From Bradyrhizobium erythrophlei (GTDB lineage Bacteria; Pseudomonadota; Alphaproteobacteria; Rhizobiales; Xanthobacteraceae), in the NCBI RefSeq assembly GCF_900142985.1, contig NZ_LT670849.1:620001-684000 (forward strand): a stretch of DNA of 64,000 bases, in the 5' to 3' direction. Shown here piece after piece: positions 1 through 64,000 of this stretch (position 1 is its first letter; every line of letters starts with the position of its first letter). The notes under the pieces were generated by a model. It searched no databases, had not been told where the DNA came from, and was given only the letters and a program-made list of their open reading frames with translations. Position numbers and translations under genes: made by a program.

Positions 1-1
1 G

Positions 2-2974
2 ACCATTCAGGTCCAGACCTTCTATCCGGGCGCGAGCCCGGACGTGATGACCTCTTCCGTCACCGCGCCGCTGGAAGTCCAGTTCGGGCAGATGCCGAAC
101 CTCAACCAGATGAGTTCGATCAGTTCGGCCGGCGCCTCCGTCATCACCCTGCAATTCGGCCTGACGATTTCGCTCGACGTCGCCGAACAGGAGGTTCAGG
201 CCGCCATCAACGCTGCCGGCAACCTGCTTCCGGCCGACCTTCCGGCGCCGCCGATCTACGCCAAGGTCAATCCGGCCGATGCGCCGATCCTCACGCTCGG
301 CCTGACCTCGAAGACGATGAAGCTGACCGACGTCGAGGACTTCGTCGACACGCGGCTGGCGCAAAAAATCTCGCAACTTCCCGGCGTCGGCCTCGTCAGT
401 CTCTCGGGTGGACAACGGCCGGCGGTGCGCATCCAGGCCGACATCCGCAAGCTTGCCGCCTATGGCCTCAACATCGACGACCTGCGCACCACGCTCGGCA
501 ACGCCAACGTCAATACGCCGAAAGGCAATTTCGACGGCGCCATGCGCGCCTACACCATCAACGCCAACGACCAGATCAGGAACGCGAGCGACTACAAATC
601 GCTGATCGTCGCCTACAAGAACGGCTCGCCGGTACGCCTCAGTGACGTCGGCGACGTCGTCGACGGCGCGCAGAACGACAAGCTCGGCGCCTGGATGAAT
701 GAAACGCCTGCCATAATCATGAACATCCAGCGCCAGCCCGGCGCCAACGTCATCGCCGTGGTCGAAGGCATCAAGTCGCTGTTGCCGCAATTGCAGGCTT
801 CGTTGCCGGCGGCCATCGACGTCAACATCCTGACCGACCGCACGGTCACCATCCGCGCTTCCGTGGAGGACGTCGAGTTCGAGTTGACGCTCGCCATCAT
901 TCTCGTGGTGCTCGTGATCTTCGTGTTCCTGCGCAACGCGCGGGCGACGCTGATCCCGAGCCTGTCGGTGCCGCTGTCGCTGGTCGGCACGCTCGGCGCC
1001 ATGTACCTGTTTGGGTTCAGCCTCAACAACCTGTCCCTGATGGCGCTGACGATCGCGACGGGCTTCGTGGTCGACGACGCCATCGTCGTGATCGAAAACA
1101 TCTCCCGCTATCTCGAAGAGGGCGACAGCCCGTTGCAGGCGGCCCTCAAAGGCTCCGAGCAGATCGGCTTCACCATCATTTCGTTGACCGTCTCGCTGAT
1201 CGCGGTGCTGATCCCGCTGTTGTTCATGGCGGACGTGGTCGGCCGCCTGTTCCGCGAATTCGCTATCACGCTCTCGGTCACCATCCTGATCTCGGCGGTG
1301 GTTTCGCTGACGCTGGTGCCGATGGCTTGCGCCAAGCTGCTGAAGCCGGAAGCGCACAACCAGGAAAACGTCTTCCAGCGCCGCAGCCGCGAGGCGTTCG
1401 ACTGGATCGTGGAGATGTATGGCCACGCCCTGACATGGGTGCTCGACCATCAGCCTTTTACCCTGATGGTCGCGCTCGCGACCTTCGTGTTGACAGGATT
1501 TCTCTACGTCGTGATCCCGAAGGGCTTCTTCCCGCTTCAGGACACCGGTGTCATCCAGGCGATCTCCGAAGCACCGCAGTCTGTGTCGTATGCGGCGATG
1601 GCCGAACGGCAGCAGCAGCTCGCCTCGATCATCCTCAAGGATCCCGACGTCGTCAGCCTTTCCTCGTTCATCGGCGTGGATGGGACCAACAACACGCTCA
1701 ACAACGGGCGCATCCTGATCAACCTCAAGCCGTATAACGAGCGCAAATCCGACGTCTCGACCGTGATGCGGCGGATTCAGAACGCGACCACCTCGCTTGC
1801 CGGCATTACTCTATATATGCAGCCGGTGCAGGACCTGACGATCGAAGGCACGGTCAGCAAGACGCAGTATCAATTCATCTTGCAGGATGCCGACCCGGCG
1901 CAGCTTTCCGAATGGACGCCAAAACTGATCGACAAGCTGCGCGAACTTCCGCAGCTCGGCGACGTCGCCAGCGACATCTCCGACCAGGGACTTTCGGTCT
2001 TTGTCGAAATCGACCGCGACCAGGCCGCGCGCTTCGGCATCACGCCGGCGACCGTCGACAACGCACTCTACGATTCCTACGGTCAGCGGATCGTCTCCAC
2101 GATCTTCACAAACTCGAACCAGTACCGCGTCATCCTCGAGGCCGATCCGCGTCTGCAAACGTCGCTGCAATCGCTTTCGGACATCTATCTCCCCTCTTCG
2201 GTCGGCAGCACGCCGGTGCCGCTGGCGACACTGGCCAAATTCCGCCAGGAAACCGCGCCGTTGCAGGTATCGCATCTCGGGCAATTCCCGTCGGCCACGG
2301 TGTCGTTCAACCTTGCGCCGGGCGCGGCTCTCGGCGATGCCGTCACTGCGATCAAGCAGGCGCAGGCCGACATCAACCTGCCGCCCAGCGTCATCACCAG
2401 CTTCCAGGGCGCAGCACTCGCATTTCAGTCCTCGCTCTCCAATCAGCTCTTCCTGATTTTGGCGGCGATCATCACCGTCTACATCGTGCTGGGCGTGCTC
2501 TATGAGAGCTTCATTCATCCGCTGACGATTCTCTCGACGCTGCCATCGGCCGGCATCGGCGCGCTGCTGGCGCTGATGATGGCTGGCGACGACCTGACGA
2601 TCGTCGCCATTATCGGCATCATCCTCCTGATCGGCATCGTGAAGAAGAATGCGATCATGATGATCGACTTCGCGCTCGATGCCGAACGTCACGAAGGCAA
2701 GTCGCCCCGGGAGGCGATCTATCAGGCGTGCCTGTTGCGCTTCCGCCCGATCCTGATGACGACGATGGCCGCCGTGCTCGGCGCCCTGCCGCTGATGCTC
2801 GGCACCGGCGCGGGCTCCGAACTGCGTCATCCGCTCGGCATCTCGATCGTCGGCGGCCTGTTGCTCAGCCAGTTGCTGACGCTGTTCACGACGCCGGTGA
2901 TCTATCTCTGGTTCGATCGTTTGGCGATCCGCTTCTCGGGCCGCTCGGGCGAGTCCGCCCAGCCGGCGGAATGA
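2..2974 (+). CDS. RND multidrug efflux permease, MdtB/MdtC type (5' end missing)
   Basis: Inner-membrane proton-driven efflux subunit of the AcrB/MdtBC family. The frame is open from base 2 and already reads [16 protein letters not shown] before the first in-window Met at base 44, so the true start and about 50 residues including TM1 lie outside the window. The porter-domain repeats are visible ([20 protein letters not shown]). TM4 carries [14 protein letters not shown] with the paired Asp residues of the proton relay, and the last helices carry [15 protein letters not shown]. The protein ends 9 bases before a second RND permease, and a NodT-type outer-membrane factor follows. That B-C-OMF order is typical of MdtBC-like heteromeric pumps whose membrane-fusion gene lies upstream, here outside the window. 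The substrate cannot be told from sequence. Family assignment is firm. Confidence 0.93.
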
Positions 2975-2983
2975 GGGGCGCCG

Positions 2984-5900
2984 ATGGGTCCCTCAACACC
3001 ATTCATTCGACGGCCCATCGGAACGACGCTGCTTACCTTTGGTCTCGCGGCGGCCGGCATCGTCGCGTTCTTCAAGCTGCCGGTCTCGCCGCTGCCGCAG
3101 GTCGACTTCCCCACCATTTCCGTCCGCGCGACACTGCCCGGCGGCAGCCCGCAGGACGTGGCGACGACGGTCGCAAGTCCGCTTGAACGTCATCTGGGGC
3201 AGATCGCCGACGTCACCGAAATGACCTCGTCGAGCACCGTGGGCGGCGTTCGCATTACCCTGCAATTTGGCCTCAACCGCGATATCAACGGCGCCGCGCG
3301 CGACGTGCAGGCCGCGATCAACGCTGCTCGGGCCGACCTGCCGACCAGCCTGCGAAGCAATCCGACCTATCGCAAGGTCAATCCCGCCGACGCGCCGATC
3401 CTGATCCTGGCGCTGACGTCGGACACCATGACCCGCGGCGACCTCTATGATGCGGCTTCGACCGTGCTGGCGCAGAAGCTGTCGCAGGTCGACGGCATCG
3501 GCGAAGTGGTCGTCGGCGGCAGTTCGCTGCCGGCGGTGCGCGCCGAACTCATCCCGCAGGCGCTCTACAAATACGGCGTCGGCCTCGAGGACGTGCGGGC
3601 GGCGCTTTCCAGCGCCAACGCGCACAGCCCGAAAGGCGGTATCGACGTCGGCGACCAGCGCTATCAGGTCTATGCCAATGACCAGGCCAACAAGTCCGGC
3701 GACTACAAATCCCTGATCGTCGCCTATCGCAACGGCGCGCCGGTCCGCCTGACCGATGTCGGCGAGGTCACCGATTCGGTCGAAGATCTGCGCAATGCGG
3801 GACTGGCCAACGGCAAGCCGGCGGTCCTGATCATTCTCTTCCGGCAGCCCGGCGCCAACATCATTTCTACCGTCGATCTGGTCAAGGGGCTCATGCCCCA
3901 GCTCAGGGCATCGGTTTCGCCGGCCATCGACATCAACCTCGCCGTCGACCGCTCGATCACGATCCGCGCCTCGCTGCGCGATGTCGAGCGCACCCTCATC
4001 ATTGCCGTGCTGCTCGTGATCCTCGTGGTCTTCGCTTTCCTGCGCAACTTGCGTGCAACGCTGGTGCCCGTCGTGGCGGTATCGGTGTCGCTGATCGCGA
4101 CCTTCGCGGCCATGTATCTGTTCGGCTACAGCCTCGACAATCTCTCGCTCATGGCGCTGACGGTTGCGACGGGTTTCGTGGTCGACGATGCCATCGTGGT
4201 CCTCGAAAACATCACCCGCTACGTCGAAGACGGCATGTCTCCGCTGGAAGCCGCGCTGAAGGGCGCCGCCGAAGTCGGATTTACCGTGCTGTCGATGAGC
4301 ATCTCGCTGATCGCGGTATTCATCCCGATCCTTCTGATGGGCGGCATCATCGGCCGACTGTTCCGCGAATTCGCGATGGTGATCTCGATCTCGATTCTGA
4401 TCTCGCTGGTAATTTCACTGACGACCACGCCGATGATGTGCGCGGTGCTGCTCCGTCACGAAACCGGCGAACACGGGCGGCTCTATCGCATGAGCGAGCG
4501 GTTTTTCGACGCCATGCTCGGCGTCTATCGCCGGACACTGGCGGTGGCCCTTCGCCATCCCGCCTTGATGATATTGACGCTAGTCGTCGTGCTCGGCCTC
4601 AACGGCTATCTCTACTACGTCATTCCGAAGGGATTTTTCCCGCAGCAGGACACTGGCCGGTTGACCGGCTCGATCCAGGCCGATCAGAGCATCTCGTTCC
4701 AGTTGATGCAGAAGAAGCTCACGCAATTCATCAACATCATCAAAAGCGACGCCGCCGTCGAAACCGTCGTTGGATTTACCGGAGGCAGCCAGACCAATTC
4801 CGGCTCCGTTTTCGTCTCGCTGAAGCCGTTCGGCGAACGCAACATTTCCGCGGACGGCGTGATTACGCGGCTGCGGCGCGAAATGGCGGTGATACCGGGC
4901 GCAACCCTCTTTCTGCAGGCGGTGCAGGATATTCGCGTCGGCGGCCGCGCGAGCAACGCGCAATATCAGTTCACCTTGCAGGGCCCGACCTTCGAGGAAC
5001 TCAACGAATGGACGCCGAAGATCGCGGCTGCCCTCCAGAGCGACCCCAACCTGACCGACGTCAACAGCGACCAGCAGAACAAGGGGCTTGAATCCGATCT
5101 CGTGATCGACCGCGACAAGGCCGCGCAGTACGGTGTCACCGTGAGCCAGGTCGACAATACGCTCTACGATGCCTTCGGGCAGCGACAGGTGTCGACGATC
5201 TACGTGGCGCGTAACCAGTATCACGTGATCATGGAGGTCGCACCGCAATACTGGCAGAACCCGGAGACGCTGAAAGACGTCTGGGTCTCGACGTCGGGCG
5301 CCTCGGTGGGCGGTTCACAATCAACCAACGCGGTTGCCGGAACCATCTCGGTCGGCAAAGCAACCTCGGCCACCTCGGCCAATGCTCAGGCCGCGCGAAA
5401 TCTGGCGAACAATTCAATTGGCGCCACGGGTAAGGGCGTGTCCTCCACCGGCTCGGCGGTCTCCACCGGCCAGGAGACCATGATTCCATTGTCGGCGGTC
5501 GCGAGCTTCACGCAAGGCGCGACGCCGCTCGCCGTGAACCACCAGGGCCTCTTGGTCGCCAACACGATTTCCTTCAACCTGCCACCGGGCGGCTCGCTCA
5601 GTTCGGCCGTGACCTCGATCGAAGCCTCGATGAACCGGATCGGCGTGCCCGCCACCATTCGCGGCACCTTCCAGGGAACCGCCAAGGCCTTCCAGGATTC
5701 GTTGAAGAATCAGCCGTTCCTCGTCCTTGCGGCGCTGGTCACGATCTACATCGTGCTCGGCGTGCTCTACGAGAGCTACGTTCACCCGCTGACGATCCTG
5801 TCGACCCTGCCTTCCGCGGGCGTGGGCGCCTTGCTCGCCTTGATGGCGTTCGGGACCGAATTCAGCATCATGGCCCTGATCGGTGTCATTCTGCTGATCG

Positions 5901-6265
5901 GAATTGTGAAGAAGAATGCGATCATGATGATCGATTTTGCACTCGAGGCCGAGCGTAACCGCGGCCTCAGCTCGGTGGACGCGATTTACGAGGCATGCCT
6001 GCTTCGCTTCCGGCCCATCATGATGACGACGATGGCGGCCCTGCTCGGCGCGGTGCCACTCGCGCTTGGTCTTGGCGAGGGCAGCGAGCTGCGGCGGCCG
6101 CTTGGCATCGCAATTGTCGGGGGACTGATCCTCAGCCAGGTGCTGACGCTCTATTCAACGCCGGTAATCTACCTTTATATGGATCGATTCCGGCTTTGGA
6201 GCCAACGGTTGCGGGGTGGCGCGGCGCCGCTTGCCCCGGATACCAGGCTGCAACCGGGCGAGTAG
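2984..6265 (+). CDS. RND multidrug efflux permease, MdtC type, with Ser/Ala-rich insertion
   Basis: Second RND antiporter subunit, 1093 residues, starting MGPSTPFIRRPIGTTLL, the usual N-terminus of this subfamily. TM4 has [14 protein letters not shown] with the two proton-relay Asp residues, and the C-terminal half has [15 protein letters not shown]. It is closely related to the preceding subunit and probably forms the mixed MdtB2C-like trimer with it. It is longer than usual for the family (about 1020-1050). The excess is a low-complexity Ser/Ala/Gly/Thr/Asn-rich stretch at about residues 768-825 (bases 5285-5460), inside the second periplasmic porter/docking region, that the upstream paralogue lacks. 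The frame and base composition stay normal across it, so it is not an obvious frameshift. Its function is unknown. Confidence 0.95.
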   Translation: MGPSTPFIRRPIGTTLLTFGLAAAGIVAFFKLPVSPLPQVDFPTISVRATLPGGSPQDVATTVASPLERHLGQIADVTEMTSSSTVGGVRITLQFGLNRDINGAARDVQAAINAARADLPTSLRSNPTYRKVNPADAPILILALTSDTMTRGDLYDAASTVLAQKLSQVDGIGEVVVGGSSLPAVRAELIPQALYKYGVGLEDVRAALSSANAHSPKGGIDVGDQRYQVYANDQANKSGDYKSLIVAYRNGAPVRLTDVGEVTDSVEDLRNAGLANGKPAVLIILFRQPGANIISTVDLVKGLMPQLRASVSPAIDINLAVDRSITIRASLRDVERTLIIAVLLVILVVFAFLRNLRATLVPVVAVSVSLIATFAAMYLFGYSLDNLSLMALTVATGFVVDDAIVVLENITRYVEDGMSPLEAALKGAAEVGFTVLSMSISLIAVFIPILLMGGIIGRLFREFAMVISISILISLVISLTTTPMMCAVLLRHETGEHGRLYRMSERFFDAMLGVYRRTLAVALRHPALMILTLVVVLGLNGYLYYVIPKGFFPQQDTGRLTGSIQADQSISFQLMQKKLTQFINIIKSDAAVETVVGFTGGSQTNSGSVFVSLKPFGERNISADGVITRLRREMAVIPGATLFLQAVQDIRVGGRASNAQYQFTLQGPTFEELNEWTPKIAAALQSDPNLTDVNSDQQNKGLESDLVIDRDKAAQYGVTVSQVDNTLYDAFGQRQVSTIYVARNQYHVIMEVAPQYWQNPETLKDVWVSTSGASVGGSQSTNAVAGTISVGKATSATSANAQAARNLANNSIGATGKGVSSTGSAVSTGQETMIPLSAVASFTQGATPLAVNHQGLLVANTISFNLPPGGSLSSAVTSIEASMNRIGVPATIRGTFQGTAKAFQDSLKNQPFLVLAALVTIYIVLGVLYESYVHPLTILSTLPSAGVGALLALMAFGTEFSIMALIGVILLIGIVKKNAIMMIDFALEAERNRGLSSVDAIYEACLLRFRPIMMTTMAALLGAVPLALGLGEGSELRRPLGIAIVGGLILSQVLTLYSTPVIYLYMDRFRLWSQRLRGGAAPLAPDTRLQPGE

Positions 6266-6280
6266 AAGTTGGCATTTTCG

Positions 6281-7783
6281 ATGAGCGGTAAAGCATCACG
6301 ACGGACATCACGCCGACTTGGCAAAGTTCCCTTTGCCATTTCCGCTTTGCTGCTCGGACCGGCGCTGTCGGGCTGCATCCTCGGAACCGAGCATCCCGAT
6401 CTCAATCTGGATGTGCCGGCAACCTACCGCGAAGGCGGCCACACTGCGGCTGACGCCCATGTCCCCGCGATCGATTGGTGGCGCGGCTTCAAATCGAGCG
6501 AACTGACTTCGCTGATGGACAACGCGCAGATCTACAATCTCGACATCGCCGTCGCCATTGCCCAGATCGCCCAGGCCGACGCGCAGGTCGGCATCAACGG
6601 TGCGCCACTGCTTCCGTCCGTCAGCGGGACCGGCAATGCCGAGCGAAGCCGTAGCGCGTCCAACGGTAGTAACCTGCCCCTCGGCACGACCTCGTCGGGC
6701 GCATCGTTCTCGCAATTCAGCCTCGGGCTGACAGCGAGCTACATCGTCGACTTCTGGGGCAAGAACCGCGCAACGCTTCACGCCGCCGAGGAGAGCGCGA
6801 CCGCCTCGCGCTATAACCGCGAAGTCGTCACGCTGACCGCGATCGTTACCGTTGCCAACACCTATTTCCAGATTCTCGCAGCCCAGGACGAATTGCGCGT
6901 CGCACGGCGTAACCTCGCCGCCGCCGAACGCATCCTGACGCTGATCAAGCAGCAATTCGCCGGCGGCACCGCCTCGCAACTCGACGTGTCGCAGCAGGAA
7001 ACGCAAGTCGCGACCGAACGCGCGGCGATCCCGCCTCTCGAGATCACGCTGCGGCAGAATATGGCCGCGCTCGCCGTGCTGGTCGGCCGCGCGCCGGCGA
7101 ATTTCGCGGTGAAGGGCGGAACGATGACGCAGGTCGCCGTTCCGCGGGTGACGCCGGGCCTGCCGTCGGAACTGCTCAACCAGAGGCCGGACATTCGCCA
7201 GGCCGAGGCGCAACTGGCGTCATCCAACTTCAGCGTCGAGTCGGCGCGCGCCGCGTTCTTCCCGCAGATCCAGTTGACCGCGCAAACCGGCGTGCAGAGC
7301 GCGGCGCTTGCCTCGCTGTTCGGACCGGGCGCCTGGTTCTACACGCTCTCGGCCGGACTGACGCAGCCGCTGTTCGACGGCTTCCTGCTGGAGAGCCAGT
7401 TGAAGCAGGCCAAGGGCGTGCAGTTGCAAAACCTGCAAGCCTATCGAAAGGCCGTGCTCTCGGCCTTCTCCGACGTCGAGAAGGCGCTGGTGGCGCTTCA
7501 GCAATCGACATTGCAGGAGCGGCTCGAGGTTGAAGCCGTGGCCTCTGCGCGAAAGGCGTTCGAGGTCTCGGAAACCCAGCTGCGCGCCGGCACGGTCAAT
7601 CTGATCACCGTGCTGCAAACCCAGCAAACGCTGCTCACCAACGAGAACGCTTTGGCGCAAGTGCGGCTGAACAAGCTGCTTGCGGCCTCAAGCCTGTTCC
7701 AGGCGCTCGGCGGCGGCTGGACGCCGACCGGGCAGCTAGCGTCGGTCCAGCCTCAGGAGGCCGCGGCGCCGGCGGCGCAGTGA
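6281..7783 (+). CDS. NodT-family outer-membrane efflux lipoprotein
   Basis: TolC-like outer-membrane channel of the RND pump encoded just upstream. The N-terminus is a lipoprotein signal with a hydrophobic run ending in ALSGC, the lipobox Cys that would be acylated. The mature part has two OEP repeats with the typical phrases DWWRGFKS, YFQILAAQDELRVA, LLNQRPDIRQAEAQL and LLTNENALAQVRLNKL. Length, about 500 residues, is normal for NodT/OprM proteins. I chose ATG 6281. A TTG at 6269 in the same frame, 4 bases after the permease stop, would add MAFS and is equally possible, since neither start has a strong Shine-Dalgarno. It is the last gene of the pump operon. About 230 bases without genes follow. 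Confidence 0.93.
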   Translation: MSGKASRRTSRRLGKVPFAISALLLGPALSGCILGTEHPDLNLDVPATYREGGHTAADAHVPAIDWWRGFKSSELTSLMDNAQIYNLDIAVAIAQIAQADAQVGINGAPLLPSVSGTGNAERSRSASNGSNLPLGTTSSGASFSQFSLGLTASYIVDFWGKNRATLHAAEESATASRYNREVVTLTAIVTVANTYFQILAAQDELRVARRNLAAAERILTLIKQQFAGGTASQLDVSQQETQVATERAAIPPLEITLRQNMAALAVLVGRAPANFAVKGGTMTQVAVPRVTPGLPSELLNQRPDIRQAEAQLASSNFSVESARAAFFPQIQLTAQTGVQSAALASLFGPGAWFYTLSAGLTQPLFDGFLLESQLKQAKGVQLQNLQAYRKAVLSAFSDVEKALVALQQSTLQERLEVEAVASARKAFEVSETQLRAGTVNLITVLQTQQTLLTNENALAQVRLNKLLAASSLFQALGGGWTPTGQLASVQPQEAAAPAAQ

Positions 7784-7919
7784 GGCTCTCGCACCCCGCC
7801 GGCCGAAATCAAAATCTTCAAGGAAATACCGGCACTTAATCGCCTTGTATTCGGCGACGGGTTCGCTATATTTCATGGTTCGGTTACGATCGTACTGTAA
7901 TTTTCGTGGTTGGTGATGA

Positions 7920-7941
7920 GGCCCGTCTGTTCAGGCGGGCC
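7920..7941. other. Short GC-rich hairpin in the leader before the URC-like operon
   Basis: GGCCCGTC and GGCGGGCC form an 8-bp stem with one G-T wobble around a 6-base loop, 73 bases before the next start codon. There is no T-run, so it is not a clear intrinsic terminator. It could equally end the efflux operon weakly or lie in the next operon's leader. Nothing else distinct is visible in bases 7784-8013. Confidence 0.3.
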
Positions 7942-8013
7942 GTCGCCATTTGAGGCCACCGCTCAAGACGACAACGCCTTGGAGCGGAAGCCTAGATCTG
8001 AAGGATAACCGCG

Positions 8014-9270
8014 ATGACTCGCTCCAACCGGGTTGACCATATCCGGCTCACCTCGCATCCGACACCGGGCGGCAAACTCAACTTCCCGATCCAGTGGGGC
8101 GCGGCCAGCGCGCGCGAGCGCGGCCCGGTCATCGGCACGGTGTCCCGCCCGCAGGACCGCAACGTCATCGGCTCCCATGGCGGCTCTTATTCGGTCTACC
8201 GCGCGCTCGCGGTCTCCTCAGGCGCGCTCGACCCGATCCGGCGCCCCGATCTCACCAACACGCATCCGGCAGCTACCATCGGTCCCTTCCCGCAATGGAG
8301 CGATCCGGAGCGCATCGTCTCGCTCGATCCCTGGGGTCACCTGGTGGCCGAAAACTTCGCCACCGAAATCGCGGAAGGCATCGACATCCGCCCCAGCATC
8401 GCCATCACGCGCGCCCGGCTCGACCTGCCGGAACTGAAGGCGGCGATCGACGCCGGACGGCTGAAGCACGACGACGAAGTCGTTCACAAGAACGGCAGTG
8501 TTTCCGTGGTCAAGATCGCCCTCGATCCGGTCTGGTACCTGCCGGGTATCGCAAAGCGTTTTGCCACCACCGAAAACAACCTGCGCCGGCAGTTGTTCGA
8601 GCAGACCGCCGGCATGTTCCCTGAACTCGTCACGCGGCCGGACTTGCAGGTCTTCCTGCCGCCGATCGGCGGCATGACGGCCTACCTGTTCGGCGACGTC
8701 ACCAAACTGCCGGACCATCGCACCAAGATCACCTGCCGGGTGCACGACGAATGCAACGGCTCCGACGTGTTCGGCTCCGACATCTGCACCTGCCGCCCCT
8801 ATCTGATTCACGGAATCGAGGAGTGCGCGCGCGCTGGACAGGAAGGCGGTCTCGGCATCATCGTCTACAACCGCAAGGAAGGCCGCGCCCTCGGCGAGGT
8901 CACGAAATTCCTGGTCTATAACGCACGCAAGCGCCAGGAAGGCGGCGACGCCGCCGCGCAATATTTCGAGCGGACCGAATGCGTCGCCGGTGTGCAGGAC
9001 GCGCGCTTCCAGCAATTGATGCCGGATGTGATTCACTGGCTCGGCCTCAAACGCATCGACCGTTTCGTCTCCATGAGCGACATGAAGCACGATGCGTTGA
9101 CCAGCCAGGGAATCGAGATTGTCGAGCGCGTTCCGATACCTGAGGAACTCGTCCCGCCCGATGCGCATGTGGAGATGGCGGCGAAAAAGGCTGCCGGCTA
9201 TTACACCGCCGAGCCGCCACCGCCGGATGATCTTGCCAACTCAGTCGGCCGCCCGCTTGAAAAATACTGA
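8014..9270 (+). CDS. URC1-like GTP cyclohydrolase II homologue (uracil catabolism)
   Basis: A 418-residue protein whose C-terminal half is a GTP cyclohydrolase II domain. The zinc site is intact as C-x10-C-x-C (Cys247, 258, 260, in ECNGSDVFGSDICTC), and the catalytic strand reads IIVYNRKEGRALGE (Arg287-Arg291) against RQEGRGIGL in riboflavin-pathway RibA. About 170 N-terminal residues are absent from RibA. This long form, with a DUF1688 gene and a uracil phosphoribosyltransferase directly after it, matches the yeast URC1/URC4/URC6 uracil degradation set. In that pathway URC1 is thought to act on a uracil nucleotide, not on GTP. I therefore infer a role in uracil catabolism and not in riboflavin synthesis. 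ATG 8014 has AGGAT 7 bases upstream. Database labels will probably say ribA. Confidence 0.85.
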   Translation: MTRSNRVDHIRLTSHPTPGGKLNFPIQWGAASARERGPVIGTVSRPQDRNVIGSHGGSYSVYRALAVSSGALDPIRRPDLTNTHPAATIGPFPQWSDPERIVSLDPWGHLVAENFATEIAEGIDIRPSIAITRARLDLPELKAAIDAGRLKHDDEVVHKNGSVSVVKIALDPVWYLPGIAKRFATTENNLRRQLFEQTAGMFPELVTRPDLQVFLPPIGGMTAYLFGDVTKLPDHRTKITCRVHDECNGSDVFGSDICTCRPYLIHGIEECARAGQEGGLGIIVYNRKEGRALGEVTKFLVYNARKRQEGGDAAAQYFERTECVAGVQDARFQQLMPDVIHWLGLKRIDRFVSMSDMKHDALTSQGIEIVERVPIPEELVPPDAHVEMAAKKAAGYYTAEPPPPDDLANSVGRPLEKY

Positions 9271-9277
9271 ATCGGAC

Positions 9278-10528
9278 GTGGCTGTGCCGGCGGCAAAATC
9301 GGAAGCGTCAGCGGCGTTGTCTCTCCTGAGCGCCTCCGCCGTGCGCGAGCGCGCCCATCGCATGCTGGCCCTGGCGCTCGACGACAAGCTGCCGAATTTC
9401 CGCATCCACCCCGACAAGATGGACAGCGTCGTCGATCTCGTTCTGCAAACGACGCGTGAGGCCTATCCGTCGCTCGACGTCCCCTTTCACTCGCGCTGGC
9501 GACACTTCGTCGTCAACGGCGACAACCGCTGGACGGCGATCGCAAATCGAGTGCGGTGGCCTGATCCCGCATCGAGGGCGCGTGCGGAGTTCGACCTTGC
9601 GATGGTCAGCGTCTTTCTGGATGCCGGCGCCGGGCCCACCTGGCGCTATCGCGATCCGAAGAGCGGCGCGGCCATCGGCCGTTCGGAAGGGTTGGCGTTG
9701 GCCAGCCTTGCGATGTTCGAAGGCGGCACATTCTCTGCGAACGCCAGCGAGCCGCTTCGCGCCGACGGCGAGGCACTTGCGAGCCTCTCCGTAAACGATG
9801 TCGCGCGCGGCTTGCAAGTTTCCGACGGCAATCCACTTGTCGGGCTCGAAGGCCGCGTCGAGCTCTTGCGCAGTCTCGGCAAACTCGTCGTCTCAAGAGC
9901 TGACATCTTCGGTCGGCACGACGCGCCGCGTCCCGGCGGACTGTTCGATCAACTGGCATCGCGCACCGAAAACGGCCGCCTGCCTGCCCCCGTCATCCTG
10001 TCCGAACTGTTGCAACAGCTCGGACCGATCTGGCCGTCGCGGCTGTCACTTGGTGGGATAGCGCTCGGCGACTGCTGGCGACATCCCTCGCTCACGACCG
10101 ACGACGCAACGAACGGCGTCGTGCCGTTGCACAAGCTCTCGCAGTGGCTCGCCTACTCGCTGATCGAGCCGTTACAAACGGCCGGGATCGAGGTCGTCGA
10201 TATCGACGGCCTGACGGGCCTTGCGGAATACCGCAATGGCGGACTGTTCATCGATTCCGGCGTGCTTGCGTTCCGCGACGAAAAGGACGCGCAACGCGAG
10301 CATGAGGTCTCCTCGGCCCTGGTAGTGGAATGGCGCGCACTGACGGTGGCGCTGCTCGACCGCCTCGCCGACGGCGTGCGAAAGCGGCTCGGGCTTGACG
10401 CCAAGTCATTGCCGCTCGCGAAGGTCCTCGAAGGCGGATCCTGGGCCACGGGCCGGCGGCTGGCGCGCGAACGCCGTGCCGACGCCTCGCCGCCGGTGAA
10501 GGTCATCAGCGACGGCACGGTATTTTAG
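9278..10528 (+). CDS. DUF1688 protein, URC4-like
   Basis: About 416 residues, soluble, with no signal peptide or membrane helix. I recognise it as DUF1688 (opening LLSASAVRERAHRMLALALDDKLPNF; later WRHFVVNGDNRW, LVGLEGRVELL and PGGLFDQL), the family of yeast URC4, which is required for uracil catabolism through an unresolved step. Conserved Trp, Arg and His residues are spread through the protein, but I cannot name a catalytic set. The start is uncertain. GTG 9278 leaves 7 bases after the preceding stop and puts the family motif near the N-terminus. ATG 9227 would overlap the upstream gene by 44 bases. Position between the URC1 and UPRT homologues implies shared transcription and one pathway. 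Confidence 0.85.
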   Translation: MAVPAAKSEASAALSLLSASAVRERAHRMLALALDDKLPNFRIHPDKMDSVVDLVLQTTREAYPSLDVPFHSRWRHFVVNGDNRWTAIANRVRWPDPASRARAEFDLAMVSVFLDAGAGPTWRYRDPKSGAAIGRSEGLALASLAMFEGGTFSANASEPLRADGEALASLSVNDVARGLQVSDGNPLVGLEGRVELLRSLGKLVVSRADIFGRHDAPRPGGLFDQLASRTENGRLPAPVILSELLQQLGPIWPSRLSLGGIALGDCWRHPSLTTDDATNGVVPLHKLSQWLAYSLIEPLQTAGIEVVDIDGLTGLAEYRNGGLFIDSGVLAFRDEKDAQREHEVSSALVVEWRALTVALLDRLADGVRKRLGLDAKSLPLAKVLEGGSWATGRRLARERRADASPPVKVISDGTVF

Positions 10529-10540
10529 AGGGGCCGCAGC

Positions 10541-11170
10541 ATGGAAGGCGTCACCATCGTTAGCCATCCGCTGGTACAGCACAAGCTGACGCTGCTCCGC
10601 GAAAAGGAAGCCTCGACCAAGTTGTTTCGCGAGTTGCTCAAGGAAATCGGGATGCTCCTCTGCTACGAGGTCACCCACGATCTGCCGACAGGCGATGTCG
10701 AAATCGAAACGCCGCTTTCGCCGATGAAGTCGCCGCAGCTAGCCGGTAAGAAGCTGGTATTTGCGCCGGTGCTGCGCGCCGGAATGACGTTTGCGGAAGG
10801 CATGCTCGATCTGGTGCCGAGCGCGCGGGTCGCTCATATCGGGCTTTATCGCGAGCCGGAGACATTTGTCGCCGTCGAATATTATTTCAAGGCGCCAAAC
10901 GACCTGCATGAACGCCATGTCATCGTGGTCTCGCCGGTGCTCGCCACCGCGAACACCACGGTTGCGGCGGTCGATCGCTTGAAGGAGCAAGGCGCCACCG
11001 ACATTCGCCTGGTGTGCCTGGTTGCAGCGCCGGAAGGCGTCGAGCGGATGCGCGGCATCCACCCGGACGTGCCGATCTGGCTTGCGGCGATCGACGAAGG
11101 GCTCGACGAGAACGGCTTCATCCTGCCGGGGCTGGGCGACGCCGGTGACCGCGCCTACGGCACCAAGTAG
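10541..11170 (+). CDS. upp: Uracil phosphoribosyltransferase (URC6-like)
   Basis: Converts uracil and PRPP to UMP. The 209 residues show the family phrases [20 protein letters not shown] and the uracil-binding C-terminus [14 protein letters not shown]. The PRPP loop is unusual: [12 protein letters not shown] instead of the canonical DPMLATGGS, so the loop Asp is Ser131 and the GGS is replaced. It starts 12 bases after the DUF1688 gene with AGAGGGG upstream. Its place in the URC-like operon suggests that it feeds UMP into ring degradation and is not only a salvage enzyme. Whether the altered loop changes affinity or substrate cannot be judged from sequence. Family membership is firm. Confidence 0.92.
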
Positions 11171-11197
11171 GCTGGATCCCGCTTGTCTTGCCGAAAA

Positions 11198-11641
11198 TCA
11201 ATGGTCGTCGTCTAACTTCTGCAAATCTTCTCCGTGCAGAGTCGTCCGCAAAATCTGATGCCAAACGTCTTTGGCCTCGGATCTGGATATCTCTTTATCA
11301 TCGGCTCTCACCGAAAAGATGAGAGTATATGGAGTGGTTATGTTTCGGCTTGTTGATGTCCAGTCAATGACCGTAAACGTGCTCAAATCGCTGTCTACGG
11401 CGGCTTGAGTTGCACTGACTTCTATATTCGACGATTTCTTCGTTCCCGCGCGAATAGCCGCAAGCGCCGAATCCAGCCGATCCGAGTCGCCTTGCAGCGT
11501 GAAATGAACGGTTCCGTCTGCTCCGTTCTTTGCGGATCCGGCAAGATTGTACTCTATCGCCTGCTTCATAATCATGGCCCGGAAACCGACATGCTGATCG
11601 TTGCCGGTGACGGTGGCCAAAATAGCTTTTTTCTGCTGCAT
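11198..11641 (-). CDS. Acylphosphatase-domain protein
   Basis: A 147-residue protein from ATG 11641, which has GCGGAG 6 bases upstream. A GTG at 11662 would add seven residues. Residues about 5-70 form an acylphosphatase domain: the oxyanion/phosphate loop reads NDQHVGFR with catalytic Arg21, followed by the family's K-N-x-x-D-G-T segment holding catalytic Asn39. The remaining 75 residues (FTVIDWTSTSRNITTPY onward) have no family I recognise. Standard acylphosphatases are about 90-100 residues, so this is an extended form. It lies 30 bases after the aspartate dehydrogenase stop on the same strand and is probably cotranscribed with it. Its own 3' end faces the uracil phosphoribosyltransferase 27 bases away. 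Confidence 0.7.
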   Translation of the reverse strand: MQQKKAILATVTGNDQHVGFRAMIMKQAIEYNLAGSAKNGADGTVHFTLQGDSDRLDSALAAIRAGTKKSSNIEVSATQAAVDSDLSTFTVIDWTSTSRNITTPYTLIFSVRADDKEISRSEAKDVWHQILRTTLHGEDLQKLDDDH

Positions 11642-11671
11642 CGCGCGCTCCGCTTCGCCCACTTTCCCGCC

Positions 11672-12484
11672 TCAGGTTCCGACGCGCAGCGCGGCGCGTT
11701 GCTTGCGAAGCAACGCAATCACCGACAACGCCGTGATGCGTCCCGTCTTCGGATTTTCCGACGGAATGTTCTCGATCGACATCGAAAACCGCGCCGAGTC
11801 CGAATCGACCTCGACCCGGTGCACGTTGCGCGTCAGCGCGGGATCGGCCCAGATTTCAAGCCGCGTGCGGTCGGGGCCGATGCCGGCGAGCGACAGCGCC
11901 ACCGCGACGTTCAGGTTGGCCGGAAATCCCTTGGCGGCTTCCCGCGCGGTGCCGTCGAAAATCTTCAATGGCTCCTTGATCGATTCAATCTCGATGTTGT
12001 TCTCGACGAGGAACGGCGCACCGGCCAGTCCATTGACCGGTTTGCGCGTCACCATCCGCACCGAATGAATTTCACCGACGGCAGCCGCCGTCACGGCATC
12101 TAACCCGATCAGCGCGCCGGTCGGCACCACGATCTGCCCGCCGTTTTTCCTGGCGAGTTCGACCAGGTCCTCGTTTTCGAGAAGTGCGCCGGCGCTCAGC
12201 ACGATTGCGGTCTTTCCCTTTTCGACGAACGGCGCCACGATCGAACGCAGCAATTTTGCCGGCGCGCATTCGATGGCGATATCGGCGGCGTCCGACAGTT
12301 TCTCGATCGGAAGCACCGCAGGCTTCTTCTTCAGGCTGCCAAGCCAGTTATGATGCTTTTCGGGATTTTGCGCCGACACCGCCGCCAGCGTCAGGCCGTC
12401 GATGCCCTGATCGAGCGCTTCGGCGACTTTCTTCCCGATTGGTCCCAATCCCGCGATGGCAACCCGGAGAGATGTATTTGCCAT
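11672..12484 (-). CDS. nadX: L-aspartate dehydrogenase (NadX type)
   Basis: NAD(P)-dependent oxidation of L-aspartate to iminoaspartate, which can feed quinolinate and NAD synthesis or release ammonia. The N-terminal Rossmann motif is VAIAGLGPIGKKV. The C-terminal DUF108 domain has the characteristic IGPDRTRLEIWADP, catalytic-region His222 in RNVHRVEVDSD, and NPKTGRITALS. The 270-residue length fits the family. I chose ATG 12484 because AAAGAGAAG lies about 9 bases upstream and the Rossmann fold then starts at residue 7. The frame is open to 12541 with no further support. It is divergent from the formamidase gene, and a pair of palindromic repeats lies between them. Confidence 0.85.
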   Translation of the reverse strand: MANTSLRVAIAGLGPIGKKVAEALDQGIDGLTLAAVSAQNPEKHHNWLGSLKKKPAVLPIEKLSDAADIAIECAPAKLLRSIVAPFVEKGKTAIVLSAGALLENEDLVELARKNGGQIVVPTGALIGLDAVTAAAVGEIHSVRMVTRKPVNGLAGAPFLVENNIEIESIKEPLKIFDGTAREAAKGFPANLNVAVALSLAGIGPDRTRLEIWADPALTRNVHRVEVDSDSARFSMSIENIPSENPKTGRITALSVIALLRKQRAALRVGT

Positions 12485-12550
12485 TGGTTTGGCTTCTCTT
12501 TCTTTTCTGAATGGCGCCATCGAGGCGCGTTCCCTTGCCAAGTCTGTTGC

Positions 12551-12629
12551 CTAGTACCGCCGATCTGAAGTCCCTGCACCACAAGCGGCGAACTCGATCA
12601 GGGACTTCAGATCGATAAAGCGGTACTAG
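12551..12629. repeat. CTAG-bounded palindrome, pair 1 member a
   Basis: A 79-base imperfect hairpin that begins and ends in CTAG. The outer arm CTAGTACCGC pairs with GCGGTACTAG, and the inner arm CGATCTGAAGTCCCTG pairs with its exact complement. An extra ATAAA sits only in the right arm between the two stems. It is separated by 14 bases from a second element whose extra bases are in the left arm, so the two are inverted relative to each other. The same arrangement recurs at 33.1 and 61.2 kb. Confidence 0.85.
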
Positions 12630-12643
12630 AATCAATAAGTCTT

Positions 12644-12719
12644 CTAGTGCCCATGACTTTCCGAAGTTCGTGAAAGTGGGTGCTACGATGGAGCACGAAC
12701 TTCGGAAAGTGGGCACTAG
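12644..12719. repeat. CTAG-bounded palindrome, pair 1 member b
   Basis: A 76-base hairpin: outer stem CTAGTGCCCA with TGGGCACTAG, an unpaired TGA in the left arm only, and inner stem CTTTCCGAAGTTCGTG with its complement. Inner-stem sequence differs from member a but shares the GAAGT core. It ends 133 bases before the formamidase start. The remaining bases 12720-12852 hold the formamidase leader with AGGAGG at 12842-12847. Confidence 0.85.
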
Positions 12720-12852
12720 CGATGGAATCCATAGCCCGGCAGCCCTTTGCCCTCAAGTCGACCGCCAAACCGCCTGAAATATGATCTTTTGCTATTGGCC
12801 AAAATCGGCTTTTCTTCCCCACAAACGATGATGCGGCCTCCAGGAGGAACAC

Positions 12853-13869
12853 ATGAACGGGCTCGGCGGACTGAACAAATCGCCCAACGGCGTCGTGATC
12901 GGGCTGGTGCAACTTCAACTGCCCGTGGTTGTGACCAAGGCCGACCTCGCCAAGCAGACCGAACGCATCGTCTACATGGTCGGCAAGGCCCGCCGCAATC
13001 TCGGCACCATGGACCTCGTGGTATTCCCGGAATACTCGCTGCATGGCCTGTCGATGGACACCAATCCCGCGATCATGTGCCGGCTCGACGGTCCGGAAGT
13101 CGCAGCCTTCAAGAAGGCCTGCATCGACAACAAGATCTGGGGCTGCTTCTCGATCATGGAGTACAACCCCGACGGCAATCCCTACAATTCCGGCCTGATC
13201 ATCGACGACCACGGCGAGATCAAACTCTACTACCGCAAATTCCATCCCTGGATTCCGGTCGAGCCGTGGGAGCCCGGCAATGTCGGCATTCCCGTGATCG
13301 AGGGACCGAAGGGCGCCAAGATCGCGTTGATCATCTGCCACGACGGCATGTTCCCGGAGATGGCGCGGGAATGCGCCTATAAAGGCGCGGAGATCATGAT
13401 CCGCACCGCGGGCTATACCGCCCCGATCCGGGAGAGCTGGCGCTTCACCAACCAGGCGAACTCGTTCCAGAACCTGATGGTCACGGCGAACGTCTGCATG
13501 TGCGGCTCGGACGGTTCGTTCGATTCGATGGGCGAAGGCATGATCGTCAATTTCGACGGCTCCGTTCTCGCCCATGGAACCACCGGGCGTGTCGACGAGA
13601 TCATCACCGCCGAGGTGCGCCCCGATCTGGTGCGCGAAGCCCGCATCAACTGGGGCGTCGAGAACAACATCTATCAACTCTGGCACCGCGGCTATGTCGC
13701 GGTGAAACGCGGCGCGATGGATTGTCCCTACACGTTCATGCAGGACATGGTCGCAGGCACTTACCGGCTTCCCTGGGAAGATCAGGTCAAGATCACCGAC
13801 GGCACGTCCTGCGGCTTCGCCGCGCCGACCCGGATGTTCGGCGCCAAGAATAGCAAGGCGGCGGAGTGA
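12853..13869 (+). CDS. amiF: Formamidase (nitrilase superfamily)
   Basis: Hydrolyses formamide to formate and ammonia. The 338-residue protein matches Helicobacter AmiF along its length (opening GxLNKPxxG-like region, FPEYSLHG, YYRKFHPW, ICHDGMFPE, NNIYQLWHRGYVA, YRLPWEDQVKI). The nitrilase-superfamily triad is present as Glu60, Lys129 and Cys162. It is cytoplasmic with no signal peptide. An AGGAGG Shine-Dalgarno lies 5 bases before the ATG. Formamide could come from medium amides or from ring cleavage of N-heterocycles elsewhere in the region; that link is inference. The broader aliphatic amidase AmiE is the main alternative, but the sequence phrases favour AmiF. The next gene is convergent, 15 bases away. 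Confidence 0.9.
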   Translation: MNGLGGLNKSPNGVVIGLVQLQLPVVVTKADLAKQTERIVYMVGKARRNLGTMDLVVFPEYSLHGLSMDTNPAIMCRLDGPEVAAFKKACIDNKIWGCFSIMEYNPDGNPYNSGLIIDDHGEIKLYYRKFHPWIPVEPWEPGNVGIPVIEGPKGAKIALIICHDGMFPEMARECAYKGAEIMIRTAGYTAPIRESWRFTNQANSFQNLMVTANVCMCGSDGSFDSMGEGMIVNFDGSVLAHGTTGRVDEIITAEVRPDLVREARINWGVENNIYQLWHRGYVAVKRGAMDCPYTFMQDMVAGTYRLPWEDQVKITDGTSCGFAAPTRMFGAKNSKAAE

Positions 13870-13884
13870 CAACCGCCGCCGCGA

Positions 13885-14811
13885 TCAGGCCCATTTCAGA
13901 CGCGCGAGGATCGCGCGTCCCATAACCCAGTCCTTGTCACTTTCCGACAGGAAGCCAAGTTCTTCGGTAAAATGGGTGACGCGTTGGCGGTAGCTGGCCT
14001 TCGCGAACGAGTTTGTGATGTCGGTACCCCAATAGCAGCGCTCAGGACCATAGGCGTCGAACAAGCGCTGCAGGTACACCGTCATGTCGCGGAATGGGTA
14101 GGGTTCAAGCGAGTTGCCGGGCGCACCCGACAATTTGACGCTGACGTTTGGAAATTTGGCGAGCGCAACGGCCTGATCGATCGCCGCCGGGATCTCGGTG
14201 ATCCTGTTGGTACGGCTCGAAGAGTTCATGCCCATGTGGTCGATGATGAGCGTGAGCTGTGGGTAGCGCTCGGCGATACGGGCAAATATCGATAGCTGTC
14301 CCGGAACAAGAAACATGACGGGGATTCCCGCCTTCTCGGCTGCGGGCCAGAACCAGTCGGCCGTCCCGTCCGTCAGCCAACCCACGTTGACATCGCTGAG
14401 CAAGCTGACACGGATGCCGAGCATTCCAGGCTGTTCCTTCCATTTCGGCAGCAGCGCGGCGGATTGCGGATTCTGCAATGCGATCCGGCCCATCACGGCG
14501 AAGCGATTGGGATAACGTCTTGCCGCCTCGAGACCGTAGTCGTTGCGCTCACCGATCCAGGACGGCGGCACGATGACGACCCGATCCACGCCAGCCTCAT
14601 CCATCAGCGGCACGAGCTTCTCGATCGTGAACGGCTCGGGCATTTGCGGCTTCGAGCCGGGGACCCATTTCCAATCCTCCGATTCCGCCTTCCACAGATG
14701 CACCTGGGCATCGACAATGGCGCGCTTGGCGGTCTGCGCAGTCGCCTTATGCGATGCCAGCGCCAAACCAGCGGCGAACGGCGAGGCAATGATTTGCCGG
14801 CGAGACAACAT
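13885..14811 (-). CDS. Exported amidohydrolase_2 family hydrolase
   Basis: TIM-barrel hydrolase of the amidohydrolase_2 group (lactonase and decarboxylase relatives). A twin-arginine-like signal MLSRRQIIASPFAAGLALA ends near KATAQ, so the enzyme is probably periplasmic. The family signature DAQVHLW follows directly. Further marks are MGRIAL, IIDHMGM (barrel His) and YWGTDITNS (catalytic Asp region). The 308-residue length is normal. ATG 14811 has GAAGGGC about 10 bases upstream; an in-frame start at 14877 would bury the signal peptide. It lies downstream of the cytosine-deaminase-like gene on the same strand after a 113-base gap, so it may be the last gene of that operon. Substrate unknown; lactones or cyclic amides are typical of the family. 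Confidence 0.82.
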   Translation of the reverse strand: MLSRRQIIASPFAAGLALASHKATAQTAKRAIVDAQVHLWKAESEDWKWVPGSKPQMPEPFTIEKLVPLMDEAGVDRVVIVPPSWIGERNDYGLEAARRYPNRFAVMGRIALQNPQSAALLPKWKEQPGMLGIRVSLLSDVNVGWLTDGTADWFWPAAEKAGIPVMFLVPGQLSIFARIAERYPQLTLIIDHMGMNSSSRTNRITEIPAAIDQAVALAKFPNVSVKLSGAPGNSLEPYPFRDMTVYLQRLFDAYGPERCYWGTDITNSFAKASYRQRVTHFTEELGFLSESDKDWVMGRAILARLKWA

Positions 14812-14924
14812 AAATCTGCCCTTCAGAAATAATGACCTGCCAAGCCTCGCAAACGGAACCGTCTTCGCGGAGACCAAAAAGAGTGTCAGGTAACCGCCGG
14901 CGACTCAATCAAAACCAACACACG

Positions 14925-16157
14925 CTAATGCGCGTGACGATGAATCTGCACGCGTGGCCGGGTGAATGACTTGCGGCCGCGTTTGAAACCCCATAACGGC
15001 TGCGCCAGCGTTGCCACCGCGTTCGTCGGATTGGCGGCATCGAGGCAAACGAGATCGGCCGGTGCGCCGGCCTTGATGCCGTAGTCGCCAAGCCGCATCA
15101 ACCGCGCCGAGGATTCCGTAATCATGTCGAGGCAGCCCGCGAGATCCGCCGGGCGCGAGACATGGCAGACATTGGCGTAGAGATTAGCCATCCGGATCAA
15201 CGAGCCATCGCCATACGGCGTGAACGGATTGAGCACGTTGTTGGTCGAGATCGAACAGGTCACACCGGCCTTACGCAGCGGCTCGGCCGGAACGACGCCG
15301 CGCGGCACGGCGTGGTCGTGGGAACGGCCCATCAGGTGCAGGTCGGTCGCGGGCAGGATCGTCACCGCCACGCCGGCATTGGCCAATCGCGCCGCGATTT
15401 CATTGAAACGCTCCGGCGGCAGCAGCGACATCTGCGTGACATGGCCGACTGCGACCCTGCCGCCGCGATCGAATTCCTCGGTTTTTCGGCAGACATATTC
15501 GACCTGCATGTTCTGCGTGGTCTCGGCGAGATCGAGGTGCATGTCGATCTCTGCATCGAACTCCCGCGCGATTTCGAAGATACGATCGATCTGCTTGCGC
15601 GGATCGGTGTCGAAATAAGGCACCGCACCGATCGCGCGCGCGCCGCGGCGCAAGCCCTCGATCAGCAGTTCTTCCGTGCCGGGATAATTCGTCATGCCTT
15701 CCTGCGGAAACACGCAGATCTCGACGTCGATCGCCCAGGCGTAGTCGCGCGCAAGCTGTTCGACCGCATCGAGGCCGATCAACCCGATGCCGGGGTCCAG
15801 TTCGACATGGGTCCGCATCCGCATCGTACCGTGCGAAATGCAACGTTCCAGCGTCTTCTTACCGCGTTCGTAGGTGTCTTCGACGGTAAAGCCGCGCTTG
15901 GCGGCTGCGGTTTCACGAACGGCTTCAGCGACCGTGCCCTCCTCGATCCGGCAACGATCGAGGATACAGGTCTTGTCGAGATGGATGTGCGTTTCGATCA
16001 GGCCGGGAACGACAAGACAGCCTTCAGCTTTCAGCTCAGGACCATCGGCGGTCAACGCCGGCGCAACGGCCGCGATCGTCTTGCCCTGAACGGCAATATC
16101 TGTCTTGACGAGTTCGCCGTCGCGCAGGATGCGCGCGTCCCGGACAATCAGATCCAT
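14925..16157 (-). CDS. Cytosine-deaminase-like amidohydrolase, substrate uncertain
   Basis: Metal-dependent amidohydrolase of the cytosine deaminase/AtzC branch, 410 residues, cytoplasmic. Metal ligands His57 and His59 (THIHLDKT), His207 (HLDL) and His239 (GHVTQMS) are present. Two key CodA residues are not. The catalytic Glu of CodA's HCDE is Leu210, and the metal-binding Asp of GHDDVFDPW corresponds to Asn306 in STNNVLNPF. I therefore do not assign cytosine deamination. The gene starts 8 bases after the fused LivMGF transporter stop and closes that operon, so its substrate is probably what the transporter imports. An NCS1 nucleobase-type permease lies on the opposite strand just upstream of the operon. 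A cyclic amide or imide hydrolase is a reasonable alternative. Confidence 0.8.
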   Translation of the reverse strand: MDLIVRDARILRDGELVKTDIAVQGKTIAAVAPALTADGPELKAEGCLVVPGLIETHIHLDKTCILDRCRIEEGTVAEAVRETAAAKRGFTVEDTYERGKKTLERCISHGTMRMRTHVELDPGIGLIGLDAVEQLARDYAWAIDVEICVFPQEGMTNYPGTEELLIEGLRRGARAIGAVPYFDTDPRKQIDRIFEIAREFDAEIDMHLDLAETTQNMQVEYVCRKTEEFDRGGRVAVGHVTQMSLLPPERFNEIAARLANAGVAVTILPATDLHLMGRSHDHAVPRGVVPAEPLRKAGVTCSISTNNVLNPFTPYGDGSLIRMANLYANVCHVSRPADLAGCLDMITESSARLMRLGDYGIKAGAPADLVCLDAANPTNAVATLAQPLWGFKRGRKSFTRPRVQIHRHAH

Positions 16158-16165
16158 TCATCACC

Positions 16166-18589
16166 TCAAGAAGCAGAGCCAAGGTAGGCGTCGTCGAGCA
16201 TGGCGCCGCGCAGCTCCGACGGGCTTCCCTGTGCGACGACGCGGCCGCCGCCGAGCACGTAGCCGCGGTCGGCGATGGCGAGCGCATAATCGGCCATCTG
16301 GTCGACGATCAGCAAGGTCATGCCCTCGTCCCGCAACCGCGTGAACTGTTCGAACAGTTCGGCGACGACGGCAGGCGCAAGGCCGAGCGATGGCTCATCG
16401 AGCAGCAACACTTCCGGCTTCGCCAACAGCCCGCGCCCGACCGCGAGCATCTGCTGCTCGCCGCCCGAGAGCAGACCGGCCGCCGTGTGCAGGCGCGGGC
16501 GCAGCCGCGGGAAACGCTCCAGCATGGCTTCGATTTCGGCGGGCGAGAAATCATTGCGGCGCGTAGCGCCAAGGCGAAGGTTCTCGGCAACCGTCAATTG
16601 CGGGAACACCTGCCGCCCTTCCGGCACCAGGATCAGGCCGGAACGCGCCACCTGCGGCGCCGAGAGCGACGCCAGGTCCTTGCCGTCGAGCTTGATGCTG
16701 CCGCTCACAGGACGAATCAGGCCGCTCAACGCTTTCATCAGCGTCGATTTGCCGGCGCCGTTCGGCCCGAACAGCGCGATCACCTCGCCGCGTCCGACCT
16801 TGAGGCTGACATTGTCGAGCACAGCCAACGCGCCGTAGCCCGCGTTCAGCCCCTCGACTTCGAGCAGAGGCGCACCAACGGCGCGCGCGGCGGCCGATCC
16901 CGTCGACATCGATGTCCCGAGATAGGCTGCCTTGACGGCGGGGTCGTTGCGGACGACTGCGGGCGTTCCGGCCGCGATGCGGCGTCCGGCATCGAGCACC
17001 ACGATCTCATCGGAGATCGACATCACCAGCGACATGTCGTGTTCCACCAACACGACGGCGAGGCCGGCGCGGGCCAGCCGCTGCAACAGACCGCCAAGCC
17101 TGGCGGTATCGGCCTCGTTGAGGCCGGCCGCGGGTTCGTCGAGCAGCAGTACCGCGGGCGAGGTCGCCAGCGCACGCGCAATCTCGACCAGACGCCGGTC
17201 GACATGCGGCAGCGTGGCGGCGAGCCTTGTCTCGGATCCGGCATAGCCGACGAGCGCCAGCAGCGCGCGCGCCAGATCCTCTGACGCTTGGCCGCGCCAG
17301 GCGCCGCGCAACAGGCCGAGCCGAACGTTGTCGAGCACGCTCAAATTCGCGAACGGCTGTGCGGTCTGGAAGGTCCGGGCGAGGCCGGCGCGCGCAACGT
17401 CGGGGGCGGCAAAGCCCGTGATCTCCTGCTTGCCGACCCGCACGGTTCCTGCATCGGGCCGCTGAAAGCCGCTCATCAGATTGAGCAGCGTGGTCTTGCC
17501 GGCGCCGTTCGGGCCGATCACGCTGGTGACGCGACCAGGTGAGGCCATCATGTCGACGCCTGCGACCGCGACCACGCCGCCGAACGCCACCCGTACGCCT
17601 TCCGCGGTGAGACTGCCACGTGCGCCGGTGATGTGCGCGAGCGCGCGATCGATGTCGGGCTTGGCCGGGCTAAGAGATTTTCTGGGCCGCACGAGATGGG
17701 CCAGCGCGCCGGCAATGCCGCCCGGCGCGGCCAACAACACGATCAGGAGGCCTGCACCGAACACCAGCAGGCGATATTCGGCAAGGCTTGCGAGCGCCTC
17801 CGGCAGGAACACGACCACTGCCGATCCGATCAACGGCCCGAGGGTTCGCCCGGCGCCGCCAACGACCACCACCAGCAGAAACAGGATCGATTGCGAGAAC
17901 GGGAATGAACTCGGCGCGATGAACCCGGTCAGCGCGGCCTGCAAACCGCCGGCGACGCCCGCCGCAGCCGCGGCCAGCACGAAAGCCGCGGTGCGAACGG
18001 CGACCGGCCTGATCCCGACGCCGCGTGCGGCAGCCGGAGCCGACGCCAAAGCCTGCATCGCCAGCCCGATCGGACTGCGCGCAAGATAATAAAACAGCAC
18101 AAGCCCGGCGACGCAGAAGGCGCACGCCATTAGCGCGGTGCCTCCGGTCGCAAATGGCGAGGGAATCCCGACCAGCCCGCTGGAGCCGCCGGTCAGGTCG
18201 CGCCATTCGATCGAGACGGACTCGACGATGAAGCCGAACGCGATCGTCACCATCGCAAGGTAAGGCCCGGTGACGCGAAGGGCCGGAATAGACAGTGCAG
18301 CCGAGATCGCCGCCACCAGAAGCACGGCGAGCGGCAGCGCTTCCCAGAAATTCAGTCCGGCCTTGGTGGTGAGAATACCAACGCCATAGGCGCCAAGCGC
18401 CAGAAAGCCGCCCTGCCCGAGCGATACTTCGCCGGTGAGACCCAGCAGCACGTTCAGGCCGATGCCCGCAAGCGCCGTGGTCGCAAGCGTCCCGAGCAGA
18501 TAGGCGTAGTAGCCGGGCGCCAGCAGACACACTGCAGCGGCTGCGGTGCAGGCGAGCGCCGCGGCAATGACGGCAGCAAGCGTCCTCAT
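16166..18589 (-). CDS. Fused LivM-LivG-LivF: ABC permease with two ATPase domains
   Basis: One 807-residue polypeptide combining three usually separate subunits of a branched-chain-amino-acid-type (HAAT) importer. Residues 1-300 are a LivM permease with the LNVLLGLTGEVSLGQGGF motif. Residues about 325-560 are a LivG ATPase: Walker A GPNGAGKTT at 359, Walker B VLLLDEPAAGLN, His switch VEHD. Its signature loop is degenerate, LPHVDRRLVEI. Residues about 575-807 are a LivF ATPase: Walker A GPNGAGKST at 608, signature LLSGGEQQM, Walker B VLLLDEPSLGLAP. ATG 18589 overlaps the LivH stop as ATGA. The frame runs through both junctions without a stop or internal start of note. It belongs with the LivH and binding-protein genes upstream. 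Confidence 0.93.
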   Translation of the reverse strand: MRTLAAVIAAALACTAAAAVCLLAPGYYAYLLGTLATTALAGIGLNVLLGLTGEVSLGQGGFLALGAYGVGILTTKAGLNFWEALPLAVLLVAAISAALSIPALRVTGPYLAMVTIAFGFIVESVSIEWRDLTGGSSGLVGIPSPFATGGTALMACAFCVAGLVLFYYLARSPIGLAMQALASAPAAARGVGIRPVAVRTAAFVLAAAAAGVAGGLQAALTGFIAPSSFPFSQSILFLLVVVVGGAGRTLGPLIGSAVVVFLPEALASLAEYRLLVFGAGLLIVLLAAPGGIAGALAHLVRPRKSLSPAKPDIDRALAHITGARGSLTAEGVRVAFGGVVAVAGVDMMASPGRVTSVIGPNGAGKTTLLNLMSGFQRPDAGTVRVGKQEITGFAAPDVARAGLARTFQTAQPFANLSVLDNVRLGLLRGAWRGQASEDLARALLALVGYAGSETRLAATLPHVDRRLVEIARALATSPAVLLLDEPAAGLNEADTARLGGLLQRLARAGLAVVLVEHDMSLVMSISDEIVVLDAGRRIAAGTPAVVRNDPAVKAAYLGTSMSTGSAAARAVGAPLLEVEGLNAGYGALAVLDNVSLKVGRGEVIALFGPNGAGKSTLMKALSGLIRPVSGSIKLDGKDLASLSAPQVARSGLILVPEGRQVFPQLTVAENLRLGATRRNDFSPAEIEAMLERFPRLRPRLHTAAGLLSGGEQQMLAVGRGLLAKPEVLLLDEPSLGLAPAVVAELFEQFTRLRDEGMTLLIVDQMADYALAIADRGYVLGGGRVVAQGSPSELRGAMLDDAYLGSAS

Positions 18590-19455
18590 ACCCGCACCTT
18601 GGCCCGACCGCCGAACAGGCCGGACGGCGCCAGCACAAGTGCGGCAATCACTGCCGAAAACGTCACGATCTGGGTGCTGCCGGAGCCGAGCCAGGTCGTG
18701 GCGCAGGCTTCGACCAGGCCGTAGCCGAGGCCGGCGATTACGACGCCCCAAGGATTGGTCAGGCCGCCGAGAATGGCCACCGCAAAAGCCTTGATGCCGA
18801 ACAACGTTCCCATGTCGTAGGCGACATTATAGAGCGGCGCGATCAGGATGCCGCCGATCCCGGCGAGCAGCGCCGCCGCCGCGTAAGTCAACGAGATAAG
18901 CATGGTGACATCGATGCTCATCAGCCGCGCCGCGTCCGGGTTCTCGACCGCAGCGCGCAGCTTCAGGCCCAGACTAGTCCGGTGCATGCCGAGATGAACC
19001 ACGAGCGCGAGCCCGAGCCCGACCAGCGGAACCAGCACCTGAAGCGGGAAGATGCCGACGGTGCCGATGACCCAGGGATCGTCGGCCAGGGATGATGGCA
19101 GCGCACGCGGCTCCTTGCCGAACAACACCATCACGACGTTGTCGAGCACGATGCCGAGCGCAACGGTCGCCATCAGCCAGGCATTGCTGCCGCGCGCGAC
19201 GAAGGGCCGGACCGCGATACGCTCGACGATCAGGCCCCAGATCGCGCACACCACCAGCGCAGCCGGAATTGCGGCCAACATCGGCCAGTGCAATCCCATG
19301 GCCAGCGCGTGACAGACCACCGCCCCCAGCATCACGGATGACCCTTGCGCGAAGTTCACCGTCCCGGACACGGCAAAAGTCAGCGTGAAGCCGAGCGCGA
19401 TCAGGCCGTAAATGCTCCCGAGGCTGAGCCCCGAGACGAGTGCGGTTGCCAGCAT
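18586..19455 (-). CDS. Branched-chain-type ABC permease LivH
   Basis: Inner-membrane permease half of a HAAT-family importer, 289 residues with about eight hydrophobic helices. It opens LVSGLSLGSIYGLIALGFTL and has the family FAQGSSVMLGA segment and NPDAARLMSIDV loop. It starts 7 bases after the binding-protein stop and overlaps the fused LivMGF start by 4 bases, so translation is probably coupled. It would pair with the LivM part of that fusion in the membrane. Specificity is set by the binding protein and is not necessarily amino acids. The neighbouring amidohydrolase suggests a nitrogenous ring compound or amide. Confidence 0.93.
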   Translation of the reverse strand: MLATALVSGLSLGSIYGLIALGFTLTFAVSGTVNFAQGSSVMLGAVVCHALAMGLHWPMLAAIPAALVVCAIWGLIVERIAVRPFVARGSNAWLMATVALGIVLDNVVMVLFGKEPRALPSSLADDPWVIGTVGIFPLQVLVPLVGLGLALVVHLGMHRTSLGLKLRAAVENPDAARLMSIDVTMLISLTYAAAALLAGIGGILIAPLYNVAYDMGTLFGIKAFAVAILGGLTNPWGVVIAGLGYGLVEACATTWLGSGSTQIVTFSAVIAALVLAPSGLFGGRAKVRV

Positions 19456-19462
19456 CGCCCTG

Positions 19463-20647
19463 TCAGCCGGTGACGGGCTCGATCTGATCCCCGTTGTAAC
19501 GGACCATGACGTAGTCGTTTTCGTTCAACGCGTCGTGGTTCTCGTCCGTAAACGGCTTCGCGTAGTTCTTGATCAGGCCCTGATAACTATCAATGTTCAA
19601 AAGGCCTTCGCGCAATTTGGGGCCTTCGGTCGAGCCGGCCTTGGCGATGGCGAGCGCCGTCAGTTGCATCGCATCATAGGCGTTGGCAACGCCGACCGGC
19701 GGCGTGACATCGCCCGGTCCCTTGACGTCGGGATATTTCGCCATCATGGCGGCCAGCACGCGTTTGCCGACGTCATTCTGCGGTCCGAAGAAGCTGTAGG
19801 TCTGGACGAAGTGCACCTTGCCCGCCCAGGAGCCTGCGAGCTCGGGGAAACGCCCGCCCGAGATACCCCAGTGCGAGACGACGGGCACCACCCAGGCGGA
19901 TTTCTGCAACGACTTGATCACCTGCGCACCGGGAGCGGCGTTGCCCACCAGGATGATGGTGTCGGCGCCGGCCTCCCGCAGCCGCTGCAGCTGCGGCGTC
20001 ATGTCGGGATCCTTGTCGTCGAACTTTTCCGCGCCCGCGAGCGTAATGCCGGCGGCCTGTGCGGCGGCGGTAAGACCGGCGAGATTGGATTCGCCCCAGC
20101 CGTTGTTGACCAGCATCAGGCCCGGCTTCTTGGAGCCGAACTTGGTCATGGCGTATTTGATCAAGGCGCGGTCGACCAGGACGTCCACGGCGGAGACGCG
20201 GAAGACGAAGTTCGGATTGGCGCCGTTGCGCGTGATGTTGGTTGCCGCCGCCCACACGCCCATGAAGGGAACCTTGGCTGAATTCACCAGCGGCACGATA
20301 GCCAAGGACACCGGACTGTCGATGCCGCCATAGAGGATCGCTGCGCCCTCCTTGTCGATCAGCTCGCGCGCCGCGGTCTGCCCCTTGGCCGGGTTCGACT
20401 CGTCGTCGCGGCGCACAAGCTCCAGCATCCGGCCACCGAGCAGGCCGCCCTTGGCATTGATTTCGTCGATCGCGATCTGAAGACCGCGGGTAATTCCCTC
20501 GCCGGACTTCGCCGAAGGTCCGGAAAGCGCCGCGACCAGGCCGATCTTGATCGGCTCCGCTGCGAGCGCGGAGCGGCCAACGAGACTTCCCACAGCAATG
20601 CCGGCAGGCAGAGCAATCGCTTGGCGGCGCGTCAGTTTTGTAGGCAT
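19463..20647 (-). CDS. ABC solute-binding protein, LivK type
   Basis: Periplasmic receptor of the Liv-type importer encoded downstream, 394 residues. The signal peptide MPTKLTRRQAIALPAGIAVG carries twin arginines and ends near SALAA. The mature protein begins with the type-I binding-protein pattern IKIGLVAALSGPSAKSGEG and has NAKGGLLGGRMLELVRRDDES. ATG 20647 has AAGGGAG about 9 bases upstream; the open frame reaches 20788 without a plausible start. It is the first gene of a minus-strand operon that continues through livH, the livMGF fusion and the amidohydrolase, preceded by a candidate sigma-54 promoter about 100 bases upstream. Confidence 0.92.
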   Translation of the reverse strand: MPTKLTRRQAIALPAGIAVGSLVGRSALAAEPIKIGLVAALSGPSAKSGEGITRGLQIAIDEINAKGGLLGGRMLELVRRDDESNPAKGQTAARELIDKEGAAILYGGIDSPVSLAIVPLVNSAKVPFMGVWAAATNITRNGANPNFVFRVSAVDVLVDRALIKYAMTKFGSKKPGLMLVNNGWGESNLAGLTAAAQAAGITLAGAEKFDDKDPDMTPQLQRLREAGADTIILVGNAAPGAQVIKSLQKSAWVVPVVSHWGISGGRFPELAGSWAGKVHFVQTYSFFGPQNDVGKRVLAAMMAKYPDVKGPGDVTPPVGVANAYDAMQLTALAIAKAGSTEGPKLREGLLNIDSYQGLIKNYAKPFTDENHDALNENDYVMVRYNGDQIEPVTG

Positions 20648-20993
20648 GTGAGCAACTCCCTTGAAATTTCGTTTCGTCGTTTTGCTCGCCGGCTTTCTGG
20701 CGCGTGGCCGCGCCCAGATTGTCAGCCGAGGGTTCCTCGAACCCGGCCCAAAATCAAGCAAACGGTATGCCACAACCACGGAAACCACAACCTGTCAGCA
20801 GGGCAGTTACCGCTCACCACGTGCTTCAGGTTACCGGTCGCCTCGGTCAAAATACGAAGAGTACTGCGCATTTTTCTGGCACCCACAGTTTTCAAGCCAA
20901 AACGCCGCAGCTTTCTCGATGGCACCGAGACAGTCGACCGCCCCTCTGGTACGATTCTTGCTCGAATTGGGGTGGTTCATCAGGGAGGGCGTC
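20648..20993. other. Divergent promoter region between Liv-type operon and NCS1 permease
   Basis: 346 bases between two divergent starts, with no credible gene. It holds one good sigma-54-like element reading leftward (listed separately). Reading rightward, a TGGCAC at 20879 has its -12 half as TT instead of GC, so I do not call it. The permease Shine-Dalgarno (CAGGGAGGG) lies at 20981-20989. No clear inverted-repeat operator was seen. Confidence 0.6.
20756..20772 (-). promoter_or_regulatory. Candidate sigma-54 (RpoN) -24/-12 promoter
   Basis: The minus strand reads TGGCATACCGTTTGCTT. It has GG and GC separated by exactly 10 bases, TGGCA at -24 and TTGCT at -12, against the consensus TGGCACG-N4-TTGCW. 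The predicted transcript would start near 20746, about 100 bases before the binding-protein ATG. Sigma-54 control would fit nitrogen-limitation expression through NtrC; no NtrC site was identified by eye. Confidence 0.6.
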
Positions 20994-22412
20994 ATGACTA
21001 CTTCTGAACTACGTTCCGACATTCACAGCATCGAACCAATTCCAGACTCCGATCGCGATTCAACCGGACTGCAGCAGATGTGGATCTGGGCGGGCGCCAA
21101 CATCGCCCCGGTCAACTGGGCGCTGGGCGCGCTCGGCATCATTCTCAAGCTTGGTCTGTGGGAGACGATTGCCGTCATCGTGTTCGGCAACATCATCGGC
21201 TGCGCCATCTTCGCTGCCTTCACGGTGATGGGCCACAAGACCGGCGTCAACCAGATGGTGCTCAGCCGCTCCGCCTTCGGCCGCCGCGGCGCCTATCTGC
21301 CGAGCCTCCTGATGTTCCTGATGACGCTCGGCTGGATCGGCGTGAACACCTACTTCCCGGTCAAGATCTCGATGGCGATCCTCGGCCAGTTCGGAATCCC
21401 GGAATCGATCCTGACCACCTTCATCATCATGACCCTCGTCATGGTGGTCCAGGTCGTCATCGGCATCTACGGCTTCTACGCCATTCGCACCTTCGAGAAG
21501 TACACGGTGCCTGTCACCGTCGCCATCATGGTGCTGATGAGCGTGCTGGCCTGGAGCCAGCCCGGCGTCGTCAACTGGAATTTGACCAGCTCGCTGCCGC
21601 CGGGAGCGCATCTTGCGATGCTCTCGCTGCTGATGACCGCGATCGGCGTTGGCTGGGGCATTTCCTGGGTGACGTGGGCGTCGGACTATTCGCGCTTCGT
21701 GCCGCGCAGCGTGTCTTCGTCCTCCGTGTTCTGGTACAGCTATGTCGGAATGCTGGTGCCGTCGATCTGGCTCGCCGTTCTCGGCGCAACCATCGCCAGC
21801 GTCACCACCGATACCGATCCGGCCAAGATGGTCAGCGCCGTGTTCGGAGGCGTCGCGAGCCTGCTCGTGCTGTTGATGGTTTTGCACGGACCGATCGCGA
21901 CCAACATCCTCAATGTCTATTCGGCGGCTCTGGCCGCGCTTAGCATGGGAGTCCGCCTCTCACGCACATCGCTCGCGCTGGTCGTCGGTATCATCGGCTA
22001 TCTCGTGACAATCTATTTCGTCTTTGCGCCCTCTTTCGCGAAGGCCTTCGACAACTGGATGATCAGCTTGCTGCTCTGGATGAGCCCGTGGGCCGGCATC
22101 ATCCTGGCCGACTTCTTCATCAAGCGGAAAAGCAAGATCGACGTGGCCGAACTCTATGCCGCGCCGGAAACGAGCGCCTATGGCGACATCAACTGGGGCG
22201 CCATCATCGCGTTTCTGGTGGGCCTTGCCGCCGGCTGGGCGCTGGAGGACGGGCTCGTACCCGCCTTGCAAGGCCCACTCTCCGGTCTTCTGGGTGGCGC
22301 GGACCTCAGCTGGCTCGCCGGAATCGTGATCGCCGGCGCGCTGTATCTCGCCATCGGAGGCAAGACCGCCACGGCGGCTGCGCTGGCGCCAACAGGGGCG
22401 GCTACAAAGTAA
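20994..22412 (+). CDS. NCS1 family nucleobase/allantoin-type permease
   Basis: Inner-membrane secondary transporter of the NCS1 family (cytosine, uracil, allantoin, hydantoin and thiamine relatives), 472 residues with about 12 hydrophobic segments. Family features are a first helix with WIWAGANIAPVNWALG, the MGHKTGVNQMVLSRSAFGRRGAYLP cytoplasmic loop region, and GWGISWVTWASDYSRFVPR. ATG 20994 follows CAGGGAGGG by 5 bases. The longer frame from 20661 is not a plausible membrane-protein N-terminus. It is divergent from the Liv-type/amidohydrolase operon, which supports uptake of a nucleobase-like or cyclic amide compound, but the exact substrate is open. An intrinsic terminator follows 15 bases after the stop. 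Confidence 0.9.
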   Translation: MTTSELRSDIHSIEPIPDSDRDSTGLQQMWIWAGANIAPVNWALGALGIILKLGLWETIAVIVFGNIIGCAIFAAFTVMGHKTGVNQMVLSRSAFGRRGAYLPSLLMFLMTLGWIGVNTYFPVKISMAILGQFGIPESILTTFIIMTLVMVVQVVIGIYGFYAIRTFEKYTVPVTVAIMVLMSVLAWSQPGVVNWNLTSSLPPGAHLAMLSLLMTAIGVGWGISWVTWASDYSRFVPRSVSSSSVFWYSYVGMLVPSIWLAVLGATIASVTTDTDPAKMVSAVFGGVASLLVLLMVLHGPIATNILNVYSAALAALSMGVRLSRTSLALVVGIIGYLVTIYFVFAPSFAKAFDNWMISLLLWMSPWAGIILADFFIKRKSKIDVAELYAAPETSAYGDINWGAIIAFLVGLAAGWALEDGLVPALQGPLSGLLGGADLSWLAGIVIAGALYLAIGGKTATAAALAPTGAATK

Positions 22413-22426
22413 ACGGCTGGAGATTG

Positions 22427-22456
22427 CCCGCAAGCCTCACAGCTTGCGGGAATTTT
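22427..22456 (+). terminator. Intrinsic terminator after NCS1 permease
   Basis: CCCGCAAGC and GCTTGCGGG form a perfect 9-bp stem around a 6-base loop, followed by AATTTT. It lies 15 bases after the permease stop and separates it from the next transport operon. Confidence 0.75.
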
Positions 22457-22483
22457 CCGGTCTACACAGGGGTTCTATAACCA

Positions 22484-22514
22484 GACAGGCCTGCCGGACA
22501 GCGGCAGGCCTGTC
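22484..22514. repeat. Perfect 13-bp hairpin in intergenic region
   Basis: GACAGGCCTGCCG and CGGCAGGCCTGTC pair perfectly around a 5-base loop. No T-run follows, and the CTAG termini of the other palindromes are absent. It may be a second, Rho-assisted terminator or a dispersed repeat. The next gene starts 52 bases further on. Confidence 0.5.
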
Positions 22515-22566
22515 GTCGTCGTGCTAGTGTAGCGGTGGCGCAAAAGGCCATTCAACGGGAAAGATA

Positions 22567-23730
22567 ATGACGTCGATATTGATGAAGAACTCTGTCGCCG
22601 GTGCTGCTGCGATCTGTCTGGCCATGACCTTGGCCAGCCCATCGAAGGCTGAGCCTGCCAGCTGCCCCTCGCCGATCCCGCTCGGCCTGACCACGGCCCT
22701 GACCGGCAATACGGCCTTGCTCGGCACCCAGGCGCGCAGCGGCGTCGAATTCGCCGTCGACGAGATCAACGCCGCCGGCGGCATCAATGGCAAGAAGCTG
22801 GCGCTCGCCACGGAAGATACGGGGGCGTCGAGCACCGATGCGTTGAACGCGATGAACCGCATCCTCGAAGGCAAGCCGCTCGTGATTTTCGGCTCGATGA
22901 TCAGCCCGCATGTGTTCGCCCAGACGGAAGTCGTCAACAAATCGGAGACGCCATTTCTGGTCGGCGCGACCAATGCGAAGGTGACGTCACAGGGCAGCAA
23001 GTGGCTGTTCCGGACCCACGTCCATGACGGCCAGCTTGCCGACCTCATCCCGGAATATCTGGTCAAGACGCTTAACAAGACCAAGCCGGGCGTCATTGCC
23101 GTTGCCGACGACTACGGCCTTGGTGCGTCGCGCGGCATTCAGGCCTCGCTCGCCAAACTGAACGCAACTCCGGTCGCCGTGACGTCCTATGCCCCGTCCG
23201 ACAAGGACATGAGCGCACAGTTGCTCGAGATCAGGGACAAGGGCGCCGACAGCGTCATCGTGTTCGGCCGCCCTGCCGACGTGACCCTCGTCGTCAAGCA
23301 AATGAACGATCTCGGTATCAAGCTCACCACCATCGGCAACTCGAGCCTCGTGGCGCAGACGGCGCTCAACAACCTCACCGCAGCGGAAGCCGATGGCGCC
23401 TATGCGATCGGCGGCATGATCCCGCAGACATCAGCCGATCCCAAGATTCTGGATTGGGCCAAACGCGTGCAGGACAAATACAAGGTGCCGGCCGACAATT
23501 TCACCGTCTCCTATTACGATACCGTCTACCTCCTGAAATCGATCATTGAAAAAGTTGGTTGCGACAAGGCGGCAATCCGCGACTCCTTCGCCGCCACCAA
23601 GGACTGGAAAGGCATGCTGATTTCCTATCAGGCTGATGCCTTGGGCGATCTCGCGCACACGCTTGGCGTCTATCGCAACAAGGGAAAAACGCCGGAGCTG
23701 GCCGGCCCGATCAAGGAAAGCGGATTCTAA
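22567..23730 (+). CDS. ABC solute-binding protein, LivK type (second system)
   Basis: Periplasmic receptor of a second HAAT-family importer, 387 residues. It has a Sec-type signal (KNSVAGAAAICLAMTLASPSKA) and a mature type-I fold start, IPLGLTTALTGNTALLGTQ, with AAGGINGKKLALATEDTGA. GGAAAG lies just before the ATG. It heads a tight five-gene plus-strand operon (receptor, two permeases, two ATPases). The ligand is unknown. The convergent metallohydrolase after the operon and the amidase beyond it are on separate transcripts but suggest an amide or heterocycle. Confidence 0.92.
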   Translation: MTSILMKNSVAGAAAICLAMTLASPSKAEPASCPSPIPLGLTTALTGNTALLGTQARSGVEFAVDEINAAGGINGKKLALATEDTGASSTDALNAMNRILEGKPLVIFGSMISPHVFAQTEVVNKSETPFLVGATNAKVTSQGSKWLFRTHVHDGQLADLIPEYLVKTLNKTKPGVIAVADDYGLGASRGIQASLAKLNATPVAVTSYAPSDKDMSAQLLEIRDKGADSVIVFGRPADVTLVVKQMNDLGIKLTTIGNSSLVAQTALNNLTAAEADGAYAIGGMIPQTSADPKILDWAKRVQDKYKVPADNFTVSYYDTVYLLKSIIEKVGCDKAAIRDSFAATKDWKGMLISYQADALGDLAHTLGVYRNKGKTPELAGPIKESGF

Positions 23731-23737
23731 TTTCCTC

Positions 23738-24604
23738 ATGGGCCAGCTCGTCGTCAACGGCCTCGCGCTCGGCAGCATCTATGCTCTCGTCGCGCTTGGC
23801 CTGCTTCTGATCTTCAACACCGTCCAGATCGTCAACTTCGCGCAAGGCCAGCTTCTGATGCTCGGTGCGTTCATCGGCATCAGCTGCGCGGTCACGCACG
23901 AACTGCCGATGGCGGCTTCATGGGCCATCACCATGGCGGCGATGGCCCTGGTCGGCGTCGTCTTCATGACGCTGGTGTATTTCCCGCTGCGCGGCCGTCC
24001 GGCTTTCCTCGTCATCCTGACAACGATCGCGATGGGCATCGTTCTGGAAAATCTGGCGCTGATCATCTGGGGGCCGCTGCCGGTCTCATTGCCCTCCCCG
24101 GTCAGCGGACCGCCTCTACGCTTTGCCGGCATCGTGGTCTCCATGCACCAGCTTTTCATCTTTGCAACGCTTGCGGTGATCCTGCTCCTGCAATTTCTCT
24201 TTCTCACCAGAACGCGGTTCGGAATCCTGATGCAGGCAACCGCGCAGGACCTGCACACCGCAAGGCTGGTCGGCATCCCCGTGAACCGGACCATTGCGGT
24301 GGCTTTCGCGCTCGGCACCGTGCTCTCCGGCATTGCCGGGCTCTTGGTTGCCCCGATTTTTCTCGCCGAACCGACCATGGGCGGAAGCCTTGGCCTCAAA
24401 GGCTTCGTCGTCAGCGTCATCGGCGGCTTCGGCAATCTGCCCGGCGCGGTGATCGGCGGGTTGTTTCTCGGGCTCATTGAGACCTTCGGCGCGCGCTATA
24501 TCTCGTCCAATTTCCGTGACGCCTATGCCTTCATCGTGATGATTACCGTTCTCATCGCCTGGCCGCGCGGCCTGTTCGGCGAGAAGAGCAGCGAGAAGGT
24601 CTGA
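23738..24604 (+). CDS. Branched-chain-type ABC permease LivH (second system)
   Basis: 288-residue inner-membrane permease starting MGQLVVNGLALGSIYALVALGLLLIF, with the FAQGQLLMLGAFIG helix and TAQDLHTARLVGIPVNR loop typical of LivH. It starts 7 bases after the receptor stop. A longer frame from 23636 lies inside the receptor gene and is not used. The stop overlaps the next ATG (TGATG), which indicates coupled translation with livM. Confidence 0.93.
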   Translation: MGQLVVNGLALGSIYALVALGLLLIFNTVQIVNFAQGQLLMLGAFIGISCAVTHELPMAASWAITMAAMALVGVVFMTLVYFPLRGRPAFLVILTTIAMGIVLENLALIIWGPLPVSLPSPVSGPPLRFAGIVVSMHQLFIFATLAVILLLQFLFLTRTRFGILMQATAQDLHTARLVGIPVNRTIAVAFALGTVLSGIAGLLVAPIFLAEPTMGGSLGLKGFVVSVIGGFGNLPGAVIGGLFLGLIETFGARYISSNFRDAYAFIVMITVLIAWPRGLFGEKSSEKV

Positions 24605-25551
24605 TGACGAGCCTTCAGCGCAAACACTGGCTTGTTGCGGCCGCCGTCGCAGGCGCCTTGGCTGTGCCTCTCGTCACGAAGGACGGCTACATCATCCAGC
24701 TTCTCAATATCGCCATTCTCAACACGATCGTCGTGTTGGGCCTGAATTTCGTGACCGGCTGGGCCGGTCAGATCAACTTCGGACAGGCTGCCTTTTACGG
24801 GCTGGGCGCCTACACCACCGCGATTGCGACCAAGTCGGGCCTGCCCTGGATCACGACGCCGTTTCTGTCGGCAATCGTTGTGATCGTCGCGAGCTTGGCG
24901 CTCGGGCTGCCGACGATGCGGTTGCGTACCTATTACCTTGCGATGACGACGATCGGCTTTGGCGAAATTATCCGGCTGATGATCGTGCACTGGGAGCCGG
25001 TCACCGGCGGCACGTCCGGCTTGCGGGCGATCCCCGGCATCAGCATTTTTGGTATCGGTCCGGAGGGACAGGCGCAGCAATACTACATTCTCGCAGCCGC
25101 GCTGGCGTTGGCCATGTTGGTTGCTACGCGCGTTCGTCATTCGGCGCTGGGCCGGGCGATGATCGCGACGAGAGACAGCGAAATCGCCGCCGAGCAAAGC
25201 GGCGTCGACACCACGCGCACCAAACTGGTCGCATTCATGCTGGGTGCCGTCTATGCCGGACTTGCCGGTTGTCTCTATGCATCGTCGATCCGCTTCATCA
25301 GCCCTGACAGCTTCTCTGGCACGCAAGCGATCCTGCTGATGACCATGCTCATTGTCGGGGGCATGGGTTCGATCGTCGGCTGTGTCTTTGGCGCGGTCGC
25401 ACTGACGATCTTGCCGGAGGCGCTGCGGTTCCTCGGCCAGTGGTATCTCGTGCTCTATGGTCTTGGCGTCATCGCCGTGATCGTCCTGGCGCCGGGAGGG
25501 CTGGCATCGCTTGCGTCACAGTTTCAATTCCGCCGGGCGGGTGCACGTTGA
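24604..25551 (+). CDS. Branched-chain-type ABC permease LivM (second system)
   Basis: 315-residue permease with the LivM marks VVLGLNFVTGWAGQINFGQAAF and GQWYLVLYGLGVIAVIVLAPGG. It shares the TGATG junction with LivH and overlaps the ATPase gene through a TTGA junction. It forms the membrane channel with LivH. Here the permease and ATPases are separate genes, unlike the fused forms at 16-18 kb and 50-52 kb. Confidence 0.93.
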   Translation: MTSLQRKHWLVAAAVAGALAVPLVTKDGYIIQLLNIAILNTIVVLGLNFVTGWAGQINFGQAAFYGLGAYTTAIATKSGLPWITTPFLSAIVVIVASLALGLPTMRLRTYYLAMTTIGFGEIIRLMIVHWEPVTGGTSGLRAIPGISIFGIGPEGQAQQYYILAAALALAMLVATRVRHSALGRAMIATRDSEIAAEQSGVDTTRTKLVAFMLGAVYAGLAGCLYASSIRFISPDSFSGTQAILLMTMLIVGGMGSIVGCVFGAVALTILPEALRFLGQWYLVLYGLGVIAVIVLAPGGLASLASQFQFRRAGAR

Positions 25552-26327
25552 CGGCCGCCCCGATCATCGCCGCCCGCGGGGTGACGCGCCGCTTCGGTGG
25601 CCTCGTCGCGCTCGACAATATCGACCTCGATGTCCCCGCAGGCATCGTGCAGGCGATCATCGGTCCGAACGGTTCGGGCAAGACGACGCTGCTCAATGCG
25701 CTGAGCGGCGCATCGCACGCGGATGCTGGCTCCATTCGCGTCGGGGGACGCGAAATCTTCCGGCTCAAGCCGCATCGCATCGCGCGGCTGGGCTTGGCGC
25801 GGACGTTTCAGAACATCCGGATCTTCGAAAATCTCAGCGTGATCGAAAACGTCAAGGTCGCAGCCGCCGGCAACAGGCGCACCTCCTTTGCCGATATGCT
25901 GATCTCGAATACGCGACACCGGAAGAGCGAAGCGGATATCGACACGGCGGCGCGAGAGGCGCTTGAAACCGTTGGCCTCACCCATCGCGCCGACGATCGC
26001 GCCACGCAATTGCCTTACGCGCAGCGGCGTCTGCTGGAGATCGCGCGGGCGCTGGCATCTAGCCCGAATGTTCTTCTGCTCGACGAACCGGCCGCCGGCA
26101 TGAACATGACCGAGAGCATGACGCTGCTCGATACCATCGCCAGGCTCAAGAGCCGCGGCATCACGGTATTGCTAGTCGAGCACAATGTGCGGCTGGTGAT
26201 GGGGATCAGTGATCGCGTCACAGTCCTCGATTTCGGCAAAAAGATCGCCGAAGGCGCGCCCGCGGACATTCAGCGCAATCCGCAAGTCATCGAAGCCTAT
26301 CTCGGCAGGCGGCACCGTCATGCTTAA
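25548..26327 (+). CDS. Branched-chain-type ABC ATPase LivG (second system)
   Basis: 259-residue cytoplasmic ATPase: Walker A GPNGSGKTT, long LivG-specific insertion after GLARTFQNIRIF, signature-like LPYAQRRLLEIARAL, Walker B VLLLDEPAAGMN and His switch VEHN. I place the start at TTG 25548, which overlaps the LivM stop as TTGA and puts the ABC domain (IIAARGVTRRFGG) at residue 6. The frame is open further upstream but inside livM. A TTG start is unusual yet well supported by the overlap. It ends 8 bases inside the LivF gene. Confidence 0.9.
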   Translation: MTAAPIIAARGVTRRFGGLVALDNIDLDVPAGIVQAIIGPNGSGKTTLLNALSGASHADAGSIRVGGREIFRLKPHRIARLGLARTFQNIRIFENLSVIENVKVAAAGNRRTSFADMLISNTRHRKSEADIDTAAREALETVGLTHRADDRATQLPYAQRRLLEIARALASSPNVLLLDEPAAGMNMTESMTLLDTIARLKSRGITVLLVEHNVRLVMGISDRVTVLDFGKKIAEGAPADIQRNPQVIEAYLGRRHRHA

Positions 26328-27030
26328 GGTCGATGATCTCCATGTGTCATACGGCCATATCGAGGTGCTCAAGGGCATCTCGTTCAGCGTCGAGATGGGC
26401 GAAATCGTCGCTTTGATCGGCGGCAACGGCGCCGGCAAAACCACGACGCTCAGCACCATTTCCGGGCTGGTTCGGCCGACGGCCGGCACGATTTCCTGGA
26501 AAGGCGAGCAGATCCAAAACGCCGCCGTCGAGCATATCGTCGGTTCGGGCCTCGCCCATTGCCCGGAGGGACGGCGGATTTTTCCGGGGCTCACCGTGCT
26601 GGAAAACCTGATCACCGGCACGGCTTCGCGCGCCCGAAACAAGGCCGAGGTGGAGGAAGACCTGACGCTGGTCTTCGATCTGTTTCCGCGCCTGAAGGAG
26701 CGGCTCAAGCAAGGCGGCTGGTCGCTGTCCGGCGGCGAGCAGCAGATGCTCGCGATCGGCCGCGCCCTGATGGGCCGCCCCAGTCTTCTGATGCTCGACG
26801 AGCCCTCGCTGGGATTGGCGCCCATCGTGATCGAGCAGGTGTTCGACAAGATCCTCGAACTCAACAAGCGCACCAAACTCGGTGTGCTGCTGGTCGAGCA
26901 GAACTCGGCGATGGCGCTCGAGATCGCGAGCCGCGCGTTCGTACTCGAAACCGGCGCCATCACGCTGTCCGGACCGTCGGCGGAACTGGCCAACGACCCG
27001 CGCATTCGCGAAGCCTATCTCGGCGGCTGA
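26320..27030 (+). CDS. Branched-chain-type ABC ATPase LivF (second system)
   Basis: 236-residue ATPase: MLKVDDLHVSYGHIEVLKGIS, Walker A GGNGAGKTT, signature WSLSGGEQQMLAIGRAL, Walker B LLMLDEPSLGLAP and His switch. Walker A begins with GGNG in place of the common GPNG, still a functional pattern. It overlaps livG by 8 bases and is the last gene of the operon. The next gene is convergent and its stop lies one base away, so no separate terminator fits between them. Confidence 0.93.
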   Translation: MLKVDDLHVSYGHIEVLKGISFSVEMGEIVALIGGNGAGKTTTLSTISGLVRPTAGTISWKGEQIQNAAVEHIVGSGLAHCPEGRRIFPGLTVLENLITGTASRARNKAEVEEDLTLVFDLFPRLKERLKQGGWSLSGGEQQMLAIGRALMGRPSLLMLDEPSLGLAPIVIEQVFDKILELNKRTKLGVLLVEQNSAMALEIASRAFVLETGAITLSGPSAELANDPRIREAYLGG

Positions 27031-27031
27031 C

Positions 27032-28213
27032 TTAAGCCGGCTGAACGCGCTTGCCGTTCAGCACGACCTGGGACGGGAACAGCCGCTGGCGGCCGGTTCG
27101 CGTACCCTTGTAGTTGTCGAGGAATTCGAAATTGCCCTCCCGCAACTCCATGATGGCCACATCCGCCGGCGCGCCGATATTGAGCGTGCCGCGATCGTCG
27201 AACGCCGGAAAACAACGCGCGGCATTGACGGTCGCAGCCGCGATGACCTCCTTCAACGGCATGCCGTACATGAAAAGCTTCGACATCACGTTCGGCAGAT
27301 CGGCGACGCCGCTGGTTTTCGACGCCGTATTCCAGTCGGTCGAGAATGTGTCGGGCCACAGGCCCTGCTTCGTGGCTTTTTCGACCGTGTCCCAATCAAA
27401 GTGATCGGAGACGCCGTTGCCAAAATCGAAAATGATGCCGCGGCGATGCGCGGCCATCACTTCCGGCTGCAGGATGCCCTTGTCGTCGAGGATGCCGTTC
27501 TTTCCCGGCGCATAGACATGGGTAATGATGTCGCCGCGCTTGAGTAGTGCCACGATCGAGCGCAACGGCGAATAGTTCTGCCCGACATGAATCATGACCG
27601 GCAGGCCAAACGAGGTCGCGACCTCCTGGGCACGGCGCAACGCTTCGAGATCGTTGGCGTCGGTCACATTCTCCGACAGACGCGCTTTGACGCCGACAAC
27701 GACGTCGCGATTGCGCGCAATCGCAGCCTTCGCCATCGAGACGTTCGCCGCGTTGATGTCATGCAGTTCACCGCCGGGCGCGATCACGCCGGTGCGCGCG
27801 ATATTGACGAGGCAGCGGCCGATCTGCGGTGCGCCCCGCGCGATCGCAGCGACCGCATCGATATTGTCGGCGCCGCCCGTGCCGGCGTCGACCCAGCCGG
27901 TCACACCGTCCTGAAGGCACATCGGCGGGCCTTCCTTGCTGCGGCCAGCATGGGTGTGGATGTCGATCAGGCCCGCGGTCACGAGCTTGCCGCGGGCATC
28001 GATTGTCTCAGTCGCCTCGCCTGCAATCGTGGCGTCGATCGCCGCGATCCTGCCGCCGACGATGGCGACATCGCGCACGGCGTCCAGTCCCATCGACGGA
28101 TCGATCACGCGACCACCCTTTATGATGAGATCATAAGTCGCGGCGAATGCTCTGGGAATGCTCGCAAAAAACGTGGCCGCACTCGCGCCCACAAACTGGC
28201 GTCGGTTCATCAT
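27032..28213 (-). CDS. Exported amidohydrolase/deacetylase-type metallohydrolase
   Basis: 393-residue binuclear amidohydrolase of the group containing Atu3266/EF_0837-type enzymes, often labelled dihydroorotase. The N-terminus MMNRRQFVGASAATFF with AFA-A is a twin-arginine signal, so it should act in the periplasm. Active-site residues are all present: His86 and His88 (DIHTHAG), probably carboxylated Lys176 (VGVKARLS), His209 (MIHVGQ), His232 (THVYAPG) and Asp293 (STDWNT). Known relatives cleave N-acyl or O-acyl substrates; dihydroorotase activity is unlikely in the periplasm. It diverges from the amidase gene with 200 bases between, and its stop abuts the second Liv-type operon. Confidence 0.85.
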   Translation of the reverse strand: MMNRRQFVGASAATFFASIPRAFAATYDLIIKGGRVIDPSMGLDAVRDVAIVGGRIAAIDATIAGEATETIDARGKLVTAGLIDIHTHAGRSKEGPPMCLQDGVTGWVDAGTGGADNIDAVAAIARGAPQIGRCLVNIARTGVIAPGGELHDINAANVSMAKAAIARNRDVVVGVKARLSENVTDANDLEALRRAQEVATSFGLPVMIHVGQNYSPLRSIVALLKRGDIITHVYAPGKNGILDDKGILQPEVMAAHRRGIIFDFGNGVSDHFDWDTVEKATKQGLWPDTFSTDWNTASKTSGVADLPNVMSKLFMYGMPLKEVIAAATVNAARCFPAFDDRGTLNIGAPADVAIMELREGNFEFLDNYKGTRTGRQRLFPSQVVLNGKRVQPA

Positions 28214-28335
28214 GATCGCGCTTCCTTCCCTGTCACGGCTTCTTGGCGTCCGAAATCGGCCAGCAGTTTAGGCCTTCCGCGTCCGCGTTCAATCATCTCC
28301 CCTGCACGGCCGCGGCCCTCGGAAAGGCAGTCATG

Positions 28336-28352
28336 CTGGCCGAGAACTTGCA
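28336..28352 (+). promoter_or_regulatory. Possible sigma-54 promoter before the amidase gene
   Basis: CTGGCCGAGAACTTGCA has GG and GC 10 bases apart, with CTGGC at -24 and TTGCA at -12. The ACG after TGGC is missing, so the match is moderate. A transcript would start near 28364, 50 bases before the amidase ATG. Confidence 0.35.
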
Positions 28353-28413
28353 TGCGGCAACGAAACAGAATTAGTTTTCGCCTTTCGCAACGACGCGCAA
28401 AAGGCAGGCCGAC

Positions 28414-29925
28414 ATGAGCAACAAATGGGGACGGCGGGAATTTATCGGCACGGCGGCGGCCGCCGGCGTTATGGCCGCCGCAGGACGCACATCGCTGATC
28501 GACCGGGCGGAGGCCGCAACCATGAATGACGAAATCACGACGAAATCGGCAAGCGAACTCGCCAATGCCATTCGCGCCAAACAACTGAGTTCGAAGTCGA
28601 TCGTCGAAGCGCATCTGGATCAGATCGCCAGGGTCAACCCCAAGCTCAACGCCATCGTGCAGTTGACCGCCGAGACGGCGCGAAAGGAAGCCGACGAGGC
28701 CGACGCGGCGCTGGCGCGCGGCGACATCAAAGGGCCGCTGCATGGCGTACCGGTGACGATCAAGGATACGCTGGAGACATCAGGCGTGATCTGCACCGGC
28801 GGCACCAAAGGTCGCGCCAACTACGTGCCGAAGGCGGACGCCACGGCCGTGGCGCGGCTGCGCGCGGCCGGCGCCGTCATCCTGGGCAAGACCAATGTGC
28901 CGGAACTTGCGGGTGCGATCGAGACCGACAATCTCGTCTATGGCCGCACCAACAACCCCTACGATTTCGCGCGCACGCCCGGCGGCTCCAGCGGCGGTGA
29001 ATCCGCGATCATCGCGGCCTGCGGCTCGCCGCTCGGGCTTGGCACCGATGCCGGCGGCAGTATTCGCATCCCCGCGCATTTCTGCGGGCTCGCCGCGATC
29101 AAGCCGACCTCGGGCCGCGTGCCACGCACCGGGCAATTTCCGATGCCGATGGGCGCGCGAAACGCCGTGTTTCATGTCAGCCTGATCGCGCGCAAGGTCG
29201 ATGACCTCGCGCTTGCGCTGCCGATCATCGCCGGACCCGACTTCCGCGATCACTCGATCGTCGGAATGCCCCTGCTCGATCCGAAAGCTGTCACGCTCGG
29301 CGGATTGAAACTGGCTTACTTCGACGACGACGGCGCCGCATCGCCAACCAGGGAGATTGCCGCAGCGGTCCGCGACTGCGCCAAGGCGTTTACGGATGCC
29401 GGCGTCAAGGTCGAGGAGAACCTCCCGCCGGATGCGGCGAAAGCAGCGACCGTCTACCACGACATGAGCCGCGGCGATGGCGGCGCCGGCACGCGCGCCT
29501 TCCTCAAGAGTATCGGCAGCGATCCGATTTCGCCGCTATTCGAACAGGCACTCGCCAATTCCGTCGCGCCTGCCTTTGCCACCACCACCGAGGCACTCGC
29601 CGCCTTCGTGCGCTGGGATGCGTTTCGTAATTCGATGCTGCGATTCATCGAAAACTACGATGCTATTCTTTCGCCGGTGGCGCCGTATCCGGCCGTGCTG
29701 CACGGGACAAGCTTCGAGGAACAGAACCGCCGCGGCTTCGGCTATACCCAGATGTACAACCTGACGGGATGGCCCAGCGCCACCGTGCGGGTCGGCACCT
29801 CGCCGGAGGGGCTTCCGCTCAACGTCCAGGTCGCCGCGAGACCGTGGCGGGAGGACGTCGCGCTCGCAATGGCTCGTCACCTGGAGCAGACGTTCGGCGG
29901 CTGGAAAAAGCCGACAGTGGTGTAG
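28414..29925 (+). CDS. Exported amidase, amidase-signature (FAAH-like) family
   Basis: 503-residue amidase. The N-terminus GRREFIGTAAAAGVMAAAG is a twin-arginine signal ending near AEAA, so it is probably periplasmic or membrane-attached. The amidase-signature triad is intact with FAAH-like spacing: Lys117 (VTIKDTL), cis-Ser192 (PGGSSGGE) and nucleophile Ser216 (DAGGSIRIP). It hydrolyses a carboxamide; the substrate is unknown. It stands alone, divergent from the exported metallohydrolase, with a possible sigma-54 promoter in the gap. Nitrogen-controlled release of ammonia from extracellular amides is the likely role. Confidence 0.9.
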   Translation: MSNKWGRREFIGTAAAAGVMAAAGRTSLIDRAEAATMNDEITTKSASELANAIRAKQLSSKSIVEAHLDQIARVNPKLNAIVQLTAETARKEADEADAALARGDIKGPLHGVPVTIKDTLETSGVICTGGTKGRANYVPKADATAVARLRAAGAVILGKTNVPELAGAIETDNLVYGRTNNPYDFARTPGGSSGGESAIIAACGSPLGLGTDAGGSIRIPAHFCGLAAIKPTSGRVPRTGQFPMPMGARNAVFHVSLIARKVDDLALALPIIAGPDFRDHSIVGMPLLDPKAVTLGGLKLAYFDDDGAASPTREIAAAVRDCAKAFTDAGVKVEENLPPDAAKAATVYHDMSRGDGGAGTRAFLKSIGSDPISPLFEQALANSVAPAFATTTEALAAFVRWDAFRNSMLRFIENYDAILSPVAPYPAVLHGTSFEEQNRRGFGYTQMYNLTGWPSATVRVGTSPEGLPLNVQVAARPWREDVALAMARHLEQTFGGWKKPTVV

Positions 29926-30116
29926 TTGCAATCCACCCTCGCCGACCATCTTGCTTCGCTCTTTATTCCACAACGCACGCTCACGTGAGAGCACGAAACG
30001 GTTCTCACGCGAGATCGACAATTCGTGAGCCACGGCTGGCAAAGGAATAACACAACTCAAGCGCGGGTCTGTTCTACCGGAAACGCTCGTGATGAGCGCA
30101 ATGCCGGAGACGACCG

Positions 30117-30443
30117 ATGATCAGACTTACGCTTCCTGGAATGGCCGCTGTTCTGTCACTGATGCTCGCGGTTCCAGCATCCGCACAGGCAACTGTCCCT
30201 GATCGGCAAGAGTGCCAATTGTCGATTGACGCACATGGCGGGACTGCGCCCCCGGCGCCGACCGCCGACGCGCTTCCGCCTGGATGCGAAACTGCCACCC
30301 TCCCGTGGTCGGCGCCGGTCGGCCACCGCCAACCGCAGGCCACCGACGTGACCTCATCGAAGACGTCTCCAATTGACCAGGCCATGATGGAAGAAAAAAT
30401 GAAAGTCGATCGCCTGATCAAAGGCGTTTGTCGCGGGTGCTGA
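30117..30443 (+). CDS. Small exported protein of unknown function
   Basis: 108 residues. A Sec-type signal MIRLTLPGMAAVLSLMLAVPASAQ gives a mature protein of about 85 residues rich in Pro, Thr and Ala, with four Cys (QECQL, GCETA, and a C-terminal CRGC pair). GGAG lies 7 bases before the ATG, which supports expression. No family recognised. The opposite strand is also open (30074-30454) but has no signal or Shine-Dalgarno. The preceding 190 bases hold no other gene. Confidence 0.6.
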   Translation: MIRLTLPGMAAVLSLMLAVPASAQATVPDRQECQLSIDAHGGTAPPAPTADALPPGCETATLPWSAPVGHRQPQATDVTSSKTSPIDQAMMEEKMKVDRLIKGVCRGC

Positions 30444-30475
30444 AGGAACGACACACAAGCGAACGCGCATCGAAC

Positions 30476-30667
30476 TCACTTCCGCGGCCGGCCTCGCTTG
30501 GCAAATACCGGCCCGCGCGAGTCGGCAGAACATCGTAAAAGGCTCGCAAGCTTGAGCGCCTCGTTGCGCTCGGGACCAGGCGGCAGCCGACGCGCACGCT
30601 CCAGCGCATCATTGGCAAGGATTTCCTGATCGATCCGGTCTGGCGCCTTTTGCGTCTCTTTCATCAT
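30476..30667 (-). CDS. Small conserved cytoplasmic protein (RARRLPPGPERNEA motif)
   Basis: 63 residues from ATG 30667. The core ALERARRLPPGPERNEALKLA is a motif I recall from many short bradyrhizobial proteins of unknown function. The C-terminus GPVFAKRGRPRK is basic. A longer frame to 30778 exists, but its extension looks unlike coding sequence. It is convergent with the small exported protein, with 32 bases between stops. No function can be proposed. Confidence 0.6.
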   Translation of the reverse strand: MMKETQKAPDRIDQEILANDALERARRLPPGPERNEALKLASLLRCSADSRGPVFAKRGRPRK

Positions 30668-30903
30668 TCGCTTCGCTAATACGCTGCCGTGCTCACGCAA
30701 GGCCGGCAGACACCGGCCTTGATCTGACTCGCGAAAGAGCAGCGTTATTCCCCCGTTTAGCCGATGCTTTTGTGACATCGGCCCATAGAGGGAGATGGTT
30801 CACGCAACGACGAGCTTCAAACGCCTCTCACGCGGAGTTTACCGCGTCAGCATGACGCCGATCATTGTCGCACCGCCTTCACATTCGCTCGGGAAGCGAA
30901 CGG

Positions 30904-32472
30904 CTAGTTCGTCAGCGTCCCCCATTGCGAGGTCATGCGCTCGGCGCCGCGCTGCGAAAGCGCGAAGATCGTAAAGGTCGGGTTCGACGCCCCTTCGGTC
31001 GGGAAGATACCCGGCCCCGCGATCCAGAGGTTCGGAATCTCGTGACTCTGACCGTAGCTGTTGACGACCGAGTTGGACGCATCCGCACCCATGATGGTGC
31101 CGCCGAGCAGATGGCTGGTCGGGATTGCCCCGCGCGCCGGCCACGCCTCCTTGGCACCCGCCGCCTTCGCCACCTTCACGCCGTCGTCGAGGTTGGCATT
31201 CCACAACGCCACCGCATCCGGCTGGAACGTGTGCGTCAACTTGCCCAAGGGCATGCCGAACTCGTCCTTGTCGCCGACGAGTTCGACGCGATTTTCCATC
31301 GCCGGCAACTCCTCGCCGAACGCCTTGATGCCGGTGAGGTTGCGCGCCGCGCGCTTCATGTAGTCGTCGAGCTCGATACCGAAGAGGTCGGAGCGCGAGT
31401 TGGCGAGGTCCGTCGTCTTCAACGCAAAGCCGGCGGTCCAGAACGTGCTTCCGAACGCATCTTTCTGGCTGGTCTTCGGATAGTGCTGATAGGACATGTA
31501 CTGCACGGCGATCGTGCCCATGTGGTTCTGCACGTCCTCGTCGAACAGCGCCCAGGTCGACGCCACGGTGTGCGACATCATGAAGTGGCCGACCAGCCCC
31601 GAGGCGTTGGACAGACCTTTCGGATGCCTGCCGGTCGCCGAATTCAGCAGCAGACGCGGATTTTGCGCCGACCAGGAGGCGAGAATGACCACGCTCGCTT
31701 CCTGCACCTGCTTTTGATGCTGATAATCGTAATATTCGACGCCGGTCACCCGCGTGCCGGCCTCGTTGGTCAACACCCGCGTCACCGTCGAAAACGCGCG
31801 CAGTTCCGCGCCCGCCTTGCGGGCATCGCCCAGATACGTCACCTGCGGATTGGCCAACGCCCCGATCGGACAGCCGACATGGCACCAGCCGTCATAGAGA
31901 CAGGCTGGACGCCCCTTGAATTCCACCGAATTCATGCCGACCGGCGCCGGCACCATCGGAATGCCGGCAGCCTCCAGCGGCTTCGTCCAGATATCGCCGT
32001 TGCGGAAGGTTTTCATCGGCGGCATCGGATAGGCCTCGCCCGCCGGCCGCCAGCGCTCTTCGGCCTTGGCGTCGCCGGACATGCCGATCTCGCGCGCCAC
32101 CTTATCCCAAAACGGCGCGACATCTTCGTAAGCGATCGGCCAGTCGTGCCCGCGGCCGTGCTCGCTCTTCATCCGGAAATCAGTCGGCAGCAGCCGCGGA
32201 AAATTCGCAAAATAATGCAGCGTGGCGCCGCCCGAGCCCCAGCCGGCCTGTGCGACGTAACCCATCGGATTTTTGCCGTCGAGCAGGATCGGCGGCCCGG
32301 CCGGCTTGATGCGGCGGCCCCAGATTTCCGAGCTGATGAGATCGGACAGCTCCCAATCCGGCCCTGCCTCCAGCAGCACAACCTTCTTGCCGGCCTTGGC
32401 CAGCACGGAGGCGTAAACCGAACCCGACGCGCCGGCGCCGACGATGACGACATCGACTTTATCGTTTGTCAT
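30904..32472 (-). CDS. FAD-dependent GMC-type dehydrogenase, large subunit
   Basis: 522-residue flavoprotein of the gluconate/fructose/sorbose dehydrogenase branch. It opens VDVVIVGAGASGSVYASVLA (FAD Rossmann) with VVLLEAG. It has a Cys-rich loop (ACLYDGWCHVGCPIGA) like that of relatives bearing an Fe-S cluster. The GMC C-terminal domain has SHLLGGTIMGADASNS (catalytic His) and ASNPTFTIFALSQRGAERM. ATG 32472 follows GAGGTGGTGAG. It starts one base after the small-subunit stop, so the two are coupled; that subunit carries the Tat signal for co-export. No cytochrome c subunit gene lies beside it. Substrate unknown, probably an alcohol or hydroxyacid. The nearby enamidase makes a pathway link possible but unproven. 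Confidence 0.87.
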   Translation of the reverse strand: MTNDKVDVVIVGAGASGSVYASVLAKAGKKVVLLEAGPDWELSDLISSEIWGRRIKPAGPPILLDGKNPMGYVAQAGWGSGGATLHYFANFPRLLPTDFRMKSEHGRGHDWPIAYEDVAPFWDKVAREIGMSGDAKAEERWRPAGEAYPMPPMKTFRNGDIWTKPLEAAGIPMVPAPVGMNSVEFKGRPACLYDGWCHVGCPIGALANPQVTYLGDARKAGAELRAFSTVTRVLTNEAGTRVTGVEYYDYQHQKQVQEASVVILASWSAQNPRLLLNSATGRHPKGLSNASGLVGHFMMSHTVASTWALFDEDVQNHMGTIAVQYMSYQHYPKTSQKDAFGSTFWTAGFALKTTDLANSRSDLFGIELDDYMKRAARNLTGIKAFGEELPAMENRVELVGDKDEFGMPLGKLTHTFQPDAVALWNANLDDGVKVAKAAGAKEAWPARGAIPTSHLLGGTIMGADASNSVVNSYGQSHEIPNLWIAGPGIFPTEGASNPTFTIFALSQRGAERMTSQWGTLTN

Positions 32473-32473
32473 C

Positions 32474-33034
32474 TCACCACCTCTTTTCCGGAGCGATGTG
32501 CGGCATGTAGGGAATGCCGAGCGCCTCATAGCCTTCCATCGTGCCGTAGACGACATCGACCGCGTCGGCCCGCAGCACGGCATAGGCAAGCGCCGCCGGG
32601 CGGCCCTTCCAGTCCTCGATCTTGTTCTGGCGCATGCGGTCGACGAACTCGCGCTGATCCTTGGGCGCGAGCTGCGCGAATTCCTTGCCGAATGATTTCT
32701 TGCTCGTGTCGTCGATCGTGATGATCGTGCTGCGATAGAAGTCGGCGAATGGCGGACGGAAGTTGAAGATGCGGGCCTGAAGCAGAGATTCCTGCGGCGG
32801 CACCGATATCTGCTGATCGATATAATGGGCGATCCCGGCCTCGCGCGCTTTCGGCACCAGGGTCTCGCCGAGGGCTTCCAGCGTTTCGCCCTGATGGCCA
32901 TCGAGAAGGCGGAACGGCACATTGCGCGCCCTCGCCTCGTTCGGCGTCAACAGGATTTCGACCCCGCCGACCGAAAAGGCCAACGCACCGAGCGTCGCGC
33001 CCTTCACAAAACCACGCCGACCAATGTTTGCCAT
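32474..33034 (-). CDS. Gluconate 2-dehydrogenase subunit 3 family protein
   Basis: 186-residue small subunit of an FAD dehydrogenase complex. The Tat signal MANIGRRGFVKGATLGALAFS precedes a helical domain with LGETLVPKAREAGIAHYIDQQI and DFYRSTII typical of the family. Such subunits carry the folded flavoprotein through the Tat pore by hitchhiking. Upstream (33035-33362) is a 328-base gap without genes. It contains two CTAG-bounded palindromes, the promoter of this pair and that of the divergent enamidase gene. Confidence 0.87.
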   Translation of the reverse strand: MANIGRRGFVKGATLGALAFSVGGVEILLTPNEARARNVPFRLLDGHQGETLEALGETLVPKAREAGIAHYIDQQISVPPQESLLQARIFNFRPPFADFYRSTIITIDDTSKKSFGKEFAQLAPKDQREFVDRMRQNKIEDWKGRPAALAYAVLRADAVDVVYGTMEGYEALGIPYMPHIAPEKRW

Positions 33035-33088
33035 GGTCTTCTCCTCCCGGAGCTATGTTTGTATTGTTTTTGCTAAGCGATGGACGGG

Positions 33089-33163
33089 CTAGTGTCCGGA
33101 TTCCGAAGTTCGTACCGTTGTGCGGCCCCTCTTTTACGAACTTCGGAATCGATAGGACACTAG
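33089..33163. repeat. CTAG-bounded palindrome, pair 2 member a
   Basis: 75 bases. The outer stem CTAGTGTCC with GGACACTAG, then one unpaired base on the left against GATA on the right, then inner stem GATTCCGAAGTTCGTA with its exact complement. The longer unpaired side is the right arm, as in member a of the other two pairs. A spacer of 12 bases leads to member b. Confidence 0.85.
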
Positions 33164-33175
33164 ATAATCTCTTGG

Positions 33176-33253
33176 CTAGTGTGGCTTTGGTTCAAAAGTC
33201 CGCATGACGAACTCGCGGCATCATCGATGCGGACTTTTGAACCGCCACGCTAG
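33176..33253. repeat. CTAG-bounded palindrome, pair 2 member b
   Basis: 78 bases. Outer stem CTAGTGTGGC with GCCACGCTAG (one G-T wobble), unpaired TTT only in the left arm, inner stem GGTTCAAAAGTCCGCAT with its exact complement. Orientation is opposite to member a. It ends 109 bases before the enamidase start. Confidence 0.85.
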
Positions 33254-33362
33254 TATTACTTGCCAGCTCCGATATCAAGTCAAGGGGATCGACGGCCGAA
33301 ACGAAGCTGGTGTAGCTGCTATGCGCCGGACGACGTAGCATCCCACGAAAAGGAAAACACAA

Positions 33363-34562
33363 ATGGCCCATGACGCACCGCAGGCAACCGGCTCGAGCAA
33401 ACTTGTCATACGCAACATCGGCCTGTTGCTCTCGGGCGCGCTGGAAAAGCCGATCCTCGACGCCGACACGATCGTGGCCGAGAACGGCAAGATCACCGGC
33501 ATCGGCCGCCTCAAGGACGTCAACACTGAAGGCGCGACCACCACCGTCGATGCCCACGGCACGACAGTTGCCCCCGGCCTGATCGACAGCCACGTTCACC
33601 CCGTCGCAGGCGACTGGACGCCACGGCAAAACCAGATCAACTGGATCGATTCCTATCTGCATGGCGGCGTCACCACCATGATTTCGGCCGGCGAGGTTCA
33701 CATGCCCGGCCGTCCGCGTGACGTCGTCGGGTTGAAGGCGATGGCGATCTTTGCGCAACGCGCGTTCTGGACGCTGCGGCCGGGCGGTGTGAAGGTTCAT
33801 GCCGGTGCGCCGGTCATCGAATGCGAAATGGTAGAGGACGATTTCAAGGAATTGGCCGCCGCCGGCGTCAAGCTGCTCGGCGAAGTCGGCCTCGGCGGTG
33901 TCAAGGACGGACCGACCGCGCGCAAAATGGTCGGCTGGGCGCGCAAATACGGCATCCAGAGCACGATCCACACCGGCGGCCCGTCGATTCCGGGCTCCGG
34001 GCTGATCGACAAGGACGTGGTGCTCGAGGCCGATACCGACGTCATCGGCCACATCAACGGCGGTCATACCGCGCTTCCCGACGACCAGATCCGCTGCATC
34101 TGCGAAGGCTGCAAGCGCGGTCTTGAGCTCGTGCATAACGGCAATGAGCGTTCGGCGCTGTTTACGCTGCGCACCGCGCGCGAGATGAACGAACTTCATC
34201 GCGTCATCCTCGGCACCGACGCCCCGGCCGGCTCCGGCGTGCAACCGCTCGGCATCTTGCGCATGGTCTCCATGCTGTCCTCGCTCGGAGAACTTCCGGC
34301 CGAAATCGCGTTCTGCCTTGCAACGGGCAACACCGCGCGGATGCGGGAGCTCGACTGCGGCCTGATCGAGTTCGGCCGCTCGGCAGATTTTGTGCTGATG
34401 GACAAGGCGCAGCATTCGCCGGGCAAGACGCTGCTCGACAGCGTCCGGCTCGGCGATCTCCCCGGCATCGGCATGACCATCATCGACGGCATCGTGCGCA
34501 CCCAGCGCAGCCGCAACACGCCACCCGCAACCAAAGTGCCGGAGATTGTTGGGGGGCATTGA
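33363..34562 (+). CDS. ena: Enamidase-like amidohydrolase (nicotinate pathway)
   Basis: 399 residues, similar along its length to Eubacterium barkeri enamidase, which opens 1,4,5,6-tetrahydro-6-oxonicotinate to 2-formylglutarate plus ammonia. Shared phrases include NIGLLLSG, DADTIV, LHGGVTTMISAG, PGRPRDVVG, VGEVGLG, HTGGPSIPGSG, GHINGGHTA, ATGNTARM and SRNTPPA. Metal-site residues are present: His77/His79 (DSHVHP), bridging-type Glu174, His203, His230 and Asp286 (LGTDAP). It is cytoplasmic with no signal. AAAGGAAAA lies just before the ATG. It stands apart from the 6-hydroxynicotinate reductase and nicAB genes 21 kb away but completes their route. Another cyclic enamide as substrate is possible. 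Confidence 0.85.
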   Translation: MAHDAPQATGSSKLVIRNIGLLLSGALEKPILDADTIVAENGKITGIGRLKDVNTEGATTTVDAHGTTVAPGLIDSHVHPVAGDWTPRQNQINWIDSYLHGGVTTMISAGEVHMPGRPRDVVGLKAMAIFAQRAFWTLRPGGVKVHAGAPVIECEMVEDDFKELAAAGVKLLGEVGLGGVKDGPTARKMVGWARKYGIQSTIHTGGPSIPGSGLIDKDVVLEADTDVIGHINGGHTALPDDQIRCICEGCKRGLELVHNGNERSALFTLRTAREMNELHRVILGTDAPAGSGVQPLGILRMVSMLSSLGELPAEIAFCLATGNTARMRELDCGLIEFGRSADFVLMDKAQHSPGKTLLDSVRLGDLPGIGMTIIDGIVRTQRSRNTPPATKVPEIVGGH

Positions 34563-34574
34563 TTGACCCTCGTC

Positions 34575-34681
34575 GGCCTCATGGTTCGAGACGGCGCGAT
34601 GCGCCACCATGAGGGTCTACTATTGGCTTCGTTCGGACCTCATCCTGAGGAGCGGCCGTTAGGCCGCGTCTCGAAGGATGG
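34575..34681 (+). repeat. Dispersed repeat (CCTCATGGTTCGAGACG family), copy 1
   Basis: Two linked hairpins: CCTCATGG pairs with CCATGAGG (34577-34613), and CCTCATCCTGAGG follows, ending GTCTCGAAGGATGG. The reverse complement of bases 52576-52681 shows the same order and wording, so both are copies of one family in opposite orientation. The copies differ mainly in the loops. Confidence 0.8.
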
Positions 34682-34745
34682 ACACACGTTCTCATTCTCG
34701 CGGCACGATCTGCCCGAGTTGTTGAAATCATCCGCCCCGAAGGGC

Positions 34746-34851
34746 GTGGGGAATGCCGGGCGTTCGGCTCGCCCGCAGCCTCGCGTGCAAATAAAAAAGC
34801 ACACGAGATAGTCACCACAGGTCCGCCGAGTCACCCGGCATTCCCGCACGC
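34746..34851. repeat. Long inverted repeat
   Basis: GTGGGGAATGCCGGG at 34746-34760 is complementary, with one bulge, to CCCGGCATTCCCGCAC at 34834-34849. The 73-base loop contains AAATAAAAAAGCAC. Role unknown; it is probably part of the dispersed element in this gap. Confidence 0.55.
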
Positions 34852-35157
34852 GAACGGTTTTAACGGTTTCCTTCGTGCTCTCCCCGGAGACCGGCTTTGT
34901 TGTCTCCGTCGCCCGCGGGATCATCTCGCGAGCTTGACGCCAGCATCGGGACGCCAGGACCACACGACTTCGCCGTCCGCGACCGCCGCATTCGTCTCAT
35001 GCATTGGTCACGTCCATCGCATCCCGCGCCAACGTCCGTGACGATCGCGAAACGCCCCTTGGGAAGCGGGCGGGACAAACGATTCGATAAAGCTGCTTCT
35101 AGCAAAGCGCGAAGCGAAATATTTCTGAGGACTGGGGTAGACAGCGGCGAGAGAAAG

Positions 35158-35190
35158 CCGACTGATTTGCCCGACGGGCAAATCAGTCGG
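35158..35190 (-). terminator. 15-bp palindrome overlapping the kinase stop codon
   Basis: CCGACTGATTTGCCC and GGGCAAATCAGTCGG pair perfectly around GAC. The right arm contains the last codons and TGA (35185-35183) of the histidine kinase gene. On the kinase strand it is followed by CTTTCTCTC, not a T-run, so it may be a weak terminator or 3'-end stabiliser. Confidence 0.4.
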
Positions 35191-36511
35191 CGCGCGCACC
35201 CGCCAGAGGCAGCCAGCAGCGCACGACCGTTCTGCCATCCTCGCGCAACAAATCCAGCTTTCCATCCAGCGCGCGGCTGCGATCGGACATTCCGGTCAAT
35301 CCCCTGCCAAGCAGAACGTTGTCGGAAAATCCGATGCCATCGTCTGACACCTCGATCGTTACCGCGGAATCGCGCATCGCGGCCACGACGCTCAGCGTCG
35401 TCGCCTGGGCGTGCTTGATGACATTGGTGATCGCTTCCTGGATGACGCGGTAGATCGTTTGCGACATCAGGTGATCGAGGGAGTCCAGCCGGGGATCGAC
35501 CTCGGCTGACGTTGCAACCGATGGCAACGCCGCATGCGCGTTTTGCAGCAACGTCTCGATGCTTTTCTCCAACCCGAGTTCTTCGAGATAGAGGGGGCTT
35601 AGCCCTTCAAGGATCCGGCGGCTGGCCTGCTGGACCGCCCCTGCCGCTTCAAGGAGCTGGTTGGACGGCGCTTCCGGATCCGGATCCGTGGAGTATCCCG
35701 AAAGCGCGATCGCGTTGGCCCTGATCGCAAACAGCAACGGACCAAGCTCGTCATGTAATTCCTTTGCGATCTCCTCGCGTTCGTCGTCTTGCAGCGAGAC
35801 GAGCTTGCGCAGCATGCTTCGGTTGTCCTGGGCCAGCCGCTTGAGCTTTCGCGCAAGCTGATTGGCTTCCTCGCAGCTTTTGCGAATTTCGGGAGGACCG
35901 AGAAGCGGAATCGTGCTGTCGTAATCGCCCTGCTGCATCCGGGCCAGACCGGCCCCGAGTTGCTCCAGCGGCCGCAAGGCCAGGGTGGTCGTCAGATAAG
36001 CGCTGACCGCCGCCAGCACGAGCAAGGCTGATCCCGACAGGACGATCGCCAGGAAGCCAAGCCATTTTTCGTTAAGATCAGGCGTCAGGTCGGGGACAAA
36101 GAGGATATCGCCGACATGCTTTTCGCCGACAACGATCGGGTGGGCAGTGGAAAGGTTGGGTATTCGCAGGAGGCTGACAAACCAGCCGGGAACCCCATCG
36201 GTGCTCAACCGGATTTTGGGTCTACTCACGGAAACGTCAGCCTTGCGATATCGGATTGCGTCCCCGCTTCCAATTCCTGCGGCAAAAGCCTCGAGCGTCG
36301 GCTCGGGGTTCTCCGCTACCGCGAGCGCCTCGTTGAGACCTTTCGTCACAGTTCTCACCAGCCCTGCGGCGTCCTCGCTTTCATTCTCGAACTGGTCGGG
36401 CGAAAATATTTCCAGCGCAAAAATGCCAAAAAGCAGCGTGGCTGCGAGTAGCCCGATCGTGGGAAGAAAAAGCCGGAACCGGAGCGGAAGCCTTTTCCAC
36501 ATACCCATCAT
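35183..36511 (-). CDS. NarX/UhpB-type sensor histidine kinase
   Basis: 442-residue membrane sensor kinase. TM1 is at about 13-33 and TM2 at about 151-173, enclosing a periplasmic sensor loop of about 115 residues with no family I recognise. A HAMP-like region follows (LRPLEQLGAGLARMQQGDYDS). The HisKA_3 dimerisation helix has phosphoacceptor His253 in DDEREEIAKELHDELGP. The ATPase domain has QEAITNVIKHA (N-box) and SDDGIGF (G1). GGATG lies before the third Met (36502), so the true start may be three residues in. It is divergent from a LuxR-type response regulator with 71 bases between; they are almost certainly a pair. Confidence 0.88.
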   Translation of the reverse strand: MMGMWKRLPLRFRLFLPTIGLLAATLLFGIFALEIFSPDQFENESEDAAGLVRTVTKGLNEALAVAENPEPTLEAFAAGIGSGDAIRYRKADVSVSRPKIRLSTDGVPGWFVSLLRIPNLSTAHPIVVGEKHVGDILFVPDLTPDLNEKWLGFLAIVLSGSALLVLAAVSAYLTTTLALRPLEQLGAGLARMQQGDYDSTIPLLGPPEIRKSCEEANQLARKLKRLAQDNRSMLRKLVSLQDDEREEIAKELHDELGPLLFAIRANAIALSGYSTDPDPEAPSNQLLEAAGAVQQASRRILEGLSPLYLEELGLEKSIETLLQNAHAALPSVATSAEVDPRLDSLDHLMSQTIYRVIQEAITNVIKHAQATTLSVVAAMRDSAVTIEVSDDGIGFSDNVLLGRGLTGMSDRSRALDGKLDLLREDGRTVVRCWLPLAGARAD

Positions 36512-36582
36512 CCTAATTATCTAGAGCGATTCTATTCTGTCGAATTTCGATCCGGGCTTATATCCGCCGAACGATAGCGATC

Positions 36583-37230
36583 ATGATGCCGGAAAATCAG
36601 AAACTGAAAACGAAAGTATTGATCGTCGACGACCATCCGGTCGTCGTGTCCGGCTGCAGGTCGTTGTTTGCCTCCGACTCTTCCGTCAGGATCGAGGGCG
36701 CCGGAAACGCCAAAGCTGGCTACACCGCCTTCGTGGACGGCAAGCCCGACATCACCGTCATCGATATCAAACTGCCGGACGTTTCCGGCTTCGAATTGAT
36801 GCGGCAAATCCGCAAAGAAGATCCCGACGCCAGAATCATCATGTTCAGCATGAACGACGATCCGGCCTTTGTGGTGCGTGCGATCGAAATGGGCGCGCAA
36901 GGCTATCTCTCAAAATCCGATGACCCGCGGCTTTTCGTCAAAGCCGTACTTAAGGTGGCGGCTGGAGAAAATTACATTTCCCCGCATCTGGCGGAAGCCG
37001 TTACTTTCTCGTCCGCTGTCGTCAAAGCTAGCCCAACAAACAAGATGACAGCGCGTGAACTGGAGATTCTGACGCTGCTGCGCAGGGGCGACAAGATCGC
37101 CGAAATTGCGGACGCGCTCGGCATTTCCTACAAGACGGTCGCCAATACCACTTCTCTTCTGAAGCAGAAGCTCCGCGCCAGAAGTCATTCTGACCTCATC
37201 CGCATGGCAGTCGAGATGAATCTCGGTTGA
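36583..37230 (+). CDS. NarL/FixJ-type response regulator
   Basis: 215 residues: receiver domain with acidic pocket VDDHP, phosphoacceptor Asp61 (TVIDIKLPD), conserved Ser and Lys near 93 and 115 (FSMN, LSKS), then a LuxR-type helix-turn-helix (TARELEILTLLRRGDKIAEIADALGISYKTVANT). It is the likely partner of the divergent kinase. Two consecutive Met codons (36583, 36586) are possible starts; neither has a strong Shine-Dalgarno. Targets are unknown. The large porin gene begins 480 bases downstream on the same strand and is a candidate. Confidence 0.9.
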   Translation: MMPENQKLKTKVLIVDDHPVVVSGCRSLFASDSSVRIEGAGNAKAGYTAFVDGKPDITVIDIKLPDVSGFELMRQIRKEDPDARIIMFSMNDDPAFVVRAIEMGAQGYLSKSDDPRLFVKAVLKVAAGENYISPHLAEAVTFSSAVVKASPTNKMTARELEILTLLRRGDKIAEIADALGISYKTVANTTSLLKQKLRARSHSDLIRMAVEMNLG

Positions 37231-37710
37231 GATCGCGCGGACGAGGCGCTCCTTTAGCCCCTCCATTTCCATTCTCGCGAAGCTCATGTGAGCTGCGTCA
37301 GCAGATCGGTTCGATTTCGACGCAGGTCCGGTGACGGCGCTGCGAGATCGCGCGCACGAGCTGCAAGGGCTCAATTGGCGTCGGGTGAAAGCGCCTGTCG
37401 AATGCTGCCAGACAGCTCCGAATCTCGCCGCCATTACTCACGTCATGATTCCCGACCTCACCCAGTTGATTACCGCTTGTTCCCGTCATTGGTATACATT
37501 ATTCCTAAGTGTTGCAGGAACAGCACAATATTTCCGCACTGCGACAAGCTGACACAATTGTTCACATCTGCTTGAAGATAATTACGTTTCTTTCGCCGCC
37601 CGATGCAGTTTATTTCGCAAGTGCGTAAGCCTTGCCCAGCCCGCGCCGCGTTGACGGTATCAAGCGACCGAGCGACGCTCCTTAACTATTTTTGATGAGG
37701 GGGCGAGACG
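37231..37710. other. 480-base leader region before the porin gene
   Basis: No gene supported. The right half is AT-richer than its surroundings (TTTCCGCACTGCGACAAGC onward, and TAACTATTTTTGATG), as expected of a promoter and leader. TTGACG at 37653 is a possible -35, but I see no convincing -10 at the right spacing. GAGGGGG (37697-37703) is the porin Shine-Dalgarno. Open frames at 37288 and 37331 are short and lack support. Confidence 0.5.
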
Positions 37711-39495
37711 ATGGGACGACGCGTTTTAGGCGCAACTTTAGTCGCAGCAGGCTTGGCATTTCATGCCGCGCCTGCATTCGCCGACAAGCTGGACGAAGTG
37801 CTGTCCCGGCTTGAGGCTCTTGAAAAGAGAGATTCGAAACTTGCGGCGGAAAACGCGGCGCTGAAGGCTCGGCTCAACAAGGTCGAGACCGGCAAGAGCG
37901 CCGCGCCAGCCGTTTCGCCCGCCGTCGGCGCGGTGATCGCAACGCGCACACCTACCCCGCCGCCAGCCCTCGAAGCGCCGGAGATTGACAAGAACGGCCA
38001 CGGCTTCCTCGAGCACAAGAAGGGTAATCCGCTTACCTTCTATACGCCGGGCGGCGAGATCACCGGTTACGGCAACATCGACATCTCGTTCGACGACACC
38101 ACCAAGAGCCTCACCAACATGAACCTCAACGGCGCGTCGTCGCCCGTCGGCAATTTCAGCTGGTTGCCGGCAATCTCGACCAACACTTCCTATCTCGGCG
38201 TGCGTGGTTTTCAGCGCATCGAAAACTTCCCGCTCAACTTCGTCTATCAGCTTGAACTTGGATTTGACCTCTCCGCCACGCCCGGGCTGAAGCAGACCAA
38301 CAGCCAGATCAGCGACAACGTCAACGGCGCCTTGTTCAACCGCAACACCTATATCGGCTTCGCGTCGCCCGAATTCGGTGCGCTCAAGATCGGCAAGACC
38401 ACCGCGCCGTACGAGAACTCCACCGGCGGCTTCAACCCGTTTGCGGGCCAGATCGGCGACATGCGCGTCATCATGGGCAACACCGGCGGCGACAACCGCG
38501 TCGAGTTTGCAACCCGGCTCGAGCACTCGATCTGGTACGAATCGCCGACCATCGGCGGCTTCCAGTTCAACGCGCTGTTCTCGCCCGGCCAGAACCGCAG
38601 CACGATCAGCGATAACATTGCTGCGGGCTCGACCGATTGTACGGGCGGCAACGATCCGACCAGCGGCGGACTGTTCCCGAACGGGTGTAACGACGGTGCA
38701 TTCTCCAACGCGGTCAGCACCAATCTGAGCTACACCAACGGTCCGTTCTACGCGACGGTCGCTTACGAGCGTCACTTCAAGGTCAACCGGCAGAGCGACG
38801 TTTCGGGCATCTATGGCGTTCCCGGTAGTTCCATTCCGTCCGTTACGACCGCCCAGCTCACCAGTTGTCCCCCAGGCTCGACAACGTGTGTGGGTTTCGC
38901 CAACGCCACGCAGCTCGCCGCCTTCAACGCCGACGTCGCGGACGAAGACGCCTTCAAGGTTGCGGCGCTCTACACCTTCACGACCAAGACCACGGTCGGC
39001 GGCATCTTTGAAATGATGCACCGTTATGTGAACCCGCTGATCTCATTCCAGAACGAGCGTCAACGTAACGGCACCTGGGCCTTCCTGACCCAGGAGCTGA
39101 CGCCGGTCGACAGCGTCAGCTTCGGCTGGGCCCATGCGTTCAAGGCGGTCGGCGATCCCGGACAACATAATAGCGTCGCCTCGGCTACCGTCGTTGTGCC
39201 CGGTCTGTTTGATTCCAACGGCAACCCCGTCGCCGCAGCCAGTAACGACAATTCGGCGGACATGATCACTGCGAACTACAAGCACAAGTTCGGCAGCAAC
39301 CTGACCTGGTACACCGCAGTCGCGGCTACCATCAACGGACCGAACGCGCACTACGACCTCGGTGCCGGCGGCCGCGGCGTCACCACCGACTGCCACGATG
39401 CCTTCGGTGCGTCGGGTGGCCTGGTCTCTCAGCCGCATTGCTTCGTAGGACCCGTTCTGGCCGGCGTCTCCACCGGCATCCAGTGGAGGTTCTAA
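37711..39495 (+). CDS. Large outer-membrane porin with N-terminal coiled coil
   Basis: 594 residues: Sec signal MGRRVLGATLVAAGLAFHAAPAFA, then a heptad-type coiled coil at about 25-57 (LDEVLSRLEALEKR, LAAENAALKARL), a Pro/Ala-rich linker, and a long 16- to 18-strand-like barrel. The barrel has the porin-family phrases FYTPGGEITGYGNIDISFDD, YLGVRGFQRI, NRNTYIGFASPEFGALKIG and TTVGGIFEMMH, and ends in Phe (IQWRF) as barrel proteins do. The coiled coil may trimerise or contact the cell wall. Two Cys pairs occur in surface loops (DCTGG with NGCND, and SCPPGSTTC). It is followed directly by an Omp25-like gene. Substrate unknown. Confidence 0.88.
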   Translation: MGRRVLGATLVAAGLAFHAAPAFADKLDEVLSRLEALEKRDSKLAAENAALKARLNKVETGKSAAPAVSPAVGAVIATRTPTPPPALEAPEIDKNGHGFLEHKKGNPLTFYTPGGEITGYGNIDISFDDTTKSLTNMNLNGASSPVGNFSWLPAISTNTSYLGVRGFQRIENFPLNFVYQLELGFDLSATPGLKQTNSQISDNVNGALFNRNTYIGFASPEFGALKIGKTTAPYENSTGGFNPFAGQIGDMRVIMGNTGGDNRVEFATRLEHSIWYESPTIGGFQFNALFSPGQNRSTISDNIAAGSTDCTGGNDPTSGGLFPNGCNDGAFSNAVSTNLSYTNGPFYATVAYERHFKVNRQSDVSGIYGVPGSSIPSVTTAQLTSCPPGSTTCVGFANATQLAAFNADVADEDAFKVAALYTFTTKTTVGGIFEMMHRYVNPLISFQNERQRNGTWAFLTQELTPVDSVSFGWAHAFKAVGDPGQHNSVASATVVVPGLFDSNGNPVAAASNDNSADMITANYKHKFGSNLTWYTAVAATINGPNAHYDLGAGGRGVTTDCHDAFGASGGLVSQPHCFVGPVLAGVSTGIQWRF

Positions 39496-39566
39496 TGTCT
39501 CATCAGCTCCACAAGACAAATCTGAAAAATCGACAGACCTCGGCTGCTAACTCCTGCGAGATCAAA

Positions 39567-40316
39567 ATGAAGAACATCATCCTTGGCGCAGTCAGCGCTT
39601 TGCTCCTGGGAACGACGACAGGCTTGGCTGCCGATCTTCCCGTGAAAGCTCCGCCTCCCGTCGTCATCTACGACTGGACCGGCTTCTACATCGGTGTCTC
39701 GGGCGGCGGTTCGCTCGGCGGCAGCAATCACGTCGATCCCGCCGGCCAAAATCTGACGGCGGATGGATTTAACCTGAAGGGCGGCCTGGTCGGCGGCACG
39801 ATCGGTTACAACTGGCAGGTGTCTAGCTTTGTGCTGGGCTTCGAAGGCGATCTGTCGTGGGTTGGCGAATATGGCAATCACGACGATAATAACAATATTA
39901 CCAATAATGGATCGTCGCTCTTCGCGGATCAGACTTTCAAGAGCTTCACCAAGGAGAACTGGTTGGGCACGGCGCGGGTGCGCGCCGGATATGCCGTCAA
40001 CAACCTGCTGTTCTACGGCACTGGCGGCTGGGCCGGTGCAGGCGTCGATGCCGGCATAAAAAACCTCGCCAGTAACGCAACCGTCTTTTCGTCATCGTCG
40101 ACCCGCAACGGCTGGGTGGCGGGTGCCGGCCTCGAATGGGGATTTGCGCCGAACTGGTCGACCAAGTTTGAGCTGCTGTATACGAAGTTCGACGATAAGG
40201 GCTTCGTGACGGCGCTCGGGGATGGCACCCGCAGCGCAGTCACTTTGGATGACTACATCTTCCGCGTCGGCATCAACTATCGCTTCGGTGGCGGTCCGGT
40301 GGTCGCGAAATATTGA
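39567..40316 (+). CDS. Omp25/Omp31-like outer-membrane beta-barrel protein
   Basis: 249 residues from ATG 39567: signal MKNIILGAVSALLLGTTTGLAA, then the rhizobial pattern DLPVKAPPPVVIYDWTGFYIGVSGGG, an eight-stranded barrel, and a C-terminal YIFRVGINYRFGGGPVVAKY with terminal-strand aromatics. ATG 39495 in the same frame overlaps the porin stop (TAATG) and has GGAGG 4 bases upstream. It would add 24 residues before the signal, so coupled translation from there is a real alternative. It is a major-type envelope protein, probably structural. A strong terminator follows 18 bases after the stop. Confidence 0.88.
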   Translation: MKNIILGAVSALLLGTTTGLAADLPVKAPPPVVIYDWTGFYIGVSGGGSLGGSNHVDPAGQNLTADGFNLKGGLVGGTIGYNWQVSSFVLGFEGDLSWVGEYGNHDDNNNITNNGSSLFADQTFKSFTKENWLGTARVRAGYAVNNLLFYGTGGWAGAGVDAGIKNLASNATVFSSSSTRNGWVAGAGLEWGFAPNWSTKFELLYTKFDDKGFVTALGDGTRSAVTLDDYIFRVGINYRFGGGPVVAKY

Positions 40317-40334
40317 TCTTCCATAGCTTGAATC

Positions 40335-40367
40335 AAAAAGCTCCGGTCTTTCGACCGGAGCTTTTTT
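40335..40367 (+). terminator. Strong intrinsic terminator after the Omp25-like gene
   Basis: AAGCTCCGGTC and GACCGGAGCTT form an 11-bp stem around TTTC, followed by a run of six T. An A-run precedes the stem, so it could also act on the opposite strand, where a small gene ends at 40410. Confidence 0.9.
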
Positions 40368-40409
40368 GCGAAACCCGTCTAGGCCGCGCGGTCTTTGCCT
40401 GCGTGCTTC

Positions 40410-40709
40410 TTACCGTAGGGTATTGTAGGGATGAGGGTTGGAAATGGTGTTGTCGGGATAACGGCCATCGCCATAGAGGCCGCCCCAGCCCGACGGATAG
40501 TTGCTGTAGCCCTGGCTATAGCCCCATCGCAGCGCGTTTTCGACGGGCAGATTTGGATCGCCGTAGGCGATCGCCGAATTGGGTGCGGCGGGCAGGTGTC
40601 TCTTTGATTGATGCCCGTTGGTGGTCTGCACGTCGTTTGCATCTGCCGGCGCCGCGATCACCAGTGTAAACGAAAGAACGGCAGCCCCGGTGAGACCGAG
40701 CTTAAACAT
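40410..40709 (-). CDS. Small exported protein with GWGGLYGDGRYP motif
   Basis: 99-100 residues. Two adjacent ATG codons (40712, 40709) follow AGGAG; the second has the better spacing. A Sec signal, FKLGLTGAAVLSFTLVIAAPADA, gives a mature protein of about 75 residues rich in Asn, Pro, Tyr and Gly. Its C-terminal half is YPSGWGGLYGDGRYPDNT. Two neighbours carry the same motif. I recognise no family. It is convergent with the Omp25-like gene across the terminator. Confidence 0.7.
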   Translation of the reverse strand: MFKLGLTGAAVLSFTLVIAAPADANDVQTTNGHQSKRHLPAAPNSAIAYGDPNLPVENALRWGYSQGYSNYPSGWGGLYGDGRYPDNTISNPHPYNTLR

Positions 40710-40911
40710 CATGTTCTCCTGGTTAGCGGATCCGCATGTTTGGCCAGCCTTCTTTCGCAAGTCCTGGCCACATCCGGAGCTGTCGAAAAACGAAGGAGCG
40801 CAGCTTGCCATTAGCATATACAATTCCCTTGCTTCCTAAAAGAGTATGTTGGAAGCAGCGGGCAAAGGCGCCGCTGCTTCCACGAAACTCATGATCGGCC
40901 TCGGTGCAAGA

Positions 40912-41358
40912 ATGATGCGAACCTTACGAGCCGTGTGCGTCACTTTGGTGCTGTGCATCACTTTGGGTGGCTGCTGGACATCCGGCCAAACCGCCACGTC
41001 TGCCCGATCGGAGCAATTTGTCGGCCAAAACGTCGACGCCGTCGTTTCCCGATTTGGACAACCCACCGGCCGCAAAAAAATGGACAACGATCAGATGCTC
41101 TATATCTGGGAGCTTCCGTCGCTCGATTGGTCCGGCAACAAGAAGACCTACTCCGGTCCAGGGGGTCTCTACGGAGATGGGCAGACACCGGGCTACATGT
41201 CCGACGATCCTCGAATGTGTAAACTCTCGGTCACGACGTCGCCCGAGGGGATTGTCACGCAAGTCAACGCCGAGGACACAAACGGCACCGGAGCGCCGGC
41301 GGTGACGCTGGGTTTCAACGGCAGCGTATGCGCGCAGCGACTGTCCGCTACGCGCTAA
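40912..41358 (+). CDS. Lipoprotein with BamE/SmpA-like segment and GGLYGDG motif
   Basis: 148 residues from ATG 40912: signal MMRTLRAVCVTLVLCITLGGC with lipobox LGGC. The segment FVGQNVDAVVSRFGQPTGRKKMDNDQ resembles the start of small BamE-like lipoprotein domains (a weak match by eye). Then come an IWELPSLDW strand, SGPGGLYGDGQTPGY, and a C-terminal part with two Cys. A longer frame from 40846 puts 22 non-signal residues in front and is rejected. It is divergent from the small exported gene to the left and convergent with the one to the right, with which it shares adjacent stop codons (41358/41359). Confidence 0.72.
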   Translation: MMRTLRAVCVTLVLCITLGGCWTSGQTATSARSEQFVGQNVDAVVSRFGQPTGRKKMDNDQMLYIWELPSLDWSGNKKTYSGPGGLYGDGQTPGYMSDDPRMCKLSVTTSPEGIVTQVNAEDTNGTGAPAVTLGFNGSVCAQRLSATR

Positions 41359-41640
41359 CTAGCGGTCCCAATACGGCGGCCCCATATTTTGATCGATCGT
41401 TCCCGGGTATTCGCCATCACCGTACGGGCCACCCCAGCCTGAGTGATACCTTGGCCGGGCAATGCCAAGGTCAAAATGATCGATATCCTGGGCCGGCAGT
41501 CTGTGCATGACGACTGGACCACGCAACGAGCGATACCCGTATTGCACATTATCTCTCGCTGTCATCGCAGGAGACGCGAGCACGGGAGTCGCAAATGCTA
41601 GCAAACAAGCGGTTATTGCAATGCCTTTGACCCATCTCAT
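41359..41640 (-). CDS. Small exported protein with GWGGPYGDGEYP motif
   Basis: 93 residues from ATG 41640, chosen because GGAGAG lies about 5 bases upstream; ATG 41652 would add four residues. The Sec signal MRWVKGIAITACLLAFATPVLA is followed by a mature domain with YHSGWGGPYGDGEYPGTID near the C-terminus. It parallels the gene at 40410-40709 in size, signal, orientation and motif, so the two are probably paralogues. The stop is immediately beside that of the opposite-strand lipoprotein. Function unknown. Confidence 0.68.
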   Translation of the reverse strand: MRWVKGIAITACLLAFATPVLASPAMTARDNVQYGYRSLRGPVVMHRLPAQDIDHFDLGIARPRYHSGWGGPYGDGEYPGTIDQNMGPPYWDR

Positions 41641-41885
41641 CGTTCTCTCCATCAGCTAACTCCAGGCGACCAAACACCTTGGGAGTGACATCTCTACTTG
41701 CGAAACAACGCTCCAACTTCACAAACGGGCGCAATCGTCTTTCTAAATTCCCCTTAAGTTTTCGGGTGGAAGCGGCAAAACATGCGACTATCGTCGAAGC
41801 CTCCGCGCCCAACAGCCAACATGCCTAAGCCCGATCAGGGGCGTGCTAGGCTTGCCGTTCGAAGGTTCGAATTGCGGGAACGAAT

Positions 41886-42755
41886 ATGGTCAAGCGGCGC
41901 GAATTTCTTGTCGGTGTTTTCACGGTGGCACTCGCAGGCCAGATCGCCACGGCGGCAACCGCCGCGGATAATTCTGCTTCAGGCATATATGCCGAAATCC
42001 CCGGCGTAAAATTGTGGTTCACCGATAGCGGCGGCATGGGCACGCCCATCGTGCTGCTGCATGCCAATACCGGCACCAGCGCCGTCTGGACCGATCAAGT
42101 CACGAGCTTTTCGCAGGCCGGATATCGCGTCATCGCTTTCGATCGCCGCGGCTGGGGCAAGAGCATTGCAAACCCGGCCACGGGACCGCAGCCCGGAAGC
42201 ATTGCGGGCGACCTCGATGCGCTGGCGGATTATCTCAAACTCGACAAATTCCATCTGCTCGGCGTCGCCGGTGGCGGCTTTGCCGCGCTCGACTACGCCG
42301 CCTGGCATCCGGAAAAACTGCGAAGCCTCGTGATCGGCGCCAGCACCGGGAGCATCCGCGACAGGGAGATCGCCGATTTCTCGTCGCGCATTGAAATTCA
42401 GGAATTGCGAAAATTACCCGCGGTCTACCGCGAAGTCGGCGCCTCCTACCGCGGCGCCAATCCGGACGGCACCAAACGCTGGATCGAGATCGACGAACAT
42501 TCCCGGCAAAAAGATGCGCCAAGCCAGCCGCTGCGCACGCCGAACACATTTGCGAAGATCGAAACCATCCCGACCGCTACCCTCATTGTTGCCGCGGATG
42601 CCGATCTGCTTGCGCCTCCCGCGCTGATGCGCATCTGGGCTGGCCATGTCAAAAATCACGAATGGGCAAACGTGCCCGATTCCGGTCACGCGATTGCGTG
42701 GGAGCATCCGGACGTGTTCAACGAGAAGGTCCTCGAATTCGTCAAGCGGCATTGA
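41886..42755 (+). CDS. Exported alpha/beta-hydrolase-fold protein lacking the nucleophile
   Basis: 289 residues with a twin-arginine-like signal (VKRREFLVGVFTVALAGQIATAA). The alpha/beta-hydrolase core is clear: PIVLLHANTGTSAVW, RVIAFDRRGWGKS, LGVAGGGFAALDYA, a late acidic turn (AADADLLAPP) and catalytic-type His in SGHAIAWEHP. At the nucleophile elbow the expected Gly-x-Ser-x-Gly reads Gly126-Val-Ala128-Gly-Gly, so the Ser is Ala. Everything else of the triad is kept. Either the protein catalyses a reaction not needing a serine nucleophile, or it is a binding or decayed protein. The gene stands alone, with 98 bases to the next gene. Confidence 0.82.
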   Translation: MVKRREFLVGVFTVALAGQIATAATAADNSASGIYAEIPGVKLWFTDSGGMGTPIVLLHANTGTSAVWTDQVTSFSQAGYRVIAFDRRGWGKSIANPATGPQPGSIAGDLDALADYLKLDKFHLLGVAGGGFAALDYAAWHPEKLRSLVIGASTGSIRDREIADFSSRIEIQELRKLPAVYREVGASYRGANPDGTKRWIEIDEHSRQKDAPSQPLRTPNTFAKIETIPTATLIVAADADLLAPPALMRIWAGHVKNHEWANVPDSGHAIAWEHPDVFNEKVLEFVKRH

Positions 42756-42853
42756 CGGCAGAGAAACCTGCCCCTAGTGGCATGGCGGGCCCGCGCCGTT
42801 TCGGCTAGGCTGGCGCCAACCTCAAAACAAAAACGGCGTCTTCGGAGGAAATC

Positions 42854-43603
42854 ATGAAAGCCCAAGGTGCGATCGCTGCAATCGTCGGACTGGCGCTGCC
42901 GCTGCTGACCACGCAAGTACAGGCCGCCGAGCTCAAGGTTCTGGCCTCGACCGCCGTGAAGACGACGGTCGAAGAACTCGCCCCGCAATTCGAGAAAGCC
43001 ACGGGCAACAAGATCGATGTGACCTTTTCGCCGGCTTCCGTCCTGAAAGAGAAGATCGACCAGGGCACCGCCTTCGACGTTACCATTCTGACGACGCCGA
43101 TCATCGATGGCCTTGCGGCTGGCGGCAAGATCGACACCACGCGCATCGCGATTGCGCATTCGGGAATCGGTGTTGCGATCAAGAAAGGCGCCGCAAAGCC
43201 CGATATCAGCAGCAGCGAGGCATTCAAACAGGCGCTGCTGAAGGCGAACTCGGTCGGCTATACCGCAGGCGGCGCGACGGGCGTCTATCTCAAAACCCTG
43301 TTCGAGAAGCTTGGCATTGCGGAAGCGCTCAAGCCCAAGCTCAAGCTGTTGCAGGGCGGCGTCGGCGAAGCGGTCACGTCGGGCGAAATCGAGATCGGCA
43401 TGACCCAGATCAGCGAAATCCTGCCCCACCCCGGCGCGGAACTGGCCGGACCGCTGCCGTCGGATATCCAGTCCTACACCTCCTTCTCGGCCGCCGTGTC
43501 GACATCCAGCAGGGAAGCCGATGCTGCGAAAGCATTCGTCAAATTTCTTGCCGGACCGTCCGCGCTGGCGGTGATCAAGGCGAAGGGCATGGAGCCCGGT
43601 TGA
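42854..43603 (+). CDS. ModA-like extracellular solute-binding protein
   Basis: 249 residues: signal MKAQGAIAAIVGLALPLLTTQVQA, then a type-II binding-protein fold of the molybdate/ModA-like group (LKVLASTAVKTTVEELAPQFEKATGNKIDVTF, ILTTPIIDGL, GATGVYLKTLFEKLGI). GGAGG lies shortly before the ATG. No ABC permease or ATPase gene is adjacent, so it is an orphan receptor. Such orphans often have organic-acid ligands or sensing roles. The following TRAP system has its own receptor. Confidence 0.82.
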   Translation: MKAQGAIAAIVGLALPLLTTQVQAAELKVLASTAVKTTVEELAPQFEKATGNKIDVTFSPASVLKEKIDQGTAFDVTILTTPIIDGLAAGGKIDTTRIAIAHSGIGVAIKKGAAKPDISSSEAFKQALLKANSVGYTAGGATGVYLKTLFEKLGIAEALKPKLKLLQGGVGEAVTSGEIEIGMTQISEILPHPGAELAGPLPSDIQSYTSFSAAVSTSSREADAAKAFVKFLAGPSALAVIKAKGMEPG

Positions 43604-43760
43604 TCGCCCGGCCCACAGGCCGAAATACCTTAGCGGATTGCAAGGCATTTTGGCCTGAAGGTATTGCTGGCACTTGTGCTGGCCGAACCGATAAAGCTAC
43701 CCTTCAGCACATAAGCGCGGGCGAACGCCAACGACCCGCGCATTCTGGGGAGAACGCGCC

Positions 43761-44789
43761 ATGTCGTTTTCGGTCAATCGCCGTCACCTGCTTCGTTCGT
43801 CGGCCGCGCTCGCGGCAACCGGTCTCGCCGCACCGGTGCTGATCGGTCGCGCCGAAGCCGCGGTGCTGAAGCTGAAACTATCCTCCTCGCAGGCCAACGA
43901 TCCGAAGTTTGCCAATGGCCGCGTCTACTACGACAACCTCGTCAAGCAGATCGCGGCCTCGAACCTCGCCGGACAGATCGAGGTGGCGTTCTTTCCCGAC
44001 AATCAGCTCGGCCAGGAGATCGACGTCATCAACTCGGTCAAGCTGGGCGTGATCGACATGATGGTCTCAGGCTCATCGATTGCCGCCAATCTGGTGCCTG
44101 TCGTCGGCACCTATGATCTCGGCTATTTATTCTCGTCATTTCCGCAACAGACCAAGGCGTTCGATGCCGGCGCGGCCGCGCCGATCGAGCAGGCGCTGCT
44201 CAAGGGCTCCAATATCCGCATCATCGCCTGGGCCTATAATTTCGGCTCGCGCTCGGTACTGGCGCGCAAGGCGGTCAACAACCCCGATGACCTCGCTGGC
44301 CTCAAGATCCGCACCCTGCCCAATCCCGTGATCACCGAATGCCTGCGCCTGATGGGAGCCGCCGCCACGCCGATGGCATTCGGCGAGATCTATGCGGCAT
44401 TGCAGGCCGGTGTGCTCGACGGGCTGGAGCACGATCCGCCGACCATTGTCGCCTCGAAATTCTTCGAAACCGCGAAATTCTATTCGCTGACCCAGCACAA
44501 CTTCTCGCCGCTTGCGATCTACTGCTCTGAAAACACGTTGAACCGCATGCCGACAGCGACCCGCGAGGCCTTCACCGACATCACGAGAAAGGCCGCCGCC
44601 GATACCCGCGCACATGGTCTGGCGGTCGAAAAAGAAGCGTTGGTGCAGCTGAAGGACAAGGGCGTCACCGTGATCGATTGCGACCGCGAGGCCTTCCGCA
44701 AGCGCGTGCTTCCGCAGAGCGACGCCTTCGTCAAGGCGCGCCCCGAGGCCAAGCCCGTGGTCGATCTGATCCGCGCCACCTCGGTCTGA
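43761..44789 (+). CDS. TRAP transporter solute-binding protein (DctP family)
   Basis: 342 residues. The signal SFSVNRRHLLRSSAALAATGL has twin arginines and ends near RAEA. The DctP fold is marked by DNQLGQEIDVINSVKLGVIDM, the ligand-contacting Arg region RTLPNPVITECLRLMGA, and PMAFGEIYAALQAGVLDGLEHDPPTI. Three bases separate it from the TRAP permease. TRAP receptors mostly bind carboxylates or keto acids. The downstream 2-hydroxyacid dehydrogenase suggests a hydroxy- or keto-acid substrate. The 157 bases before it contain an AATACCTT/AAGGTATT inverted repeat of unknown meaning. Confidence 0.92.
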   Translation: MSFSVNRRHLLRSSAALAATGLAAPVLIGRAEAAVLKLKLSSSQANDPKFANGRVYYDNLVKQIAASNLAGQIEVAFFPDNQLGQEIDVINSVKLGVIDMMVSGSSIAANLVPVVGTYDLGYLFSSFPQQTKAFDAGAAAPIEQALLKGSNIRIIAWAYNFGSRSVLARKAVNNPDDLAGLKIRTLPNPVITECLRLMGAAATPMAFGEIYAALQAGVLDGLEHDPPTIVASKFFETAKFYSLTQHNFSPLAIYCSENTLNRMPTATREAFTDITRKAAADTRAHGLAVEKEALVQLKDKGVTVIDCDREAFRKRVLPQSDAFVKARPEAKPVVDLIRATSV

Positions 44790-44791
44790 CG

Positions 44792-46663
44792 ATGTCAGAA
44801 GCCGCAATCGCCTCGTCTGGCGTGGACAGCGGCGCCCGTCGGCGCGCAACGGCCGCGCTGCTCTGGGCCACGGATACGGTTGCGGCAAGCCTTCTGGCCG
44901 CCGACCTCGCCGTCGTCATCTATTCGGTGCTGGCGCGTTCGTTGTTTACCGCGCCTGTCGAATGGGCCGACGACGTCGCGCGCGGCCTGATGGTGGCCTC
45001 CGCCTTTTTCGGTGCGGCTTCGGCACTCGCGCGTGGCGAAAATCCCGGCGTGGTGTTCTTCCATTCGTTGCTGCCGGAAGCCTGGCAGGACGCCGTCGAT
45101 GACGTCGGGGCCGCGCTGGTGCTGGTCGTGGCGGCTTACGTGGCCTTTCACGCCATCGAACTCGGCTGGATCACCTCGGGACAAACGACCGGCGCCGGCC
45201 TGCCCCTGCAACTGACGTTCTATCCGATGGGTCTCGGTGCGGCATGCATGACGGCGTTTGCCGCCGAGATCCTGTTGGAGCGAAACTGGCAACGTATCCT
45301 GCGCGCAGTCATCATCCTCGCCGCGATATCCGGCGTCTTTTTGTTAGGTGACACTTTCGTTCCCGACGCCATGCCTTCCTCCGGCATGCTGATGCTTCTC
45401 GGATTCGTAATCACGCTCGCCGGCGGCCTTCCGATCGGCTTTGCGTTAGCGCTGGCGGCGCTGATCTTCGTCTGGGCCGAGGGCAGCCTGCCCGGCGTGA
45501 TCTTTGCCCAGCAAATGGCGCGCGGGATCGACAACTTCGTGTTGCTGGCGATTCCATTCTTCATTCTGGTTGGCTACCTGATGGAAGCCAACGGCATGTC
45601 GGTGCGGCTGATCGAACTGTTACAGCATCTGGTTGGGCGGATGCGCGGTGGGCTGAATGTCGTGATGGTCAGCGCCATGGTGCTGTTCTCCGGTATTTCC
45701 GGCTCCAAGATGGCGGACGTCGCAGCGGTCGGCGCGGTTCTGATCCCGGCCTCGCGCAAGTCCGGACAAAACCCGGGCTCGTCGGTGGCGCTGCTCGCCG
45801 CCTCCGCCGTCATGGCCGAGACCATTCCGCCCTGCATCAACCTCATCATCCTCGGCTTCGTCGCCAATCTCTCGATCGGCGGGTTGTTTGCCGCAGGGCT
45901 ACTTCCTGCCGCGCTGATGGCGGCGGCGCTGATCGCGGTGTCGATTTTCTTCGGCAAGCCTTCGAGCGCCGTGCCGCCGGTACTGGTAGAGCGCGCGGCG
46001 ATGGGGCGGATGTGGTTGGGGGCCGGCGTCTCGCTCGGTCTGATCGCGATGATCTTTATCGGCTTCAAATCGGGGTTTGCCACCGCCACCGAGATTTCGG
46101 CCTTCGCCTCGCTCTATGCGATTGTGGTGGGATCGCTGATGTTCCGCGAATTGACGCCCGCCGCCGCATGGCGAAGCTTCGTCCACGCCGCCGCGCGTTC
46201 GGGCCTCGTACTGTTCATCGTCGCGGCCGCGCAATCGCTCGCGTTCGTGCTGACCTTGCAACAGGTGCCGCACGCGATGGGAGAGTTCATGGTGGGACTG
46301 TCGCAGCAAAGCGGCACCTGGCTCTTCATGCTGCTCTCGATTCTGATCCTGATCGTGATGGGCTCGGTACTGGAGGGCGCTGCCGCCCTGATCATCTTCG
46401 GGCCGCTGCTGGTGCCTGTCGCCAGCAAGCTCGGCATTGCGCCATTGCACTATGGCGTGGTGCTGGTGATCGCCATGGGCATCGGCCTGTTCGCGCCGCC
46501 GCTGGGCCTTGGACTTTATGGCGCCTGCCTGATCGGCAAGGTGCCGGTCGAACAGACCGTGCGGCCGATGCTCGGCTATCTCGGACTATTGTTCGTCTGC
46601 CTCTTGATCATCGCCTTCGTGCCTGCCATCAGCACGTTGCTGCCAAAGCTTATGGGCTATTAA
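44792..46663 (+). CDS. Fused TRAP permease DctQ-DctM
   Basis: 623 residues joining the small (DctQ, residues about 1-175, four helices, ending before DTFVPDAMPSSG) and large (DctM, about 190-623) TRAP subunits, a common natural fusion. DctM marks are LPIGFALALAALIFVWAEG, GISGSKMADVAAVGAVLIPA, AVMAETIPPCINLIILG and MGIGLFAPPLGLGLYGAC. ATG 44792 lies 2 bases after the receptor stop; the open frame from 44678 is inside the receptor gene. It is driven by an ion gradient in the inner membrane. Confidence 0.92.
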   Translation: MSEAAIASSGVDSGARRRATAALLWATDTVAASLLAADLAVVIYSVLARSLFTAPVEWADDVARGLMVASAFFGAASALARGENPGVVFFHSLLPEAWQDAVDDVGAALVLVVAAYVAFHAIELGWITSGQTTGAGLPLQLTFYPMGLGAACMTAFAAEILLERNWQRILRAVIILAAISGVFLLGDTFVPDAMPSSGMLMLLGFVITLAGGLPIGFALALAALIFVWAEGSLPGVIFAQQMARGIDNFVLLAIPFFILVGYLMEANGMSVRLIELLQHLVGRMRGGLNVVMVSAMVLFSGISGSKMADVAAVGAVLIPASRKSGQNPGSSVALLAASAVMAETIPPCINLIILGFVANLSIGGLFAAGLLPAALMAAALIAVSIFFGKPSSAVPPVLVERAAMGRMWLGAGVSLGLIAMIFIGFKSGFATATEISAFASLYAIVVGSLMFRELTPAAAWRSFVHAAARSGLVLFIVAAAQSLAFVLTLQQVPHAMGEFMVGLSQQSGTWLFMLLSILILIVMGSVLEGAAALIIFGPLLVPVASKLGIAPLHYGVVLVIAMGIGLFAPPLGLGLYGACLIGKVPVEQTVRPMLGYLGLLFVCLLIIAFVPAISTLLPKLMGY

Positions 46664-46666
46664 AGA

Positions 46667-47644
46667 ATGAAGATTCTCCTGACCCACACGCCCCACATGC
46701 GCGACAATTACTATGGCCCCCGCGCGCTCGTCGGCCTCTCCGCGCTCGGCGACGTGGTGCTGCATCAGGGCGGCGACACCATGGAAGGGCAAGCGCTGAT
46801 TGCCGCCGCAAAGGGATGCGACCTCATCGTCGCCGATCGCGCCACCGCGCTGCCGGCCGCGATCTTCGACGCCCTTCCCGCGCTGAAGGCCGCGTTACGC
46901 TGCGCGGTCGACATCCGCAATATAGACGTCGCTGCCGCGTCCTCGCACGGCATCCTCGTCACCCGCGCCAAACCCGGCTTCGTCGAATCCGTGACCGAAC
47001 TGGTGTTCGGCTTCCTGGTCGATCTCAATCGCGGCGTCTCGCGCGCTGCCGCTGCCTTTCAGGCCGGTAAAGTGCCGACCGCAGAGATGGGGCGGCAGCT
47101 TTCGGGCACCACGATCGGCATCATCGGTTACGGCGCGATCGGCCGCGCGGTGGCGCCGATTGCGGCCGCGATGGGCATGCGGGTTCTGATTTCCGATCCT
47201 CACGTGACGATCAAGGAACCAGCCTTCCAGCAGGTCGATCTTGCGACGCTGCTCGCTCAATCCGATCACGTGGTCTGCCTTGCGGTCGCGAATGAAGCCA
47301 CGGAGAACCTGATCAACGCTGCGGCCTTCGCCCAAATGCGCAAGGATGCGGTGTTCATCAATGTCTCGCGCGGCAATCTGGTCGACGAGGCGGCGCTGAC
47401 TGCGGCGATCACGCAAGGAAAAATCGCAGGTGCGGCGATCGACGTCGGCCGCGCGCCAGACCAGATGCCGACGCCCGCCATCGCGGCGTTGCCCAATGTG
47501 ATCGCCACGCCGCATATCGGCGGTCTCACACCACCCGCCATCGAGGCACAGGCGCTGAACACGGTGGAACAGGTACGTGCGCTGGTATCCGGGGCCGTGC
47601 CTGAGGGCGCCGCGAATGCCGAAAACTGGACTCGCCGGATCTGA
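46667..47644 (+). CDS. D-isomer-specific 2-hydroxyacid dehydrogenase
   Basis: 325 residues of the NAD-binding D-2-hydroxyacid dehydrogenase family (phosphoglycerate/glyoxylate-reductase relatives). The NAD motif is GIIGYGAIGRAVAPIAAAMG. The catalytic Arg is in FINVSRGNLVDE, and the catalytic His region is ATPHIGGLTPPA. It starts 3 bases after the TRAP permease stop and should be in the same operon, so it probably oxidises or reduces the imported acid. The 263 bases after it have no supported gene until a TTG-initiated frame. Confidence 0.88.
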   Translation: MKILLTHTPHMRDNYYGPRALVGLSALGDVVLHQGGDTMEGQALIAAAKGCDLIVADRATALPAAIFDALPALKAALRCAVDIRNIDVAAASSHGILVTRAKPGFVESVTELVFGFLVDLNRGVSRAAAAFQAGKVPTAEMGRQLSGTTIGIIGYGAIGRAVAPIAAAMGMRVLISDPHVTIKEPAFQQVDLATLLAQSDHVVCLAVANEATENLINAAAFAQMRKDAVFINVSRGNLVDEAALTAAITQGKIAGAAIDVGRAPDQMPTPAIAALPNVIATPHIGGLTPPAIEAQALNTVEQVRALVSGAVPEGAANAENWTRRI

Positions 47645-47907
47645 AGCGCGGCCGAACTTGGTGGGCGTTTGTTGAAGCGCCGCCGCGCGCCATTGTCACC
47701 GTCCTCTCACCACTGCCTCGCCATCAAAACAGCCAGCCAACGCCATTCTGGAACGGGCTGCGCCTGCTCACGGCATGTTTCTGACATCGGTACGCTCGGC
47801 CCGGAATAAACCGATCGACGTTGGGGTCTATCCACGGGTTAGCGCGCGGATTCGGGCGGCCGAAGCTGCGCGCGTCTGTGTACGAGTTCCCCAGCGTGGT
47901 GACGTGA

Positions 47908-48699
47908 TTGGCGATCAATTTCGACCTTCGCAGGTGGTTTCTGGCCGCCTCGGTGATGCTGATTTTTACGGATGCGCACGCCGACAGTTGCCCGCAGGCG
48001 TCGGAGGAGATCGCGACCGATCGGCCGGATGTGACCAATTCCAGCATCGTCGTTCCCTTCGGCAGCCTGCAAAACGAGAACGGTATCAATGTCAGCGGCC
48101 GCGACGGCGGCCAACGCGTCGATGGCGCCAACAGCCGGTGGCGACTGGGCATAGCGCCCTGCCTGGAAGTGCTGGTCGATCTGCCGACTTATTTGGCCAA
48201 CGTGCACGGCACGGGCGTGTCCGGCTTTACCGACGTATCGCCGGCGATCAAATGGCAGATCAGCCCGGTGCCGGGAAAAATTGATCTATCGATCGTTACC
48301 GGCGTGGCGCTACCGACCGGTGCGGTCGCGATCGCCGGACGCGGCGCGCAGCCTTATCTGCAAATGCCGTGGTCGGCGGAGCTCCATGACGGCTGGGGCA
48401 TCAGCGGCATGCTCACCGAATTCTTTCGTCCCGACGATTTCACCGCGAGGAGCATCACGGAGACGACCTTCGTCGTGGAAAAAAAGCTGACGCCACGCTT
48501 CAGCCTGTTCACCGAATATGTCGGCGACTATCCGCAAGGCGGAAGCCCGAGCCAGCTCTGGAATTCCGGTGGCGTCTACCACCTGACCAAGACCCAGCAG
48601 GTCGATTTTCATGTCGCGGTCGGGCTGAACCACAACGCGCCGAGCTACATTGTCGGCCTTGGTTATTCATTCCGCGTCGACGGGCTGTTCCGCCAATAA
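47908..48699 (+). CDS. Outer-membrane channel-like protein (phenol MetA type)
   Basis: About 263 residues. The signal FDLRRWFLAASVMLIFTDAHA precedes a beta-rich protein with the pattern ATDRPDVTNSSIVVPFGSLQNENGI, GFTDVSPAIKWQI, FSLFTEYVGDYPQGG and a terminal YSFRVDGLFRQ, as in the family named for the MetA gene of phenol degradation. Members are thought to be outer-membrane channels for hydrophobic or aromatic compounds. The start is uncertain: TTG 47908 gives a good signal but has no strong Shine-Dalgarno. It is convergent with marR, 6 bases away. Confidence 0.72.
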   Translation: MAINFDLRRWFLAASVMLIFTDAHADSCPQASEEIATDRPDVTNSSIVVPFGSLQNENGINVSGRDGGQRVDGANSRWRLGIAPCLEVLVDLPTYLANVHGTGVSGFTDVSPAIKWQISPVPGKIDLSIVTGVALPTGAVAIAGRGAQPYLQMPWSAELHDGWGISGMLTEFFRPDDFTARSITETTFVVEKKLTPRFSLFTEYVGDYPQGGSPSQLWNSGGVYHLTKTQQVDFHVAVGLNHNAPSYIVGLGYSFRVDGLFRQ

Positions 48700-48705
48700 C
48701 TGCGA

Positions 48706-49161
48706 TCACCGCAGCCTTTCGAGCAGCGCCACGAACAGCTCGCGCTCGCGCGGGTCGAGCGGCGCAAGGGTTTCCTTCGAAATCGCCAGCGCATTGGCCG
48801 CGACCTTCTCCGTCAGTTGCAGGCCCGCGCGCGTCAGGCTGACGCGCAGACGACGTCCGTCTTCGGGATCGGCCGAGGTCTCGGTGAGGCCGCGCGCGGT
48901 GAGACGATCGATCACGCCCTTGATGGTCGCGACGTCCATCGCGGTCAGCCGCCCCAACTGGTTCTGCGAGCAAGGTCCGGTTTCGGCGAGTTTCGAGAGC
49001 GCGGCCCATTGAGTCGACGTCAGATCGGCACCTATGTCGCGGGCGAAGATCGTGGCGTGGCGTTGCGAGACCTGGCGCAGGATGAAGCCGATCTGCTCGT
49101 CGAGCACGTAGGAAAATCGCGGCGGCTTCACGCTCCGCTTCGGCGAAACAGCCCTGCTCAT
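48706..49161 (-). CDS. MarR-family transcriptional regulator
   Basis: 151-residue winged-helix repressor-type protein. It shows YVLDEQIGFILRQVSQRHATIFA, the recognition region TSTQWAALSKLAETGPCSQNQLGRLTAMDVATIKGVIDRLTARGLTETS, and the wing DPEDGRRLRVSLT. This subgroup often responds to aromatic or heteroaromatic acids. It lies 15 bases after the LivF stop, so it is probably the last gene of the 6-hydroxynicotinate-reductase operon and may control it. Its operator cannot be assigned; the palindromes at 56.97 and 57.04 kb look GntR-like but could be its sites. Confidence 0.9.
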   Translation of the reverse strand: MSRAVSPKRSVKPPRFSYVLDEQIGFILRQVSQRHATIFARDIGADLTSTQWAALSKLAETGPCSQNQLGRLTAMDVATIKGVIDRLTARGLTETSADPEDGRRLRVSLTRAGLQLTEKVAANALAISKETLAPLDPRERELFVALLERLR

Positions 49162-49176
49162 CTTCGCCCTTGCTCC

Positions 49177-49881
49177 CTACAGCGCCAGATGCGCGTCGCG
49201 AATATCCGGACGCGCATCGAGTTCGGCCATGGTGCCGGAAAAACAAATGCGTCCGCGTTCGATGATGTAAGCGCGATCCGAAATCAGCCGCGCGAAGTGC
49301 AGATTCTGCTCGGAGACCAGAAGGCTGACGCCTGCCTTTTTCATCGCCAGGATGGCCTCGACCATCTGCTCCACGATCTTGGGCGAGAGCCCTTCGGAAG
49401 GCTCGTCGAGCAATACCAGCGACGGATTGCCCATCAGGGTGCGCGCGATGGTGAGCATCTGCTGTTCGCCGCCGCTCATCCGTCCACCCGGACGGTTGCG
49501 CATCTCGGCCAGATTGGGAAAGAGTTCGAACAGCCGCTCGCGCGTCCATTGCGGCGCGCTGGCCCGTGCCGGCTGGCGGCCAACCTCGAGATTTTCCTCT
49601 ACCGTCAAATCCGTGAAGATGCGCCGCTCTTCCGGCACGTAGCCAAGTCCGCCGCGCACGATCGCGTGCGTGGGCCAGCTCTCGATAGCGTGGCCCTCGA
49701 ACTGAATGCGCCCGGTACGTTGAGCAACAAGCCCGACGATCGAGCGAAAGGTGGTGGATTTCCCGGCGCCGTTACGCCCCAGCAGCGCCACCGCTTCCCC
49801 CTCGCCTACATCGAGCGCGACATCGAACAGGATATGCGCCGGCCCGTAGTGGCTGTTGAGATCCTGGACGGAGAGCTTCAC
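49177..49881 (-). CDS. Branched-chain-type ABC ATPase LivF (third system)
   Basis: 234 residues: Walker A GRNGAGKST, signature GGRMSGGEQQMLTIARTL, Walker B LVLLDEPSEGLSP and VSEQN in place of the His-switch region common in LivF. ATG 49881 overlaps the LivG stop as ATGA. It belongs to a minus-strand transporter set (receptor, fused LivHM, LivG, LivF) inside the nicotinate-type operon, so the cargo is probably nicotinate or a related heterocyclic acid (inference from context). Confidence 0.92.
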   Translation of the reverse strand: MKLSVQDLNSHYGPAHILFDVALDVGEGEAVALLGRNGAGKSTTFRSIVGLVAQRTGRIQFEGHAIESWPTHAIVRGGLGYVPEERRIFTDLTVEENLEVGRQPARASAPQWTRERLFELFPNLAEMRNRPGGRMSGGEQQMLTIARTLMGNPSLVLLDEPSEGLSPKIVEQMVEAILAMKKAGVSLLVSEQNLHFARLISDRAYIIERGRICFSGTMAELDARPDIRDAHLAL

Positions 49882-50669
49882 AGCGCGGCCCCCTCGCGGT
49901 GGCGGGCATCATAAACGAGGCCTTCGCCGAGATAGATCGCGCGTACTTGCGCGTTGCTGCGTACTTCTTGCGGCGAACCTTCCGCGATCAGGTTGCCGCG
50001 ATTTAGCACGAGGATACGGTCGGCGTGCTCGAACACGACGTCCATGTCATGTTCGGTGAAGAGAACGCCGATCGATTTTTCATTGGCGATCTGCGCCGTG
50101 AGCCGCATCAACTCGATCCGCTCGCGCGGCGCCATGCCGGCGGTCGGCTCATCCATCAGGAGCAGCCTGGGCTGGTTGGCGAGCGCGATCGCAAGCTCCA
50201 GCCGCTTGAGATCGCCATAGGCGAGCTCACCGCAGGGCCGCATCGAAAAGCCGCCCATGCCGACGAGGTCAAGCAGGTGATCGGCCTCCTCTCGCGCATA
50301 TCGCGGCATCGAAGCGGTGAGATTGAACAGCTTGTGGCCGTGCGACGAGAGCGCCACCTGGACGTTCTCGCGCACGGTCATGGTCGGGAATGTCGCGGTG
50401 ATCTGGAAGGTGCGGCCGACGCCGAGCCGCCAGACCTCCCGGGGCTTCAACCCGGTCGTGTCCCTGCCCAGCACATGCACCTTGCCCGCATCGGGCGCGG
50501 TCTGGCCGTTGAGCATGTTGAAGCAGGTCGACTTGCCTGCGCCGTTGGGGCCGATCAACGCCAGGATTTCGCCCGTCGCCAGCGAAAACGAGACGCCGCG
50601 CACGGCGTGCACGCCGCCATAGGATTTACTCAATCCCTCGACCGACAATAATGGCGGGTTGGCGCTCAT
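49878..50669 (-). CDS. Branched-chain-type ABC ATPase LivG (third system)
   Basis: 263 residues: LLSVEGLSKSYGGVHAVRGVSFSL, Walker A GPNGAGKST, GVGRTFQITATFPTMTV, signature-like LAYGDLKRLELAIAL, Walker B LLLMDEPTAGMAP and switch TEHDMDVVFEHADRILVLNRG. It overlaps both neighbours by 4 bases (ATGA), implying tight coupling. It energises the fused LivHM permease. Confidence 0.92.
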   Translation of the reverse strand: MSANPPLLSVEGLSKSYGGVHAVRGVSFSLATGEILALIGPNGAGKSTCFNMLNGQTAPDAGKVHVLGRDTTGLKPREVWRLGVGRTFQITATFPTMTVRENVQVALSSHGHKLFNLTASMPRYAREEADHLLDLVGMGGFSMRPCGELAYGDLKRLELAIALANQPRLLLMDEPTAGMAPRERIELMRLTAQIANEKSIGVLFTEHDMDVVFEHADRILVLNRGNLIAEGSPQEVRSNAQVRAIYLGEGLVYDARHREGAAL

Positions 50670-52549
50670 TCGGCGGTCTCGATGGGTGAGGCGATCGCGG
50701 TGGGTTTGGCCGGCGATAGCCGTCGCGGCCAGATCGCCTCAAACGTGCCAACGATCCCCTTGGGGAAGGCTATGACGATCACGACGATGAAGGCGCCGAG
50801 CACGAGCTTGGACCAGTCGGTCTGGCTGACGAGCCAGATCGAGAGCGTCTTGTAGACGATGGCGCCGATGATCGCGCCGGAAACGGTTTCGACGCCACCG
50901 AGCAGCACCATCACCAGCGCATCGACCGATAGCGGGATGCCGAGCACGTCCGGGAATACGCTGCCCTTGAGATAGGCGAACAGCGCGCCGCCGATGCCGG
51001 CGACGGTGCCGGCGATGACAAAGGCGCTCCACTGGATACGCTTGCCGTCGATTCCAATCGCCTCACTGCGCAGCGGCGAATCGCGGTTGGCGCGAAGCGC
51101 AAAGCCGAATGGCGAGAAGGTCACGATGCGCAACGCGCCGACTGCGAGCGCCGCAACCGCCAGCGACAGCCAATAGAAATGAGAAGGGCTCGAAGCCCAG
51201 CGCTCCGGCCAGACGCCGAGAATGCCGTTGTCGCCGCCGGTGACGCCGACCCACTGGAACGCGATCGACCAGACGATCTGCGCAAAGGCCAGCGTCAGCA
51301 TCGCGAAATAGACGCCGGACAGTTGGACCGAAAAGAAGCCGAACACCGCCGCGCCGAGCAACCCAAACAAGGGGCCGGCGAGCAGCGCGACCAGCATCGG
51401 CAGGCCGGCAAGCTTGACGGCAAAGGCAACGCCATAGGCGCCGAGCCCGAAATAAGCTGCATGCCCGAACGAGGCGAGCCCGCCGGCCGACATCAGAAAA
51501 TGCAGGCTGGCTGCGAAAATCACGAAGATGGCGATCTCGGCGCCTACGGTCAGTGCATAGTTGCCGGCGAAGAACGGCAGCGAGGCGGCGAACAGCAGCG
51601 CGATCGCAGCGGCGATACGCTCGTTCGAGGTGAGTGCACGCCAGGGATTGACCGTGAGCCCCGGCGTGCGGCGCGCCGGCGCCTCCGCCTTGCCTAACAG
51701 CCCCCAGGGCCGAACGATCAGGACCACCGCCATCACGAGAAATACCAGGATGATCGAGATTTTCGGAAAGATCAGGATGCCGAACGCGTTCAGTTCCGAG
51801 ACCAGTACCGCCGCGACAAACGCGCCGACGACGCTGCCGAGGCCGCCGATCACCACGACGACAAAGACGTCGACAATGACGCGCAGGTCCATCGCGTGGT
51901 TGACGGCGTCGCGCGGGATTTGCAGGGCGCCGGCAAGCGCGGCGAGAAATACGCCAAGCGCGAACACCGACGTGAAAAGCCATTTCTGATTGACGCCGAG
52001 CGCCGCCACCATGTCGCGGTCCTGCGTCGCGGCGCGCACCAGAACGCCCCAGCGGGTGCGCTGGAACACCAGCCACAGCAAGCCGAGCACCACCGGTCCG
52101 AGTGCGATCAGAAACAGGTCATAGCTCGGAATCCGCTGGCCGAAGAAATCGATCGCGCCCTTGAGGCCCGGCGCCCGCGGGCCGACCAGATCGTCCGGCC
52201 CCCAGCTCAGCACCACGAGGTCTTCGACCATCAGCGTCAGCCCGAAGGTCGCAAGCAGCTGAAACAGCTCAGGCGCGTGGTAGATCCGCCGCAGCAGCAG
52301 CATTTCGACGGCGACGCCGATCGCAGCCACGATCAGCGCAGCCAGCAGAATGCTGCTCCAGAACCCAAACGCGCCGGAGAACTGCTCGGTCAGGGTGTAC
52401 GCCACATAGGCGCCGAGCATGTAGAACGCGCCGTGGGCGAAATTGACGATCCGCGTCACGCCAAAGATGATCGACAGCCCTGAAGCGACCAGGAACAGCG
52501 AGGCTGCACTGGCAAGTCCGGTCAGGAACTGAACGATGTAAAAAGCCAT
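50666..52549 (-). CDS. Fused LivH-LivM ABC permease (third system)
   Basis: 627 residues uniting LivH (about 1-290: LFLVASGLSIIFGVTRIVNFAHGAFYMLGAYVA) and LivM (about 320-600: FAASLHFLMSAGGLASFGHAAYFGLGAYGVAF, LSVDALVMVLLGGVETVSGAIIGA), joined through a linker rich in Arg, Pro and Ala. Such HM fusions are known in this family. The frame is continuous, and the gene ends overlapping LivG. Before its start is a 146-base gap with a dispersed repeat, which separates it from the receptor gene but shows no clear terminator T-run. Confidence 0.92.
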   Translation of the reverse strand: MAFYIVQFLTGLASAASLFLVASGLSIIFGVTRIVNFAHGAFYMLGAYVAYTLTEQFSGAFGFWSSILLAALIVAAIGVAVEMLLLRRIYHAPELFQLLATFGLTLMVEDLVVLSWGPDDLVGPRAPGLKGAIDFFGQRIPSYDLFLIALGPVVLGLLWLVFQRTRWGVLVRAATQDRDMVAALGVNQKWLFTSVFALGVFLAALAGALQIPRDAVNHAMDLRVIVDVFVVVVIGGLGSVVGAFVAAVLVSELNAFGILIFPKISIILVFLVMAVVLIVRPWGLLGKAEAPARRTPGLTVNPWRALTSNERIAAAIALLFAASLPFFAGNYALTVGAEIAIFVIFAASLHFLMSAGGLASFGHAAYFGLGAYGVAFAVKLAGLPMLVALLAGPLFGLLGAAVFGFFSVQLSGVYFAMLTLAFAQIVWSIAFQWVGVTGGDNGILGVWPERWASSPSHFYWLSLAVAALAVGALRIVTFSPFGFALRANRDSPLRSEAIGIDGKRIQWSAFVIAGTVAGIGGALFAYLKGSVFPDVLGIPLSVDALVMVLLGGVETVSGAIIGAIVYKTLSIWLVSQTDWSKLVLGAFIVVIVIAFPKGIVGTFEAIWPRRLSPAKPTAIASPIETAE

Positions 52550-52575
52550 GGGTGCTTCAGATTAGCTCTCGGTGC

Positions 52576-52681
52576 GTGGCCTCATCCTTCGAGACGGCAC
52601 TTCGTGCCTCCTCAGGATGAGGGGTGAGACCCTCATGGTGAGGAGCGCAGCGGAGCCGCGCGTCTCGAACCATGAGGCCAC
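52576..52681 (-). repeat. Dispersed repeat (CCTCATGGTTCGAGACG family), copy 2
   Basis: GTGGCCTCATCC opens and CCATGAGGCCAC closes a 106-base element with internal complementary pairs (CCTCAGGATGAGG; CCCTCATGGTGAGG). The reverse complement matches the element at 34575-34681 nearly in step. It lies inside an operon, between the receptor and the permease genes, where it could lower or separate their expression. Confidence 0.8.
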
Positions 52682-52695
52682 GAGATCTATCGCGT

Positions 52696-53904
52696 TCAAT
52701 CCTTCGGCCGCATCTTTTCGACTTCCGCATCGCTCGGCAGATAATCCGAGCCCTTGCGGTAGATGGAATCGACCATCACGCCCTTGCCGTCCTTCAGCGC
52801 GGTCTTTCCGACGAAGGCCCCTAGCGTCGACTGGTGATCGATCTTGCGGAAGGTGATCTCACCGAACGGCGACGACAGCGAGATGCCTTCGGCTGCGGCG
52901 ATCAGCTTCTCCGGATCGGTCGAGTTGGCCTTGGTAAGGATCGCGGCAGCCGCCTTGATCGTCTCGTAGCCGACGATCGAACCGAGCCGCGGATAGTCGT
53001 TATACTTGCTCTGGTAAGCCTTCAGGAACGCGTCATGCTCGGGCGTCTTGATCGAGTACCAGGGATAGCCGGTGACGATCCACCCTTCCGGCGTCTCGTC
53101 CTTGAGCGGATCGAGATATTCCGGCTCGCCGGTGAGGAAGCTCACCACGGTGCGATCCTTGAACAGGCCACGCGTATTGCCTTCGCGCACGAGTTTGACG
53201 AGGTCGGCGCCGAACTCGACGTTCAGGATGGCTTCGGGATTGGCTGCGGCAACCGCTTGCACCACGGGGCCCGCATCGATCTTGCCCTGCGGCGGCCACT
53301 GCTCCTCGACCCATTGAATGTCGGGCCGCTTTTCCGACATCAGCTTCTTGAACACCGACACCGCCGACTGGCCGTATTCATAATTCGGCGCAATCGTGGC
53401 CCAGCGCTTGGCCGGCAATTTCGCGGCGGCTTCCACCAGCATTGCGGCCTGCATGTAGTTCGACGGGCGCAGGCGGAACGTATAGCGGTTGCCCTTCGAC
53501 CAGGTGATGGCGTCGGTCAGAGGTTCGGCGGCTAGGAAAAACACTTTCTTCTGGTTGGCGAAGTCGCTGACGGCAAGCCCGATATTGGACAGGAACGTGC
53601 CGGTCAGCATCGCGACGTTCTCGCTCGACACCAGCTCGTTGGCCGCCGTCTGCGCATCCGCCGGCTTGCCGCCGTCGTCCTTGGAAACGACGACAAGTTT
53701 CTTGCCGTTGATGCCGCCCGCGGCGTTGATCTCCTCGACCGCGAGCTGCCAGCCCTTGCGGTAGGGTTCGGTGAACGCCGGCAGCAGCGAGTAGCTGTTG
53801 ATCTCGCCGATCTTGATCTCTCCGCTCTGCGCAAATGCGCCTTGCGTGAGACCTGCATAGGTCAAGGCAAACAGCCCGCCCAATAGAATCTTGCTTCGTT
53901 GCAT
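52696..53904 (-). CDS. ABC solute-binding protein, LivK type (third system)
   Basis: 402 residues: signal MQRSKILLGGLFALTYAGLTQGAFA, then IKIGEINSYSLLPAFTEPYRKGWQLAVEEINAAGGINGKKL, close to a group of type-I receptors associated with aromatic or heterocyclic acids. It is the periplasmic receptor for the LivHM/LivG/LivF system. It starts 30 bases after the DUF1185 stop, so it is read from the 6-hydroxynicotinate reductase promoter. Direct ligand evidence is lacking. Confidence 0.9.
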   Translation of the reverse strand: MQRSKILLGGLFALTYAGLTQGAFAQSGEIKIGEINSYSLLPAFTEPYRKGWQLAVEEINAAGGINGKKLVVVSKDDGGKPADAQTAANELVSSENVAMLTGTFLSNIGLAVSDFANQKKVFFLAAEPLTDAITWSKGNRYTFRLRPSNYMQAAMLVEAAAKLPAKRWATIAPNYEYGQSAVSVFKKLMSEKRPDIQWVEEQWPPQGKIDAGPVVQAVAAANPEAILNVEFGADLVKLVREGNTRGLFKDRTVVSFLTGEPEYLDPLKDETPEGWIVTGYPWYSIKTPEHDAFLKAYQSKYNDYPRLGSIVGYETIKAAAAILTKANSTDPEKLIAAAEGISLSSPFGEITFRKIDHQSTLGAFVGKTALKDGKGVMVDSIYRKGSDYLPSDAEVEKMRPKD

Positions 53905-53934
53905 GCCTCTACCCTCCAGCGTTGATCCAATAGG

Positions 53935-54519
53935 TTATCGCAATCCGTCTTCGCCCTTGATCTCGCCGACCGTGAGGCCGCCGACCCGCGGCAGCGGACG
54001 GCCGCCGTCGGTGACCGCGAGCGCCACCATGATCTCGTTGGCGCGCGGGGCGTCGTTGATCTGAACTTCCATGCCGTCGAAATGGCTCCGGACAAAGGCC
54101 GCGTCCTTGTGACCGAGCGGAATGTCGAGCGTGGTGCCGGGGCCGCTGCGCTTTTTTGAGGATGGGATCAGTGCAGCACCTTTGCCCAGCGCTTTCCGCA
54201 CCGGCGTTCCCATCTTGGGATGCAAGATCGCTGCCGCATGCTCCAGTTCGCCGTTTTCGCCGACGGCAGCCGCCTTGCCATAGCTGTGCACCTTGGCGCC
54301 GTCGATCCCGAGCGCCGCGACCGCCCTTTTGGCAAGCAATTCGCCGAGTTCTTCGCCGATTGCGATCAGCGGCGACAGATCGTCCACATAGCGTCCAGCG
54401 AACGGGTTCTCGATCACCGCTATCGCGGCCGCACGCCGGACCGGCGGACTGACGCCCTTCCCCATTTCCATCAACGTCTCTTCGACAACAGTCACGATTT
54501 TGCGGATGATGACGGTCAT
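53935..54519 (-). CDS. DUF1185 (amino acid synthesis family) protein
   Basis: 194 residues, cytoplasmic. It shows the family phrases KIVTVVEETLMEMGKGVSPPVRRAAAIAVIENPFAGRYVDDLSPL, GELLAKRAV and a C-terminal NDAPRANEIMVALAVTDGGRPLPRVGG. The family name is historical and no reaction is established. It lies between UPF0280 and the ABC receptor in the operon headed by the 6-hydroxynicotinate reductase homologue. I infer a catabolic role in the same pathway, possibly a ring or side-chain hydrolysis, but no catalytic residues can be named. Confidence 0.82.
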   Translation of the reverse strand: MTVIIRKIVTVVEETLMEMGKGVSPPVRRAAAIAVIENPFAGRYVDDLSPLIAIGEELGELLAKRAVAALGIDGAKVHSYGKAAAVGENGELEHAAAILHPKMGTPVRKALGKGAALIPSSKKRSGPGTTLDIPLGHKDAAFVRSHFDGMEVQINDAPRANEIMVALAVTDGGRPLPRVGGLTVGEIKGEDGLR

Positions 54520-54564
54520 GGACGGGCACCCTGTTGGGGAACGGCGATGATGGCCGAATGCGGG

Positions 54565-55470
54565 TTAGGCATGGATCATACTTTCGTTGACTAACGGCCG
54601 ATGAAGGACATCGGCAGCCGGGCTTGGCAAGCTGATGAGACGGAATTCGCCTTTCAGATGGAGCGCCGCGGCCTCGATCAGGCCCAAATCCAGCAACCGG
54701 CGAGCTTTGTCGCAACCGCCTTCCAGCGCCGCGGCGATTTCGGCCTCGTTGAGGAAACCGACCTCCCGGGTCACCAGGCGCGAGCCGAGATCGCTATCCG
54801 GCTGCAATTCATCCGCGGGACGCCGAATGATCGCCGGATGATCCGGCAGGTCGACCGCATTGGCGATAATGGTGGCAGCGGCATCGGCCTGCGCCGCGGT
54901 GCGCGCCAAGACCGTCACGGCATCGGCGATACCGAGCGAAAAGCTGCGGCCGTGACGGCCGCTGGTCGCGATGCCACGCCCCGGATCGGCCGCGCGCACC
55001 ACCGCCGTCCGCATCAAGCCGAGCGCATCCGGCCGATCGATCAAGCCGACAGTGAACTGTTCGCCATCGGTGAGATGAAACGCAATGTCGCCGCCGTTAT
55101 TGACATAGGCGCGGCTCAGCGGCGCGGCGCGCACCATCGCGCCGAGAATTTCCTCCGCGACGCTGCCTGCCACGGCCGCCATCGGCGTGATGAAATGATC
55201 GCGGGCGAATGGCGCTACCGCCGCATGCATGCGGCGGGCGACCACGCCCTGTAACGAGCACCGCGCTGGATCGGCTTTGGCTCGCAGCAGCGCCAATTCG
55301 CGGCAGAGTTCGTCGAGCAGGCCGGCAAAACGATCGACCGCCGCTTCGTAAGCGGCGCGCAGGTTTTCGCGGCTCCCACTCGCTTCCACGATCAGATCAA
55401 TCGGACCATCCTGCAAATGCAGCCGCTTGCCGTCCTTGAGCCATCCGACCTGCGGCTGCCGCACCATCAT
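54565..55470 (-). CDS. UPF0280 family protein
   Basis: 301 residues, cytoplasmic, of the ApbE-fold-related UPF0280 family. It shows GPIDLIVEASGSRENLRAAYEAAVDRF, ITPMAAVAGSVAEEILGAM, AYVNNGGDIAFHL, GIATSGRHGRSFSLGIADAVTVLA and AIIRRPADELQPDSDLGSRLVT. Members typically show the NNGGDIA and TSGRHGRS phrases; biochemical function is unassigned. ATG 55470 overlaps the reductase stop (ATGA), so the two are translationally coupled. The frame open to 55842 lies within the reductase and is rejected. Direct coupling to the reductase suggests that it assists or follows that step. Confidence 0.85.
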   Translation of the reverse strand: MMVRQPQVGWLKDGKRLHLQDGPIDLIVEASGSRENLRAAYEAAVDRFAGLLDELCRELALLRAKADPARCSLQGVVARRMHAAVAPFARDHFITPMAAVAGSVAEEILGAMVRAAPLSRAYVNNGGDIAFHLTDGEQFTVGLIDRPDALGLMRTAVVRAADPGRGIATSGRHGRSFSLGIADAVTVLARTAAQADAAATIIANAVDLPDHPAIIRRPADELQPDSDLGSRLVTREVGFLNEAEIAAALEGGCDKARRLLDLGLIEAAALHLKGEFRLISLPSPAADVLHRPLVNESMIHA

Positions 55471-56912
55471 CGCGCTCCCGATTTCGGCGAGGGCGATGCG
55501 ACCACGCGTGTTTCGCTGCCTTTCAGCGAATCCAGAGGGCGAACGTGATCCATATGGCCGCCGAGCGCGGCATAATCCGACAGCCGCATCGTGAACTCGA
55601 TCGGCGCGACCAATGCCGGCGTCGGCACGTAGCCGAACGCGCCCGCCGGCAGCCGCGTGACATTGACCATGAACGTGATCCCGCCGCCGGGCCAGACATA
55701 GACCGGCGCGCCACCGCTGGTGACGCGCGTCAACGCATCCTTCACCGAACGCGTCAACCGCACCGGGTTGTCGGTGACGCCTGCGCGTAACGAGCCGCCC
55801 GCCCCGCCCATGAACAGCACGGTGCACAGCGCCGGTTCGCAATTCTCCTGAATGCGCTCGACCGAGAACTGAAGCTCGGATGGCATCGTCTTCTGAATCG
55901 GCTTGAGCGCTTTATCGAGCTCGTAATAGGCGGCATGCTCGCCGGTGGTCGAAACCATCAGCATGGTGGTGCCGGGCTTTGCGACCTTCGGATCGAACGG
56001 ACCCAAAATCGACAGCGGGTCGGAAATCTGCGTGCCGCCCCAGCCGGTGCCGGGTTCGGCGACCTGGAAATAACGGCCGGGCGTCGAGCGCCGTCCCTTC
56101 ATCTTGATGCCGGTGTCGGCGATATCGAGCACCTTGCCGGCCTGATGTTCCGAGAGCACGCCCGTGATGTGATCGTCGACCACCACGACCTCGTCGACCT
56201 TGCCCTGCCATTGCTTGGCGAACATGCCGATCGTCGCCGAGCCGCACCCCACTCTCATGCGCTCCTCGGTGACGCCATTGATGATCGGCGCTTGGCCCGC
56301 CTGCACCACAACCGTCGCGCCGCCATCGATGGTCATCTCGACCGGCTTGCAGTTGCTCAAATCCATCAGCGTGTCGCAGGTGACGCGGCCTTCCTTCTTC
56401 GATCCGCCAGTAAGGTGATGGACGCCGCCGAGCGACAGCATCTGCGAGCCATATTCACCGGTAGTGACATGGCCAACCGCCTCGCCTTGCACACGTACGG
56501 TCGCGGTCTCGGGCCCGAGGAAGCGGTCGGTGTCGATCTTCACCTTGACGCCGCAATAGCTGAAGATGCCCTCGGTCACGACCGTGACCATGTCGACGCC
56601 GTCGATTTCCGAAGACACGATAAACGGCGCGGGCTTGTAATCGGGATAGGTGGTGCCGGCGCCGATCGCGGTGACGAACACATCGTGCTCGTGAACGATC
56701 TTGCCGTCCCAATCGCCGCCGGCCTGGAACGGCACCAGCCGTCCGCCATGCGACACCGTCCGCTCAAGAAGAACATGCGGATCGACGCGCACGAGTTCGC
56801 CGTCGTGATTGGCATAGCGATCGCAGGCGCCTGCCGCACCCGGCTTGATGTAACACATCACCGGGCAGGCATCGCAGCGGATCTTGTCGGCGGCCACAGA
56901 GTCTGTCGACAT
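55467..56912 (-). CDS. hnr: 6-hydroxynicotinate reductase-like Fe-S protein
   Basis: 481 residues of the family named for E. barkeri 6-hydroxynicotinate reductase, which makes 1,4,5,6-tetrahydro-6-oxonicotinate. The N-terminus has four Cys at 13, 16, 20 and 30 (RCDACPVMCYIKPG, GACDRY), suitable for a [4Fe-4S] cluster. Later are EGIFSYCGVKVKIDTDRFLGPE, RMRVGCGSATIGMFAKQW and GTGWGGTQISDPLSI. ATG 56912 follows GAGGGCTTG. A longer frame to 57047 would run through the operator region and is rejected. It heads the minus-strand operon and diverges from nicAB. Family assignment is from memory of characteristic phrases; the exact substrate is inferred. Confidence 0.85.
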   Translation of the reverse strand: MSTDSVAADKIRCDACPVMCYIKPGAAGACDRYANHDGELVRVDPHVLLERTVSHGGRLVPFQAGGDWDGKIVHEHDVFVTAIGAGTTYPDYKPAPFIVSSEIDGVDMVTVVTEGIFSYCGVKVKIDTDRFLGPETATVRVQGEAVGHVTTGEYGSQMLSLGGVHHLTGGSKKEGRVTCDTLMDLSNCKPVEMTIDGGATVVVQAGQAPIINGVTEERMRVGCGSATIGMFAKQWQGKVDEVVVVDDHITGVLSEHQAGKVLDIADTGIKMKGRRSTPGRYFQVAEPGTGWGGTQISDPLSILGPFDPKVAKPGTTMLMVSTTGEHAAYYELDKALKPIQKTMPSELQFSVERIQENCEPALCTVLFMGGAGGSLRAGVTDNPVRLTRSVKDALTRVTSGGAPVYVWPGGGITFMVNVTRLPAGAFGYVPTPALVAPIEFTMRLSDYAALGGHMDHVRPLDSLKGSETRVVASPSPKSGAR

Positions 56913-56964
56913 CAAGCCCTCGAACCGGCAAAAAGCACCTGGAGGGTATTGCCCACCGGGCACT

Positions 56965-56982
56965 TCATTCGTATACAAACGA
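56965..56982. promoter_or_regulatory. GntR-like operator, copy 1
   Basis: TCATTCGTATACAAACGA shares 13 of 18 positions with the perfect palindrome 69 bases away, including GTAT and CAAACG. It lies 53-70 bases before the reductase start, near where its promoter should be. A regulator gene of the GntR type is not in this window. Confidence 0.5.
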
Positions 56983-57033
56983 TCTTGCTCGCCCCGCGAA
57001 AAGCTGTCAAGCGCGTTTAGGCGGCACGCTTGC

Positions 57034-57051
57034 ACGTTTGTATGCAAACGT
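57034..57051. promoter_or_regulatory. GntR-like operator, copy 2
   Basis: ACGTTTGTATGCAAACGT has perfect 7-base arms around TATG, the form of FadR/VanR-type GntR operators. It lies 45-62 bases before the nicA-type start, so it could overlap that promoter. Together with copy 1 it suggests joint control of both divergent operons. Confidence 0.6.
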
Positions 57052-57095
57052 TATTCTCGAAAAGCCTTTAAACCTAGCGCGAAGATGCCGCACGC

Positions 57096-57578
57096 ATGAC
57101 GCAGAGTTCGATCCGCCTCAACGTCAACGGCCGGATCCATGAGGTCGGCGCGTCGCCCGATACCGCCCTGCTCTATGTGCTGCGCAACGATCTCGAACTG
57201 AACGGACCGAAGTACGGTTGCGGCCTCGGCGAATGTGGCACCTGCACGGTACTGATCGATGGTATCGCGGCGCGATCGTGCGCCATTCCGATCGAAGGCT
57301 GTGCCGGCCGCGAGATTCTCACGCTTGAAGGGCTCGGCAATCGCCACGCTCCCGATCCCGTGCAGGAAGCTTTCATCGCCGAGCAGGCCGCGCAATGCGG
57401 CTACTGTCTCAACGGCATGATCATGACCACAAAGGCGCTGTTGTTGCGCAACCCGCACCCGACCGAGCAGGAGGCGATGGAGGCGCTGCGCTACAACCTC
57501 TGCCGCTGCGGCGCGCATGTCGAGATCCTCCACGCGGTGATGCGCGCGGCGGGCGCCGTGGTCGAGGCACGCGATTGA
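57096..57578 (+). CDS. nicA: Nicotinate dehydrogenase small subunit (two 2Fe-2S clusters)
   Basis: 160-residue iron-sulfur subunit of a molybdenum hydroxylase. The plant-ferredoxin-type cluster is ligated by YGCGLGECGTCTVLIDG, and the second cluster by CGYCLNGMI and LCRCGAHVEI. Length and pairing with a Mo-cytochrome fusion match Pseudomonas NicA, which passes electrons from the molybdenum site. Isoquinoline 1-oxidoreductase small subunits are the nearest alternative. It overlaps the large-subunit gene by one base (TGATG) and is divergent from the reductase operon. Confidence 0.88.
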   Translation: MTQSSIRLNVNGRIHEVGASPDTALLYVLRNDLELNGPKYGCGLGECGTCTVLIDGIAARSCAIPIEGCAGREILTLEGLGNRHAPDPVQEAFIAEQAAQCGYCLNGMIMTTKALLLRNPHPTEQEAMEALRYNLCRCGAHVEILHAVMRAAGAVVEARD

Positions 57579-60500
57579 TGGGCGCATCAGATTCTTCCGG
57601 CAACAGCGAGCATCGCGCGGGGACGCTGGTCGTCGTGCGTCCCGCCGCAGCCAGCGCAGGCAATCCGTTCGAGACCTTCATCAAGATCACGGCTGACGGC
57701 TCGGTCACGGCTTTCAACGGCCATGTCGATCTCGGGACCGGGATTCGCACCGCGCTCGGACAGATCGTGGCCGAAGAACTGGATGTGTCCTTTGCGCGCG
57801 TCGTCGTGGTGCTCGGTGACACCTCGCGCGTGCCCAACCAGGGCGCGACGATTGCGAGCGAAACCATCCAGATTACCGCCGTGCCGCTGCGAAAGGCCGC
57901 AGCCCAGGCGCGGCAATTTCTGATCGCGCGCGGCGCGGAACGGCTCGAACTGCCCGTCGCGGAATTGACGATCGAGGACGGTCTGATCCGCGGGCACAAC
58001 CGCTCGATCAGCTATGGCGAGTTGATCGGCGACGACAGCATCCGCCTCGAACTCGCCGACGACGTGACGGTCAAGCCCACCGGCGACTATCGCATTGTCG
58101 GCCAGTCGGTGCCTCGCGTCGATCTGCCGGCCAAGGCGACCGGCGAGCTCGTCTACGTCCACGACATCCGCGTGCCCGGCATGCTTCATGGCCGCGTGGT
58201 GCGGCCGCCTTACGGTGGCGTCGATGGCGGCGATTTCGTCGGCACGAGTTTGCTTGATGTCGACGAGTCCTCGGTGCGCGACATTCCCGGCTTCGTCGCA
58301 GTCGTGCGCATCGCCGATTTCGTCGGCGTGGTCGCCGAACGCGAGGAAAACGCGATTCGAGCGGCTTCGCAACTCAAGCTCACCTGGAAGAAGGTGCCGA
58401 CGCTTTCCGATCTGAAAGACGTGGAGCAAGCGCTGCGCGCCAATCCGTCGACGCCGCGCACCCTGATCGACAAGGGCGATGTCGATGCGGCGCTCGGAAA
58501 GGCCACGAAGCCGATCGATCGCACCTATCTCTGGCCCTACCAGATGCACGCCTCGATCGGGCCGTCCTGCGCGGTGGCGGAGTTTCGCGACGATCAGGTG
58601 CGGGTCTGGTCGGGTACGCAAAACCCGCACGCGCTGCGCGGCGATCTCGCGCTCTTGCTGAAGCGCCCGGAATCCGAGATTGAGATCATCCGGATGGAAG
58701 CGGCCGGCTGCTATGGCCGGAACTGTGCCGACGACGTCTGCGCCGACGCCGTGTTGCTGTCGCGCGCGGTCGGACGGCCGGTTCGGGTGCAATTGACGCG
58801 CGAGCAGGAACACGTCTGGGAACCGAAGGGCACCGCACAGCTGATCGACGTCAAGGGGGGGCTAAACGCGGATGGCGGCATTGCCGGATACGATTTCGCC
58901 AGCCGTTACCCTTCCAATGGCGCGCCGACGCTGGCGCTGCTCCTGACCGGCGCGGTTTCATCGACGCCGCTGGTCTCGGAGATGGGCGACCGCACCGCGA
59001 TCCCGCCCTACGACTACGACAATCTTCGCGTGGTGGCGCATGATATGCCGCCCATCATGCGGGCGGCCTGGTTTCGCGGCGTCTCGGCGCTGCCGAACAG
59101 CTTTGCGCATGAATCCTACATTGACGAACTCGCGCACGAAGCAGGGGTCGACCCGATCGAATATCGCCTGCGCTACCTCAAGGACCCCCGCGCGGTCGAT
59201 CTCGTCAAGGCCGTTGCCGAGCGCGGCGAATGGAAGCCGCGTCCGGTGCGGCAGGAAAAATCAAGCGAAGACGACGTCGTGGAGGGTCGGGGCTTTGCCT
59301 ATGCGCTTTACGTGCACAGCAAGTTTCCGGGCTATGGCTCGGCGTGGTCGGCGTGGATCGCCGACGTGGCCGTCAACAAGGCCACCGGCGATGTCAGCGT
59401 CACGCGCGTCATCGCAGGACAGGACTCCGGGTTGATGATCAATCCGGACGGCGTGCGCCACCAGATCGAAGGCAACGTCATCCAGTCGACCAGCCGCGCG
59501 CTGATGGAAGAAGTCGCGTTCAGCGGCCGGTCGGTCGCGAGCCGCGAATGGGGCGCCTACCCCATCATCAAATTCCCGCAGTTGCCCAAGATCGACGTCC
59601 TGATGCTGCCGCGCGACGATCAACCGCCGCTCGGCGTCGGCGAATCCGCATCCGTCCCGAGCGCGGCCGCGATCGCGAACGCGATCTTTGACGCCACTGG
59701 CGTGCGCTTGCGCGAACCGCCATTTACGCCGGAGCGCATTCTGGCTGAGCTTCGCGGCCAACAGGCCGGGCCCGCCCTCTCCGCACCGGCGAAGCCGACG
59801 AAAATAGATCTGAGCCGCTGGCCCAATCCGTTCGCAAAACGCCGTGGCGTGTTCGCCACCGCCGCCGCACTCCTCGCCGGCGGCGTCGGCATTGCCGCGG
59901 CGATGTTGCCCTTTCGATCGATCGCGCCGATCGAAAGGCCGGAGCGTTCCGTGTTTTCCGCCGCCACCATCGAACGCGGCCGGCAACTGGCGGCGCTCGG
60001 CGACTGCGCGACCTGCCACACCTCGGTCGATGGCGTGCTGTATGCCGGCGGACATGCCATCGAGACGCCGTTCGGCATTGTCTATGGCACCAACATCACG
60101 CCCGACGTGGAGACCGGGATCGGCAACTGGTCATATCCGGCCTTCGAGCGCGCCATGCGTGAAGGCATTCATCGCGACGGCCGGCAACTCTATCCGGCCT
60201 TTCCCTACACGCATTTTGCCAAATCAAGCGATGCGGACCTTCAGGCGCTCTACGCATATCTGATGGCGCAGACGCCGGTTGCCCGTGACAACCGTCCACA
60301 CGCCCTCGCTTTTCCCTTCAATTGGCGCCCGTTACTCGCTGGCTGGAATGCGCTTTTTCATAACGCCGGCACCTTCACGGCCGACCCGGAAAAGTCGGCC
60401 GTCTGGAATCGTGGCGCCTATCTGGTCGAAGGCCTCGGCCATTGCGGGGCCTGCCATTCGCCCCGCAATGCGCTCGGCGCGGAAAAGGACAGCGCCTATC

Positions 60501-61132
60501 TCGCCGGCGGCTTTGCCGAGGGCTGGGAAGCCCCGCCCTTGACGTCGCTGTCACACGCGCCGATCCCCTGGACCGAGGACGAACTGTTCACCTATTTGCG
60601 GACCGGCTTCTCGCGCTTCCATGGCGTCGCCGCCGGTCCGATGACGCCGGTGGTGCAGGAGCTGAAGGCACTGCCGGATGACGACATCCGAGCCATGGCA
60701 ATCTATCTCGCGTCCTTCAACGAAACCGCGACGGCCAAAACCGACCCCGAGGCGCTGGCTACCCAGCTCGAACGCGTGGCGGGCTCACGCATTGTCGCGG
60801 CATCGCCATTCGGGCAGCGCTTTTACGAGGGCGCTTGCGCGGTCTGTCACGCGGTCGGCGGGCCCCCATTGTTCGGCAGCCGGCCGTCGCTTGCGCTCAA
60901 CAGCAACGTGCATGCCGCAACCCCCGACAACCTGATCCAGGTGGTGCTGCACGGCATCGCCAAACCCGTCTCCAGCGATCTCGGCTACATGCCGGCCTTC
61001 GGCGACCACCTGTCGGACGACCAGCTTGCCGAACTGGTTGGCTACCTGCGGCAGCAATTCGCACCGGAAAAGCCGGCCTGGACCGGGGTCAAGGACATCA
61101 TCATGCGCATCCGGCAAGCCAAAGCCGGCTGA
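57578..61132 (+). CDS. nicB: Nicotinate dehydrogenase large subunit with three c-type hemes
   Basis: 1184 residues, close to Pseudomonas NicB in length and plan. Residues about 1-740 are a xanthine-dehydrogenase-type molybdopterin domain (FNGHVDLGTGIRTALGQIVAEEL, GASIASETIQ-like TIASETIQ, RAAWFRGVSALPNSFAHE) with catalytic Glu near 689 in LGVGESASVPS. A hydrophobic segment (757-778) probably anchors it. Three cytochrome c domains follow: CATCH at 810-814, CGACH at 956-960, CAVCH at 1087-1091. It hydroxylates the pyridine ring at C6 and delivers electrons to the respiratory chain. The frame open from 57395 overlaps nicA and is not used. A related heteroaromatic substrate is possible. Confidence 0.88.
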   Translation: MGASDSSGNSEHRAGTLVVVRPAAASAGNPFETFIKITADGSVTAFNGHVDLGTGIRTALGQIVAEELDVSFARVVVVLGDTSRVPNQGATIASETIQITAVPLRKAAAQARQFLIARGAERLELPVAELTIEDGLIRGHNRSISYGELIGDDSIRLELADDVTVKPTGDYRIVGQSVPRVDLPAKATGELVYVHDIRVPGMLHGRVVRPPYGGVDGGDFVGTSLLDVDESSVRDIPGFVAVVRIADFVGVVAEREENAIRAASQLKLTWKKVPTLSDLKDVEQALRANPSTPRTLIDKGDVDAALGKATKPIDRTYLWPYQMHASIGPSCAVAEFRDDQVRVWSGTQNPHALRGDLALLLKRPESEIEIIRMEAAGCYGRNCADDVCADAVLLSRAVGRPVRVQLTREQEHVWEPKGTAQLIDVKGGLNADGGIAGYDFASRYPSNGAPTLALLLTGAVSSTPLVSEMGDRTAIPPYDYDNLRVVAHDMPPIMRAAWFRGVSALPNSFAHESYIDELAHEAGVDPIEYRLRYLKDPRAVDLVKAVAERGEWKPRPVRQEKSSEDDVVEGRGFAYALYVHSKFPGYGSAWSAWIADVAVNKATGDVSVTRVIAGQDSGLMINPDGVRHQIEGNVIQSTSRALMEEVAFSGRSVASREWGAYPIIKFPQLPKIDVLMLPRDDQPPLGVGESASVPSAAAIANAIFDATGVRLREPPFTPERILAELRGQQAGPALSAPAKPTKIDLSRWPNPFAKRRGVFATAAALLAGGVGIAAAMLPFRSIAPIERPERSVFSAATIERGRQLAALGDCATCHTSVDGVLYAGGHAIETPFGIVYGTNITPDVETGIGNWSYPAFERAMREGIHRDGRQLYPAFPYTHFAKSSDADLQALYAYLMAQTPVARDNRPHALAFPFNWRPLLAGWNALFHNAGTFTADPEKSAVWNRGAYLVEGLGHCGACHSPRNALGAEKDSAYLAGGFAEGWEAPPLTSLSHAPIPWTEDELFTYLRTGFSRFHGVAAGPMTPVVQELKALPDDDIRAMAIYLASFNETATAKTDPEALATQLERVAGSRIVAASPFGQRFYEGACAVCHAVGGPPLFGSRPSLALNSNVHAATPDNLIQVVLHGIAKPVSSDLGYMPAFGDHLSDDQLAELVGYLRQQFAPEKPAWTGVKDIIMRIRQAKAG

Positions 61133-61138
61133 AACCCA

Positions 61139-61214
61139 CTAGTGTTCCGGTTCTGACATTCGTACGCGATCGCGGCAGGTTCGTTTACGAATGTCAGAAC
61201 CAAAGGAACACTAG
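61139..61214. repeat. CTAG-bounded palindrome, pair 3 member a
   Basis: 76 bases. Outer stem CTAGTGTTCC with GGAACACTAG, unpaired AAA in the right arm only, and inner stem GGTTCTGACATTCGTA with its exact complement. It begins 7 bases after the nicB stop, so it may also serve as the operon's 3' hairpin. A spacer of 13 bases separates it from member b. Confidence 0.85.
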
Positions 61215-61227
61215 CAAACTTATGATT

Positions 61228-61304
61228 CTATGCGGTTTTGGATTTGACATTCGCTATGAGAATTTGCGGTGCCGCTGAGGCGAATGTCAAATCCACCGCA
61301 CTAG
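61228..61304. repeat. CTAG-bounded palindrome, pair 3 member b
   Basis: 77 bases. The left end has decayed to CTATGCGGT against right-end ACCGCACTAG. Unpaired TTT lies in the left arm, and the inner stem GGATTTGACATTCGC pairs exactly. It is inverted relative to member a, as in the other two pairs, and ends 32 bases before pncB. Confidence 0.82.
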
Positions 61305-61336
61305 CTGAGGCCTCTCTAGCCCGCTAGACTTGACCC

Positions 61337-62641
61337 ATGACCGTCAACGATATCGCAACGCGGACCTATAACCACGGCTTTCGGCTCGACCCGATCGTGC
61401 GCAGCCTGCTGGACACCGATTTCTACAAGCTTCTGATGGTGCAAATGATCCGGGATATGTACCCGGAGCAGCAGGTCACCTTTTCGGTCATCAATCGTTC
61501 GAAGCACGTCCGGCTCGCCGAAGTGATCGACGAAGCCGAATTGCGCGCCCAGCTCGACCACGCCCGTTCGATCCGCTTTTCCAAGAAGGAATTGATCTGG
61601 CTCGCCGGTAATACGTTCTACGGCAAGACCCAGATGTTCTCGCCCGACTTCATCAACTATCTCTCGACCTTCCGCCTCCCCGAATACGAGCTGAAGAAAG
61701 TCGATGGCCAGTACGAACTGAATTTCTACGGGCCGTGGACGCATACAACGATGTGGGAAATCCCCGCGCTCGCCATCCTCAATGAGCTGCGCTCGCGCCA
61801 GGTGATGAAGGGCCAGGGGCGCTTTGCGCTGGACGTGCTCTATGCGCGCGCCAAGGCCAAGCTCTGGACCAAGGTCGAACGCTTAAGGAAGCTCGACGGC
61901 TTGCGGCTGTCGGATTTCGGCACGCGCCGCCGCCACGGTTTTCTGTGGCAGCGCTGGTGCGTCGAGGCGGTCAAGGAAGGGCTGGGCCCGGCCTTTACCG
62001 GGACCTCCAACGTGCTGCTTGCGATGGATAGCGACCTGGAGGCCATCGGCACCAATGCGCATGAATTGCCGATGGTCGCCGCCGCTCTCGCCAAAGACGA
62101 CAACGAATTGCGCTGGGCGCCCTATCGCATTCTCGATCAATGGCGTCACACCTATGGCGGCAATCTCCTGATCGCGCTGCCCGACGCCTTCGGCACCAAG
62201 GCTTTCCTGCGTGACGCGCCGGAATGGGTCGCCGACTGGACCGGCTTTCGTCCCGACAGCGCCCCGCCGATCCAGTCCGGCGAGGAAATCATCGCGTGGT
62301 GGAAGCAAAAGGGAAAAAATCCGAAGGAAAAGCTTCTGGTATTTTCCGACGCCATGGATGTTGAATCGATCGAGGAAGTCCACCGGCACTTTGCCGGCCG
62401 CGTGCGCGTCAGCTTCGGCTGGGGCACCAATCTGACGAACGATTTCGTCGGCTGCGCACCTAATGACTCGGTCAACCTCAATCCAATCTCGATCGTCTGC
62501 AAGGTGACCTCGGTCGACGGCCACCCGGCCGTGAAGCTGTCGGACAACCCGGAGAAAGCCACCGGCGCGCCGAGCGAAGTCGAGCGGTACCTGCGCGTGT
62601 TCGGCGATGCCGGCCGGGTTCGCACCGCCGTGCACGTCTAG
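61337..62641 (+). CDS. pncB: Nicotinate phosphoribosyltransferase
   Basis: 434-residue enzyme of NAD salvage (nicotinate + PRPP + ATP to nicotinate mononucleotide). PncB-family phrases: [75 protein letters not shown] (autophosphorylation-site region near AHELPM), and [10 protein letters not shown]. It lies downstream of nicAB on the same strand, separated by a palindrome pair. The two use the same substrate for opposite ends, salvage and degradation. Whether they share a promoter is unclear. Confidence 0.95.
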
Positions 62642-62657
62642 AATTCCCCTCACCCGG

Positions 62658-62701
62658 ATTGCGCATGCGCAATTCGACCTCTCCCCGCAGGCGGGAAGAG
62701 G
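62658..62701. repeat. Dispersed palindromic repeat between pncB and metY
   Basis: A perfect 16-base palindrome ATTGCGCATGCGCAAT is followed by CCTCTCCCCGC and GCGGGAAGAGG, which form an 11-bp stem with one mismatch. I recall this combined sequence as frequent between bradyrhizobial genes. It may end the pncB transcript. Confidence 0.65.
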
Positions 62702-62733
62702 TGAACAACAGAGATCATCAGGCGAGGAGCTCC

Positions 62734-64000
62734 ATGCCCACCCCCAAGCCGCCTGCCTTCGAGACACTGAGCCTGCATGCCGGCCAGCGCGTCGACCCCG
62801 CGACCGGCGCGCGCGCGGTGCCGATCTATCAGACGACGTCCTACGTCTTCCAGGATTCCGATCACGCGGCGGCGCTGTTCAACCTCGAACGCGCCGGCCA
62901 TATCTATACGCGGATTTCCAACCCGACGACGGCGGTACTGGAAGAACGTATCGCGGCACTGGAGGCCGGCGTCGGTGCGATCGCGACCGCCAGCGGCATG
63001 GCGGCGATGCACCTTGCCATCGCCACGCTGCTCAATGCCGGCGATCATGTCGTCGCATCAAGCTCGCTCTATGGCGGCACCATCAATCTGCTGGCACACA
63101 CGCTGCCGCGCTTCGGCATCACCACGACCTTTGTAAAGCCACGCGCGCATGATGAATTCCGCGCGGCGATCCGGCCGAACACGCGGCTCGTCATCGGCGA
63201 GACCATCGGCAATCCCGGCCTTGAGGTGCTCGACATCCCGACCGTGGCGCAAATCGCGCATGACGCGAAAATTCCGCTTCTGATCGACAACACGTTCGCA
63301 ACGCCATTTCTCAGCCGCCCGATCGAACTCGGCGCCGATATCGTCATGAACTCGGCGACCAAGTGGCTTGGCGGCCATGGCATTGCCATCGGCGGCGCTA
63401 TCGTCGATGGCGGCCGGTTCGACTGGCATGCCTCGGGCAAGTTTCCGGTCCTGACCGAACCTTATGCCGGCTATCACGGCATCGTTTTCGACGAGCAGTT
63501 CGGCCAGGCCGCCTTCATCATGCGCGCCCGCACCGAAGGCCTGCGCGACTTCGGCGCGTGCCTGTCGCCGACCAATGCCTTCCAGCTCCTGCAAGGCATC
63601 GAGACGCTCGGCGTGCGCATGGAGCGGCACATGAGCAATACGCTTGGCGTGCTGGAATTCCTCAACTCGAACAAGGCCGTCGACTGGGTTTTGCATCCGG
63701 CGCTTGAAAGTCACCCCGATCATGCGCTCGCCAAAAAGCTGTTGCCGCGCGGCGCGGGTTCGATCGTCTCCTTCGGCATCAAGGGCGGCAGACCCGCCGG
63801 CAAGAAATTCATCGAGTCCCTCAAGCTGATCAGCCATCTCGCCAATGTCGGCGACGCCAAGACGCTGGTGATCCATCCCGCCTCTACCACGCATCAGCAG
63901 ATGGATGCCGCGCAATTGAAGGCGGCCGGTATCGGCGAAGAGCTGGTGCGGCTATCGGTCGGCATCGAGGCGGCCGCCGACATCATCGACGATCTCGGCC
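62734..64000 (+). CDS. metY: O-acetylhomoserine sulfhydrylase-type enzyme (3' end missing)
   Basis: PLP-dependent Cys/Met-metabolism enzyme that makes homocysteine from O-acetylhomoserine and sulfide. The window holds 422 codons and cuts the last few residues. Family marks: FETLSLHAGQRVDPATGARAVP, PIYQTTSYVF, YTRISNPT, ASGMAAMHLAIATLLNAGDHVV, SSSLYGGT, and the PLP Lys in MNSATKWLGGHG. AGGAG lies 5 bases before ATG 62734. O-succinylhomoserine sulfhydrylase is the nearest alternative. It appears unrelated to the nicotinate genes before it. Confidence 0.93.
   Translation, partial: MPTPKPPAFETLSLHAGQRVDPATGARAVPIYQTTSYVFQDSDHAAALFNLERAGHIYTRISNPTTAVLEERIAALEAGVGAIATASGMAAMHLAIATLLNAGDHVVASSSLYGGTINLLAHTLPRFGITTTFVKPRAHDEFRAAIRPNTRLVIGETIGNPGLEVLDIPTVAQIAHDAKIPLLIDNTFATPFLSRPIELGADIVMNSATKWLGGHGIAIGGAIVDGGRFDWHASGKFPVLTEPYAGYHGIVFDEQFGQAAFIMRARTEGLRDFGACLSPTNAFQLLQGIETLGVRMERHMSNTLGVLEFLNSNKAVDWVLHPALESHPDHALAKKLLPRGAGSIVSFGIKGGRPAGKKFIESLKLISHLANVGDAKTLVIHPASTTHQQMDAAQLKAAGIGEELVRLSVGIEAAADIIDDLG

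Follow-up and report, generated by a model that had tools for sequence, protein, structure and literature searches.

In Pseudomonas putida, the NicAB/NicC pathway comprises a c-heme molybdenum (Mo) hydroxylase, a MarR-type regulator and an oxidative second step. In E. barkeri, the hydroxylase contains two Mo-protein subunits and the 6-hydroxynicotinate reductase (Hnr) binds its flavin covalently; homologues of the first three genes were reportedly noted in nine Proteobacteria in the 2006 E. barkeri paper. The closest described system is a conserved cluster of Azorhizobium caulinodans, Bradyrhizobium japonicum USDA110 (blr3818-blr3830), R. palustris HaA2 and Bradyrhizobiaceae strain SG-6C, which, by its description, holds the genes of the first three steps, an ABC transporter and two conserved unknowns, and for which a route through 1,4,5,6-tetrahydro-6-oxonicotinate (THON) has already been proposed (Shettigar et al., 2012; PMC3511419). 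Strain SG-6C degrades nicotinate, and likewise 6-hydroxynicotinate, when given as its only source of carbon, 6-hydroxynicotinate being seen transiently, and a glutarate route is given for 2-formylglutarate in Azorhizobium; the abstract and the passages on the cluster report no purified enzyme of it, and the main text contains no words beginning with hydantoin-, oxoprolin-, cytochrome, molybd- or flavin (PMC3511419).

The window analysed here, a stretch of 64,000 nucleotides of Bradyrhizobium erythrophlei, carries the same set of genes with the same proposed pathway when compared by description, and is one more copy of this published kind of cluster, the two conserved unknowns of which are taken to be UPF0280 and DUF1185. 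Consequently, an earlier note does not stand where it calls the genes of this arrangement uncharacterised, since the cluster had been published in four strains (PMC3511419). Beyond it, we add a BpsR-like MarR regulator with its palindromes, the distribution of UPF0280 with the reductase homologue (HNR), a split between enamidase and HyuA, and the restriction of NicAB. Unlike the published cluster, the window has its enamidase gene 14 kb away and lacking an operator-like site.

The oxidative half comprises a nicA-type [2Fe-2S] subunit of nicotinate hydroxylase (57096..57578, plus strand; PF01799, PF00111) and a nicB-type molybdopterin subunit bearing three c-type hemes at its C-terminus (57578..61132, plus strand; PF20256, PF02738, PF00034, PF13442), for which the ATG that overlaps the stop of nicA was taken as the start. 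Together they present the NicAB architecture, a [2Fe-2S] subunit paired with a Mo subunit to which three c-type cytochrome domains are fused, with three CXXCH motifs (Pfam and motif scan), and they lie divergent from the reductase homologue, exactly where the earlier note had placed them. The adjacency of pncB and an importer was likewise borne out: the nicotinate phosphoribosyltransferase gene (61337..62641, plus strand) passes the NCBIfam cut-offs of NF003704 and TIGR01514, and the importer set (49177-53904, minus strand) consists of a substrate-binding protein (52696..53904; PF13458), a fused permease (50666..52549; two stretches of PF02653) and two ATPases (49878..50669, PF00005 and PF12399; 49177..49881, PF00005). 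Between the importer and the reductive genes lies a DUF1185/AA_synth protein (53935..54519, minus strand; PF06684, E 1e-76; PDB 2qtp, 3byq). As had also been claimed, no FAD-dependent aromatic monooxygenase of the nicC type was found among the 40 window ORFs scanned with Pfam, a part of the window ORFs that includes a few which are probably not genes.

The locus therefore resembles the P. putida system in its c-heme Mo hydroxylase and MarR-type regulator, but differs from it in that the scanned ORFs hold no nicC-type gene and the second step would be reductive instead of oxidative. With the E. barkeri nicotinate fermentation cluster it has the reductase and enamidase steps in common, whereas the hydroxylase of E. 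barkeri includes a flavin subunit and that of the window is of the c-heme NicAB type (PMC10331938, PMC3511419). The gene order of the window recurs among named loci that were retrieved on the basis of HNR only, 80 in number and the best-ranking among 349 relatives, so the arrangement is not a matter of chance; pncB is found in 53 of these 80, some of the others ending early on that side. In the samples examined, NicAB and HNR occur together only in Bradyrhizobium/Afipia-type loci, while a FAD-type Mo hydroxylase is usual in HNR loci outside this type. The locus was correctly called a hybrid, although this is not peculiar to the window but a feature of the Bradyrhizobium/Afipia-type loci sampled.

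The reductase homologue, hnr, is present as a minus-strand ORF (55467..56915, ATG at 56915; homologue names, alignment A1), and what has to be refined is its extent, the ORF at 54565-55470 being a separate UPF0280 gene and no part of the reductase. HNR matched nothing in Pfam, NCBIfam or the PDB sequences, searched with E-value limits of 0.001, 0.01 and 1, respectively, and its predicted model found no fold match in the PDB. The name accordingly comes from its homologues, called 6-hydroxynicotinate reductase wherever sources go beyond 'hypothetical protein' or 'conserved protein', and from the 42% identity published between the SG-6C homologue, not the window HNR, and E. barkeri Hnr (PMC3511419). 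Among 39 aligned HNRs, seven Cys are invariant, namely those of an N-terminal CxxCxxxCx9C motif and Cys 121, 224 and 359, and Cys 180 is kept in 38; this set would leave room for two predicted [4Fe-4S] clusters.

The UPF0280 protein (54565..55470, minus strand; NF003322 above cut-off) begins with an ATG that overlaps the hnr stop as ATGA. Its predicted model (pLDDT 91.8) has the overall fold of ApbE, an FMN transferase, and matches ApbE structures with Foldseek and VIA-align, while PF02424 scores 22.0 bits, below the cut-off of 25.6. Fold and the segments NxGGD, ATSG and ADxxAT are alike in UPF0280 and the ApbE/Ftp/FmnB FMN transferases, whose catalytic triad is Asp-Ser-His with His as general base (PMC12052999). 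The Asp of ADxxAT and the Ser of ATSG, matched to ApbE by segment and not by superposition, are invariant, but the general-base His has no conserved counterpart between these two segments, so that the triad is incomplete; a nearly invariant His20 (31/33) stands elsewhere in the sequence, and no signal peptide is seen by eye. Furthermore, UPF0280 and HNR have an identical genome distribution (the same 28 of 190 and the same 21 of 299 genomes), and of the 106 HNR loci, 104 have UPF0280 next to hnr, while L067 and L138, which do not, are truncated by contig ends; the family appeared in two of 14 control genomes, both methanogens, below cut-off. Since this distribution is inseparable from that of HNR in the samples examined, the function of UPF0280 is worth asking about, and is now a testable question.

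In this context, UPF0280 may handle the flavin of HNR. It is conceivable, at somewhat less than an even chance, that it is a flavin transferase attaching a presumed covalent flavin to HNR, at an acceptor site that departs from the customary ApbE motif, a reading weakened by the missing general-base His and by HNR itself: the target motif D-x-x-[ST]-G-A-[ST] occurs in none of the 39 aligned HNRs, and in the nearest look-alike, GCGSAT, Thr228 is Ala in 4/39. Rather unlikely, UPF0280 would instead be a non-catalytic flavin-binding subunit or an electron-entry partner of HNR in a putative complex; the co-occurrence, the ApbE fold, the missing catalytic His and the scanned recurring families of clustered HNR loci, among which no ferredoxin or ferredoxin reductase was recognised, would suit such a role.

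A BpsR-like MarR regulator (48706..49161, minus strand; PF01047; PDB 2nnn, 6pcp, 6pco) closes the cluster on the importer side. Bordetella BpsR contacts 6-hydroxynicotinate through Tyr15, His23, Arg26 and His32, and the window protein, of the same MarR family (E 2e-23), keeps three of these four ligand residues (Tyr, Arg and His), whereas His23 is replaced by Phe; NicR is said not to share the ligand residues of BpsR in the same source (PMC6837509). Two operator-like palindromes sit between hnr and nicA, at 56966..56981 and 57035..57050, with two mismatches and one mismatch to CGTTTGTATACAAACG, respectively, and are the sole matches with up to three mismatches in 64 kb (chance 0.03). They are conserved in relatives: in 1.53 Mb from 80 of these, 145 sites with up to three mismatches were counted, 124 beside hnr/nicA and 21 upstream of enamidase, and none elsewhere.

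The enamidase homologue (33363..34562, plus strand) lies where the earlier note had placed it and is a full-length match, aligning to E. barkeri enamidase (PDB 2vun, E 7.5e-107) over residues 12-395 of 399. The alignment shows the segments HxH, HTGG, HINGG and DAP in both, which we take to be the metal-site segments by their ligand roles. The gene lies about 14 kb from the cluster with no operator-like site, the best upstream match having seven mismatches, as in background. In relatives, an operator-like site with up to five mismatches stands 89-113 bp upstream of enamidase in 38/38 and 3/3 Bradyrhizobium/Afipia-type promoters; the 41 are those with enough upstream sequence, six shorter ones being left out, and include at least one duplicate (L103 and L178 are the same contig, judged by their length). 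More distant enamidase genes had no such site (0/8, with five to eight mismatches). Because a like site precedes enamidase in all 41 promoters examined, enamidase is tied to the pathway, and because it ends the same cluster behind that operator in relatives, the reading that includes the distant window gene is supported. Very improbably, this gene serves some other pathway encoded in the adjoining region at 20-40 kb, as the gap, the absent site, a divergent GMC oxidoreductase gene and inverted repeats of its own upstream would allow; against this, its orientation relative to the MarR gene is as in relatives, where the two are adjacent or within 9 kb, orthologues 91-95% identical to it, which bear the site, occur in each of the six further genomes of the genus that have HNR in the sample of the phylum, and the second enamidase-like gene of the genome shares just 44% identity.

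The cluster probably breaks down vitamin B3 (nicotinate), with the ring first oxidised and then reduced. The ABC importer would take up nicotinate; NicAB would convert it to 6-hydroxynicotinate, passing electrons via the c-hemes to the respiratory chain; HNR, as a flavin/Fe-S enzyme, would reduce 6-hydroxynicotinate to THON; and enamidase would hydrolyse THON to 2-formylglutarate and ammonia, a route that the earlier note had also drawn and that homology and context support. The MarR protein would sit on the two palindromes and repress both divergent units, nicA and hnr, until 6-hydroxynicotinate or a closely related compound releases it, and UPF0280 would be an obligatory partner, most likely handling the flavin of HNR. 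We regard this nicotinate catabolic regulon of importer, NicAB, HNR, enamidase, MarR control and UPF0280 partner as very probable, and infer its enzymatic steps, importer substrate, MarR-palindrome binding, inducer and UPF0280 role from what is observed, namely the genes and their order, the homologies, the co-occurrences and the conserved palindromes. Domain content and order, the end-to-end alignment of enamidase with the E. barkeri enzyme of known structure, three of four BpsR contacts, operator-like sites placed only by hnr/nicA and enamidase, and the growth data on SG-6C, a strain with a cluster of like kind (PMC3511419), speak in its favour; the distance of the window enamidase and its missing site, which leave its co-regulation here no more than putative, the 26 of 45 HNR genomes lacking an enamidase of at least 60% identity, and the want of any HNR match in Pfam, NCBIfam, PDB sequences or PDB folds count against it.

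Among relatives, enamidase is present in 19 of 45 HNR genomes, NicAB being restricted as described above. Caprolactamase-like HyuA was found in 28 of the 45, both in two and neither in none, at thresholds of 60% identity for enamidase and 55% for HyuA that were set after the lists were seen; best enamidase matches were at least 64% or at most 40% identical (or absent at E 1e-40), and best HyuA matches at least 55% or at most 48% (or absent at E 1e-150). On the HNR tree the two labels interleave, with repeated switching, and are also clustered (0/500 shuffles as low), as expected for kin; enamidase counts are quoted here, because the two genomes with both raise the HyuA label counts. The database label '6-hydroxynicotinate reductase' thus does not imply the enamidase route.

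HNR is thus accompanied by either of two Mo hydroxylases, NicAB or the FAD type, and by enamidase or HyuA/HyuB; together with NicA-like stretches only about 32-44% identical in distant loci, this could also mean that the substrate of the HNR module is a different hydroxylated pyridine or lactam-forming heterocycle, with nicAB and pncB as chance neighbours or salvage genes and HyuA without enamidase marking other substrates. We consider this improbable, since one operator region is common to nicA and hnr in the window lineage, HNRs outside the genus are 64-80% identical to that of the window in the enamidase and HyuA groups alike, their labels interleaving on the tree, and 29/29 MarR proteins from the class and phylum samples, those of the HyuA group among them, retain the Tyr and Arg that form part of the 6-hydroxynicotinate site, though only 9/14 of that group retain the last His.

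An ATP-dependent lactamase may replace enamidase in the HyuA-type HNR genomes. A wider proposal, which we hold to be doubtful, is that in most sampled HNR genomes an ATP-spending caprolactamase-like HyuA/HyuB opens the HNR product, that the ring-openers were swapped several times, and that HNR everywhere depends on UPF0280, of ApbE fold with altered catalytic residues, for its flavin. Compared with caprolactamase CapAB (PMC8453981) and the OplAB oxoprolinases, which open the six-membered valerolactam (PMC11033972), the substrate of HyuA/HyuB would be THON. Two further questions become testable through the comparison, whether ATP-dependent lactamases open the ring of a reduced pyridine and by what means rhizobia carry out a low-potential ring reduction. 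In the enamidase-less L118, a relative and the only genome so scanned, HyuA and HyuB contain Hydantoinase_A and Hydantoinase_B domains, and their best NCBIfam models are CapA and CapB (490.5 and 323.1 bits, well below the cut-off of 1000). Outside HNR genomes, HyuA was seen at 59% (G114), 64% over part of its length (G127) and 54% identity (G011), and enamidase in one genome at 74% (G082).

Gene order, the three CXXCH motifs of NicB and a match to PDB entry 2vun bore out the gene set that the earlier note had reported at this locus, including its distant enamidase. The window spans bases 620001-684000 of its source genome (7.5 Mb, one contig). Its minus strand carries, from 56915 downwards and in this order, the genes for the 6-hydroxynicotinate reductase homologue (HNR; hnr, 55467-56915), the ApbE-fold protein UPF0280 (54565-55470), DUF1185 (53935-54519), a substrate-binding protein, a fused permease, two ATPases and a MarR regulator. 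Divergent from the hnr side, nicA (57096-57578), nicB (57578-61132) and pncB (61337-62641) lie on the plus strand. In an overlapping ATGA, hnr ends and UPF0280 begins; the nicB start likewise falls on the nicA stop, and the enamidase homologue (33363-34562) aligned with 2vun across almost its full length. The gap between enamidase and MarR genes (35183-48699) holds a two-component system (35183-37230, histidine kinase and LuxR-type response regulator) and porin-like, alpha/beta hydrolase, solute-binding protein, TRAP transporter and 2-hydroxyacid dehydrogenase genes.

The note took the arrangement to be uncharacterised, a view that did not hold, since Shettigar et al. (2012; PMC3511419) describe a conserved cluster, common to A. 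caulinodans, B. japonicum USDA110, R. palustris and strain SG-6C, in which the HNR homologue of SG-6C is 42% identical to that of E. barkeri; both arrangement and pathway reading are thus in print. Databases also label homologues 6-hydroxynicotinate reductase. The proposed hybrid with a cytochrome-bearing NicB was seen in the window and is lineage-specific within the class and phylum samples, where such NicB proteins occurred in 6/43 loci, all from the same genus as the window; 32/43 had a FAD subunit like the one that in locus L113 adjoins a fused [2Fe-2S]-Mo protein.

Of 349 relatives found in one scan with HNR, the best 80 were taken as named loci, mainly from Bradyrhizobium and Afipia, and this set therefore leans to close kin; the nearest named relatives by HNR among these 80 were Bradyrhizobium. 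The NicB cytochrome part was present in 68/80 loci, the remaining 12 being loci whose sequence extends <3.4 kb in that direction, and UPF0280 adjoined hnr in 104/106 loci (80 named + 26 unnamed), both exceptions being contig ends. Enamidase (≥60% identity) lay inside the fetched stretch in 41/80 loci, usually past the MarR gene, with the two genes running towards each other; the distance from MarR was about 4 to 9 kb in three relatives with a more remote enamidase and 14 kb in the window, in the same relative orientation. The recurring families scanned near HNR included no recognisable ferredoxin or ferredoxin reductase; two recurring unlabelled families outside that scan, F10 and F13, appear to be antisense shadows of the UPF0280 and transporter genes.

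The window has two matches to the palindrome CGTTTGTATACAAACG (≤3 mismatches), against 0.03 expected, and both lie in the hnr-nicA interval. In 80 relatives (1.53 Mb), 124 of the 145 sites at this threshold lay beside hnr/nicA and 21 upstream of enamidase, with none elsewhere. Allowing ≤5 mismatches, the best site stood 91-113 bp ahead of the enamidase start in 38/38 Bradyrhizobium/Afipia-type genes with adequate upstream sequence (6 with short upstream ends were dropped) and at 89-100 bp in 3/3 further ones, although at least one of these 41 promoters is a repeat, L103 and L178 apparently being the same contig. Among 1500 random 420-bp window pieces, 51 had exactly 5 mismatches and only 11 had fewer, all with 1 mismatch and representing the true site. 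The rarity of such sites in random pieces and their place in these relatives tie enamidase to the predicted regulon; against this link, however, the window's own enamidase upstream region lacks a site (best 7 mismatches), as do 8/8 distant enamidase genes (5 to 8 mismatches). Between its GMC oxidoreductase and enamidase genes, at the place of the relatives' operator-like site, the window has two different perfect inverted repeats (33099-33150 and 33189-33243), with 16- and 17-base arms 20-21 bases apart.

The closest PDB entries to the window MarR were 2nnn and then BpsR (6pcp, 6pco), for which PMC6837509 gives Tyr15, His23, Arg26 and His32 as 6-hydroxynicotinate contacts. The corresponding window residues are Tyr, Phe, Arg and His, a pattern shared by 72/72 Bradyrhizobium/Afipia rows, the window's and those of 71 relatives. 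A MarR match was obtained in 29/43 class/phylum loci; Tyr and Arg were retained in 29/29, and the last His in 10/13 enamidase genomes, 9/14 genomes with the hydantoinase/oxoprolinase-type HyuA, and 2/2 with both.

Many HNR genomes lack enamidase, and several such loci carry hyuA and hyuB; for the L118 pair the top NCBIfam models were caprolactamase CapA and CapB, with scores under the cut-off. Across 45 distinct HNR genomes (28 + 21 - 4 shared), enamidase (≥60% identity) was found in 19, HyuA (≥55%) in 28, both in 2 (G299, G367) and neither in 0, with cut-offs picked after the lists had been seen; the class sample alone gave 10, 18, 0 and 0. Fisher's p, uncorrected for kinship, was 1.6e-10 and 7.6e-8, respectively. 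HyuA lay within the fetched HNR locus in 15/43 cases, 11 with HyuB too, and never together with enamidase in these 43 loci; the remaining HyuA genomes have it elsewhere or past the fetched stretch. On the 43-row HNR tree the enamidase label takes 5 changes, 3 forced by well supported branches, which points to repeated exchange of enamidase and HyuA while HNR outside the genus stayed similar (64-80% identity to the window HNR).

The expected reductase product, 1,4,5,6-tetrahydro-6-oxonicotinate, is a six-membered lactam. OplAB, of the oxoprolinase kind, is described in PMC11033972 as opening six-membered valerolactam in an ATP-driven manner. By this analogy, replacement of enamidase by HyuA on the same substrate is plausible, with about an even chance of being correct; alternatively, HyuA may point to a substrate other than this one.

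A second DUF1185 gene, ~50% identical to the window's, adjoins the first in Afipia loci (e.g., L057, L060, L064) and several distant loci. Elsewhere in the window's genome, L140 (G000:C1:4794000-4813900) carries a second enamidase-like gene (44% identical), in a run (8469-11925) of DUF1185, HpaB-type monooxygenase and enamidase-like genes next to another ABC importer. Locus L144 also has DUF1185 beside an enamidase-like gene. Another DUF1185 gene of the window's genome, at 10103-10741 of L141 (G000:C1:7060000-7079900), neighbours amidohydrolase, L-PSP-type protein, short-chain dehydrogenase and ABC importer genes. Furthermore, a vanillate-demethylase-like Rieske oxygenase gene lies inside HNR loci L122, L133 and L136, and HNR genes were found on 26 plasmid or megaplasmid records (H1-H26), including 12 from Sulfitobacter and 4 from Rhizobium.
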